Assembly: GCF_032884065.1 (NCBI RefSeq)
Contig: NC_088866.1
Span: forward strand, 26,082,335 to 26,146,334
Length of the DNA stretch: 64,000 nt
Reading direction: 5' to 3'
DNA from: Artemia franciscana
Taxonomy: Eukaryota > Arthropoda > Branchiopoda > Anostraca > Artemiidae
This document shows, piece after piece, positions 1 through 64,000 of this stretch. The translations under genes and the position numbers were made by a program. The notes under the pieces were generated by a model. It was not told the origin of the DNA. It ran no database searches and saw only the letters and a list, made by a program, of their open reading frames with translations. Position 1 is the stretch's first letter. Every line of letters starts with the position of its first letter.

Positions 1-81
1 TTATAAGAACAATTCCTAAGACACAAGGCCCGATTAGTTGGAACAAGATGTAATTTAAAAGGACCAAAGAAACTTTAGCAT

Positions 82-121
82 AACAATCAAGGGATTGAGG
101 AGGGGACATCCCTCCTCAATC
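82..121. repeat. Remnant of repeat family A with a 12-bp hairpin
   Basis: The stretch reads like the inner junction of repeat family A (a TTTAGC motif, then GGGATTGAGGAGGGG). It contains a perfect hairpin: 12-bp arms at 93-104 and 110-121 around a 5-nt loop. The rest of 122-640 is AT-rich and I see nothing else in it. Confidence 0.35.
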
Positions 122-829
122 TTCTGTTTTTAAGTGCGAGACAGTAATACTCGCAACTTATTGCACATTTTCTATCTTCCCTCCCCCTTATTTTCTCCTT
201 ACTGAGTAAGCCATCTTTTAAATCTCCAATAATATAGCTAAACTCCTTGAAACCTTTGAGTATGTGATATTTTTTTTTTCTATTTTTCTTTTTCAGTTCT
301 ATATCAGGAGTTTTAACTTTACTGTATACGATAAAGCCGATTCACAAACTAGCAAAGTTATACATATTGAAACTGTCATTCCGTATTCATTCAGACTTCG
401 TCCAGTTAAGACCAGTGTTATGAAAAGGATTATATTTTGAATATTGATTTCAGTGTTACGAAATAGTGTAAACTGATACGTTTTGTAAGAGTACTGGATC
501 TAATTACTCAGTGACGAAGAAATTAAATCTTTTTTTTTGATAATATTTTCTGGATAATTTTAATGAGAAACAGACGAAGGCTGGCACGTCTATAAATAGG
601 AAAGACAAGTAAAAGGTAACTTTTTTCTGATTATCTGATATTCAATTCAATTTATTCAAAAAAAAACAACAAAAAAACACATAACACCAATAATAATAAA
701 GATCCTAGAAGCAAACTTATTAAGGACCAAAACAACAACAAAAAATTGAAAATGAAGAACAGAAAAAAAAGAAAAGAGAAAACATGGGTAATTAAAGCAA
801 ATTGAACAAACATTTAGAGAAATATAATA

Positions 830-3780
830 TCAAAATTTTAGTACATTGTTATATAGCGTCCGAAAACTTGTGGATAGCTCGACAATGGAGGATAATAAAT
901 TCCATTGAAGTATAGATTTATAAATTAGGGATCGCTGGGCGGAACAAGAGATACACTTTGGGACAATGAAGGAACGGTTGGATGAACGGAGACAGTGGCC
1001 TTCAGAATTATTACTATTAAAATAAGATAATAAGTGGGGAGGAAGATTTTTATGGTAAGCGGAGTATGCAGGGGATAGATTTAATTTTTTGATGATTTGT
1101 TCAAAAGGAATAATACCAAAATTGGAGTAGAAGTCCTTGGTGGGATATAGTCGTGGTAACCAAAAAACTGCTTTGACGGCACGGTTTTGAGCAGATTTTA
1201 ATTTATTGGTAACTGAAGGATAAGTATTGCCCCAAACAGATCCGCAGTATGAGATATATGGGTAAATAAAAGAATAATGAAGGGTGACAAGGATATCGGG
1301 AGGAAGAAAATAATTCACACGATTAATCGTACTTGCCTGTCACAAAATTATGGCTCTGATATAGGACACATGTGTTGCAAATGATAGGCAGGAGTCTATT
1401 TGGACACCAAGAAACTTGGCAAATTCGACCTGCGGGAGGAGATTGGTAGAACATTTTAGGCCAAGTGCCGGCTGAGCTTCATTTTTTTTGTAAGGGGTTC
1501 GAAATAATACAACCTGACTTTTCTTGCTGTTAATGGTCATGCTGTTAACGAGACACCACTCCTGTACTCTATTCAGAAGGGTTTGAGTAGAGGTGACGAC
1601 GGATGGTAAATTAGGACCGGTGATGAAAAAGTTGCTATCGTTGGAAAAAGTACTGGGTGCACTGATGGACCCAGGTCCGTAACCAAATCATTAATATAAA
1701 GGAGAAAAAGTATTGGACCAAGAACAGAGCCCTGTGGGACGCCCCTCCGGAGAGGTAGGGGATCTGAAGTCACTCCGCCCAGACTCACACTCTGTACTCT
1801 ACCAGAGAGATAAGAGCCGAACCATGAGAAAGGAACTCCACGAATCCCTAGGTTATTGAGTTCACTTAATAAAACACTGTGATCAACCATGTCAAAGGCC
1901 TTTGAAAAATCCAGAAATAAGCCCAATACAGGATTTTTAAGGTCAAGTTGGGAACGTATAAACTGTGTAGCGTCTATTAGTGCATACACAAATCTGATTA
2001 ATGATTCCCAAATACGAAGGGAGAAAGACGTCGGAATATAATTCTCTCGAGCACTTTAGATATAACTGGGAGAAGTGAGATTGGACGATAATTGCTTATC
2101 TCACACGGATCGCCTTTTTTATGAATCAGGATAACAATTGCTGATTTAAATATTTCTGGCAAGACTCCATTGGTCATAGACAGGTTTGCTATGTGCACAA
2201 TGGGCTCACAAACATAGGAAGATACGGTCCTAAGAAGCTTATTACTTATGCCTAAGAAGTCAGGTGTACTACTATTAGAGAGAGATTTGATAACTTGAAG
2301 CCCCTCTTTGCGATCAGTTGGAGAGAAAAACATGGATCTGAGATTCTTGCTTGGGTGCACTGACAGGATGAAGGAACAGGAGTTAGGATTTGGAATATTA
2401 GTGAAATAATAATTAAAAGCATCCGGTACTGAAATTGGGTCAATTAATCTGCCACTGATGTCCCTAAGGTTAATAGGTACAGATCTTGAATACCTTTTTT
2501 TGAAAGAATTTCATTTATTGTAGACCAAATTTATTGCAAGTTCCCTTTGCAGTGTGAGATTTTTGAATAATAATAATTTTTCTTTGCTTCCTGGATGAGG
2601 TTGGTATATACATTTTTGTATTTCTTATAATTAGTCAGGTCAATAACGCTACTGGTTTTTCAAGCCAACTTATATAGGTCATTTTTTCGGTCTGAAGAGA
2701 TTATCAGGCTATTGGACATCCAGGGGCGTATATGGGTAGTTTTTCGGTTTGATTTACGAACTGGAAAGGTTGAACTGATAGGATCACTCAATCCCTGTGT
2801 ATAACTATTTGTGGCTGAATTAACATCTGACAATCCAAAATCTTGGACCAGTCGAACTATTTCAAACAATCCGTGAACCGGTTCATATTCACACTATTAT
2901 ATATTCTATTAGACTTAGGGGTATTAGTTCTACGGGATTGAGTAGCTGATAAAGAGGGTAAGGATGGATAGATTGGAAAGTGATCTCACAGGTCAGAAAA
3001 TATTATTGTGGAGGCCAGGTGGTTTCCCAGGGAAGTGGATACAAAAATGTTGTCTAATAAAGTAGCGGTAGACCTCATAGGATCAACTCTAGTAGGAAAA
3101 AGGATTTTGGGAAGAAGACCACTTGAGGTAAATGTTTTAAAGAAAGGTATCACAATCATTATTATTGCTAACATTTAATAAATTACAATTGTAGTCCCCA
3201 AAAACTATTGCCTTCTTTTGTGGTAAATTAATAAAACTAGAAAAATCATCAAACAAATTACAAAAGAAAGGTGTCGAAAATGAGGGTGGTTTATAAAATA
3301 ACGAAAAATTAAAAGAATTCTCGTCTACACTTATGTCGACGATAAACACATCTATTATTTATAGGTTGCGAGAACAAGAATTCACAGTCTAATAGTCTGG
3401 TGAATTTTAGACTTGATCGGATGTAAAGAGAAATGCCGCCAAAAGACTTGGTTAATTTTCTTTCAATATGAATAGCTTGAAAGCCAGTGAGGGAAAATTC
3501 ATTAGTATCATCAATTTCTGAAAGCCACGTCTCCAGTATTCCAATTACGTCGAAAGGACATTAACCATTTGTTAAAATTAAATCTTTAAAATTAGCCCAC
3601 ATCCCGTATGCTTCTGATGTTAAAACAAATTACATTAAGTTTGGTCTCTTCCGTTAGCTTAGGTTTCACATTTTTCACAAAATCAAAAGTGTCGAGATAT
3701 TTACAGTTAATTTGGTTTAAAGGGCTATAGGGTGTTGGTGGGCAAATTGTTTTGGTCATCGTAATAGTTAAAAACAACAT
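830..3780 (-). pseudogene. LINE ORF2, endonuclease-reverse transcriptase (broken)
   Basis: Recognisable blocks in order on the minus strand: an endonuclease start (NVICFNIRSIRD, about 3600), the endonuclease core (VFGDYNCNLL, about 3200), the endonuclease end (LLDNIFVS, about 3050), then RT motifs NYRPISLLPVISKVLE (about 2060), FLDFSKAFDMVDHSVLL (about 1890) and RRGVPQGSVLGPILFLLYINDL (in parts, about 1720). The catalytic FADD box after INDL has been replaced and the frame shifts there, so the enzyme is dead. The C-terminal block (1318-830) contains YPYISYCGSVWGNTY, a usual post-RT motif in these LINEs. Pieces lie in at least four different frame segments. Confidence 0.85.
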
Positions 3781-3870
3781 TATTGCACAGTGATAAATTC
3801 GCGAGAAACGTAAATTCTTGTACAGTGCTTGTATAGTCCAATTCCTTCATTTAAGGTTTGGGGTTTTCTT

Positions 3871-4973
3871 TCAGCTGTTAACAATATCACGTAGAATAGG
3901 ACACCGTAGGCTATAAGAAACATGGGATCCATCGCAGTTAGCACATTTGGGCTGCATTTGACACGGCGAATCACGTGTTGCCTCATGAAGACCAGCACAT
4001 CGAGAGCATTTCGGGAAAGAACTTTCGCAAGCCACCTGTAGGTGGTTGGGTGAACGGCACTTGTTACAGCATCGTGGAAGATCATGAAAAATAAATACTC
4101 GAATTGATTCATACTCAATCCAAATACTCTCTTTTAAAGCATGGCCGAGTGACCTGGCATCGGTAAAACAGAGCTTTACGGAATTCGAGTTGCCAAGACG
4201 AGTAGTATCAGTGATCCCAGGGACCTTCTTAAACATAGCGAGTTCAAAATCCATTTCAATGCCTTTAACTAAACCATAGTACTTTTTGGATTTCATTTTC
4301 ACGATTGAGGAGGGTAGGACAGACTTGGCCGAGACACAGAACTGCGGGGCAGCGGTTTTATCAATGGACACAATCATCTTGTCACCAACAGGTTTAACCG
4401 ACAGAATCTATTCATGACCGCAAACTTGTTCCAGAGCTTGTCTGCGTTTCGTAGGATTGCTCAGATCAGGCGAAACCTTGGAGATAATCACTGTGGCATG
4501 ATTTTCATCGTTGCGAGACGAAAGGGATGGGAAATTGGTTTCGTAAGACACCATTTTAGAAGACATAGTTTTTAACATCTGTTCACAGCTATTTACTTTC
4601 GCAGCTAATCTAGAATATGCTACCGCTGGTATACAAGGGGACTTCAGTAGGTACACGAATGATGTAGCAAGGAATATCCAAATCGTCATTATCACACTTA
4701 CGTAGCAGACCGAGAATATTCTTAACATTATTTGACGCTGCCTTAGTACCAATACGCTTTGGTGGCTGGATATCATTGTTAACTGTGTTCCAAAATTCCA
4801 TCTTAGCAGAAGAAATGACTGATCCGTCAAAAAAAAAATCAACAGCACACTTAAATATCACTTCCATCATCTATTCCAGATTCGTAATTAGACTGTATGA
4901 AATTTAGCACAGGCGAGTAAACCAGTTTCCTATCACCCACCGATCACATGCTATCGCTGTCTGCATCAGACAT
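3871..4973 (-). pseudogene. LINE ORF1, gag-like zinc-knuckle protein (broken)
   Basis: The reading starts at an ATG at 4973-4971 (MSDADSDS...) and soon meets a stop, then runs through pieces in more than one frame. The best-kept part (4377-3871) ends with three zinc knuckles: CNKCRSPNHLQVAC fits CX2CX4HX4C, and CSRC...H...C and CANCDGSH...C follow within about 50 residues. This triple CCHC cluster is typical of ORF1 proteins of Jockey- and I-type LINEs, which bind the element RNA. Upstream of the knuckles lies a region with the spacing of an RRM-like fold, which I only infer. Confidence 0.75.
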
Positions 4974-5249
4974 AATTCACATAATTCAATAAAAATGCCT
5001 AACTCCAATTCTCGATATTCTAAGTTTAACTATAGTCCAAAAATAAGGTTAAATGACTTATCGTTTCGAGGGGTGAAAATCCAAGAAAATTGATCGTAGA
5101 TTTTCTGAGAAAATCCAAAGTAAACTACGATTTAAAAAGGTATATATAGTTTGAGAGGTTCACAAAATAGGCTGGAAAGTCCTTTCGCCAGAAGAGGATA
5201 TCCAATTTCGTCTATAAACCCATTTTATCACAATCAAATCAGGTAATGA

Positions 5250-6256
5250 TTCGAAATTACAGGACTAGCGTTTGCAAAATTCAAAGGATATCCAAAATGG
5301 CCGGTTCGAATCGTGGATACTGTTCAAAAGAAAAACGGATCACACTACGCAGTTTTTTGTTACGGCACGCATGAGGTATTAACGGTTCAAGAATCTCAGC
5401 TCGAACCATACCAAGAAAACTTTGATGAAGCTGTGAAGAAAAAAACCAAAGGAGAAGCAAATGCATTCAGCGAAGTTATCACTTTTCCGGATATTTACTT
5501 AGAAAAGTTAAACTTGGTCGGGCTTCTGTTGCCTCCGTTGTAGACAATGCTAAAAAAGAACTTGAAAATCTGCGAAGCGGTTTGAGAAATGAAATTGAAC
5601 AAAGGGTTCGTGACAACTTGAGCACGGTACCTTCTACAGGGCTAGCATCATCAGTTACAGAAGACATCGTCTGTAAAATCCATGATTCAATTTTGGTTGA
5701 ATACTCGGCAAAGTTCAGTGCTTTTGAAAAAATGTTATCTGGGCTCAAAAAACAAATTACATCTCTGGAAGACAGAATCGAAGTGATTGAACTAAAACTT
5801 GATGATATGGAACAGAAAACGATAATGGATACGCTTATTTTTAGTGGTTTAAAGCTGGCACAAGGAACCAGTGTTGAGATGTCAGTGAAAGAAGTTACTG
5901 GGGAAAAAATGGGACTACCGGATATTGAAAATTCGCACATCCTGAGCGTTCGTTGGTTCCAGAATCCATCCAATCCAGTCTCCAACAATTCTAACATGTC
6001 TCCTGTTTGTGATGGGTTTCGTAATCTGGATGCTGCAAAAACGGTGTTCATGGCAAAGTCGAAACTAGCATAAACTGGTACATTTGTGTCGGAGTACTTA
6101 ACGAGAAAGCGCAAACACTTGCTTGATTTGGCTCGAAACAAACTTGGTTCAAAGAACGCATAGTCAATCGATGGAATGATTTTTGTCAAACAGGGTCCGA
6201 ATATCAGGAAAGTACAAAGTACAAAGGATCTTATCGGTGAAGGATCATCAGCTTAA
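5250..6256 (+). pseudogene. LINE ORF1: N-terminal PWWP domain, coiled coil, RRM-like and C-terminal domains
   Basis: Frame 1 (about 5250-5483) encodes a PWWP domain. Frame 2 (about 5484-6256) carries straight on with KVKLGRASVASVV, a coiled coil (about residues 100-180 of the combined layout; SLEDRIEVIELKLDDMEQK), an RRM-like part (TLIFSGLKLA...), and a C-terminal block (VSEYLTRKRKHLLDLARNK, then SIDGMIFVKQG) typical of LINE ORF1 proteins. One frameshift near 5480 separates the PWWP domain from the rest; two in-frame stops lie at 6071-6073 and 6161-6163. A stop at 5247 sits just before the PWWP and no clean ATG is left. Known ORF1 proteins bind RNA as trimers or multimers; a PWWP domain would add chromatin binding. 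That the PWWP belongs to ORF1, not to a nearby host-gene fragment, is inferred from direct abutment in the same strand and order. Confidence 0.7.
5262..5483 (+). other. PWWP domain of the HDGF/LEDGF type
   Basis: The translation contains FAKFKGYPKWPVRI, which matches the first strand and the PWWP signature of HDGF/LEDGF (FAKMKGYPHWPARI), then VFCYGTHEV against VFFFGTHET, an LEPYQEN segment in place of LFPYEE, and AFSEVI in place of GFSEGLW. The tryptophan of PKWP and the tyrosine of FCYGTHE fall at aromatic-cage positions that read methylated H3K36 in this family. The match covers the whole domain of about 70 residues. Family identity is from memory of the human sequences. Confidence 0.8.
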
Positions 6257-6449
6257 TTACTGCTTTTCTCATGTCAGTTTGGGCAGTGCCATGTTCTCAC
6301 TCTTTGTTTCTTTCAACCATTTTCCGCTTTTGTTACCCTACTTTTTTGTTTCTTTTTCTCATTTATGCTCTTCACTTTTTTTTGTCTCTGCTTATACTCT
6401 TTATCAATTTCTGTTTGCACTTAGGTCATGTCAGGGTCCCGTGATCGTT

Positions 6450-8540
6450 TAAATATTTTTTAAACATCGAGATTTATCAGAAAATAGTTTGAAAAATCTG
6501 GCTGTAAATTTGGAACATGTTGATTTTTCGAAAGTTTTCAAATAGAAATGTGCAGAAAATGCTTATAATTTGTTTATGGATATATTTTTAGCTAAGTTTG
6601 ATAGATGTTGCCCCTTAAAGAAACTTAAAAAGAAAAAAAATAACCTTCGGAAAGCATGGATGACGACTGGAATCCTTGTTTCTGTAACAATGAAGAATAG
6701 ACTGTATAAAGATTATTTAAAAGACTCCACGAATGGGAAACTCCTGACTTTCATAGAGTATAGAAATCGGCTGAATAAAAATAAACGATAGGCTGAAAGA
6801 GCTTATTACGAAATATAGTTTGAACAGATCAATGGAAACATGAAGCGGACTTGGATTAAAATCAATGAGTCACTGGAGCATAAAAAGGAAAAGGACCAGA
6901 TTAAAATGATGAATTTCAGTGAAAAATTGTTAATGATCCAAAAGAAATTGCGGAAAATTTATGCAAGTATTTTTCAGAGGAAGGTTCTAAGCTGTGCCAT
7001 GAAGCAGTTAAAAGATCAAAAAGTCCACCAGCCCCCGAAGTTAAACGTCGTCATGTTACTTCTGAATTCCTTTTTACAAATTGTGATGAAAATGAAATAA
7101 ATGAAATAATTACGAGTATGAAATCACAGTCCTGTGGAGCAGATGAAGTATCGTTAAAAGTTATTAAAGCAACAAAAACAATTGTTACTCCTATTTTGAC
7201 TCATCTGATTAATTTATCACTTGAAGAGGGAACTTTTCCAGAAAGACTTAAATTAGCCCGAGTGCTACCCCTTCACAAAGGGAAGTCAAAAAATGAACCG
7301 ATTAATTACCGACCCATTTCTATTTTACCTTTTTTTTCGAAGATTTATGAGAAAGTAGTCCATAAGAGAATGTATGATTACCTCCAGGAGCAGAATCTTC
7401 TATGTGATACGCAATTTTGCTTTCGCAAAGGACTTTCTACGGACCTTGCAATTCTTAAATTGGTTGACTGGGTGAATGATGTATTTGATAAAGGCCTAAT
7501 ACCCGCAGCTTTACTTTTAAACATTAAAAAGGGATTTGACACTGTTGATCATGATAAATTACTCCAAATTGTTGAATCATTTGGTGTACGTAATGTGGCT
7601 TTAAAATGGTTTCGTTTGTATCTTATTAATAGAGCTCAAGTTGTACAAATGCAAATGCAACATCAGAGTGCCATCTTTTACCGTGTAGAGTGCAACAAGG
7701 TTCAATAATGGGACCACTGATTTTTCTGATTTATATTGACTATTTAAAATATTATTTATCTGAAGCTAATATTATAATATTTGCAGATGACACACTTCTT
7801 TTGTTGCATGTGAAAAATCTACCTTCTTTATTTAAAAAAATGGAAATTGCTCTGACTGAATTTATATCGTGGGCTGATTCACAGTATTTGACACTAAATT
7901 ATGGTAAAACAAATTATATTCTATTTTCTAGAATCGGGTCAGTCCAAACAGACCTCAATTTAATTGTAAAAAACAATATTATAAATAGAGTAAAAACCTG
8001 TAGATATCTTGGATTTATTATTTATGAGAATATGTCGTGGAATGAACATGCTAAATTGATTGGTAACAAATTTTCAAGGTCCCTTGGAGTTATCCGCCGT
8101 CTTAAATTCCGTTTCCCTAAAAAAAAAAATCCTGAAAATGATCTAAGCAACTTCATCTCATGTTATAAGAGAATCCAAATCATCCAAAATAAGGCCATTG
8201 AAATTATATCACCTCTTCAGCATTCAGATAACATTAACCTCCATTTCAAACTTACTAAAATATTTGATGTGTCATTTTCAGATTGTAACTTTTTGTTTTA
8301 AATATTTGAACAACCTCCTTCCATCGTCATTTGAAAATTTATTCACTTTAAATCAGGATTTACATACTTATGAAACGCAAAATTCATGTGACATTGTCCA
8401 CGAGACACCGTCAACAAAAAGAGCTTCTTTTTTAATTAAATTTTTTGCACCAGCTATCTGGAATTCAATCCCCTTGGAAATCCGGAACTCAAATAACCTT
8501 ATTACCTTCAAGCCAGCAGTGAAGGGTCGTTAGAGAAATA
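6450..8540 (+). pseudogene. LINE ORF2: reverse transcriptase and C-terminal region, endonuclease deleted
   Basis: The region opens with a pre-RT linker (KKNNLRKAWMTTGILVS at 6630-6680), then RT motifs: NYRPISILPFFSKIYEKVV (about 7305), a degraded motif A block (LLNIKKGFDTVDHDKLL, about 7520), QQGSIMGPLIFLIYIDYL (about 7695) and an intact FADD at 7780-7791. The C-terminal region ends near 8533 (FAPAIWNSIPLEIRN). A frameshift lies at about 7700 between motif A and the QQGS block, and another near 8200-8300. The AP endonuclease is missing: after the ORF1-ORF2 spacer the sequence jumps to the pre-RT linker, which implies an internal deletion of roughly 600-900 bases near 6445. Confidence 0.85.
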
Positions 8541-9012
8541 CTATTTAGATTTGAATATCGTGCGGTCCTCCTCTTTTCGGTCTTTTTCTTTTCATTTCTT
8601 TCTCTTCATCACCCCCTTTTTTTCTCTTTTTTTCGTTTTTTGATAAATCCAGTTGATTCGTTGTTTCTGTTAGTTGATTGTTTAATTATTCTTTAGTTAA
8701 GTTTCTGCCCTAGTCAAGCATTTTTGTGCTTTCCTGGCCGATTATGTACATGTAATTATGTGTTTTGTTTAAATATATATGATTGAATTGAATTGAATTG
8801 TCTTGCATAATATTCGTAGAACTCTATACATTAACACAAAGCTAGGGCCTTGGGCCCTGGTCCAAACCCACTCCCCTGGACATACTTTCCTATCACATAG
8901 CAGGATACTACTTATATCATAAGTAGCAATTCAATGCTCAGTTTTGAAACTTCAAAGAATGGAGTTCTGCTTGGAACCTGTTAATCAGCCAAACAACTAA
9001 AGAAAATGATTG

Positions 9013-9018
9013 TTTATT
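9013..9018 (-). promoter_or_regulatory. Polyadenylation signal of SOUL gene A
   Basis: AATAAA on the minus strand, 30 bases beyond the stop codon of SOUL gene A. It is the first canonical signal downstream of the coding region. Confidence 0.7.
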
Positions 9019-9047
9019 AAAAAAGCATAAAAATAAATAAATATAGC

Positions 9048-9243
9048 TCAGTTTTCCTTAGCAGCAGCCACTCGGGGGAACCAAACTTCATTTCTTCTAT
9101 TAACAAAGTCGAAAGGTGAGTCATAACCAATCATATACCACGGAGCGTACTGTGCATCAGTAACACCATCTCTTTCCAGTGATTGATAAAGAGCATAGCC
9201 TTCCGATATATAGTCCGTTTCATACGCATATCCGGAGAATAGC
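9048..9243 (-). CDS. SOUL gene A exon 5 (last)
   Basis: 196 nt including TGA at 9050-9048, acceptor CTTTAG. It encodes FSGYAYETDY, GVTDAQYAPWYMIGY and FVNRRNEVWFP. The RRNEVW close is the hallmark end of SOUL/HBP proteins. It is one codon longer than the matching exon of gene B. Confidence 0.93.
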
Positions 9244-12200
9244 CTAAAGATATTCACAATAAAAAACACATTTTAGATGGTATAGAGACACAAGAAGAAA
9301 GCTAAAATTAACATAAAAGCATAAAATTAAAGTTTCAGAGATTTCCACATATCATATATGTAGTGGTTGTGATATTTTGCGTGACATCGAGCAAAATGAC
9401 AGAACATTTCCCTCGGTGACGGTTATGGTAACTGCAGAGGTCAAGAACAGGACCCAATTTTCTATCTCTGGCACCCTAGGAATACGAATAAAATAATCTA
9501 TATAACAAAATGGTAATTTTATGTAGGTAACAAAACATTGGTTAAAGATGGTTCTGGTACCCAATGCATTTGTTTCTTTAATGTAAATTAACCCCGTATC
9601 GAGCTGTTAACTTAAAATTAAGCTGGCAAAAGACCATTTTAGGCCATTTTTTGAATACTTCCCCTTCTCCTGAAATTGCACCTCCTCCAGACAAAATCTT
9701 GCTTATGTGGTTGCAGTTGGATTCATTAAAACGCAAAACATATACGCTAGGAAAACTTCAATCAGCAATTTAGATGGTAGAAAAAAACCTTCTCTGCTCC
9801 ACCGCTTCTATCCTCTTCCACAATATTAAAAAATCGAAAGTAATCAGATTCAAGTTTTTGTTGGTAATGTTTTCAAGGTTGTTATAGTCCAAAATAGAAG
9901 CAGAAAGGATTCCCAGTGATCACCCCATCCCTAAAGAACTAAATTTTAAAAGTTGGAGCCAAAGGGGTCCTTCTATTGCTCACTATATATTATTGCAGAT
10001 ATAGTGCTCATAAAATATAAGATTTTTTTCATTTCATCGAGGTGCCAGAATTACAAAACCCCTATTGAGGCTTAGATATTTTTGGCTCCCTAACTTAGCA
10101 AGCAGCTACCCCAATCAAAAGGCCCCCAAGAGTGTTGGCAACGATACGAAAGGCCTAGCTGTAAAAAAAAAAAAATCAAGGACGTGCTATTACTTACCGA
10201 ATAAGTAGCCTCAGTATGCGAAAAGATACCGCAGCCAAGAGCAATATTAATATACTAAGAAAAAGTTGCGTTCACCGTCATAAAAGTAGGATAGTATTTG
10301 AGGGTATAGCGTTATCTTTGGTACAGTGAAAAATAGAGAAAAAAGGTAAAAACAAAGTTAAAAAAGTTGAATAAACATAATAAACTTTAGGCCCACTTAG
10401 TTCTATTATGTTTTATGTTCTGAATATTTAAAAATGTTTGTTTTGTCCAGGAAGGCTTATAGGATGCGATTTGGGCTTGGTTCATTTTAATAATAGTTCT
10501 CACATATCACAAAACTAAAGCCAAAGAGGTATATCCCTTATTTTCACATCTTTACATGAGAACAGAAATCAATTTAAAAGGCCGACTACTTTAAAAACCA
10601 GGGGAGGTTTTACCAAGGACACTGGAAATCTGCAAAGAAAAACCTGTGAAGAAAATATGGCACAAAACAGCTCAAAAATTGACAGTTTTCTTTTGAGAGT
10701 GCAGTTGTCTTTGGGCAGTTGGATTTGGGTTTTGCTTATTTATTTTCACAGTTCAAAGTAGCAACGTTGACATTAATGTGGTACTGCCCTAAAAACTTCA
10801 TAATTTTGAAAAAAACGAGAGAAAAGTTAAAAAAATCGAGGTTTGTCTATATTAATAAACTTAATATGAGTCAAGTGAGTAAACCATGCTTTTATTGTTA
10901 TATCCTTCGTATTTCAAGCTCTTATGAAATTTTCTTCCCTTTTTATTTTTTAGCAGAAATTTTGATGACAAAACATTTAAATTTATCGTGTAGCTGAAGA
11001 ATTTAGTTTTATTTTGGAAAGTGTTCATTGAGGAGGTACTAAAATTCTTTTTCTTTCATTTCGGCCATCGTAAATAGGGCCACAAAATAAAGACCCCATA
11101 AGACACTCCTAGGAGGAGGCTAAAACCACTTTTGGATTAACTACTTTCCCTTTTGATTTAAAATATCCTAATTTAATATCTCTGGTATGGAATTTTGAAG
11201 CATAGACTGTTTTCTAATTGTAAAGTTATAAAAACTAAATATTGTCAAGAAACAACAAGGTCTATAAACAAAAAGTGTAAAGAAAAAAAATGTAAAAAAT
11301 AGAAGCTAAGGGTTAAAGAAAAAAAGGAGGAAGAACGAAAATAAAATATTAGCGAAACTGCCGAAAAATCGATGGTCGGAAATGGATCAACGAGAGGAAA
11401 AATTACGACCTTTGTCAATGCTGCAAAAACATGCACTTGAATAAAGGCATATTCTTTCACGATCGTCCAGTATTAACACAGAGTCTTAACTGATGATTTC
11501 TATAGCTCATTTCATTTTTCTGTATCTTATTCAGTATTGTTTATCGTGGTGTTATACATTGTCCTAAAATTACTAAGGTTCTCTAATTCTAAATTAGCAG
11601 AGAAGCAAAGGGGTAAATTGTCTAGAAAAAATACTATCATTACCAAAAGAAATGTTTGGTTTTTGTACAGTTATAAGTTCTTACACAAGATAACAAATCA
11701 ATTGGAATTTAACTTTTCGTTCGTACTACTGGATAAGAATTGACATAGGGAGCTTTAAAACCACTTTAATTTTTAAAAGACGGGATATTTCCCTGTCGTT
11801 ATGATTAGGAAAGCAAATTCTAGGAAATTGTAGGAGAGTAAAAATTACAGGAAATCAATATTTCTGTTTTCCTTTTTAATAATGGTCACCTACCTTGAAT
11901 ATAGTTCAAATTCTGGCCTATCTTCAATAAAAACAGCCGGATTTGTCGGAACAGGTGGATTCTCTTGAAATTCTTCAGGTACGTAAAATGCCATTGTAAA
12001 GGTTTGTTTACAGTTTGGTCCTTCCCCAGGTATAACAAGGGTTGTAACAGGGGCTGTCATTGGGACAGTGACACCTAAAAATTTAGTCAAATATAAATAA
12101 TCACTATATGAAGCAATCCCAATTTGAAGGCAAGAAAGAAAAGTATGCATGTAAATTTCTGGTACTTGAATGATATACCCCCTGCAGCTCAATTTGTTCA

Positions 12201-15200
12201 TGCATTGATTCACTGTAAATCGGTTTCTTTCGCTATTTTCTTTCAAATTAGCATGAGAAAAGACAAAGAGAAGTGACATAATAATTTGGACTATATATTT
12301 GCAAATTAGCGGGGGGGGGAGGTGAGGGTAGAGCATTCGGACAATGTGAAGTCAGAAAATGATTCTTACTTAATAATATCAGAATAAATGCAGCTAACAC
12401 ATTTTGCATGCAGACCCCCTTTACTCAGCCCCCCTCCTAATGTGCAAATACATATCCCAAATTTGTTTCCAAAGTATTATATTTTTATCATTCTTAGGTA
12501 TATTTTATTAGGATTAATCTAACTTCACCTCTTGAGCTGCTGGGGGTATTTCATATAAGTACCAAATTTCTTTTTAGAATTTTAAAATTATTCACTGAAT
12601 AATCAAGTTTCAAGCTTACATCAGTTGAAGGCAAAGATGAAAAATTATATTCTAAAGTTAGAAAGCAATAAATTCTCTATTTATTGCTTTATTACATTTT
12701 CGCATTTTGAAGTCATTTTTTAATATCCTCTTAAGATTCATTTCAGAGTCTCTTTAAATTTTAGTGACTTTTAAAGGTCATCTATTAGAATTTAGAGGTA
12801 AAAATTGGCTTTTCAAAGATAGCAGTGAGCGAAAATAAAATGGATTTTAATTTTCTAAAAAGAGACTTAAAAATCAAGAAAGATAAAAAAAAATTAAACC
12901 TCAAATTTTAATGAAAAAACCCCCAGTTATGCCGTTAAGCTATTTTTTGTAGTAGTGGGCGCCACATCAAAAGAAAACGTGGATCAACAAAAAACAGGCG
13001 AAAAACATATTAAGCCAAAAAGCTCCAGAAGTTATTGCTTTATTTTGAATTTGCAATTGTCTTCGTTAATCAACAGATGTGTTTATGTTTAACATTTACA
13101 GACGAAGAGCGTTGTGAAATTTGCCTAATTCAGTTATGCTCATTTGACCCCATGGGTAAACTTTTCTCCCTACAAAGTTTGCCTCTTTGTAGAGGTAAAC
13201 TTCGTTTTCAAAAGAAAACGTGGATCAGCAGAAAACAGGCGAAAAACATATTACGCCAAAAAGCTCCAGAAGTTGTTGCTTTATTTTGAATTTGCAATTG
13301 TCTTCGTTAATCAATAGATGTGTTTATGTTTAACATTTACAGACGAAGAGCGTTGTGAAATCTGCCTAATTCAGTTATACTCATTTGACCCCATGGCTCA
13401 ATTTTTCTACCTACAAAGTTTGCCTCTTTCCTAAAAACGTTCTAATTTGAAATAACTAATAGAATAATATTAGAAAATCGAGCTTTTCAAGTATGAATAG
13501 AAACTTTTGTATTTGCTCGGATTAGCTAATTTCGGGTAATTTGGCTACTGGTTTTGGATAAGAGGAAGACGTTGTCTGGTAATAAAAATTCTGAAGTAAA
13601 AATTCTTCAGATCAGTGCATTTCTAAATGCATTTTTTTAGTGCCAAGCCAATAAAATAAACACCCTTCCCCCTGGATTCATCTTGGGTCTGTCCATTCAT
13701 ACCTTAAAAGCTCGATCTCCTACAATTTTCCATTTGTTTTTCTGGAAACTACGAGATTTTAGGGAAATATACTACATTTTTGTCAACGTTGCCGCGTTGT
13801 ACTGCTAACTTAAATAGCAAAGCTTATCAACCACAATTGACTACTCTTTTCATCTGTAAATGTCTAAGCATAATTAACACCCAACAATAAAAATTTGTTT
13901 TTTCTCTTATGATTAGCTTTGAACTGTCCAAAGTGATGATGTTCAGAAGTTAATGTCTAGTAAAATTTGAACATTTTTGCTACTATAAATGACACAAACT
14001 GATCACAAGATTAGCAAACACTAAAAAGAGCGGAACAAGAATATATAAATAATGCTTGAAAGTACACTAATAGCCTATACCATAAACAACTATTTTCTGT
14101 GACCCAAAAATGTAAATTTTATAAGACTAAAAATGAAAGCATGGGTAATTGTTATGAAAAAAATTGCTGCTTAAAAAGTTGAAAATCCAGTGTACCCCCT
14201 CCCCTACAAACACAAAAACCACGAAACCCTTCAATTTCGGTTTTGTGAAAGCTCAGCTTTATCTAGAGAGTGTGATTTTTTTTTTTTAATGCACAAGTTT
14301 GGAAACGAAAGCCCCGTATTGAGTTACTTTTCCACATTTGACTATAAATGAGCTTTCAAAAAGGAAAAATTAACAGAAAATAGCCTTAATTTTCTGTGAA
14401 GTAAAATTTATCCTAGATCCATAAACGTTTGTTTCCCAATATCAACTCCAAAAATATAAATTATGAATTTAAGTCTCTTTTTTGTCAGAATAATCTGCTA
14501 TATTTGTGAATCCAGGTCACATTTTACTTTTTAGAAAATTTAGGCTATTTTTCTTAAGTATTTCCTGTTATTTTTTTCTTTTTTGAAAGTTCACTCAAAG
14601 TTCATTCAATATTGACAAAATGAAGTCTGAAAAATAATATAACCTTTTTTCAGAAAGGGCTTTCGATCAGTAAATTCAAAATTTGCTAGAAAATTAGCTT
14701 CAGTTAGAGCTGAACTCATGAGCTATTTGGTAGCTAGCCAAATTCTCCTGTCCATGGGTTAAGACGGACAAAAAGGAATGCTCTTTCACAGCAATTTGAT
14801 GTTTATACTGTTTCAATTTATTGATTTAAAAAAAAATCAAAAAGAGAAGAAGCATTAACACTAACCTCCTTCATTGCCACCATCAATATAATTGAAAAGT
14901 GTATTGAACAGCGTGCCTCTAACTTCTTCATAGCCAAAAGAATCCACAGATGTGGCAACCCATTTCTTCTGTGGGTAGCGTCTTATTTCGTAATCCTAAA
15001 AGGGGAATAGCATTAAAATTAGGCTATAGTGGTGTTACGTCGGCCCAGTACGTCCATCTCATAGATGACAACCTGTCATCAGCTGGACAATATATCCGGG
15101 ATGTTTTTCTGTTTTACTAGATTTATGTGTAAGAGTATCAATGATATACTTATTTTAGTATTACTTAGTGTTCAACTGCCAACTTTATTATGATTTTTTT

Positions 15201-18200
15201 TTTACGTTTGTTTTTCTTCTCTTTTTTCAAAGAAATCACCAAACTTTCTTTACATCAACTTAGGAATTCGTTGTTTAAAGAGGGTTAGTTAAATTGCAAT
15301 TACATTAAAATCACAAATTTCGTAAAAGTTGCAAAAATTACCAAAGTTTACATATTAAAGAGTCAAACAAGTATTTTGACGCTAATTACCAATGTGATTT
15401 AAGAGGCATAAAATTTTCAAGATGATACACGTCAGGGGGAAGGCGCCACAAGTGGTGGAGGAGTTTCACATATATCTAGTGTTGAAACTGGTGAAATAGG
15501 TCACGGTAAAATTAGGTATTTTACATATTTTACCGTAATTTTACGGGCCTCCGTAAAATTGGTATTTTACCTATTTTATGTAACTTACTATTTTAAGTAA
15601 TTTACGTGTTTTGCTTATTTTATCGGTATTTTATCTATTTTAACGGTATCTTACATATTTTAATGACATTTTTTACGAAGCATTGTGATTTTCAGGGCAC
15701 AAAAGCGCAAAGAGGCTTGTTGAAAAAGGATTGAATATATTTTGTTTCATGTATAGCTGTTTCTTGGTTTAAAAGGACGTCTACCTAATCGAGGTCTCTT
15801 GTTATTGGAACGATAAAGTGTATTATAGTACAGGTAATTATAGTTATAAATATGGTGAATATGGTGAAATACTAGCTAAAATAAAATTACATTAGTTCTG
15901 TGAACTGTTACAGAAATGGCTACAAGCAGGATCAACATATGACGAACAAGAAAAAGTAGTAAGATCAAATAGCCGAGAAAAATGAGGGTAATTTCAGCCA
16001 GCGGACAAAAACGAAGCAAAAATAATAAAGGCAGATATGTTGTTAGGGACTTTCGCCCAACCGTCTTCAATGCTAAATAAAAGAAGGGAAGCTAATCTCG
16101 TTATTTAGCTATAGCTGAGCAGAAGAAAGACTGAATCAAACAAACCAAAAAAACCAAGCCAGAATAAATGCAAGACTATTTACCAATTAGATTGGGCAAG
16201 AATTCTCTGCTTAGCGATTGACTTAGCTATTCTACTGCCCTAATTTTCATTAAAAGTGTAATCAGATGATCTTAATTGAAACTGAAGAAAATTTTCATTT
16301 AAATCCTTTATTTTTAAGTTGTTGTTAATTCAGTTTATAGGAATGTCTCCAGTATCTTTATTTAAAGCAAGGTTTTTATTATTTTTATATTATTTATGAT
16401 TTTTTTTAAATTTCAGCTAACTTCCTAAAAGAATGTGGGAAGCCATTTGCTTCAAAGATTAAAGTTACCTGATTAAAAGATCTACACGGTATGGATTCTA
16501 AACAATGTGGAGGGCCAAAGCAGCATCACTATCCTCATTTAATTTTAAATTTCAGATCTCTTAGAAATTTTGTATTCATGTCTTCTTTTACCTGGATCTG
16601 GGGTTTACCAGCCACTCACGGAATATTCCCCTTTCATCATTGAATATTCCTCCCCCTTTTCCCCTTGGATAATTCTGGATTTTCGTTAGAAGGGAAATTG
16701 AAATTTCTACTCTACTGGTTTAGTCAGGGGCTATCGTATTGCATTGCCAAAGGGAGAGACGATGGGAGGATGGAGGTTGAAATTGATATATGATCCTCAG
16801 GGCCGCATTTAAGATTTTTTTTTTTTGGGGGGGGGGCCTTCAGAGCAGGCACGGTCACCTGAATCAGGAGCTAGATTTGAAAGAAAATTCTGTTGAAGAC
16901 AATCTTAATGATTGTGAAAGTGACTGGATATTCCGCTATTATAATCCAGTACTTAGTTAATGAAAGTCATCAAAGTGTTACGAACTTCTTTTTACTTGTA
17001 TTCAGTACTTTTATGAATATATGAAAAACAACATGTATATGATATGAGGAATGTGGCTAAATACAGCTATTTGAATATGCAAGGCTGTTCCGGTAATATT
17101 TCTCAGGTTTAAACATAGGGAAAAAATGACTAATATTGTTTTACTCTCTGATAATAGTAAATTTGATTTATTTTTTATATTTTTTTTATACTTTTTTTTA
17201 CATAATGGATGTCCGATATCAGGTACTGTCCATTGTCATAGTTATTACCCTAGGCACAAGATTACCAAAGGGATAAAGTACGCAATTAATTAAATTGATG
17301 GAGCTCTAAATGAAGGGGCATTACCTTTTTTAAGCCTAGGAAAAATCAGAATCATTAAAAATTTCATGAAAAGCTGTGTGATGCTTAAAAAGAAATGATC
17401 AACTGGTTTCGTAGCTAAAGGGCAACTCTAAAACACCAATTTTACCATGTATTTCCTAGGGAATAGGTTATTTTACCAATATTACCTTAATTAACCAATT
17501 TTACTTACCAAGTGTTCATTTTACGTTAGTTTTACAGCATTACATATTTCACAAATATTTTCCTACAAGACTCAAAAGACTTGGCGTCATGAAAGCGTAC
17601 CATACGTTATGAAAGTTTCGTTTGACGTTTCATGACATACACCAGATCACGGATACAAGTCATTCCTTCAGTATAGGTATAAAGAGGATTTAGTAAATTA
17701 GGTAACTGAAAGACTAACACAACACAAATTGTGAAAAAAAGTGTCAGCGGAAATATTAACTTAGTTCATCAAGGTGGTGAATCATAGACTTTTACAGGCA
17801 GGCTGAATCATAACAATTTGAATAAAATACATAAGTCATCCAATCGCCGACTAATAATACTTGCTAACGTTTTTCGGTTAGCTCACGGAAACAAAAAAAC
17901 TGTTCACTAGTCAAAATTGTTTGGTTTTCAATTGGGCGTGAAACTTGCTTCCCCAATCTGGGGAAGAAATGACCCAGCAGTAACCCAGTAGTTGTGGAGT
18001 ACAGGGGCGTTTTGCTAATTTTTGAAACATGGGTCAGAATAAGCGTAGTAGTGGTTCAGTTTAATTTATTAACATATTCTACTATAGTTTGTCTTTAAAA
18101 ATATTTGTAGGAAACCACGAAGAATTCGTTAACTTTAAGAAATGTTAACAATTGCTGGGTTAATATTGGCAGTGTAGAAACTAATCATCCTGCTGTTTTG

Positions 18201-18486
18201 CATTGCGGCTTTTTGAATGTTGCGCTTCAAATTCTCGATGACAGTTTTCTCCGACAACGATTCGATTTGGTAGAGAAATTATTTAATAATGCTGCTTTAA
18301 GATGTTTTGGCAGATCATGGAAACAAAATTGTAAAAAAAAATGTTAGCTATTTCAGATAGCGGAAAGTTGCTATAATTATGTCTTAGCTAGCCTAAATTA
18401 TCAATGGAGCGATGACTCACCGTGCGAGTTTCTAGGACTTCATAGGTTGGACTCTGAATTGCAGCTGACACAAAAGCAACAAACGA
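9048..18486 (-). CDS. SOUL gene A: heme-binding protein 2-like (partial, first exon not found)
   Basis: Four exons on the minus strand join in frame with GT-AG borders: 18486-18421 (66 nt), 14995-14866 (130 nt), 12074-11894 (181 nt) and 9243-9048 (196 nt including TGA). The product is a SOUL/HBP family protein, a fold that binds heme or related tetrapyrroles. Diagnostic stretches are DYEIRRYPQKKWVATS, VPMTAPVTTLV, TFTMAFYVPEEFQ and the closing FVNRRNEVWFP. The exon at 18486-18421 opens with hydrophobic residues (SFVAFVSAA), so it probably holds the second half of a signal peptide, as in gene B; the protein is then secreted or lumenal. The first exon, expected to be about 24 nt, was not found upstream. 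Gene B at 44.4-52.7 kb has the same exon lengths and phases. Introns are large and full of repeats. No damage is visible in the exons. Confidence 0.88.
9244..11893. other. Intron 4 of SOUL gene A, no other feature seen
   Basis: 2.65 kb of AT-rich DNA between exons 5 and 4. A few short open frames exist but none resembles a known protein. No transposon ends were recognised. Confidence 0.6.
11894..12074 (-). CDS. SOUL gene A exon 4
   Basis: 181 nt, acceptor TTTTTAG, donor GTAGGT. It encodes VPMTAPVTTLV, TFTMAFYVPEEFQ and IEDRPEFELYS, the central SOUL strands. Confidence 0.92.
12283..12570. repeat. Repeat family E (palindromic MITE-like), in intron 3 of SOUL gene A
   Basis: The left part (12283-12330; GGACTATATATTTGC then a G run) and right part (12392-12462; C runs then TGTGCAAATACATATCC) are imperfect inverted copies. 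A following 100-nt stretch matches 33000-33150, and the palindrome matches 33766-34063. Shared sequence at three places shows a dispersed repeat; the palindrome suggests a MITE or foldback element. Confidence 0.55.
12967..13432. repeat. 241-bp tandem duplication in intron 3 of SOUL gene A
   Basis: Two head-to-tail copies, 12967-13207 and 13208-about 13432, period 241 bases, roughly 94% identical by eye. Both contain AAAAGAAAACGTGGATCA and CAGACGAAGAGCGTTGTG. No coding role is seen. Confidence 0.85.
14866..14995 (-). CDS. SOUL gene A exon 3
   Basis: 130 nt, starts phase 0 after TTTTAG and ends with one extra base before GTTAGT. It encodes DYEIRRYPQKKWVATS followed by LFNTLFNYIDGGN, the N-terminal part of the SOUL domain. 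Confidence 0.9.
15490..15680. repeat. TTTTAC-rich low-complexity tract in intron 2 of SOUL gene A
   Basis: A run of imperfect units such as GGTATTTTAC and GTAAAATTGG with inversions among themselves. A related tract (ACCAATTTTACC and similar) is at 17430-17560, in opposite sense, so the two may be the ends of one 2-kb element. Between them I see no coding sequence. Confidence 0.5.
17430..17560. repeat. Second TTTTAC-rich tract, opposite sense
   Basis: Contains CCAATTTTACC, GGTTATTTTACCAATATTACC-like units and TTTTACTTACC. It mirrors the tract at 15490-15680. The rest of intron 2 (14996-18420) shows nothing else except a G-run near 16828-16838. Confidence 0.4.
18421..18486 (-). CDS. SOUL gene A exon 2 (signal-peptide end, mature start)
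   Basis: 66 nt, 22 codons, phase 0 at both ends, acceptor TTTTTAG and donor GTGAGT. It encodes a hydrophobic SFVAFVSAA and then SPTYEVLETRT, which aligns with ETPYEVIETAA of gene B exon 2, also 22 codons. Confidence 0.85.
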
Positions 18487-19750
18487 CTAAAAAGAAATTC
18501 TAAATTCAAATAAACTATATTAAGAAGTTCTAAGCACAACTCCTTACTTGTACAGTTTTTCGTCATTAAATGGTGTTAAATACAAAGCACTACATACTAT
18601 TATTTCGTAAATTATTGAACTGACAAGGTCTACTTGCTGCTGTTGATTAATACTAGGCGGAACCCGACATTCAGAGTACGCATTGTCCCTTGAAAGGGTA
18701 CTACAGGGGAAAGGGGCAAGCTAAAAACTGCAAGTGGTAATTCCTATTATCATTACAGATTTGAAATCTACAAAGAAGAAGAAATAGGTTTAGTCTTAAA
18801 ATATTCTTTTATAGGTCCCTTGCAATTTTACAGTTTAACCCCTTTTAAGAATGAAATTAGATTTTACCATAAATAGTAAGCATAGTTCGGCTAAACGTTG
18901 TTTTGAAACCTCTTTGCACTGAATAAATGTTGATTTTGGTAAAATTTGCTTGGAAGTTCACTTTGTTTCATTCGTTTTCAAAATATTTATTTCAAAAAAA
19001 TAATTTTTAAAAACTATTTTAGAATTTTTTGCTAGGATATCTTTTGTCATATTTAAACAATATGTTGGAAAATATTAACTCGCATAATTGTTGTTGCACC
19101 AAAATACAACAAATCCTATGGCTTGCTATAGGCATACATAATCACATTACGACAAAGTTTTGCAATACTGTGAAAAACCGCAATAATTAATGACCAAAGG
19201 ACCTAATACGAGTGGAGCAAAACAAACACATCATACTGAAATAAGCTTTGTGTAGAAAATTGACAAAGCAATTTTAAACAAATTAAAAGTCTGTATTCAT
19301 TTATTTATTAGATCATAATAGAATAATCTCTATGGCTTGTTGCAAAACTATCACATATTTATAATAAAATTTTGGGTGCTCGACATATTCCCCTCTTAGA
19401 AAATTATCCCCTCGGTGAAATTCCCCAGTAATATTTCCACCCTTGAAAAGTTACCCCCCATAGCCCCCTCCACCCGAAAAATACACCACTTCTCGCAGAA
19501 AAATCTCCTTTAGAAAATACCCCTTTAAAAATTCCCCCATGTAAAATTGAGCCAAATAAAATTGATGAAGAAAAGAAGCAACTCGGGATTGTTTGACTTA
19601 TATTCCAATACAGGCGTAAAGTGTGGCGTAGAACACCCTATAGTATTCGATTTTACAATTTTGTTTATTCCATTTTGTGATTTTTGGGGTTGAGTTATCA
19701 TAACAATTGTAAAGGTTAGAGAAAACAATTTGAAACTACATTTACTTTGC
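18487..19750. other. Upstream of SOUL gene A exon 2, AT-rich, no feature seen
   Basis: This 1.26-kb stretch should hold or lead to the first exon of SOUL gene A. I looked on the minus strand for an ATG followed by a short hydrophobic frame-0 exon and a GT donor and found none convincing. Confidence 0.5.
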
Positions 19751-19754
19751 CGAG

Positions 19755-20000
19755 AGTTTGGTTTCGCCAAGTAAAGTGTTGCGAGAGCAACATTTTGGTT
19801 TTGTTTCCTTGCTTGGATTAAACGCTGAAGTTGTTAATGTGTAAGGATCTTAAAATAATCTAGACCTATGTTGCCAGAGCAACGTGAAGAGTTGCGGCAA
19901 CCTTTGCCCGGGTTCGCCGAATAAAGTTTTGCGAGCGCAACACTCTAGTTTTGTTTCTTTGCTATCAGTTAAACGCTGAAGTTGTCAGCCTATCAGAGCT
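19755..20000. repeat. Tandem pair of element ends
   Basis: Two copies about 150 bases apart of TCGCC-AA-TAAAG-TTTGCGAG-GCAAC followed by GTTTTGTTTC and AAACGCTGAAGTTGT: one at about 19765-19835 and one at about 19912-20000. They make a doubled left end of the element. Confidence 0.6.
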
Positions 20001-23000
20001 TTTAAAACGTTATGTTCAAAGAAGAACGCGATCAGAAATCACATGATCAAAGGCTATTCCTCAGCGTTGAAAAAACAACAATAACAAAAGAATATAAAAA
20101 GAAGGGACTAAATTGACTTTGCAGCCAGTTGAACATTATCAATCGTAGACCTCGTGACGGATGATAACTTGAAACAGTATCTTATATGATCTAGCTGGTA
20201 TTATAAAGCTATCCGTAACTTTTCAGGATCAAAATACCATAGATGACACTCTATTAATTATTACGAAACCACCTCGTTGTTTTACGTTATCGTTTGTACC
20301 CGTTGCGTAAACACTTAATTCTAGGTTACAGTGAGTATGAGTAGGCTACACCAACTAGCAAAAGTTATAACCCCCTCTTCACTAAAGATGATTGTAGCCT
20401 AACAGACGATTATTACTTACAAGTCCCCTACATGTCTTACCACTGGAACCAACTCGGTCTTACCATCAAATACACTGGAAACAAATAATATGTACACCAA
20501 ATAGCAAAATTTGCAAACCCCTCATTGCCGAAGATGATTATAAACTAACAGCGACCTTTCCTTACAAGTCCCCTACATGTCTCACGATTGGTACCGGCCT
20601 ATTTTTGGTTTCAGTGTGAACCCTACTACTGAAGTTGTCTATCTCTTGAAACTTTCAAACTAGTATATCTCATGAAGGATTTTTTGAACCAAAAAATGGA
20701 TGACATATACATTGAGCAGCTCATCAAGAGCTATCGATTGCCGTCGAAAAAATTCTATCTGTCTTAGTTCAAAAGTTGATTATTTTTTTTGCCGTAAGCC
20801 AACTTTCTATCGTCACCACTTAGAAAGGAGCAAAGGATAAGCTCCAATTTCTTTAGCAATAATAGAACTTTTAAAGTTTAACAGGTTCATCTGATGACAT
20901 TTCTCTATCTCAATCCCAAGTCCGAAAAAACAAATGATAAACCCAGCCGAAATCACGGAAGCACTTTCGGGCCCGTGGGAAAATGCCGCTTTTTTGCTTC
21001 TGTAAATTTATCTATTTATCACTCAAAGAAGAAATATTGGCAGTGGGACCGGGTAACTGCTGCAAGTTCATCTTCAATTGCTAGAACGGAGCTTTCCACT
21101 CGAAAGCAGAAACATGGTTTGATGAAACGAAAGCTTGGCTGCACAACTTCAGATACTCCTCTCTGAGACACAGGCTACATAACTCCACTTCACTTTGCAC
21201 ACCATAGGCTCTGGCTCTTGGACAAGCGAAAACTATCCTTTTTGGCCCCAGGGAAGAGCTCTGCGGAGCTTTCCAAAATGTAATGCCGTATTAGTCAATC
21301 TGGCCTATGGTCCACACTTTCCGCAAAAACCGCACAGGTTAGAGACCCTTACCATTTTCCACGAATAAGCCGACATCGGCGGCATAGGAAAAAAAACGGG
21401 AAAAAACCAAAGTGTTGCTCTCGCAACACAATACAATAGACACCTAATTTAAAGAAATACAGAACATCGAAAATAGGGACCAAATTGACTTTGCGGACGG
21501 TTGAACTTTATCCTTTTCAATCGTAGACATCGGAACTGGTGAAAACTTGGGACATTATCTTATACAACCTATTGGGTATTATGAAGCCGTCCGTAACTGT
21601 TCATAACCATTAGATGACCTTTATCCTTTTCAATAGTAGTCGTCGTGACGGATGAAAACTTAAAACAATATCTTATATAATCTAGTTGGTATTATAAAGC
21701 TATCCGTAACTTTACACGATCAAAATACCATAGATGATAGTCTATGAACTATTACAAAACTACCTCACTGTTTTACGTTATTGTTTGCACCCGTTGCGTA
21801 AATACTTAATTCTAGGTCACAGTAAGTGATAGACCATCGATTCAAGCTTTCTTGCGGTCAGATTTACATAGATCGAATACAATGTGCGCCAATTCGCACA
21901 AATTTCTAGGCTAAAATGAGCCGATTCTTACTTACAACTCCCTCTCTCGTGATAAGACATCAATTTCACCGGAAACAAATAAATGGGTACACCAACTAGC
22001 AAAAGTTTCAAACACCTCATCACTTAAGATGATCGTAGCCTAAGAGCCGATTATTACTTATAAGTCCCCTACATGTCTTACTTACCACTGGAATCAAATT
22101 GTTTTTTACCATCAAACACACCGGAAACAAATAATAGGTAATTAAACTTGCAAGAGTTGCGAGCCCCTCATTGCAACTAGAAAAAGTTGCAAACCCCCCA
22201 TTGCTGAAGATGATTGTAGCCTAACAGCCGATTATTACTTACAAGTTCCCTACATGTCTTACCACTGGAACCAAGTTGGCTTTACCAACAAATACACCGG
22301 AAACAAGCAATATGTACACCAACTAGCGGAAATTGCGAACCCCTCATTGCTGAAAACGATTGTGAGCCGACAGTTGACTGTTGCTTAAAATTCCCCTGTA
22401 TGTCTCACAATTGGTATCTGCCTATTTTGGGTTTCAGTGTATAACTTACTACTGAAGTTGTCAACCCCTTTAAACTTTCAAACTGGTATGTCTCCTGAAG
22501 GAATTTCTCTACCAAAAAATAGATGAAATATACTTTGATCAGCTCATGAAGAGCCATCGACTGCCGTGAAAAATCTATCTCTCTTAGTTCAAAAGTTGAC
22601 TTTTTTGCCGTAGGCAAAGTTTGTAACGTCATCACTTAGAAAGGAACAAAGGATAAACTATAATCTCCTTAGCAATGAGAGAACTTTTAAAGTTTAAGAG
22701 GCACATCTGATAAGATTTCTCTACCGCAATCCCAAGTGCGACAAACCGAATGATAAACTCAGCTGAAATCACGAACAGAAATGGGTAGAAACAATAGATG
22801 GCAGCATTTTCGGACCCATGGGAAAGTTCCACTTTTTGTTTCTGTAAATTTTCTATTTATCACTCAAAGGAGATATATTGACTGTGGGGCTGGGTAACTG
22901 CTGCTTATATTTAACACTTATTGATTTTAGTCCATCTTCAATTTGAAACTGGTGCCTGCTAGAACGGATTTTTCCACTCGAAAGCAAAAAAATGGTTTGA

Positions 23001-23325
23001 TGAAACGAAGCTTGACTGCATAACTTTAGATAGTTCTCTCTAACATAGGCTATAAAACTCCACTTTACTTCACACACTATAGGCTCTAGCTCAAGGACAA
23101 GCAAAAACCATCCTTTTTGGCCCCAGGCAAGAGTTCTACGAAGCTTTGCGCAATCCAAAGTTATATTAATCACTCCGGCCTGAGGTCCACAGTTTTCGTA
23201 AAAACAGCAGAGCTTAGACCCTTACCGCTTTCTAGGAATAAGCTGAAATCGGGGTGCTAGGAACAAAAAAAAAAAAAAAAAAAAAAAACGACAAAACCAA
23301 AGTGTTGCTCTCCCAACACAAATAC
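19755..23325. mobile_element. Non-autonomous element with inverted ends and internal duplications
   Basis: The left end (about 19778) reads GTGTTGCGAGAGCAACATTT and the right end (about 23320, reverse strand) reads GTGTTGGGAGAGCAACACTTT, an inverted pair of about 25 bases. A second right-end copy lies at 21410-21428, so two units seem to be fused: about 20100-21428 and 21475-23320 share long stretches (ACTTTGC then a TTGAAC block, TTAATTCTAGG, YTACATGTCTYAC). Inside, a 130-160-bp block (CACCAACTAGCAAAAGTT ... CTACATGTCTTACC) recurs at least five times. No transposase is visible. Confidence 0.6.
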
Positions 23326-23329
23326 GAAA

Positions 23330-26300
23330 TTAGAGCCAACTGAAGAAGAGCTGCCCTATGACGGAAGTTCAAAGAGATAACAGGCTGGGACCAATAAAAG
23401 CGAGTAATTAATTACCACGGACTACTCTGGTACTAGCCGGAGGCGTCACTAGCCAAAACATTTGGTAAGGGGTAACGGATTTAACGACTGGCTGGTCATT
23501 TTACCCACTGATTTGGGGTATACTGCTATTAAAATCGTTTTTTCCAATTTAATTTAAAAACAATGGGTTAAACTCTCTAAGTCAAAACCAAGCTAATAAA
23601 ACTGGACAAAGATTCTTATTCCAAATAAGCAGTCAATGGTTTAAGTAAAGAATGTTTTCAAAAAGTCACTGAGTGCTGTTCAGAAGAAACATTGGGTATC
23701 GTCCACTAATGGTACAACTGAAGGTTTTCCAGTCTGAAGTAGCTTTACTTGCATGGATTACGCAGCTTCTAGTAACGAATATACGAACGTCTGGCAGGGT
23801 AATTCCTCCGCAACTGGGAAACTCAGTGTGCAATATTTTATACTTTTCAATGATTGTCTATCTCTGAATTTTTAATCGATAGTAAGTTGCTCCTCTATAG
23901 AGCAAAATTACAATTTGAAGTCACGAAGTGACATAAACTGCAACTTTTCCCTAGACAGAATCTTTTAGATCGCTAAGAGGCAGGGGCGGATCTAAGTTAT
24001 ATTTAGGGGGGGGGTAAGAGGTTGCCTTGATAAACTCGCGAACAAAGAAATACCCGCAATTTGGGGGGAGCCTCGACAATTATGTGTCTTAGGTAGGGAG
24101 TGAAAATGGCAGTAAATTTAATCTAAAGTTTGGTGAAGGTTGAAGTTCTATTAAATCTGTTGAAATTAAAATGGTATAAAAGTATTGAAACAAAAAAAAT
24201 AGGAAGTCATAAAAATCAACCCGTGAAAAAAAAATAAAAATAAAAAAGCTTTTAACCATCTATAAAAGATTGTATTTAACATTTTCGCATAATTTTTTGC
24301 CTTTGCACTTCTGACCACTATAGCGAGTGAGTTAAGCTTTTTATTGTAAAAAAAAATTGGTCTGAACCATCTTTTGGGGTCATGCACACTTTGTGACAAT
24401 TTGTATAGGTCAAACCATTTACCATGTCGCCTAATTTTTTGGCATCTCTTAGTAACTATGATAGTAATGAAGAGTGAGAAATGAGGATAAAGGTACAACT
24501 TGTATATTCGTAAAATATATATTTAATATTAAATACTAGTCCTCTTAGGAATATAACAAGAAAAACAGAGCGATGAGATAAGAAATGCATAGAAGAAATT
24601 TAAAACGGGGGTTTTAAGTATAGGCATTAGATAATCACTGATTCTATTTAAAGATAGTGTTTTGATAAACAGTGTAAAGTTTGACGACACCTCAAAAATT
24701 TACAAATGAAAATTTTACCTTTCATAACAACGTAGCGTACCTTTCCATGTTTCAAATTTCGATATATTTTGCTTAAATTATATAATCCTCAATTTTATAA
24801 GGAAAAGTCTATTTCACTATTTCTATTCCCGCTTCATCTATTTATTACACATCGAAGTGTACCTCAATATTTCGGTTAATGTTTATAATGGCTAGTCTTT
24901 TCAGTTTAGAGTCTTATCAGTTTAGAGCTCTTCGTTAGTTTTTCTTCTTCTATTCATTCTAAAATATTCGAATAAAGAAAAAAATCGTCAGAAAAGCATG
25001 AACTCTAACAAAGATGCATGTAGGTACTTGCTTTAAACTAAGTTTATGAATCAAAATACTCTTTAAAAAAAATATGTGTTTGTTAGTTCTTATTTGATAC
25101 GTACAAATTGGTAATTGAAATTCTCAGGGTTTCAAGCTGTAGTAGATTTCTAATTAGTTTTTTTTTTTATCTTGATATTTTTAGATATTCAATTCAAACG
25201 TTTGAATCTCGATACGTATTTTGAGCAAAAAATAAAAACTTGAAATTTGACCCAGATTTAGCATTAGGTATAAGAATTGTCCTGTAAAAATTTGATGTAT
25301 ACACAAACAATTGTGGAAATATGATTGGATGGCATGTATTAAAACAAGTATAAAAATAAGCGGTATATATATGGTAGTTTAGAAAATTTTTGGGACAAAT
25401 ATATGCAACCCCTAAAAAAACATAACTATATTTTGTGACTGGGTTGGTATTGAGAAGGTGAGAAATTCTTAAGTAATATCAAAGTTACATTCCGTTAACT
25501 CAAATTTTGTGAATGTCTACTTTTTATCAACATTTTACTGGTAAATGTTTGAAAAAAAAAAAATCCATTTCGCTCCACTGCTTCAAACTGAGAATTCAGA
25601 GACTCGTCTATACGAGCTAGATAAAATAAACATGATAATTATTTGCCTTCTTTAATCAACAATTTTTTAATTTTTTTTTCGTAAATGATTGCTCCGACCT
25701 TGGAAGAAGTATTTCGACTCATGTACTTAGTTTTTAAGTTTATACGCGTACGAACTTATATTAAAGTTCTAAGGAGTTCGGCCTTTATTTTAATGTTTTA
25801 GGATGAACAGAGGAGGTGATATTCCATATAATTTTGAAGCTTTAATTAGATGAAAATAATAAGTAAAGTGACCACTATTTCCTCACCAAAATTCAAAACT
25901 TAGATTCATAATTTTTGCACTTCTCAGACCCGGAAAAAAATTGACAGTAAAAAAAGTAAATATTTTGCTTTTCAGCACCTGTTGTGACAGCACCATCCTG
26001 GAATATGCTTTTGGCAGCCTAAAGAAGTTAGAATTTTATATTTCCCTTCCTTGTTATTGTGAAATGAAGATTTTCACCTCCCAGTTGGCTTTTGTGGTTA
26101 TACGGACGGATTCGCTTGATAAACTTAAATTTAATTAATTGCTTTTTAGCGGTATGTGAACATTACTTCAATAGCGGTATATTGAACTTAGTAAATCTAA
26201 CACAGACTGCACAAAGTGACTATAACCTTGTTTCAAACTTGTTTGCAACAAGAAAAAGTCTTAATAATTACAAATTAAGTGAGAACTCAACTATTAAAAT

Positions 26301-27480
26301 CAATGACAAAAAATAACTTTCGTCTCAGCCCAGACCAGAGCGAGCAGTCCCAACCACAAATCCACCACCATGTCAGGGGGTGGGACGGCCCCCTTGATCC
26401 ACCCCTACTAAGAGGGGATCTGAAGCTTTTTAATTTTCGTTCAAATTGGTTCCATATAATTACCCCTGGGGAAAAATACGTAAGGTCACATTCATGATTT
26501 TCCACGGATTTTCCTCGTGGTTTGTACATTTGAAAAATCATGCAAATTTTCTCAAGCTTACAGATTTGTGTGTGTAACTTTAAACTATAAGATATTTATA
26601 TAGTAGGAATCAGTGAAGGAAACAAATTCTTTTGATGTATTAATTCTTACCAAAATTTATTTTCTGTCCACGAACTGTCTGATTTACATCAAATTCTGCA
26701 TGCTGTTTCGAATATATGTAGAATTATGAAAATCCCGTATTTCTTTTTCCTTTTCTTTGTGATAATGTCCTATCGGCTTCTCAATTTCACATTTTGGGAG
26801 TGCTTTTCAGGTATTTTTTCAGGGAATTACCGTTGGAGGTTGGGGGGGGGGGTAATCTTATTGAGAAATTTATTCTCTGTGGGTGGAGGATTTTTCCAAA
26901 GAAAAATTTACCAAGGTGGATTTATCTTGCAGGGGCAGGGAATTTTTCGGGTGGGAATCTTCGGGGGTAATAACACCAGTCCAATAATTTCAAAACACTG
27001 CTGGAAGATTCTGTTAACTAATAACCAAAGGAGGATCAATAAATGAGTTACAATCAGTGGAACCGAGTGGAACAAAACATTAATTTGAATCTTTTGAACA
27101 ATCTTTTAGTTCAACAATCTTTTGAACTAAACTGACCAAAATAAAGCAAAACGAAATCTTCTACAACGCACAATGGATGCCTTCAATAAATACCAGGTTT
27201 AATCCATCTTGAAAAATAGACGGAAGGTAGTCAAAGTATTAAATAACGGTATGGTATCGCGAAAGATGGTTGTACTAAATTGAAGGTGACTGTCAAAGAG
27301 GATCCAATGAGGTGAAGCTGGTGATAAAGACTAATAAAGGCAAGAATTTGGTTGTCTCATCACTGTTTCAGAATAGGAGTGGAAGTTTAAAGTAGTCGTT
27401 TCCTTATAAAAGATATAATTGCTCAAGTTAAAAGGATTAAATTTGATATTGTTTTGGACTTTTTTATTGCGTAATTTGAT
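23330..27480. other. Gene-free AT-rich stretch with scattered G/C runs
   Basis: No coding sequence I can support. It holds homopolymer G runs (24005-24014, 26839-26851) and a CAGGGGCGGATCT motif at 23983, which resembles the end of some hAT-type MITEs; no convincing partner end was found. The A run at 23268-23288 marks the right border of the previous element. Confidence 0.5.
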
Positions 27481-27519
27481 GCAAGTATAGACTTCTACTT
27501 GCGGATTATAGCATTTATT

Positions 27520-28212
27520 ATGGCGGTCACTCAAGCAAAGTTTGATGAAGGAATGAAACCGCTTCAGGCGTCACTGGATAAAATATTAGCAGAACAGAAA
27601 AGTTTTTCGGTCTCAATAGTTGCTCTTCAAGACGAAGTTAGGAAAATATCAGCAGAAAATGCTAATTTAAAAGATGAAACAAAAAAGCCTCGAAATGATC
27701 TAGAGCAAGAAAAATTGCGGAATAACGATTTTGAGAGTAGGCTTTTGGACATCGAAGCGAGAGAAAGGAGATTAAATTTGATTGTTCATGGTCTGTCTGC
27801 TGAAAAGCATAATCAATCAGTGACATGCAACGTAATGTCTCTTCTTTCTGACAAATTGCAAGTTACCGAGGACATTTCTCTTACAAGGTGTTATCGCCTT
27901 AAGAGAAATAGCAGTTCAAACATTACTAGTAGGAAAACTAGTGTTCGACCGGCCCCTGTTTTTATATCGCTAGACACGGATCGTAGCATTTAGTCGATTC
28001 TCAGCGAGGTAAATAAGTTGAAGAGTAGTGGAATTCGCATTTGCAGTGATCTCCCACTAAAGCTAAATTTTCTACGGAATGAGCTATTGTCTAAGGGAAA
28101 GGAGATGCGTGATTCAGGTTCGGTCCATCTTACGCGCATTAAACAAAAAGGGAGCAAATTATCGCTAGAACGTAAAATGTCTCCGTCTTCACAGTGGATT
28201 AAGATTGACTAG
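27520..28212 (+). pseudogene. LINE ORF1, coiled-coil RNA-binding protein (one in-frame stop)
   Basis: ATG at 27520 opens a frame to TAG at 28210-28212, about 230 codons. It is interrupted only by an in-frame TAG at 27991-27993. Residues 5-90 form a coiled coil (rich in E, K, L; ISAENANLKDETKK). Then follow RRLNLIVHGLSAEK, the start of the RRM-like part, SLTRCYRLKR, and the C-terminal part with DLPLKLNFLRNELLSKGKEM. The plan is the usual one for LINE ORF1 proteins that coat element RNA. The same plan is seen in the minus-strand fragment at 50465-51161. There is no PWWP domain and no zinc knuckle. Confidence 0.8.
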
Positions 28213-28565
28213 TTACGGTGATTAATAATGACATTTCATTTGGTGAGATTACTTTTATTATTTTACAATATGTAATGTTTCTCTGTTCATACGATCGTAT
28301 TTTTTTTCCCTCTGTAGGGAAAAAATGTTCCGTTTTTGTCCCTCTGTAGCTTATTATGTGTTTATTTTATGTCTTTTTCTTCCTTTTTTTGTGTGTATTT
28401 CTATTTATATGAAGTAATTGAGTGCAATAATTTTTCAGTGTCCGCATTTCATCATACAATGAGTATGTTCCATTTCTTTCTCTTGTTTCTATTTATTTTC
28501 AAGCAGTTTCTTTTGCTTTCATTATTTTCGAGTTCTCACTGGTTCAGTTGTTTTTGCTACTCAAA

Positions 28566-30830
28566 CAGTTCGTGGTAACGAACTGTAGTAAGGAGCGACC
28601 CGGCTCAATAGTAAACGAAACTCTAAAAAACGGAATTTCGATGCTAAAAGATATATCAAAAGAATCGGATTTTTATGCTGATTTTAAATATATGAGTTTC
28701 ATCAAATTTAGTCTTTGTCATCAAAAGTTACGAGCCTGAGAAAATTTGCCTTATTTTGGAAAATAGGGGGTAACACCCCCTAAATTCAGCGTATCAGAGA
28801 ACCCTATAGAAAAAATTTCAAGGTCCAATCTACAGAAATGTGGAATTTCGTATTTTTTGCCAGAACACAAATCACGGGTGCGTGTTTATTTGTTTTTTGT
28901 TTTTTGTTTTTTTTTCCCCAGGGGTCATCGTATAAACCAAGTTGTCCTAGAGTGTTGCAAAAGGGCTCATTCTAACGGAAATGAAAAGTTCTAGTGCCCT
29001 TTTTTAGTGACCAAAAAAATTGGAGGGCACCTAGGCCCCCTCCCACGCTCATGTTTTCGGCAAAGTCAACGGATCAAAATTTTGAGATAGCCATATTGTT
29101 CCGCATAGTCGAAAACCATAATAATTATGTCTTTGGGGATGACTTACCCCCCACAGTCCCTGGGGGAGGGGCTGCAAGTTACAAACTTTGACCAATGTTT
29201 ACATACAGTAATGGTTACTGGGAAGTGTACCGACGTTATCAGGGGGATTTTTTTGGTTTGGGTGTGGGGTTCAGGGGATGGGGCTATATGGGAGGATCTT
29301 TCCTTGGAGGAATATTTCATGGGGGAAGAGAAATTCAATGAAAAGGGCGCAGGACTTTCTAGCATTACTACAAAAAAAAAAAACAATGAAAATGTAAACA
29401 TGAAAAAGTTTTTTCAATTGAAAGTAAGGAGAAGCATTAAAACTTAAAACGAACAGAGATTATTACGCATATGAGGGGTTCTAAAAATACTCTACCATAA
29501 ACAGCGAGGTATTTAGGAGGAGATAAATACTTCGCTCTTTATGCTAAAATTTTTTTAAATAATTTCAACTATTTATTCTACGGCCTTTCTGATTCAAGGG
29601 TCATTCTTAAAGAATTGGGATAAAACAAGATTTAGTGTGAAGAGCGAGGTAATAACGAGGGGACCAACCCCCTCATATATATAATCAAAAATATAAGAAT
29701 ATAAAAGTTTGTTACGTAAGTTAATTCTTAAGTTATGTATTTTTTTTTACTAATAAAAACGTTCGTTAAAAATAAAAGATCTAGTTGCCTTTTTAAGTAA
29801 CCGAAAAATTGGAAGGCAACTAGACCTCCTTCCCCACCCCTTATTTCTCAAAATCGTCTGATCAAAACTAAGAGAAAGCCATTTAGCCAAAAAAAGAATT
29901 AATATGCAAATTTCATTTTTATAATTTATGTACGGAGAGCCAAAATCAGACATGCATTAATTCAAAAACTTTCAGAAATTAAATAAAAAAACAAGTTTTT
30001 TTAAATGAAAGTAAGGAGCGACATTAAAACTTAAAACGAACAGAAATTACTCCGTATATGAAAGGGGCTTTTCCTCCTCGACACCCCGCTCCTTGCGCTA
30101 AAGTTTGATTCTTTCACGCAACTCTACTTTTTAAAACAATAAAAAACTAATTTTAAACTTACGATTACAAAACTTACGATTTAGTGTAAAGAGCGAGGTA
30201 TTAACGAGGGTACAAACCCCCTCGTATACATAATAAAAATATAAGGTTATGAAAGTTTGTTACGTAAGTTAATTCTTAAGTTACGTATATTTTTTACTAA
30301 TAAAAACGTTCATTAAAAATTAAAAGTTCTAGTTGCCTTTTTAAGTAACCGAAAAATTGGAGGGCAACTAGGCCTCCTTCTCCACCCTTTATTTCTCAAA
30401 ATCGTCTGATCAAAACTAAGAGAAAGCCATTTAGCCAAAAAAAGAATTAATATACAAATTTAATTTTAATAATTTATGTGCGGAGAGCCAAAACCAAACA
30501 TGCATTAATTCAAAAACGTTCAGAAATTAAATAAAAAAAAACTAATTTTTTTAGCTGAAAGTAAGGAGCGACATTAAAACTTAAAACGAACAGAAATTAC
30601 TCCGTATATGAAATGAGTTGTCCCCTCTACAATCCCTCACTCTTTACGCTAAAGTTTGACTCTTTGCCACAATTCTACTTTTTAAAACAATTAAAAGCTT
30701 TAGCGTAAAGAGCGAGGGATTGTAGAGGGGACAACTCATTTCATATACGGAGTAATTTCTGTTCGTTTTAAGTTTTAATGTCGCTCCTTACTTTCAGCTA
30801 AAAAAAATTAGTTTTTTTTTATTTAATTTA
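28566..30830 (+). repeat. Repeat family A, long copy with 548-bp internal tandem units
   Basis: The copy starts with a hairpin (CAGTTCGT and ACGAACTG at 566-573 and 578-585 of the 28-kb stretch) followed by GTAAGGAGCGACCCGGCTC. It ends in an inverted GTCGCTCCTTAC, so both ends share GTAAGGAGCGAC in opposite sense. A module starting GAAAGTAAGGAG recurs near 29420, 30007 and 30557; the marker GTTACGTAAGTTAATTC at 29711 and 30259 gives a period of 548. No protein is encoded. Another long copy is at 49073-50335 and short foldback copies are at 42320 and 47515. I link this family to Artemia from memory only. Confidence 0.75.
30535..30830. repeat. Near-perfect long inverted repeat (about 115-bp arms)
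   Basis: The left arm (about 30540-30652) and right arm (about 30702-30826) are reverse complements with about one mismatch over more than 110 bases (CTCACTC against CTCGCTC); the spacer is about 50 bases. It would form a long hairpin in DNA or RNA. Confidence 0.9.
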
Positions 30831-30834
30831 AGAC

Positions 30835-31243
30835 TCAGACGGTATGCATTTTGCGAAAGTTTCTGCTAGTGCGTATCGTAATTCTGATTTTGTACATTAG
30901 ATGATAATTGTATTGGGGATAGACTGAGATACTTTGAGTCTAACCTTTTCGATTTTTCCATATTCCAGAGCCATGATGAATTTGCAGGAAATAAGATAAA
31001 TGACGGTGGGCTAATTAATTTTCCAAATTGTAAATATAAATTACCTTCCTAAGTTTCTGATCTTCCCAGTACCGGTGTTGTGAGAACAGGATTTAAAAAT
31101 TGTAGGTTTTTTTTTAGTTCACAAGATGATCTTATCGATGTAGTTCATAAACTATCTTGTCATGTCGTTGGATTCTGTGAGACTTTTCTTAAAGACCTGA
31201 CTCCTCAGGTTGTTTTTCCTGGATATCAATTTATTTTTAACAA
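30835..31243 (+). pseudogene. LINE ORF2, N-terminal part with first endonuclease segment
   Basis: Readable segments include FNLF-like residues, KINDGGLINFPNCKYKLP, then DVVHKLSCHVVGFCETFL and VFPGYQFIFNK, a standard endonuclease stretch (VGFCETFL...). The reading is cut at 31243 by the tandem-repeat element and resumes at about 35844 with RQGGLSVLVKEGISF. Confidence 0.75.
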
Positions 31244-32789
31244 GAGCTAAGAGCTCATGTGGCACTTGTGACGAGGCGAGAAGAGCTAAGAGCCAAGAGA
31301 TCACATGGTATGAGCTCTAACAAAATTCTATGAATCAATAGATTGATTTAAAAAGGAAAATAAGAGGCTTAATGCCGGTCAGGATTTAAAATAAGAGCTC
31401 TGAGTCACGATGTCCTTCTAAATATCAAAATTCATTAAGATCCGATCACCCACTAGTAAGTTATAAATACCTAATTTTTTCTAATTTTTCCTCTCCCTTT
31501 AGCCCCCCCCCCCCCGATGGTCGAATCTGGGAAAACGACTTTATCAAGTCAAATTGTGCAGCTCCCTGACACGCCTATCAATTTTTTATCGTCCTAGCAC
31601 GTCCAGAAGCACCAAACTCGCCAAATCACTGAACCCCTCCGCCCAACTCCCCCAAAGAGAGCGAATCCAGTACGATTCTGTCAATCACGTATCAAGGACA
31701 TTTGTTTATTCTATCCATCAAGCTTTATCCCGATTCCTACACTCCAAGTGTTTTTCCAAGATTTCCCCCTCCAACTCCCTCTAATGTCAAACGATCTGGT
31801 CGGGATTTGAAATAAGAGCTCTGAGACATGAATTCTTTCTAAAAATCAAATTTTATTAAAATCCGAACATCTATTCATAGATAAAAACACCCCAATTTTC
31901 ACGTTTTCCAAGAATTCCATTTTCCCCCTCCAACTCCCCCCAACGTCACAGGATCTGGTCGGAATCTAAAAAAGAACTTTAAAGCACAAGATCCTTCTAA
32001 ATATCAAATTTCATCAAGATCTGGTCACCCTTTCGTAAGTTACAAATACCTCAATTTTCAAAATTATCCCCTGTCCAATTCCACCAAAGAGAGCAGATCC
32101 GGTCCGGTTATGTCAGTCAAGTATCTTAGACAGCTTTTTATTCTTCCCATCCGGTTTCATCCTGATCTCACCACTTTAAGTATTTTCTAAGATTTCCGGT
32201 CCCCCCCAACTGCCCCCCCCCCAATTGCGCTTGATCCGGTCGAGATTTCAAATAAGCGATCTGAGTTACGAGGTCCTTCTAAATATAAAGTTTGATGAAG
32301 ATCCGATCACTCCTTCGTAAGTTAAAAATACGTCATTTTTTCTTATTTTTCAGAATGAAGCCCCCCCCCCCCAATAGATTGGATCCGTTCCAATTATTTA
32401 AGTCACGTATGTAAGACTTGAACTTATTTTTCCCACCAAGTTTCATCCCGATCCCTCCAATCTAAGCGTTTTCCATGATTTTGGGTTCCCCCAACCCAAA
32501 CTTCCCCCAACGTCACCAGATCCAGTCAGGATTTAAAATACGAGCTTTGAGACACGATATCTTTCTAAATATCAAATTTCGTTGAGATCCGATAACCCGT
32601 TCGTAAGTTAAAAATACCTCATTTTTTCTAATTTTTCAGAATTAACCCCTCCTCCAACTACCCCAAAGAGAGCGGATCCGTTCCGATTATGTCAATCATG
32701 TGTCTAGGACTCGTGGTTATTTTTTCCACTAAGTTTCATCCCGATCCCTCCATTCTAAGTGTTTTTCAAGTTTTAGGTTTTTTCAAGTT

Positions 32790-32935
32790 TTAGGCCCATC
32801 GCCTAAAGTTCTTTAAAGTTGTGCTTTAAAGTTCTAATTTTAAATTCCGACCAGATCCTGTGACATTGGGGGGAGTTGTAGGAGGAAACCAGAAATTTCG
32901 GAAGACGTGAAATTTGGGGTATTATAGGCAGGGGG
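32790..32935 (-). repeat. Inverted piece of the 290-bp repeat
   Basis: On the minus strand this matches the sequence at about 31890-31995 (ACGTCTTCC-type start, CTCCCCCCAATGTCAC, GATC-GGTCGGAAT). It marks a rearrangement inside the array, next to the 1.2-kb non-array stretch at 32940-34105. Confidence 0.6.
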
Positions 32936-32999
32936 TGGGGGTAAGGTTAGGTTTTTAACCCATTTCTGATATATATTCTCCCCCCCCCCTATTTTGCAA

Positions 33000-33160
33000 A
33001 TATATAGCCCAAATTATACTATTGTATAAACTAAAGTATTATATTTACATCATGTTTTAGTGTATTTCATTATGATTAACGTAACTACACTTCTTGAGTG
33101 TATTAGGTATAATACATAAGTACCAGTATTTTTCTTTCAAAAGGCCACAGACTAATAGAA
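33000..33160. repeat. Repeat family E, partial copy inside the array
   Basis: Matches 12441-12570 in order and sense (GCAAATA-ATA--CCCAAAT, AAAGTATTATATTT, CTTGAG, ACATAAGTACCA). Only one arm of the palindrome is present. Confidence 0.55.
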
Positions 33161-33320
33161 TCAATTTTCGTTATTTTTTAAGTTAATCACCCCCCCCCCC
33201 CTAAAAAACGAACCAAGAGCCTGTGTATGTACCTGCAGTCCTTCGAGTCTGCAAGGCTATCGAAATATTCAACACCCGACTTTAGAATAATATCAAAAAT
33301 GATTACCTTGCCCTTTTGAA

Positions 33321-33536
33321 TTATCGATACCGTTCTTTATAGGTAGGAATTTTTTCATACATTTCAGTTACAATTTTATCCTTATCTTTTGACATAGATT
33401 CTTTGAATGGCCTGCTCATCAAATTCATTGAAAACGTTTTAAATACGTATTTAAATTGCGCATTTGAAAAGGCGGCCTTTGAAACAGGTGAGCAATAACT
33501 TGGGTCCGCGTTGTCTGTGCCCAAAGGACATGGGAA
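33321..33536 (-). pseudogene. Unrecognised coding-like fragment, possible last exon of a captured host gene
   Basis: An open frame of about 71 codons on the minus strand ends in TAA (33323-33321) and is preceded by an acceptor-like TTTTAATTAG. It reads FPCPLGTDNADPSYCSPVSK, then FKYVFKTFSMNLM and ends EKIPTYKERYR. Composition is balanced and unlike the surrounding C-rich repeat. Directly upstream (about 33690-33537) another frame reads ADVTVPVIYAVSTVKGKYFY and TLTVINDDFTFLNLAIDF, also protein-like. I do not recognise the family. It sits within the tandem-repeat element between two family E copies, so a gene piece carried by a mobile element is one explanation; a nested host exon is another. 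Confidence 0.4.
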
Positions 33537-33765
33537 CTAATTAAAAGTCAATAGCTAAGTTCAAGAATGTAAAATCATCATTGATGACTGTCAAAGTGTA
33601 AAAATATTTTCCCTTTACTGTGCTGACTGCATAGATGACTGGAACAGTTACATCCGCGGGACTTTGCTTCTTAGGGAATTCCAATATCGTCAGCAATAGT
33701 TACAGCTTAGGGGTATAAGCCTAGAGAAGGAAACATGTTAAGAAAACATTTCATAATACGCAGAA

Positions 33766-34063
33766 TAGCTGTAGCTAACACCTTTTGCATGGATCCCCCC
33801 TATACTTTACCGCCAACCCACCTTCCCCTAAAAAGCAAATATATAGTCCAAATTATATAAAACCAATGCATTCTGTCACCCATCACTTGTTTTCCGGTTC
33901 TTCTTTTAAACAGTTAATTCAATTAATAAGTACAAGGTATGAAACAAGAGAGACGCATTGGGAGAATAGAGGGGAAATATATAATTTCGACTGTATATTT
34001 ACACATTAAGGGGGGGGGTAAAATATAGGGAGTTCCATGCAAAATCTGTTTGCTACAATTGTT
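33766..34063. repeat. Repeat family E, complete palindromic copy
   Basis: The left arm (33766-33852) and right arm (33983-34063) are imperfect inverted repeats of about 80 bases (CTTTTGCATGGATCCCCCC against a reverse GGGAGTTCCATGCAAAA). A centre of about 130 bases lies between. The size and layout suit a MITE or foldback element. Confidence 0.6.
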
Positions 34064-35762
34064 ATGCATGTTGTATTCTTATCATGCTTCCTTCTCAAAC
34101 ATGTTTCCTTCTTAACTCGTAAGTTAAAAATACTTCATTTTTCTAATCTTTCAGAATTAACCCTCGCCCCCACTCCCCCAAAGAGAGCGGATCCATCCCG
34201 GTTATGTCAATCACGTATCTAGGACTTGTGCTTATTTTTCCCACCAAGTTTCATCCCGATCCCTCCACTCTAAGCGTTTTCAAAATTTTAGGTCCCCCCT
34301 CAATTCCCCTCCCCCCAATATCACCGGATCTAGTCAGGATTAAAAATAAGAGCTCTGAGACACGATATACTTCCAAACTTCAAATTTCATTAAGATCCGA
34401 TCACTCCTTCGTAAGTTAAAAATACCTCATTTTTCTAATTTGTGCAGAATTAACCCTCGCCAACTCCCCCAAAGAGAACGGTTCCGTTGCGGTTATGTCA
34501 ATCACGTATCTAGGACTTGTGCTTATTTTTCTCACCAAGTTTCATCCCGATCCCTCCACTCTAAGCGTTTTCCAAGATTTTAGCCCCCCCCTCAATTCCC
34601 CCCAATGTCACCAGATCCAGTCGGGATTCAAAATAAGAGCTCTGAGACACGATATCCTTCCAAATTTCGTTGAGATTCGATCACTCCTTCGTAAGTTACA
34701 AATTCCTCATTTTTTTCTATTTTTTCAGATTTAACCCCCCCCCCCAATTCCCCAAAACAGAGAAGATCTGTTATGGTTATGTCAATTATGTATCTAGGAC
34801 TTGTGATTATTTTCCCCACAAAGTTTCATCCCGATCCCTTCACTCTAAGTGTTTTCCAAGTTTTAGGTTTCCCCTCCCAACTCCCCGCCCCTGTCACCAG
34901 ATCCGGTCGGGATTTAAAATAAGAGCTCTAAGACACGATATCCTTCTAAACATCAAATTTCATTGAGATCCGATCACCCGTTCGTAAGTTGAAAATACCT
35001 CATTTTTCCTAATTTTTAAGAATTACTCCCCCCCCACTACCCCAAAGAGAGCGAATCAGTTCCGATTATGTCAATCATGTATCTGGGACTTGCGCTTATT
35101 TTTCCCCTCAAGTTTCATCCCGATCCCTCCACTCTAAGTGTTTTCCAAGATTTTAGGTTTCCCCCCTCCAACTTCCCCCAATGTCATCAAAATAGGTCGG
35201 TTTTTAAAATAAGAGCTCTGAGACACAATATCATTCCAAACATCAAATTTCATTAAGATCCAATCACCCGCTCATAAGTTAAAAATACTTCATTTTTTCT
35301 ATTTTTTCCGAATTAACCGACCCCCCACTCTCCCCCAGATGGTCAAATTGGCAAAACGACTATTTCTAATTTAATCTGGTCTGGTCCCTGATATGCTTGC
35401 CAAATTTCATCGTCCTAGCTTACCTGGAAGTGCCTAAAGTAGCAAAACCGAGACTTTAGGTTTTCCCCCTCCAACTCCCCCCAATGTCATCAGATCCGGT
35501 CGGGTTTTAAAATAAGAGCTCTGAGACACAATATCATTCCAAACATTAAATTTCATTAAGATCCAATTACCCGCTCATAAGTTAAAAATACTTCATTTTT
35601 TCTATTTTTTTGCGAATTAACCGGCCCCCCCCCACTCCCCCCAGATGGTCAAATCGGGAAAACGACTATTTCTAATTTAATCTTGTCCGGTCCCTGATAC
35701 GCTTGCCCAATTTTCATCGTCCTAGCTTACCTGGAAGTGCCTAAAGTAGCAAAACCGGGACC

Positions 35763-35800
35763 GACAGACAGACAGACCGACAGACAGACAGACAGACAGA
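35763..35800. repeat. GACA microsatellite
   Basis: About nine GACA/GACC units just before the terminal hairpin of the tandem-repeat element. A similar, shorter tract lies at the equivalent place in the copy at the right edge of the window. Confidence 0.95.
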
Positions 35801-35819
35801 ATTGGGGATTGCTATATGT

Positions 35820-35839
35820 CACTTGGTTAATACCAAGTG
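35820..35839. repeat. Terminal hairpin of the 290-bp-repeat element
   Basis: CACTTGGT and ACCAAGTG form a perfect 8-bp stem with a TAAT loop. The same hairpin, as an 18-base palindrome, ends the copy at 63645-63662. Confidence 0.85.
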
Positions 35840-35843
35840 CCAT

Positions 35844-37918
35844 AAAAACCGATTGACTTGGCGCCAAGGTGGTTTATCAGTATTAGTTAAAGAAGGTATC
35901 TCTTTTTGACGCATTGAAATTCTGGAAGTTCTCATGAGGAAATGCTTTTTGAAGTAATGGTGACTGAAATTAGTCTTGGAAAAAAAAATGTTTTTTTGCG
36001 TAATATACCGACCGCATTCTTCTCCAGTCAAGTCTTTCCTCTCTAAACTCCATGATTTTTGCATCAACCCCATTTTCAAAGTAAAGATGTTATCCTCTCC
36101 GGAGATTTCAATATTGACCTTCTAGAAGCTGCAAATGAATCTTCTGTTGAGTTATTGTCTTCTTGCTTTTCTGCGTATCTGCTTCTTACTTGCCTGATAC
36201 CTACGAGAATTTCACCTAGTTCTGCTTTTCTCAGTGATAATATTTTTACATCTTTATCTATTCAAGCAAATTTTGCTGTTTTAAGTGATATATCGGATCA
36301 TTTCCTGCTGGTTTCAGATTTAGCTTTTAATTATAAAATACCACAAGTAAGTAAGGAACATCAAGGATGGTTAATAAATAAAATAACATTAAAGCACCTG
36401 AATGAAAGCCTTGGACTATTGGATTGGCAGGAGGTAATATCCACTGAGCATACAGATATGGCAACTGATAATTTTCTAAGAAATTTCAATTGCTGCCTTG
36501 ATTCTAGTTGTCCATTTGTTACGATTAAAATTTGCAGAGAAAAATTTCCTATAAGGCCATGGATAACGTCTGGAATTTTGATATCAGTTAAGAAAAAAAA
36601 ATCATTTGTTTAAAAAGCAGTTAAAGAATTCAACTGATTATAATATTAAAAATTTTAGAATTTTCAAAAATAAATTAACCACACTGATACGTTTGTCAAA
36701 ACAATTGTATTATAAAAAGTCTTTTGAAGAAGCTCAAAATTCTCCTCGCAAAACGTGGTCTTTAATTAATTCTTTTATAAGAAAAGAAAGTAAGTCTAAT
36801 TTTCCTGAAAATATTAGCTTAGAAGATGGTTCGACTACTAATAAATCGGAGAAAGTGGCTGATATTTTGAATTCTTATTTTGCTAAAATAGGAGAGAAAA
36901 TTGTTTCATCAGTAATGAACCAGTTTGATTCACGTAGTAATAAACATTTTTCTTCATACCTTCCATCTCCTCAAAGTAATTCAAATTTTTCTAGGGCCTA
37001 TTTCTCAGTCTGAAATAACAAAAATAGTGTTTGATCTAAATCCAGGTAATTTAGCGGGAATTGATGGGTCTAGTTCTAAAATTTTAAAAAAAATATTGTC
37101 TGCAATAATATTACCATTACAGCATATAATCAATCTTTCATTTAAAACTTGAGTTTTCCCATCTGCTTTTAAAGAAGCGCGGATAGTTCCGCTTCACAAA
37201 GGTGATTCTCCTGAAAATCCATCAAATTCCCGTCCTATTTCTATTTTGTCAGCATTTTCTAAAATGCTTGAGAAGGCAATTTATAAGAGGTTTTATGACT
37301 TTCTAAAATCGTCTAATTTCTTCACAAATTCCCAGTTTGGTTTCCGGTCTGGACACAACACTGAACATGCTATCGGTGCTTTCATCCAATATATTCATGA
37401 ATGCTTGGATAGAGGTGAAATTCCAGCAACAATATATTTAGATTTTAAAAAAGCTTCAGACTAATATTAATAATTGTTCTCTAGTATACTTATCTACATT
37501 TAAAAGCCATATTAAACCAATACAGATTTTACAAAATAAAGCCCTAAGAATCCTTTAACTTTTTATTCCATCACCTTTTGAACTTCCAAATAAGTCTTCT
37601 ACAGCATCTTTATATACTTATCTGGTTATACTTCCAGTTTCTCAACAATTTGCTTTTGGAGCGATTCTTTTCAAAATCAATTATGACATTAAGAAATTAC
37701 CGCCATATTACCTCCATCAAAGTTTGTTCTCCCAATCACAAGATTTACATAATTATAACACTCGACAAAAAAAAAGAGTATCTACATTGACAAGTATAAT
37801 ACAGAGAGATGCTCACAAGAGATGCTGGGATGCTCACAAGGCTTTTATTGATAAATTTGTCTCTATACATTTAATAAAAAGGAAACTTAAATTTCATTTA
37901 GTTCAGGATTATTTTTAA
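35844..37918 (+). pseudogene. LINE ORF2, endonuclease end, RT N-terminal half, C-terminal part
   Basis: After the insertion come LSVLVKEG (about 35875), the endonuclease motif ILSGDFNIDLLE (about 36090), DNIFTSLS and SDISDHFLLVSD, and a pre-RT linker with RPWITSGILIS. The RT starts with LAGIDGSSSKILKK, RPISILSAFSKMLEKAIYKR (about 37240) and QFGFRSGHNTEHA. After IYLDFKKASD the sequence jumps straight to INNCSLVYLSTF and PIQILQNKALRIL of the C-terminal region, so RT motifs after A, including the catalytic YADD/FADD box, have been deleted. Frameshifts occur near 36605 and 37000. Confidence 0.85.
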
Positions 37919-38239
37919 TTAAGTATCCTTTTAGTAAGGCAAAGTTATTTATATGGTTCGTTGCTCTGGGTGATTATGGGCCTTCAGCTATCTTCCAGTA
38001 TTAATTTATATTTGATAATATTGAAATTTTTAATTTCTTCAATACTATTGAAAGATCCTGGGCTAGCTGCTACTTTCATATTATTGTTGCGTTATTGTAT
38101 CTTTGCCGTCATGTTTATCTTTGTATTGTAGTGTATGTTGTTATTGTATCTTTGTCTAGGCCTAGTTTTTCGAGCTTGTCTCCCCATGGGCCTATGTCGT
38201 ATATATACATGTATATGTGATTAATAAATAAATGATTTT

Positions 38240-40590
38240 GAAAAAAAACAAAAACATGCATTAAGAAGAGAACGACACACCAAGCATTGATTCAATAATA
38301 AAAAAAGATTACACGTATTTAAAAATAAGCCCAATTATTCAACTAATAGGGGAGCTAGCTCCTTTTCGAAGCAAAAGGACATAGTTGAATCCCCTAATGG
38401 CACATCCTAAAAAGCTGATAGGTTAGGAATATACACAAAAATAAGTAATTTTTGTCAAAATCTTTTCTTACTTAAACATTTAAAGGGATAAATTGGCGAG
38501 CTTTAAGCTACAAAGAAAAAATTAAAAAGTCTCCTCATAACTCTTTTCCTAAAAACCTATTTGTTTTTTTATTGACACTCGCCTGTTTGACACTCATCCC
38601 CCCTGTAGCTCTATTGGAAATATATTTCAATTGCCAGTATTTACTGATGATAATAGCCATTTACAAAATAAAAAAGAAGATGAAACAACTCACCAAGAGT
38701 GCCAAAAAGATTTTCATTCTGATGGGTTTGATCTGTACACAGTTTCAAATCTAAAGTTTATCTTTCAGGTCCTATGTATTTATACTGGGAGTTATATAAT
38801 TAACAAAAAAATTAAGACAAACAATTTTTTTTGGCTACGGAAAACATTTCAACTATCTCTGATAACGTGAGCATCACTGTGACAGGCAAATAATTGCCAA
38901 TTATGTTCCATCGTAGTTTGAATTCGAGGGGTTTCGCACTTTAAAAAATCGTATAAACCATGTGAATCGTCCCGCGAAAGGCGCAAAATGTTATTCATGG
39001 CGGAACTAGTCAAACTCGGTATTATTTGATGCAAATGTTGGCTGGGCTTCTTTGCGGCTGCAAACCCCGACCGATGGAAGCCTCGACTGACTGAGGTCTT
39101 GGTATATTAGAGTCTTGGTATATACCTAATACCAAGTGTCTTGGTATATTATGAAGCTTGGGCAGTCTGAAAGAGGTAACAATTATATCATACCGAGTAG
39201 AAACCAGACATCAATGTCAAGTACAGTCATTACATCAATGTCAAATACATGACAATCTGATAATCATGCAATGTTTAAAAGTTCCCCACTGCCCTTACAG
39301 AGGAAGCTAACTAACGGTATAAGAAACCCGGTTAGCCACTGTCGAGTCTAGCTTGAAGTCGCTTGAAGATTTTCAGAAACCAACCCCCACTGGAATCGAT
39401 ACTGATTGTCAATCAAAGAGCCATCAACTGCGGACAGACCCTCCTGGAGTCAAACATGTTACCAGATCACGAATACCATAATAAGCCAAGGGCTTTGAAT
39501 CTGAAACAAGTGCAGGTACAAGTACAACCAAATATTACATCAGGTGGTATAGATTGGGGAGCTTTTCGTTGCCCTAGGAAACTAAATCAAGTGTTTTCCA
39601 ATGAGTGCACTTAGTAAAGAGATAGGTGCATTCCATGTACTGTTTTTTCTTCCATGATAATGTTATGTAATTAAGTAGTTAGATAAATGTTAAAATATTT
39701 TCTTATTCAGAAGATCTCGTTACATTTCTTAGAATTTAATCTTTATTTAATACCTTTTGTATCCTGATTTCTTGTAATTTATTTTGATAAGAGGAAAGTG
39801 TTCATGCTGATTGGCTCTCCTGTCTAAAATTCTGATCCAATGAAAAGAATGGAAAGTTTTTGGCAGCGAAATTTTTTACAAGCATCTCCACATCTCTGTT
39901 TCTCTGTGGTTTGGACAAATTTCGAGTAATTGATCCCAAACCGCAAGCAGTAAACCCAACTGAAAAACAATTAATTCTTGGAATTAACTGACTGACGAGT
40001 ACTAAGTTGACGATCAATAAAGTTAATATACAAAGTTGACTTTAGTATTAAACTTATGTTATCATTTACAATAGACTTGCAAAATACCATAAGTTGTAGG
40101 AATCCCTTCTTAGATACCAAAGGGATTTTGTTCGAGTCTGTAAATCCGTGGTAGTTGGTGTACCTATCAGTGTGCACACATTTTACAAAGGCCCTAATTT
40201 AGCTTTACGACATATTTTCGTGCAGAATGTCCTTAGTATTGAGGTTACAATATTTTTCCGTGGAGAGTTCATTGCACAGACAATAGTAAACACAAAGCTA
40301 CGTAATTATGCAAAGGAAATCACCAGTTTCAAAAGAGGAGGCCACTGCATACTCAATTATCATATTAATTATTATTTTTGAGGCATAGATCTTATAATTT
40401 CAGAAATTTGAATAACTTTTAGCACAATTTCAAACAAAAGGTCTTTACGACATTTTTTTTTAATTAAACAAAATTCGTTAAACAGAATTTTAAGAGATTT
40501 GAAATTACCCGGAGGAAATTTTCAGAAAGTCAAATTCATTGTTTAAAAACTAATAAAATAGGGAACTTACGAAAGAAACTAGTAAAATTC
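38240..40590. other. No gene or repeat identified
   Basis: AT-rich, with short open frames only. CTTGGTATAT occurs three times at 39098-39150 near TAATACCAAGTG, faintly like the terminal hairpin of the 290-bp-repeat element, too weak to call. Confidence 0.5.
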
Positions 40591-40789
40591 CAGTAAATAT
40601 TTCCTTTTGGTCAGCTGAAACTCCCCTTCCTGATGACCTGGAAGTTTCAGCTTGATATGGAATGCTGTTTCTAAGATACTGCTGATACGTCCTTTTGACA
40701 ATTTATATGCACATAGAGTGTTCAAATTTAATTCAAGTTTCCCCTCAAACTTTCACCTCAATATTCTTACCCTTAGTAGTAGTCAATAT

Positions 40790-40890
40790 AGAAGCAGAAG
40801 CTGTAGCGGTAGCAGTGGTAGTGATAGTAGTATTAGTAGTAGTATTAGTAGCAGCAGTATTAATAGCAATAGTTGTGGAAGTAGTGTCAA
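40790..40890. repeat. Imperfect AGT/AGC trinucleotide tract
   Basis: About thirty AGT, AGC and ATT triplets. It produces serine-rich or valine-rich open frames on the plus strand that are not genes. Confidence 0.9.
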
Positions 40891-41208
40891 CACCATACCC
40901 CTGTCAACTTTTGTCAACTGACCATACCTCTCATGCTTTCCTGGAAGTTCCAACATAATCCCCGCTATCCTTCCTAAGTTGTGCCCTTTTGAAAATCTGT
41001 ATGCACTTAGCACATTTTGATTGAGTTTAACAGTCCCCTCAAAAATATATGAGTGTCCTTGGTCTTTTTTAACACCAAATGTAAAACTCGCCCTCTTTCC
41101 CAATAACACATAGTATTTGAAAACAAAGGGTGAATCGCATAAATTACAGCCGTCTCCCGAGGGCTTTGGGGGGGGGAGGGCTGACATCCCCAGAGTCATA
41201 TTTAGTGG

Positions 41209-41347
41209 ACCTTTCAACTATACTGAACAGATTGGATAGTTAAAAAATTTCGATATTATGTCTCTGTGAAATTAATTATACCTTTCAACTATACTGAACA
41301 GATTGGATAGTTAAAAAATTTCGATATTATGTCTCTGTGAAATTAAT
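41209..41347. repeat. 71-bp tandem duplication, copies identical
   Basis: 41209-41279 and 41280-about 41347 start ACCTTTCAACTATACTGAAC and show no difference over about 67 bases. The duplication is very recent. Confidence 0.95.
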
Positions 41348-41942
41348 AAGCGTGGGAAGGGGCTGGCTGCTATCCAATACCTTTTGACTCTTAAAGGGCA
41401 GTGGAACTTGCAATATCGGATCAAAAGAGCTTCTTTTGAAGTTTTTTACGACAACTCTATGAATGCGAAGTGCCTGGGTGAATAATTAAAAAAAATAATA
41501 ACTTATGACTATGTTTAGTAATATATAATTGCGTATCAGCTATTACCAAGGAATAGTTCTAGGTCATTGTGCAGATGGATGCGTAATCTTTCCTGTGTAG
41601 CATACACTCGCGTACCTATTGGTACAGAGAGGAAAACGGTGGGGTAAGCCATAATGAGCCATACCAGAAAGCCTTATGTTGGAAGGGGGGCTCGCAAGTT
41701 CTACAAGGAACTTTCTTTTCAGGGATTCGAAATGTAACATTTCTATTTACGCAAAATCTTTCAATATATTCAAACATATGTATACCCTTTATTTAAATAT
41801 CAGTGAACTCTGTTGTAGAGATAGCGATGGCTTCAGCCACGTAAAAGATAAACATTAAAAAGAATTTCCATCCATATGAAGATTGTTGCCCCTTTCCGTC
41901 CAATTGAAACTTTGCAATGAAAATATTATTAAGTACTTATTC

Positions 41943-42083
41943 GTCCTGTGGTGGCGCAGTGGATTTGACCTTAGCTTGGCAATACGGGACCCAGAGATCG
42001 AATCACGCTGCAGGAATGCACTGCAGGGCCGACGCAGGGACCATAGTAGTCAAGAAGCGTCGTTAATTCTTAAATAAAATTAA
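41943..42083 (+). mobile_element. tRNA-derived SINE with 15-bp target-site duplications
   Basis: The 141-bp element is flanked by perfect copies of ATTAAGTACTTATTC at 41928-41942 and 42084-42098. Its head has a pol III A box (TGGCGCAGTGG, 41952-41962) and a B box (GAGATCGAATC, 41994-42004) at tRNA-like spacing. The tail is AT-rich (TTCTTAAATAAAATTAA). The A and B boxes with long target duplications define a tRNA-type SINE moved by LINE machinery. It is not a functional tRNA: the downstream part does not fold as one. Confidence 0.85.
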
Positions 42084-42319
42084 ATTAAGTACTTATTCAA
42101 CAAAACTTCTGTTCATGGAGAATTTCAAAAAATTGTTTCTCAGGAAATCTGAGAAAGTGGGCTGTTACCAATTAATTTACAATCATTAATATATACAGTT
42201 TAACATTCAGAATTTGTTTTTTTTTGGAGGGGGACCAGCCAACTTAATAGGTGGGTTAGAAATGGGCAGGATCTGATAAACGATCAGAAATTAAATTAAA
42301 GAACCAAAAAATCAAACCA

Positions 42320-42612
42320 AGATTAAGGATTACCATTAAAACTTAAATTGGACAAAAACAAATCCATTTGTTAGGGGGCCACCCCTTTCTCACTCCCTCG
42401 CTCTTTACGCTAAAGTTTCATTTCTGTGCCATTTCTGCAGAAGAAACGACTCCTGATGTACAAGAGTCGTTGAATTGAAATATATAACTTTTTTAAAGCA
42501 CTAAAAACTTTAGCATAACTTGCGAGGGATTGAAGGGAGAGGGCAGTCAACTCATATATGAAATAATTTTGTTGGTTTTAGGTTTTAATTTATCTCTTTA
42601 CTTTTAGGTAGA
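42320..42612. repeat. Repeat family A, short foldback copy
   Basis: The left arm has ATTAAAACTTAAA and CTCGCTCTTTACGCTAAAG; the right arm has TTTAGCATAACTTGCGAGGG and ATAATTTTGTTGG-TTTAGGTTTTAA, its inverse. The centre holds a small hairpin (CGACTC ... GAGTCG). It is more diverged than the copy at 30.5 kb. Confidence 0.7.
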
Positions 42613-42619
42613 AATCTAG

Positions 42620-44350
42620 TCTAATTTAATCAGTATCCAAAATTGACACTACCCCTTGCAAAACTTTGATCTTTGTGTTCCTCTTTCCCTAAAAAAAGAG
42701 CTGGACAAGAATAGCAGCTCTGCTTCCAATGCCCAGTGCTTAGACTGAGACCATGTCATTGTATTGACACTTACTCGAATGTAAAAGAGGTAGAGAAGGA
42801 GTACAATTTAATCTTTTCACGAGAAACTTAACATACAGCTGCTTATTATTCAATAATATACTATATTATATTTACAACAAAACAAAATTCTGTTGCCCAC
42901 AACTATAGAAAATACCGAAGAATATACAAGTCAAATCTTTATTCTTTGATATATTAGTCGAGTCACGTAAAGCAGAAAATCGAGCCGAATTATACCATAT
43001 TATACCGAAATGAGACATCTGGAGCCCTCTCTGATTGTGATAAATCACATGAAAAAACTAAGAGAGTAAGAGCAACAACTTCTTACAATTCTGTGAAAAA
43101 AGTGTGCTTCAATGTCATTGGTATGCACCTGTAATACATTTTCATATGTATCTGTGAATGTATGTATCGTATGTGAATGTATATTTCGTACTTTTTCACT
43201 CAAAACATTGTTCCTTGAGGAACTACAATTTGTGGAGAGATAATTCTACATTTTGAAAATCTGAGTTACCCTCCTGTATAGAAAATTTAAGTCATAGCCC
43301 AGGAAAAGCAATAAAAAAATTTAAATTCAACTGATTGGTCATTCTGTGCAACATTTTAAGCCAGTAAGAAGATAGAAAAAGTTTGAGATTAAAAAAAATT
43401 CCACCAAACTATTTTTGCCATTTGGAGGTGGGTTTTTTTTTGAAATCTCATTGATAACCTTAATGCTATAAGTCAGCTTCTGGGACCGACAGGGAATGTA
43501 TCAAGGTGGTAGCTTGAATTCTGTTACAGGGATAGTCGTGCTCATTTAGTTGGTGGAAAGCTAAGAAAAACCTTTACGTAAAGAACTATTGCCTGAGACA
43601 AAAAAAAACCGGGAAATACCAACAGATTCTTATACAAAAAAGGACTAATTATATAATAAAAAGGCTCGTAAACTTGCCCCAGGCTATGGTAGTGTCATGA
43701 GTGATGGCAATTGATAGAGTCATGGGCAATCGTATACAATTATACGAATGGTAGAGGTTGTAATATAGACAATAAGGCAACATAATATTAGAACTATAGA
43801 AAAGTAAAAAACGCAGTAGGAATATTTGAATCTTGATATATTAATTTATTTGTTTAAAGCTAAGAAATGGCATTTAAAAACTTCTGAAAATTCTAACCTT
43901 CAGTAGCTTTTAAAAATATTCTGAATAATAACACTAATTTATGTCGTATTGAACACCGTTTTTTTCTAAATTCGTGGCATTAGGTATAATTAAATATCTT
44001 ATTTGCTGCTAGTATTTTATGGAATTAGTATTTTTACTTCTTACTTTATTTTAACAGTGTGTATTCTATATTAGCAAAATCATGTTTTAGTTTTAGGCTA
44101 ATTAATAATTTTAGCTTTTACGAAATCTTACGACGTAATTTTTTATTTACTTTTTTATCAGTGGAACCTCTAAAAATCACGTATTACAGAATAAACAATA
44201 ATCTATTTATGTAAGAATAATTTCATTTGATCGTTATACAAAGATCAACTAGTTATCTCTAACATAATACTGACAGCTTAAATGGGTTTTTTATCTTGTT
44301 TAGTTAATAATACGAAAAATACAAATTTAGCTGAACAAGACCAAAATAAT
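42620..44350. other. Region upstream of SOUL gene B, no other feature seen
   Basis: AT-rich. A TCAGT at 44351-44355 could be an arthropod initiator about 20 bases before the ATG, but no other promoter element supports it. Confidence 0.4.
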
Positions 44351-44371
44351 CAGTGTCGTTACGGATCAGCA

Positions 44372-44395
44372 ATGAAAACTATAGTTGTGTTTTTG
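44372..44395 (+). CDS. SOUL gene B exon 1 (24 nt)
   Basis: Eight codons, MKTIVVFL, followed by donor GTAAGT and ending in phase 0. It joins VLVAYTKAA of exon 2 to complete a signal peptide. The call rests on the good signal peptide and donor; an EST would settle it. Confidence 0.75.
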
Positions 44396-44496
44396 GTAAG
44401 TTTATTTTAAGATTAAACTATTCAATTAATAATCGATTGAAGCAATACAAAAGTGATCGTGTCGAGAATAACAATTATAACTGCTTTAGTTGGGTT

Positions 44497-44552
<56 letters not shown>

Positions 44553-47500
44553 TTAACTTCCATTTTTATGAATCAGTTGGCAAAAGATAGCAAAAAAAAA
44601 AAAAAATAAGACCTTCAAAAATGAACCTTGTAAATTATATTTGCATCGAGATAGGCGATCCGGTCGGTTTGTTCTGATTACCCATTCTAGATGATTACGC
44701 TGGCCGGGGAAGAACTAGACTATGCATAGCAAATGCATTGCTATTTGCTGATTCACAATTTTTTTTTCATCTTCAAGTCCTGGCCGATGGGAAAAAAAAA
44801 GTTTTGGGCCCCTTCCTTGACAAAATTATTTGTTATTTCAAGTTTATCCAATCATTGGGGGGGATTAAAAATGGGCTAATTTGATACCCTGACAACATGT
44901 AGTGTCTTTCGACTTACCTCTACCCCTGTCAAAAGTCAAAGTCCGCTTATCCCCTCAAAAAAAATTCGAAAAAATTTCTACTTGATCCCCCAAGAAGCTG
45001 TTCCAGAGACAATTCCGATTTCGTGTCTTGAAAGTCCAGATTCGATATCAATGTCAGATTCGATGTCAGATTCTGAGTTCAATTACTCAGGTAAACGTGT
45101 CTTTTCAAACATATAGAAAACTCTGGAGAATCTTGGGAGAACAAACAATCCCAAAGAGTTCAGTGCTGATCGGACAACCAGCACCATCATATCCACCTTT
45201 CTTACTAAATTCTATCTCTGAACAATGAGTAAATTACAAAGTTTAGGGCCATTGTCCCTGAATCATCAGGATTTATGTCAGTCCTGCGTGCATACTTTTA
45301 GGACTTGAGGCCATTTGGAGGCAAAAAGTAAGCGGAGGTGAGTTTTGTGATTTATAATAGCTTTCAGTCTTTAAAAAGAACGCATCGACTTTCAATTTCC
45401 AACTGAATGACCCCTTTCTAGTTTCTATGGAGTTCTTCCAATGCGAAGCGGTCAGTGAAAGAATAATTTATGGGAGACGAATGGTGAATTTCTGTTCGAG
45501 GTTCGATTTTCTTTTCCTGGAGCTAAAAATTCTATAAATAATCTACGGTTACGACAAGAGAGGACAAGCCCCTATTCTAAATGAGAAAGAAGTTGAATGT
45601 AGATTTTAAGCATCAATCGAAGAACTTGCTCGAAATTAAGATTTTTTGTAATTGAGAAGTTTCAAATCGCCATTCTTCTGTTGGAGAAATATGTTAAATG
45701 TATGTACATGTTTCTTAGAAATGTAAAAATTAAATTCAAAATGTTTTCTGTCAGGTCTTGGTCGCTTACACTAAAGCAGCAGTAGAGGAGACTCCCTATG
45801 AAGTCATTGAAACAGCAGCGGTAAGTTTTTTACTTTACTAGAAGGAATGATTGATAAATTTAAATACAAAATCGTATAATATAACCTCACATATATGATG
45901 CGGTTGCTCATGTTCATTGATGAGCTTACCATCCCTCCCATTCTAAGAAGGAGGGGTTATATTCAAAGCCAATCCCCATGTTCAAGGATTAGAAGTTGTA
46001 AGACGACAGCATGTTTGTTTTTATTTTTGTTTTTTTTCGTCTTTCAGTGTTCTTTTTTCTCTCTCTTTTTTTTTTTTTTAAAGTAGTAAGGATGAAGTTG
46101 ATTTGAAGTAAGAAATCACTTTGACTGCCTCTACAGGCCCATTTGAGCTTTCCTGCAGCCGAAAGTAGTGTGTGTTTTATATTAATTTTGTATAATAAAT
46201 TATTTGTGAACTTGAAGTTGAACTTTCAAGCACCCAAGTGTTCTTGTATTACTGCGTACCTGCAAACATGGTTATAAATTCAATTTGTGAGCCAGATTTT
46301 CATCTTTGCTTTTGAAATCGTTTGGAATCCGACTATTCAAATGAAAATAGGTTGAATTAAAGAGGATACAGAAAAATTGCAATTATGACCTATTTTTGCC
46401 TTCCTTTTTAATGCCTTCCAAGACTACAATGGCAATATATGATGCACAAAAAACAAGACCAAAAACGAAGAAAAAAGAGTATAATTTAAAACACTGAATA
46501 AATATAAAACAAATCAATTCAATGCTCATAATATATCAACCTATGTGTTGCAGAAGAAAAATCATAACCTTTAAAAGTAATCTTAACAGAAGAAAAAATG
46601 GGACTAAAAAAACAAAACCTAAACGAAGCACCATTCAAATTTTGACTGAGCGTGAGTTCTTTGCTTGGTGACTGATGCCTCTCTATTGACTTGGATTAGA
46701 TTTAGACGACTAATTGAGGCTTTTTTTTACTGAGAAGGAATTTATGCTGAACCTCTTTTTACTAAACTAATAAGAATAAAATATTCCCAGTATCTGTGTT
46801 TAAAACAAAGTCATTATGTATTTAATTTTTTTTTCATTGCTTCCCTAAAATATTGAGGTAAATTAATTACCGTGGACACCAGGAATGCCTCATCGAAATT
46901 ACTAAATCATTTGGTTATTTAACACTGTGAAGGACTACGCAAAATCAGTAGCATCATTTTTGTCCCTAGACATTGGAGGTTTGTCTATGAAATGTTTTCG
47001 TTTGCGTAGCTTTTCTTCCAAACTGTGGACAGGACCGACATCCCCTTAATCGTGTTTATCTGTTTCAAAATAAAAACTCATCAATAGCTGTTTTACGGCT
47101 TGTTTTTATTTTTCCTTTTTTCCGGAAAGGGGAGGAGTAAAATTCACCCCCATTTCTTCTCCATATAGATCATTGCTTTGTCACAGCGCATATACCTGTA
47201 TTCTACAGAACACTGTTTTTCAGGATTATGAAATCAGACGTTACCCCCAGCGAAAATGGGTTGCAACAACCTTAGAAGCCTTAAGCTATGATTCAGTTAC
47301 AAATGCTTTATTCCAAACCCTGTTTCAGTACATAGATGGCGGCAATTCAGAAGGTACGTTCAAGAGCCTATAATAAGTTCACTTCAATTTACTCAAGAAA
47401 ATAAGATAATGAATGATAATAGTAACCTCATCAACAGTAAGCGAGATGTTAAAAAAAGTTTGGTATATTACGCATCCGATAGAAGAATTTATTTTTGATC

Positions 47501-50500
47501 TGGCCCCCAATTAAAAATTTTTTTTTTAACTGAGAGTAAGGAGCAACATCAAAACTCAAGACGACCAGAAATTATTCTGTATATGAAGGGGTACCCCCTC
47601 CTCAATATTTTGCTCTTTGCGCTAAAGCTGCTAACACTTCTAAAAAAGCTTCATAGTCGAATCAAACGGCTCCTGTGTTTCAGCAGCCGTTCTTAAAAAA
47701 TGGGACGAACAATAAAACATTAGCGTAAAGAGCAAGATAATGAGGAGGGGCACCCTTTCAGACATGGGATAATTTCTGTTCATTTTGAGTTTAAATTCGG
47801 ACTCATAACAGAGTAAAAAATTGGTGTCCTTGAGCAACTCCTTTAGTTTACTGTTAATTAGATCAAACACTACCACAAAATCATCTGATTTATCATCTAC
47901 GACGACCTTACATGTTTGAACTTGAATATTCTTACAAATATTGTCAATAAGAGACTAGTCGGTATACGACATACAGAGAAACATCCGACAGCTAAAACAA
48001 AAAAAAATATATAAACACTTATAAATACTACATCACAAGTGTGTAAATTACTCGTGCCACGGTTACGAAGTAAAGACAAATCAATATTAAAATCACCTAT
48101 AAGAATAGAACTTTGGTGTTTACGCGACAATATATCAAGACATTCCTGTAAAATTTCATTACAACTTTTCGTGCTTCCAATTGGAGGACCATAGCACACG
48201 CAAAAAACTATTGGCTCATGGTTAACCTCAATTTCTACCGCTAATATATAAATCAGCATCTCCAAGTTCGAATGTTAGACATCACTCTTAATTTTAACAG
48301 GTATCGATGAGTTGACAAAAAGCCCAAGTCCTCCTTGCTTATTATTCTGGCGGTTCTTGGACGCGAACTTATGACCTGGAAGATTAAAAAACGTTTCAGT
48401 TAAAGAATTTAAGAATGTTTCACACAAAATAAATACCTCCAATTCACTAGACGAAATAAAAGAAAAAATATGATCCAATTTACCAACGGACCACGGCAGT
48501 TGAGGAACGCCAACCAAAAATCACCCTGAAAATACCGTGTACTAGACAAATCATTGGGAAAAAATGTTTGTTACTTGGTGAATTAATTACTTTCAAATCC
48601 AAGTATTCTGTTTCAAAAGACGAATTAGAAAAAAAATCATTAAGAACAAGTGGGCGAAGAGAAACAAACCTCTCAACCCCCTTCCGGTGAGTTGAATGAC
48701 TTTTAATTAAACTCAGCTTATCAAATCTCCTGGGTGGAAGTCTGCAGCAATGAGTGAAGAATATAGTTGATATGAAAGATAAATCATCAGTAGCTCGTTA
48801 TCAGTATTATACTATGATAATAAAAAAAAAACAAGAAAATATACATAAAAAACTGAACCTTGAGTAATGCAAAAAATAAGGAAGAATAAACCTAAAAGTG
48901 AAACACAAAAGAAATAAATATTAATAAAAAGAAAAATCGCAAGGACAGCAATCACTTGCCAATCCCGGAATTTCAGAACAATCAACCATTACACCCACTT
49001 TATGAAAGAAAGAACTTGGTAAAAAAAAAGAAATAAATCAAACAGATTGTGGCAAAGAACTGTTACTACGATATTGAGCGACCCGGCTCAATAGCAAACG
49101 GAACTCTAAAAAAACGGAATTTTGATACTAATAGATACATCAGAAGAATTTTATTTTTATGATGATTCTAAATATATAAGTTTAATCAAATTTAATCTTA
49201 CCCATCAAAAGTTTCGAGCCAGAGAAAATTTGCCTTATTTAGGAAAATAGGGGGAAAAACCCCTAAAAGTCATATAATCTTAACGAAAATCACATCATCA
49301 CATTCAGCGTATTAGAAAACCCTACCATAGAAGTTTCAAGCTCCTATCTACAAAAATATGGAATTTCGCATTTTTTGCTAGTAGACCGATCACGGGTGCG
49401 TGTTTATTTGTTTTCTTTTTTTTCCTAGGGCTGATCGTATCGACCCAGTGGTGCTAGAATGTCATCAAAGAGATAATTCTAACGGGAATTAAAAGTTCTA
49501 GTGCCCATTTTAAGTGACCCAAAAAATTGGAGGGCACCTAAGCCCCCTCCCACGCTTGTTTTTTCCCAAAGTCAACGGATCAAAATTTTGAGAGAGCCAT
49601 TTTGTTCAAAATAGTCAAAAACAATTTCAAGAGGAAATTGTCATGGGAGAAGATAATTTTCGCAAAGGGAGTGAAGGATATTCTAGCATTATTTAAAAGA
49701 AAAATAAAACAATTAAAAATAAATATGGAAAAGTTTTTTCAACTGAAGGTAAGGAACAGCATTAAAACTTAAAACGAACAGAAATTCTTAAGGATAAGTG
49801 GGGTTCATATACTCCTAAACACCTCGCTCTTTACGCTGAAGTATCTTTAGTAGTTTCAACTATTTATTCTACGGCCTTTGTGATTCAGGGGTCATTCTTA
49901 AGGAATTTGGACAAAATTTAAGCATTAGTGTAAAAAGCGAGGGATTAACGAGGGGGCAAACCCCCTCATATACGTAATAAAAATACACAAATATAGAATT
50001 TCGTTATGTAAGTTAATTCGTAAGTTACGTATATTTTCTACAAATAAAAACATTCGTATAAAATTAAAAGTTCTAGTTGCCTTTTTAATTTAAAATTAAA
50101 ACCCCCAAATATTGGGGGTTTTCCATCCTCAACATTCCGCTCTTTACGCTAAAGCTTTTTACTGTTTCAAAAAGTGAAATTGGGAGAAAGAGTCAAACTT
50201 TAGCGTAAAGAGCCGGGCGTTGAGGAGGAAAAAGCCCCTTTTATATTCGGAGTAATTTCTTTTCATTTTAAGCTCTAATGTCGCTCCTTACTTTCAGTTA
50301 AAAAACTTGTTTTTTTTCATTTAATATACAGGAAAGAGCAAGGGGCTTCTGCTGGTGAGGCATTCTGCATCTTCACTCAATTGCCGAGGCATTGAACAAA
50401 TGGAGATGTAATTACACGTGTTCATATCAACTTACTGAGACTAACTTATCAAACATATTATACATCACACATTATTGATACCGACCCAAGCATCATGCTC

Positions 50501-52698
50501 GTTATTCTTTGCGTGGAACCTACATTCAGCCCCTTTCTTTCGCAGACGAAGGAACTTATAAGTTTTTGAATCCTTAACTGCTTTCATTTTATTTAAATGT
50601 TCAGCCCTTGTGGTGTTCAAAGCCGGAGGTAGATCAGTACGTATTCGCAAGTTCGATCCTTTCCGTTTACCGACAGATTCTAAAACGTTCTATACATGAT
50701 GCGATGACACAAACGACATTATCTCTAGCAGACAACGGGCGCCTAGAAACGCTGTCAGGTTTGAGGTTAATTCTGTAAGACCGAGAAAGTACAATATTCT
50801 CCGATACTGAAAGTTTATTTTTAATTAGATCTTTCATTTCCCTTTTGAGAGTCACTCCTGGCCGTTCTTTTTCCAGACCCTGTAATACAAGGTTAAGTCG
50901 ACAATATTTAACTTCCAGCTGTAGGAGCCTCTGATTCACTAAGCCCAGTTCAATGCTTTGCTTACAAAATTTAATCTCAAGTTCAGCAATCTTCTCGTCT
51001 TTTTGAGAGAGTTGAGTGCACAGAGACTGGATGTCGCTAGTCAGACCACGGACTTGGTCTGAAAGAGATTGATTAGAGATCGTAATTGACTGGAATCTTG
51101 CCTCTGTTTTCGCGGTCAGCTCCTTAACAGCTTTGTCGAGCGTTGCAGCATCAATCGTCATGTTTAAAACCAATAATTTTGTAATATACTGCACACTAAG
51201 TAATTTTTAAAGTTTGAGATGCAAACTTACACGGAAAGGGGGTCTTTTCTCGTATCGCCCCTCCCCAATTTCAAACAGCTGCTCTAGATCTGTAAGAAAA
51301 ATTCAGCTAGCACTTTTCACCTGCGTCTCCTAATTGAAAAATTCTCTAATTAAAAGATTCTGACGTCACAGCTATAACAACAGTTATGCACAGTCGCGGT
51401 CAAACTAGTTGATTACGCAAGCTATCGAGATATAAGTATATGTTTTATCCGATTGAATTAAAGCTTATTTAGCTGTTAACTCTTTGAACTCTAATTCAAT
51501 ACTGCAAGTTTTAATATATTGTAAGTTTGTTTTCTGATCCTTTACTTTACTTGATTCTACCATTAAAACCAGACCTAAGATTATAATTCTATTAGACGTA
51601 TTGCTATTTGGGTATTACTATCGTATGAAGAAATATATTTGTCTAACAACTATAACGATTTATTTTTTTTAGGAGCCATAATCCCTATGACAGCTCCAGT
51701 TACAAGTTTAGTTGCCCCTGGGGCATCTACTGAGAGTCCTTCCACCTTCACAATGGCATTTTACATACCCGAAGAATTTCAAGCAAGTCCACCTTCTCCA
51801 ACAAATCCAAATATATTTATTGAGGATAGACCTGAATTTGAGCTATACTCTCGGTGGGTTTTCAGTATAATTTTCTTTGCGTTTTGATGGTGCAGCTTTG
51901 TTACATCGCATTTCAGAATTAATTAGCAATAACAAAAACATCTTTATAGATATAGATCTTTCAAAGATTGTAAAACTGCATCACCCTTACTGAAATAGTG
52001 CTATTAGCCCAAGCTTATTATCTCACAAATTTTGAAAACACGACTCAAACGTGTTCAAAACATTATCAATCAGTTAAAAAAAATGATTTTGACTTTATGA
52101 TTTCGCTTCATACCACAGGATGTATCTAGGAATAGTAAATAGCTTGGATTGTAATCAACGGTATTTAAGGAATGGGGAGTAGGGCTTACAGAAAAATGTT
52201 TGATTTCCAGGAATCACGTGTTTAACGGATACATGCAAAGTGATTCGAGAAAATAGTGATTGTCGAAGTTACGAAAAGCTGCAGTGAATTAAATAGTCAA
52301 GCTTATAAATAAAATAAAAAATGCTTTTTTAAAGCAAAACTGGTAGGGGGCTTGCAGCCACCTGAACTATCCTGCCTTTTTAATTTACTTGTATTACACC
52401 GTGTGCTTTCTACTATTCTTTTTCCTTGCAAAGGAAAGTATGGTATCTTCTCCCCCCAGCCTCCAAAAGACTAAATTCGTTCTTTGTGTACCTCTGATTT
52501 TATAGGCGTTTCACTGGTTATGCATATGAAGAGGAATACACCGCTGAAGCCAATGCTCTTTACCTCTCTTTAGAAAGGGATGGTATAACTGATGCACAGT
52601 ATGCACCGTGGTACATTGTTGGATACAATTCACCTTTCGATTTCGTAAATAGACGGAATGAAGTTTGGTATCCACGCAAAGCTGTGAAACAATACTAA
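44372..52698 (+). CDS. SOUL gene B: secreted heme-binding protein 2-like, complete
   Basis: Five exons with GT-AG borders: 44372-44395, 45755-45820, 47224-47353, 51673-51853 and 52506-52698, together 594 nt and 197 residues. The start is the ATG at 44372; the protein begins MKTIVVFLVLVAYTKAA, a signal peptide with its hydrophobic core split by intron 1. The SOUL domain follows: DYEIRRYPQRKWVATT, IPMTAPVTSLV, TFTMAFYIPEEFQ, PEFELYS, DAQYAPWYIVGY and FVNRRNEVWYP near the C terminus. Family members bind heme or porphyrin; a signal peptide suggests action outside the cell or in the secretory pathway. The exon plan matches gene A (66, 130, 181 nt; last exon 193 against 196). Intron 3 (4.3 kb) carries a LINE fragment and two family A copies. 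The reading frame is intact, so the gene is probably functional. Confidence 0.93.
44499..44546 (+). repeat. 48-base T tract in intron 1 of SOUL gene B
   Basis: An uninterrupted run of T, about 100 bases after exon 1. Its length may be affected by sequencing. Confidence 0.95.
45755..45820 (+). CDS. SOUL gene B exon 2
   Basis: 66 nt, acceptor TCTGTCAG, donor GTAAGT, phase 0 at both ends. It encodes VLVAYTKAAVEETPYEVIE and three more residues. Confidence 0.85.
47224..47353 (+). CDS. SOUL gene B exon 3
   Basis: 130 nt, acceptor TTTTTCAG, donor GTACGT, one extra base at the end. It encodes DYEIRRYPQRKWVATT through YIDGGNSE. Confidence 0.93.
47515..47810. repeat. Repeat family A, short foldback copy in intron 3 of SOUL gene B
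   Basis: The left arm (GAGAGTAAGGAGCAACATC ... TTTGCGCTAAAG) and right arm (TTAGCGTAAAGAGCAAGAT ... TTTTGAGTTTAAATTC) are inverted. The central part has an ACGGCT...AGCCGT inner hairpin. It cuts off the LINE fragment that continues to the right. Confidence 0.75.
47811..48520 (-). pseudogene. LINE ORF2 endonuclease fragment
   Basis: It reads FIFSFISSSELEVFILCETF-type residues, then KQGGLGLFVNSSIPVKI (about 48300) and SSILIGDFNIDLSLL (about 48080), standard endonuclease blocks. Frame changes occur near 48270 and near 47950-47900. The reverse transcriptase part is missing. Confidence 0.75.
49073..50335 (+). repeat. Repeat family A, long copy in intron 3 of SOUL gene B
   Basis: Starts GAGCGACCCGGCTCAATAGC and follows the order of the copy at 28.57 kb, with only one of the internal modules. 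It ends with a foldback (about 50090-50310) with inverted TTTAGCGTAAAGAGC arms and GTCGCTCCTTACTTTCAG. An 11-bp palindrome (AAAACCCCCAA and inverse) lies at 50098-50122. Confidence 0.8.
50465..51161 (-). pseudogene. LINE ORF1, coiled coil plus RNA-binding part (one frameshift)
   Basis: ATG at 51161-51159 opens MTIDAATLDKAVKELTAK. A long coiled coil follows (LTSDIQSLCTQLSQKDEKI), then LNLVLQGLEKE, NIVLSRSYRI, and after a frameshift near 50690 the C-terminal part SNLRIRTDLPPALNTTRAEH to the stop at 50467-50465. The order of parts matches the ORF1 at 27520-28212. Confidence 0.78.
51673..51853 (+). CDS. SOUL gene B exon 4
   Basis: 181 nt, acceptor TTTTTTAG, donor GTGGGT. It encodes IPMTAPVTSLV through DRPEFELYS. 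Confidence 0.93.
52506..52698 (+). CDS. SOUL gene B exon 5 (last)
   Basis: 193 nt including TAA, acceptor TTTTATAG. It encodes FTGYAYEEEYTAEANALYLS, then DAQYAPWYIVGY and RRNEVWYPRKAVKQY. Confidence 0.94.
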
Positions 52699-52737
52699 GA
52701 AAGTATGGTTGGAGGAAATTTTGTACTATTTGTATCA

Positions 52738-52743
52738 AATAAA
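52738..52743 (+). promoter_or_regulatory. Polyadenylation signal of SOUL gene B
   Basis: AATAAA 40 bases after the TAA stop. Confidence 0.75.
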
Positions 52744-52849
52744 CTTTTTGCAATTTATTAGGTTATTTCAAATTTTTATAGGGATTGCATTGTAGCAAAC
52801 CCTTAATAGAGTCCCGTATTTTGAATTCAAAGCAATAATACGACTTAGT

Positions 52850-54730
52850 AAAGATCTCATCGCTCTTTGCTTTTTGCGTTCTTTATGTATTCTCCCTTAA
52901 TATATCCTGGAAGTTTCAACTCTATACTCTAAGGCGTTCTTGAGATATTGCTGATACGCTAGCTTTGTAGCCAACATACGGTGTGCGTGTAACTGAACCA
53001 CCGAATAACTGAGCCACAAGCAACAGAACCCCTTTAACTGAACCATCGTGTAACTGAACCACCATGCAACAGAGCCCCTGTATAACTGAAACCCTGTACA
53101 ACTGAACCCTCCTGTAACTGAACCACCAGGCCACTGAACCCCATTTAACTAAACGCTTATGCAAATAAAAAAAACAAACGTGCAATTCATCCCCATGTAA
53201 CTGAACTCCCGTGTAACTCAACCCCCATGAAAATGAACCACCTTGCAACTGAACCACCGTGAAACTGAACTACAACCATGAAAATGAACCACCGTGCAAC
53301 TTAACCACCGTGGAACTGAGCCACCATGGAACTGAACGACCGTGAAACTAAACCACTGTGCAAATGAACTACCGTGTAACTGAACCGTTGTGCAACTGAA
53401 CCACCGTGCAATTAAACCACTGAGCTCTAGTTTTTCAGTTTTCTAAAAATATGAGGCAACATCATTAGGTAAAACACAAGTTAGAAATTTTACATGTTCA
53501 ACCTTGTTAGAATTTTCTGTTTCCTAAAGTCATGATATAAACACCTGTCAAGATCATTCATAAAAAAGCTATGTTTTATTTTTGCAAAAAAGAAGACCCG
53601 ATATCACAGACCACTAAGGCTGATTTATTTCTCTTTTTTTCCAGGTGAATCATACCTTTCTGGACGTTAAGTAATAAACATATATGTTTAAAATATTTGA
53701 CCTTTTTGAAACTAGATTAAGAATTTTGATCAGATGTGTTTGAGGAGGTCACAGCTAAAAAGAATATGGGAGGGGGACTAGCAGCACACCAGCCTACTTT
53801 TCAGCATTCCTTCAACATGCCCAGAAAGTATAAACTTCATACCTCCGGTTAATACCCTCAGCTGTTTTCGACACATTCCAGATACGTCGTCTTGTAAAAC
53901 TGGATGCACAAAGTACCTCTTGATTTAGTTGAAGATGCTCCTAAAAATTTTCGGAACGATGTGACACCTGATACAGTCAGCCGTTGTAGATGTTGCTGGT
54001 ATTTCCTTTTCACAACCAATAAAGGAAACAAATGTTTTTTTATTGTGTTTAGCATTCTTCTTTACATTTACTTAAGATTTAACCTTTATAAAAAATGTTT
54101 TTTATTTTTTATTTATAATATCAGACATGGCCTCTTTTCTTGCTAAGAAAAAACACCTTGTATGTTAATAATAGACAACTTAAATAGCTTACAGACATTG
54201 CACCAAAGGCTACTGTTTGTGAACCCTGGACGATAGTTGCTTAACCTTCATCTGTTTTAAATAAATTGGTCATCTCAAAGTTATTGATCATATATATTTG
54301 GGAAAAAATAGGATGCCAGCAGAAGCCCTTCGATCACTTTAAACTCTTAAAAGTGCACTGAAACCTGTGATTCCCAATCGAATTACATCCCCCCCCCTCA
54401 AGCTCATACAAAAATCTTTTCCATAAGATCCTTATATGTTAACCTTGAGAAGTTAGCTTTACTTACACCCTTGCTCCATTAGCTAGTTGTGGGGTTGTTA
54501 CCCCCAGAGGCATGGTTGTTTGACCTTCAGACTATCTTGAATTTCTTTTTTTAATTTTGATTGGATGCATTTGGGGAAAAAATGGTGGTTAAGACGGAAA
54601 GGCTAATTGTCCTCTGATTACCTCTAATTCTTTAAAATTGAACTTGAAATTTGATTTCCCAATCGAATGAGCCTTCTCCAAAGTTTGTACGACTATCCTT
54701 TCCATAAAATCTTCAATTTTTTGTCCCTTT
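52850..54730. repeat. Repeat family C block with several diverged units
   Basis: Units recur at 52890 (CCTGGAAGTTTCAACTC), 53715-53930 (GGGGGACTAGCAGCA, then ACTTCATACCTCCGGTTA) and 54300-54540 and 54545-54720 (GGGAAAAAAT, CCCAATCGAAT, CTTTTCCATAA). The two last are a diverged tandem pair about 240 bases apart. Related copies lie at 40.6-41.5 kb. No protein is encoded. Confidence 0.5.
52988..53425. repeat. 16-bp minisatellite (unit GTGTAACTGAACCACC)
   Basis: About 26 imperfect units in 440 bases; AACTGAACCACCGTG is the core. It starts 290 bases after the SOUL gene B stop. A gap near 53160-53200 is degenerate. Confidence 0.9.
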
Positions 54731-54733
54731 TTT

Positions 54734-55040
54734 TTAACAATGTACAACTTGTAATAACATACAGCCCTTGCCCCGAGGACTGTTGAAATATAGATTCAAG
54801 GCTTCTAACAACTTAATCCCTTCTCTTTGAACGCAATGGAACGGCATGTGCATAGTGACTAAAAACACTGTTTGCAAGTAGGATATACTTGTGCGGTCTA
54901 TTATGTTGTCTTTGAGTCTCGTCAAGAGTCATAAGATCTGCTTGTAATATACACAAGAGGAAAAAGACTTTTGGTAATGTTTTTTTGGTAATGATTGCTG
55001 CGAACTTTATGATTACGATGAAGAGTTTCGCTGGGTTCAT
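54734..55040 (-). pseudogene. Polinton integrase remnant (fossil)
   Basis: Short stretches such as QADLMTLDE and HKYILLANSVFSHYA resemble the rve-type integrase core of Polintons and retroelements. It is the downstream end of the fossil on the minus strand. Broken. Confidence 0.6.
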
Positions 55041-55480
55041 TCTGTAAATACTCTGTCGTCAACTTCTTTTCAACTCTAGCAAGTGTGGTGGGGAACTATT
55101 CATAACTCATACAATTGTTTCAAAACTTGAGGCATTTTGAACGTAAAAACGGTGTGAAGCGGCCATTACCTTTTTGCATACTAAATGTAATGGAAAGACA
55201 CTTCCATTTAGCAGCATTGAAATTATCACTCCCACTTGGCGTGCTATCCAAAAACGATAAATCTTTTATATTTTTCCCCAAATTCCCTAAATCTTTTTGA
55301 AACATCTTTTTGAAAAAATCTTTTTGAAACGGCGAATTTAAAAATTTATACAAAAGACTGTCAAATGATTCAAGTCCTGTACGAGTTCCAATCAAATCTG
55401 ATACCAAATCATTTAAATTTTAACGCTTGCCATGGATTGTTACTTCATTCTTTTTGTCATCAATATGCACATGTTCATTT

Positions 55481-55843
55481 TCAGCGAGATAAGTATAAGA
55501 GTCTTTTACTTTGCTCACAATACGAATGAGGTATTAGGTCTACAACACTGAATGCAACTTTAGATAATTCTTCTCCTTGTTTTGGCGTTTTCAAAGTTTC
55601 AAAACCTTCAGAAGTTGGAAATAGATTAATGACATTTACTTTGAGCGGTTTTTCACAGTAGGTTTTATGCCTGTCGAAGGGTATTTTGAAAAAAAAAAAA
55701 ATTTTCATCATCGATAATTGTTTCATTGTTAATAATTTTATCAAGATTATCTTCAAAGTGCTCTTTTCGTGAAAGAGTGAGTTCAATGGGGGCAAATTTG
55801 TAAGCTGTAGCCATCTAGAGAATAGTGTTAGCAGCTCCTGCAA
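55481..55843 (-). pseudogene. Unassigned protein remnant of the Polinton fossil
   Basis: A protein-like reading between the integrase and ATPase remnants. By position it could be a structural protein of the element; no motif confirms this. Confidence 0.35.
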
Positions 55844-56256
55844 TTATTGGCAGTAACAATGAAAATAAACTACCACCTTCTTGAATAACTCGTTTTCATT
55901 TAAAATATTTTCCTTTTTCGCAAGCTATGGCACGTACAAGTGATTTATGTTGCTTTCTCTGCTGCCTAACACCTTTTGGCAACAGAATATTGCCTTCAGT
56001 CAAATTTAAAAAAAGCTTAAATAGGAGATTAATGAATACATCGTCAATACCGTGTTTCATAATTGCTTTTCTTAAGCAGTGGTTTTGAATTACCTAGGAC
56101 GGAAAATAAATATCTATTATCATGCTGCATTTTCAGCATCATGATGGAGACTACTGATCCTTATCTATTCGCAGGTAGATATGCGGTAGTTTCATTTTCA
56201 AAAATATCCTTGACTTATTAGTAGCTTGATTGTATGTCGAGAGTAAGAATTTCGTT

Positions 56257-56540
56257 TCACTGGAAAAATTTGTTTACGGTTATAAGAGAATTTGATTCGC
56301 GAACAACCCTATAGATGGTATAGTAAGTATAAGCCAATACAAGTGTTCTCATACATTCAATCTGATGAAAGAGATTCTGGAAAACAACATTTACTGAAAC
56401 TTTCTCGTGATGAAACTGGAGCGTGAATAATTGTAACATCTCCTTAGACCATTCTTCAGTTGATTCAGGTAAATCGTCAATAATCAACCACGAGTTTGGT
56501 TCAAAAATATTAAACACCTCATGTCCCGTATGGATTTTAT
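56257..56540 (-). pseudogene. Polinton packaging-ATPase remnant (fossil)
   Basis: Contains WLIIDDLPES, a Walker B-like motif, and SVNVVFQNLFHQ, which match the A32/FtsK-type packaging ATPase of Polintons. Broken. Confidence 0.6.
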
Positions 56541-57376
56541 GTCTGTCGCAATAGTCTTAATTTTGTCACAAGATTCTTGTCAAACACTATAGTAAAAATA
56601 GATTATTTTTTAGTTTTATAAAAATACTTTACCCCGAGATTGAATTTTTTTTTGTTAAAAGTGTTGTTTTGCCAGATATTAATGATCCACAGAGAAATGA
56701 TCTGAAAAATGTTTTAAAGTAATACATGCTTCTCCAATGTCAAAATACAACTGACTGAACCTAACTTTAATCGGTTGAATAGTCAAAAAATAAGATTGTT
56801 TCTCTAATACATAAATAAATCCACTTCAAATTAAGAAAAGCAAAATATTTACATGAAATAAGGGATGAAATATATTTATATAAGAACCCAACATGGGAAA
56901 AACAAGATTTAAAATGCACTTAGAAATCACTGCCCGCAAGCAGGTGTGACCGGAGGACACGGCGGCCATAAAGGTGGCTGGAAGACGCTGCTGCTGGTGG
57001 GGGTGGTTGACAGCAAGTACAACAATAGGATGATATTAAGCCATTTTTTAAAAAAAACATTGCTTCCACTTCTTGCAAGAAAAATATACAAATATAAACA
57101 TGTAAAAGCGACTGGAAAAAAATACGTCAGCAAACACTAGAAAACAACTAGAAAAGACACATTGCTGAGCTTGAGACTGGTCGGATCCCCCTCTCTTCAA
57201 CTATTGTGCTCTCTCAAGACCAAGATGCCGTATGAACTCTACAAATATGCCTCAATCTGAAGTAAGATAGTGAACTTGTGGTAGTACTCTCACACCGTCC
57301 GTGCATACATAAACTTTGCCCGATATGGCCGTCATAGCTTTTGTCTTAGGACTCAAACTGTGTAGTTTCTAAATTT

Positions 57377-57697
57377 TTAAGATAGAATGCCTATGACACT
57401 CGCTCTTGGAACTAAATTATTCTCTAAACAGTTCCTATAACCACTCATATTGAAATTTCCCTTTATTTTGTGTGATGGCACCCCTTTGCAGACTTGATTG
57501 ATATTCTCTTTGTGTATTTGCACACAGTAAGCATTCAGAGCTGCAAGTACACCTTTGGGTATCAAGTTGCTCCCCGTCTCAGATTTTAAAAACAACAACT
57601 TATTCGGGGCCTGGTGCTTCACAAGCTCAATAAATAGGCACGTACCAGTTTGTATAGTCCATTCGATAGCTGGTGTACTCACCATTTTCCGAATCAT
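57377..57697 (-). pseudogene. Unassigned protein remnant of the Polinton fossil
   Basis: A protein-like reading of about 100 residues in the gap between the ATPase and polymerase remnants. Family not recognised. Confidence 0.35.
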
Positions 57698-58019
57698 CTA
57701 GAAAATTTTCAGTTTTAACAGGGTTAAATCTTTGTCTCCATATTAAACTTTAAATTGTCCCTCCTCGGCCATTTGAGCTTAAAAATATTGTAATAAAATT
57801 CCAGCATGCGTTTCTTTGAAATTTCTAATTTGGCGCTGCTAGTGGCAACGATTTTATTTAATTTTACGCTTCTCTTTTTCTATATAAAAGGACCATATTG
57901 GAGTTTATAATCGTGAACGATGTGAAATTCCGTTCTACAATGATTCGGGCACATTTTTTGGGTCGGTCATAACGTCACACTCTCGCACATTTTACCAAAG
58001 GTTGAATTTAAAATGATTT

Positions 58020-59240
58020 TAAACATTTATTATTCTAACTTTGTTTTCACTTCAGAACGTTTCATGACGAAATTTTCAACTAACATCTTCATATAAGGGT
58101 TGCGATTTAACTGGAGGGCTGTATGAATCTTAGTGACCTTGAAACCGTTGGCCAGCATCCACTTCAAAAAATGTGATGTACATTTGATGTACTATAATAT
58201 TCTTTTTCGGATGAAGGTTGGAAAAACGCTCATGTTTTAAAAGTATCGAGTGCATACCCCCATCTTCTACCACAGACAAATTATAGAGACTCAATGAGTC
58301 CCTAGGTACCGGTCTATTTATGCATGGGAAAATAAAATTCTTTACGTAGTAATGAAGTTCCCCTGTTTTTTCACCATCAATTTAAAAAAAAAATACTCGT
58401 GGTCCATTCTCCTCAACAGTGGAAATGTTTGGGAAATTTGAAGCAGAAGGATTGTCCAGCCATATGTAATTCCCAAAGAACAAAGAGAAATGAGAATTTG
58501 TCGAGGGATAAATGGAGTTCATATCCAAGAAAATCGTGTTCAACTTTTCACCTGTGGGTAAGTTTCCAAGATACGATTCCAATGGAAAACATACCCTCCC
58601 CGTATAGTTGTCTCCACAAACAAGTGCTCATTTTACCAAAGGCCGAATTCAAAATGATTTTAAAGATTTCTTTTTCTACCTTTGTTTTCACTTCGGAACG
58701 TTTCTTGACGAGAGTTTCAACTAATGTCTTCATATAAGACTTCCAATTTAACCGGAGGGCTCAATGAATCTTAGTGAACTTGAAACCATTGGCAAGCATC
58801 CACCTCAAAAGAACGTGATGTACTATAATATTCTTTTTCGGTTGACTCAGTGAGTCCCTAGGTACCGGTCTATTTATCCACGGGTAAATAAAATTCTTAA
58901 CGGAGTCACGAAGTTCCACTGTTTTTTCACCATCAATTCCCAAAACCCATCCTTGTGGTCCGTTCTCCTTAACACTGGAAATGCTGGAGAAATTAGAAGC
59001 AGAAGGATTTTCCAGCCATATGTAATTTTCACAGAGCAAAGAGAAGTGAGAAATTGCCGACGGTAAACGGAGTTCATATCCAAGAAAACCGCATTCGATT
59101 TTTCACCGGTGCGTTGTTCAGTCTGATTGGTTTCCATGATCATGATACGATCCATAAGAAAAAATACCCTTCCCGTATGGTTTTCTCCACAAACAAGTGC
59201 CGATCCACTTCGGTGATCAGACCTTTTTTTTATCACTGAT
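58020..59240 (-). pseudogene. Polinton type-B (protein-primed) DNA polymerase remnant, in two tandem pieces
   Basis: Stretches such as FLDMNSIYP (polymerase motif A) and ILNSAFGKM (motif B) place this in the viral/organellar family of type-B polymerases, as in Polintons and adenoviruses. A segment of about 600 bases occurs twice head to tail (about 58.0-58.6 and 58.6-59.2 kb), with clear divergence between the copies. Broken; age old. Confidence 0.8.
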
Positions 59241-59244
59241 ACTA

Positions 59245-61450
59245 AGAATTAAAGCCTTCAAAAGATGAGGAGTTGAAAAACAATGCCCTCAAATCTAAGC
59301 TGAATCTGTCGTAAATTTTATCCGTGTTTTTAAAGACGATATCCAACAACCTCAATAAATTGCTTGCCATGTACATTTATAATAGTCCTCCTCATTTTTA
59401 CATTTTCACTTAGCCCAAACTGTTTTAGAAAATTCATAATCGACAGTGGTGGATTCACAATCATGAAATGAATCATAAAACACTTCGATGGGTGAAAATG
59501 TTTCCTCATTTAGTTTAAAGATGGAGTTATAGTACTCTTACGGATATATACCATTACACACCAATAGATAATTTATTTCAGCATTTGGAAAATGTTGTTT
59601 GAGGAAGAAAAAACTATTAAAATATCCCTTTTTTGTAGTTGAATGAGTTGACTAAGGGATTTGGGGACAAAACTATAGGAATCTAAAAAATGGATTTTAT
59701 TCAAGTATGTATTACCATTTTCAACTGTTTTCAATTTGAATTTTAAGAACTGCAAGATTATTTTGGTATCTAGAACCATCTACAACTAAACCTTTCTGAA
59801 AACGTGGCAACGCTGGTAATAAGAATTTCAGATTAAAGTTGAAATTTTCGATTTAAACTGGTAGAAGGTATTACAGTCTAATATTAAAATTACAAGATTC
59901 ATGTGCCACCCCCCCCCCCCTAATAGTTACTTCTTCCTGATAAAATACGAAAGCTTAAATGATTGTGGTTGTGGACTTTCATATCCCCACTACCCTCAAC
60001 AAATTTTTTCTTGCAAAACCAAGACATATCTTTATTTTCAACTTGTCTACTGGTAATAAAGTCATTAGATAGTTTGTAGTGCGCTGCTGCGAAATTGACT
60101 TATTGTTTCAATAACTGTAACCATAGCTGCACTTACGCAATTTTAAATGCCTAATGTCTCAATTGCCTTTACCAATTGCATGGTATTATTCGAGTTTCTT
60201 TGCCTGTGAGCATAAGAGACTACAATGGCCTCGTCTTCTCTATTACGATTCAAATTTGATGGATTGCACACGTCCGTAAGTTTAGTCTCGATGTCTAATT
60301 CTACCTTGTTGCTCCACAAGAGAAAGTTTTGTTAATTCTTAAACCATAAGATGGCATCCTTACCCGAAACCGTTTCCACGAAAAGGTATCAAATATGCTT
60401 GCAGTGTCTCAAGTGACGTTTTAATTTTAATTCGGTAGAGAATATAGATGAACACACTGAAAAATCATAGCATGTAGTTTGCTTCAGCCTTCGACTTAAA
60501 AACCGACTTATTTGGGGGATATGAAAGAAATATCTGATTAAATTAGGTTTACTGGCCGGCTCGTAGAAAAACCATACTCAGTGTTTTACCGATTCAATGG
60601 ACAGAACCTTTAGTGAATAAATTACTTCTTTCTTATCTTTACGTTCACTCTCTCCATATTCTGCATCATTCTGTAACACTGAAACCTGATATCGCCCCTT
60701 TAAACAATTAAAATAAACTTTAGGAAACTCTGCCCTTTCCCCAGCCCCTTTAACTGCCAAATTGTCCATATATATCTTACTAGCATCATCTTTTGAAAGT
60801 TTTTAACCAGCGACAAGGACTTAATACTTGGGCTACTCTAAGCCCGAATCGAAACGAAATTTTTGACACCTTTGCACCTCCTTAAATATGTATTGTATTT
60901 TACGCCTCTTTTTCCTCTCCCACCTTTAAAAAAAAAATTAATTTTTTTTACATTTACATCTAAATATTTAATAAATAGAACAAATGACCTGCTCCCATTT
61001 TTTTATGATTTTCAACTCTATTCAAAATACTTGCCACCCACTCTGATAAACACTCTCAAAATTATGTAAGTCCGGGCCTCCCGAATATGCTTTTAGAGAA
61101 GTGTCCGAATTTTTCTGACATATGAGTGTACCATGACTGCCCGATGCATTGAACACTAACACTTGTAAGATTATCGAATGGATCTCCAAACTCAGCTGAA
61201 AAGAACATAAATATTGCACAAAGCTGTATCTAAATTAAAATCGGGAAATATCGGGGCTGAGCCGGCACCGCTTTGTTCTGGTTTCCCCATTTCACTTTGA
61301 GGGGCGGTTGCTTGTTCATCTAGCACCCTCTCGACCTCTCTAGGTGGCACTTGCAATAATAGATTGTCCGAAAATTCAGAATCGAGGCCAAGCTCCTTCA
61401 CGAGAGGGTATAAATCCAAATTGGGAAAAACTAAACTAATTGACCTCACC
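59245..61450 (-). other. Probable upstream part of the Polinton fossil
   Basis: Protein-like stretches are found at about 60.58-60.77 and 61.19-61.45 kb on the minus strand. They could be the polymerase N-terminal part or another element gene. No motif decides. Confidence 0.35.
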
Positions 61451-61974
61451 CTTAAACTATAATTCCCCTGACGTTCACTTTCTTGTCATTGTGTACATGC
61501 ACTGTCACAGAATGGGGGTGGTGGTGACAGGATAGTCGTCTCAACGTGAGCCTCTTGTGATATAGGTATGTGAAGATAGAAAAGCATAAGAGCTTATTAG
61601 CTCATTGAAACACTCTTGATTTCATCCCATGAAAGAATTTACATTATAATTAAGAGTAACCCCTCGGATGTATTGAGACCACACTGCCACCTAGAGATCT
61701 AATGACAATAGATGGGAAATAAAAATTTCGATTTATTGAGACCACGATATCAGAAGCTACCACGTAAGATGCCCTTCTTTACCTTTCAGATATTTAATGT
61801 TTTAAAAAGTGAAAAACTCATTGAGGGGGTGTTGGTGTCAGTTGTCGGGGTTTGCTCCACTCTGGTCCCAAAGAGTTCTTTTAACAAATCGTCTATTATA
61901 AGGGCGAATTGGGCTGTGACCTGGAAAAAGAATAAGAAATTTGTATTCCCTTTGAAGTATTTTATGATTTTAAA

Positions 61975-62300
61975 CTTTGAAAAGAATAATAATCTAAGGC
62001 TCCACAAGCCCCTTTAGAACTAATAGGCCAGGGCCCGTTATATACTGAAAAGCAATATTAATCAAAGGACCCACTAATTCCCTCTTTGAAAAATTCAACC
62101 CTAGAATTCAATCTTAGAAGCATGAAGACCTTAGTTATGAGCCTGAAAAGCAATATTAATTTAAGGACTCTCAAATCCCCGCTTCGAAAAATTTTCAACA
62201 CTAGAATGCATTATTTTAATAAGCAGTATAATCCTAGTTATTAACCTGAAAAGAATGTCTTATTTTAGTTATTTTCCTGGGATAAACCTTGAAACTTTAG
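61975..62300. repeat. Diverged tandem repeat of about 100 bp
   Basis: CTGAAAAGCAATATTAAT starts at 62045 and 62143, with weaker copies at about 61978 and 62246 (CTGAAAAGAATG). Each is followed by AAGGACxC, a C-rich part and CTAGAATxCA. Weaker relatives may go on to about 62600. Confidence 0.6.
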
Positions 62301-63635
62301 TCAGGGCCCCCTCATATTTTCCTTCATTATTAAGTTGAAAAAAAAGAAACCTTCTGGGCAACGCCACTTCAATATCCTTCTTATAATGCTTTTCAACAGT
62401 AGAATGCACGATCTTAAAAATGCCTCATTTTCAATACATGATTAATAATGAAAAGCGAGATGAGAAGTCCATTTCATTTAGGTCTGAGGGGGTTGAGTTA
62501 TAGATTAAACTAAAAAGAATGCATTACTTTTTGAATATAAGGGGGGGGGATCTAGCATCAATATTCTTAACATCTTCCAGAAAAGTTTAGTTTTTAGCGA
62601 AAAACTCTTCAAAGAATCTATTACTTTTAGGACCAGCAAGATTCTGGTTGTTTTCCCCTCTATTAAAGCGAAATAAATACACTAATTTAGCAGTGATGAG
62701 GACGGGGAATGCCATCCCTCCTTTCACTAGTACCAAAAATGGCCCCCCAAAGACTTTCCATTTATCTCTCCCTTTGTTAGTCCGAACAAAGAATGTACAT
62801 TAGGCAGAAAAACAATACGTTTTTACCGCTAAAACCTTAAGATTTTCGAGAAATACCACTCAATTTTTACTTACACTAAGATCAGAAGCTATCCTGCGGA
62901 GGGTTGAAGGGGGCCCATCACGGAATTGCAAGGGGAACCCAGAAGGTCAAGTACCTTCATTGTCATATGGTGCAGGTCTTGAAGTCCTGGTGACTTCTTA
63001 TATGTGGAGCGCAGATGGGGTAGCATTCTCGCCCTATAATCGAACTGAAAAAGGACTCTTCTTTGCTTTTTTAGTATAGTGAATATTATCCAATCCTTTC
63101 ATTGATAAGATATATTTATGTAAGTGTTTAGGCTGAGGTTTTCCAGACGAAAGCAGCTGGTATATAAGCACGTCTATTTTCAGTAATTATTTAACACTGA
63201 TATGTGTCCTGAAGTAAATATTTAAGATCCGCCTGAATGCATTAATTTAGCAGACAACGGGGTGCGTTCTCTCCTATTTAATAGCAGATGTTCGGTAGGA
63301 AATAGGGCTTTACACCATTATAGGTTTAGCTCAACCTATGCCTTTTTTACCAACTTACTTGAAAGCGCTTTTAATGAATTTGCGGGAAATGAGGTTATTA
63401 TATCATTGTAAGAATCATGCAATAGCCCGAAGCATGGGGTTCTTAGATGGTTCTCCAATTTAGGTTAGATGGAATTATATTAGGTTAAATTTATGTATGT
63501 AAATCTTTTTTTTTGGTGGGATATACAGGATGAGAAACTCGACAGTAGATATCTTTGAGACATATTTGTTTTAGAATGATGTGACACTTTCAGACCATTA
63601 TGCAAGACCAATGATATTTCCGTTCTTTTAGACGT
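62300..63635. other. No gene identified
   Basis: AT-rich with a few G runs (62541-62549). No coding or repeat structure beyond faint copies of the preceding tandem unit. Confidence 0.5.
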
Positions 63636-63640
63636 TTTTA

Positions 63641-64000
63641 TGGAACTTGGTAATTACCAAGTGACATATAGCGATCACAAATTCTGTCATTCTGTCGGTC
63701 GGTCTGTCTGTCCTGGTTTTGCTAGTTTAGACCTTTCCAGATAAGCTAGGACGATGAAATTCGGCAAGCGCATCAGGAACAAGACCATATTAAATTAAAA
63801 AAAGTTTGCCCGATTCGACGATCGGGGGGAAGGGGTAGTAGGGAGCCAATTAATTCGGAAAAATTAGAAAAAAAGGAAGTATTTTAATCTTACGAACGGG
63901 TGATCGGATTCTAATCTAATTTGTTATTTAGAAGGATATCGTGTCTCATAGCTAATTTTTATATCCCGGCTGGATCCGGAGAAATCGGAGGAGTTGGGGA
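63641..64000 (-). mobile_element. Second copy of the 290-bp-repeat (HINE-like) element, cut by the window end
   Basis: Read on the minus strand from the right edge it follows 35460-35843: ACACGATATCCTTCTAAAT, ATCGTCCTAGCTTA, TAGCAAAACC, a GACA tract, GCTATATGTCACTTGGTAA and a perfect 18-base palindrome (63645-63662), then CCATAAAAAC. It therefore has the same terminal hairpin and lies in opposite orientation to the copy at 31.2-35.8 kb. Confidence 0.75.

Follow-up and report, generated by a model that had tools for sequence, protein, structure and literature searches.

In chromodomain LTR retrotransposons the chromatin reader sits within the integrase portion, which sets them apart from a LINE with a reader in ORF1. 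They are, like the element considered here, retroelements that contain a host-type chromatin reader (PMC6338049). For LINEs themselves, a survey of 448 Jockey-superfamily elements reports PHD fingers in many CR1 and L2 subgroups, places an N-terminal PHD before the coiled coil, RRM and C-terminal domain (CTD) in L2 subgroup 6 and CR1 subgroup 5, and suggests that the ORF1 PHD helps to target the host genome, with no functional study as of 2014 (PMC4120745). The word PWWP has no occurrence in the main text of this survey (Metcalfe and Casane, 2014; PMC4120745). Likewise, the matches listed in open-access full text include no LINE with a PWWP or an HDGF domain, a scope distinct from Repbase and subscription journals, and within that scope the suggestion of a preliminary description of this DNA that a PWWP in a LINE ORF1 may be undescribed agrees with the literature.

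Here we describe a locus in a 64,000-nucleotide stretch of Artemia franciscana DNA (the window, meaning the whole stretch analysed) which is probably a fossil LINE whose ancestral ORF1 protein had a PWWP domain of HDGF type at its N-terminus and passed directly into a coiled coil, as judged from one copy. This element shares with CR1/L2 ORF1 type IIC (PHD-coiled coil-RRM-CTD) an N-terminal domain of the histone-reader class, a coil, a C-terminal part and a reverse transcriptase (RT) frame, but it has a PWWP instead of the PHD, and an RRM or CTD was not detected in it (type IIC as described in PMC4120745). Its features are as follows.

5250..5495 (+): PWWP domain of HDGF/LEDGF type (Pfam, PDB, frame and stops, periodicity)
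5480..5530 (+): switch from the PWWP frame to the coil frame (overlapping open frames; the best periodicity frame changes)
5519..5842 (+): coiled-coil part of ORF1 (heptad score, AlphaFold helices, periodicity)
5843..6256 (+): ORF1-like remainder, where an RRM and a C-terminal domain are expected (interrupted by stops at 6071 and 6161; terminated at 6254)
6257..6460 (+): spacer, the endonuclease being expected between here and the RT (no Pfam match, no periodicity)
6467..6922 (+): disrupted linker leading up to the RT (6546-6788 has similarity to the window's two other LINEs)
6923..8533 (+): reverse transcriptase of LINE type plus C-terminal part, frameshifted (RVT_1; PDB LINE-1 ORF2)
8534..8800 (+): 3′ untranslated part, with repeated TTGAA units at its end (by eye)

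The preliminary description, made from the DNA letters and a list of open reading frames, had recognized a whole HDGF/LEDGF-like PWWP at the start of this region and proposed a comparison with those protein families, and both the domain and its affinity were confirmed. The positions given in that description also proved correct. The frame at 5250-5543 (+) is open over 97 codons, and residues 6-74 of frame 5250-5540, corresponding to nucleotides 5265-5471 (+), match Pfam PF00855 (PWWP) with 40.9 bits against a curated cut-off of 25.6 (E 3.1e-10). When this frame was compared with sequences in the PDB, the best solved relative was HDGF (E 2e-10), and 17 of the 18 distinct sequences at E<=0.01 were named HDGF, HDGF-related 2/3 or LEDGF/PSIP1, so that its nearest relatives belong to the HDGF family; the remaining sequence, LD23804p, is presumably fly JASPer. 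A chance PWWP-like stretch was considered and is ruled out by these Pfam and PDB matches. The AlphaFold models obtained from the single sequence were weak, with a pLDDT of 65.6 for the best and 34-45 for the remaining four, and when a model was submitted to Foldseek, ranks 1-10 were all HDGF-family PWWP structures at E 0.046-0.09 and TM-scores of at most 0.41, with no structure at E 0.001; the identification of this domain therefore rests on sequence.

Coding signal was assessed by a three-position base-use model trained solely on this element's own RT frames (6923-7632 and 7709-8298), taking the best of three frames for each segment and comparing it with 2000 shuffles. With segment limits that were set after the frames had been seen, a score as high as the observed one was reached by 3/2000 shuffles for the PWWP (5250-5495), 0/2000 for the coil plus ORF1 part (5519-6070, which includes the coiled coil at 5519-5842) and 27/2000 for 5843-6070, and periodicity was not significant for the end of ORF1 (6074-6253; 525/2000) or for the sequence upstream of the PWWP (351/2000 for 5000-5245 and 837/2000 for 4880-5245) and was absent from the spacer (6257-6460; 1786/2000). 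The PWWP score was reached by 6 of 489 stretches of equal length elsewhere in the window. When scored in successive windows, the PWWP frame was best between 5240 and 5540 and the coil frame was best from 5480 to 6320, with some scores near zero, so that the lead passes from one to the other between window 5420-5540 and window 5480-5600. Windows upstream of the PWWP favour the third frame (scores up to 2.5), which is closed by many stops. The PWWP and coil coding stretches abut within tens of bases.

The arrangement of frames bears on how this protein was once translated. A TGA at 5247 lies directly upstream of the PWWP frame, and there is no in-frame ATG in or before that frame, the ATG at 5246 being in another frame. 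The coil/ORF1 frame is open from 5429 to 6073 (+), overlapping the end of the PWWP frame, and the same frame runs on to 6256 through the stops at 6071 and 6161. It opens at 5429 and is free of ATG codons as far as 5732, a position inside the coil, and this suggests that translation of ORF1 probably came in from upstream, through the PWWP frame. Alternatively, the coil frame may have had a start of its own that was lost through mutation.

It had been proposed that the PWWP runs, on the same strand and after one frameshift near 5480, into a coiled coil and a LINE ORF1 C-terminal region. The strand and the frameshift are borne out by the overlapping open frames and by one switch within 5480-5530. 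The coiled coil is upheld by a home-made heptad score, which for the best 35 residues in ORF1 exceeded 300/300 shuffles (z 4.9) and did not stand out in the control regions (142/300 shuffles were as high for the RT and 226/300 for the PWWP), and by two long helices spanning residues 4-35 and residues 46-108 in the read-through product (5528-5623 and 5654-5842) in an AlphaFold model made without an alignment; the element therefore has the coiled coil by which a type II ORF1 is recognized. The proposal of a C-terminal region held in part. An ORF1-like frame does follow the coil, but it had no match among Pfam models, Transposase_22 being one of those covered, or among solved ORF1 structures in the PDB, and in the AlphaFold model of the ORF1 read-through product pLDDT is <50 after residue 98, so that 5843-6256 is assigned as an RRM plus C-terminal domain by position and by eye only.

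The RT that places this element among the LINEs begins ~670 nt downstream of the ORF1 part, on the same strand as the PWWP. Pfam RVT_1 matches 6923-7705 at E 3e-14 and 7633-8298 at E 9e-10, and structures of human LINE-1 ORF2 in the PDB match it at E 1.2e-6. By eye only, the element is CR1/L2-like, of the Jockey superfamily. The ~200 bases that separate ORF1 from the RT-side linker contain no recognizable endonuclease, and no Pfam match to one was obtained in two of the three frames there (6180-6449 and 6241-6441). Pfam also misses the endonuclease-like fragments seen by eye in the neighbouring LINEs (none for 36056-36610 and 3140-3358, and only E 0.14 for 3309-3560), so the absence of an endonuclease is argued mainly by the spacing. 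An ungapped comparison of 4300-5600 with 8775-8860 for a target-site duplication gave nothing of score >=8 (best scores in 30 shuffles were 7-11) in this old copy; that route therefore does not prove where the insertion ends on its 5′ side, nor hence that the PWWP belongs to the element. The copy is dead; its ORF1 contains stop codons and changes frame once, and its RT is frameshifted.

Two other LINEs lie in the window, and their relation to this element is visible in the RT (relatives at 37.0-37.5 kb on the + strand and 1.3-2.3 kb on the − strand) and in the linker (tblastn of 6546-6788 in the window matches 2818-2612 at E 5e-4 and 36455-36586 at E 0.005). The second LINE runs from ~4870 down to 640 (−), in head-to-head orientation to the PWWP element, and its ORF1 does not match; it has an ORF1-like frame with CCHC knuckles at 3871-4407 (CCHC by eye), endonuclease-like pieces at 3137-3560 (by eye; Pfam E 0.14 at best), an RVT_1 match at E 1.8e-4 for 1684-1791, and a TTGAA-like tail. 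The third LINE, at 36056-38240 (+), is apparently 5′-truncated (by eye), has an RT 40% identical to that of the PWWP element, and has an endonuclease-like end seen by eye, without Pfam support. The window also contains a pair of oppositely oriented SOUL heme-binding-like genes, at 9048-12348 (−) and 51567-52692 (+) (Pfam SOUL E 4.5e-11 for 9048-9269; tblastn identities between the two of 70% and 53%). Its repeats include a C-rich array at 31300-35900, with many units spaced ~290 nt and inverted relatives at 63600-64000 at the right end of the window, a minisatellite with a 16-nt unit at 53014-53436, and two 222-nt direct copies at 12967-13429 that are 95% identical and start 241 nt apart.

Further copies of the PWWP or the ORF1 pieces were not found by tblastn in the 64,000-nt window, and relatives sought in viral and genome contigs of viral, bacterial and archaeal collections gave no confirmed match; given the nature of these collections, missing relatives there say little. 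A DNA pattern for the PWWP core had 0 matches in the viral contigs and 1 match in the genome contigs, which lies antisense in a helicase-like gene (by eye) and was taken as chance.

The best reading of these data, which is partly supported, is that the PWWP was fused to the N-terminus of ORF1. It follows from the abutting coding stretches, the coil frame without an ATG, the LINE RT on the same strand, and the lack of significant coding over 250-370 nt upstream, and the N-terminal PHD of some CR1 and L2 ORF1 proteins is a precedent for a reader in this position. Against it stand the single copy, the TGA before the PWWP and the missing in-frame ATG, the lack of a target-site duplication, the lack of an ORF1 family match, the non-significant periodicity at the end of ORF1, the Cys at cage position F44, and the failure to recognize an endonuclease. 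We infer that the fusion was already present in active ancestors of this copy.

Template switching by LINEs is a known process, and an RT that switched from the LINE RNA to an HDGF-like mRNA could have joined a PWWP to the 5′ end in this copy and in no other. Such a one-off chimera would account for the single copy seen in the window, for a PWWP without an intron, for the absence of an in-frame start and for a frame change near the junction. We consider it unlikely, since the junction would have had to fall at the end of the domain just before the coil, the ORF1 start would also have had to be removed (there is no ATG from 5429 to 5732), and the two coding stretches abut. It is more improbable still that the PWWP is an exon of a host HDGF-like gene that by chance precedes an unrelated LINE fragment. 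The ACAG at 5259-5262, just before the domain, can be read as a splice acceptor for such an exon, but by eye it has no upstream pyrimidine tract, the PWWP and coil coding leave little room for an intron, and tblastn finds no second stretch like this PWWP in the window. Least probable of all is a domesticated gene in which the host used an ORF1-derived coil with a PWWP and which is now a pseudogene beside LINE remains, as the stop-free PWWP frame of 97 codons would allow, because stops and a frame switch interrupt the ORF1 part, after which linker, RT and 3′ tail come in normal order.

If the PWWP was indeed part of ORF1, its likely activity can be considered from its relatives. The PWWP domains of PSIP1 and fly JASPer are reported to bind nucleosomes carrying H3K36me3 by means of an aromatic cage together with a basic surface that binds DNA, and the PSIP1 substitution F44A abolished binding, perhaps through misfolding (PMC3663649, PMC6877644). 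The element shares with HDGF, HRP2, LEDGF/PSIP1 and fly JASPer the N-terminal PWWP type, the GTHE motif and the cage residues Y18 and W21; it differs from the HDGF-related proteins in that the PWWP is followed directly by a coil, position F44 is a Cys, and the domain sits in a retroelement. In what we take to be the PSIP1 residue register, alignment to HDGF gives Phe/Tyr/Trp/Cys at the cage positions M15/Y18/W21/F44, with conservation of the flanking residues H48 and E49. Therefore, this broken copy lacks the full PSIP1-type cage (M15, Y18, W21, F44) that would mark a reader of H3K36 methylation, and because F44A eliminates binding by PSIP1, its PWWP may not read this mark. As the copy is broken in any case, the change of F44 to Cys says little about its active parents.

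For those parents, it can be proposed, tentatively and with more doubt than confidence, that a LINE lineage captured an HDGF-type PWWP as the N-terminus of its ORF1 protein and used it to deliver its ribonucleoprotein (RNP) to H3K36-methylated, transcribed chromatin. In this proposal, the ORF1 protein would multimerize through the coil and coat the element RNA, which its C-terminal part would presumably bind, and a PWWP placed before the coil would cause several copies of the domain to be displayed on each RNP. These PWWP domains could then dock on nucleosomes through the basic surface and, in relatives where it is intact, the methyl-lysine cage, and docking would bring the RNP, with its endonuclease and RT, to H3K36-methylated, transcribed chromatin. 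A plainer alternative to steering is docking on DNA by charge alone. LEDGF tethers HIV integrase, and steering by a PWWP within ORF1 would be parallel to this but built into the element.

If true, a PWWP in this position would be a further instance of ORF1 taking up a histone reader. The usual ligand of PWWP domains is well defined, so targeting of this kind is testable with cage mutants and insertion maps. The PWWP element bears on how insertion sites may be chosen by LINEs with a relaxed endonuclease.
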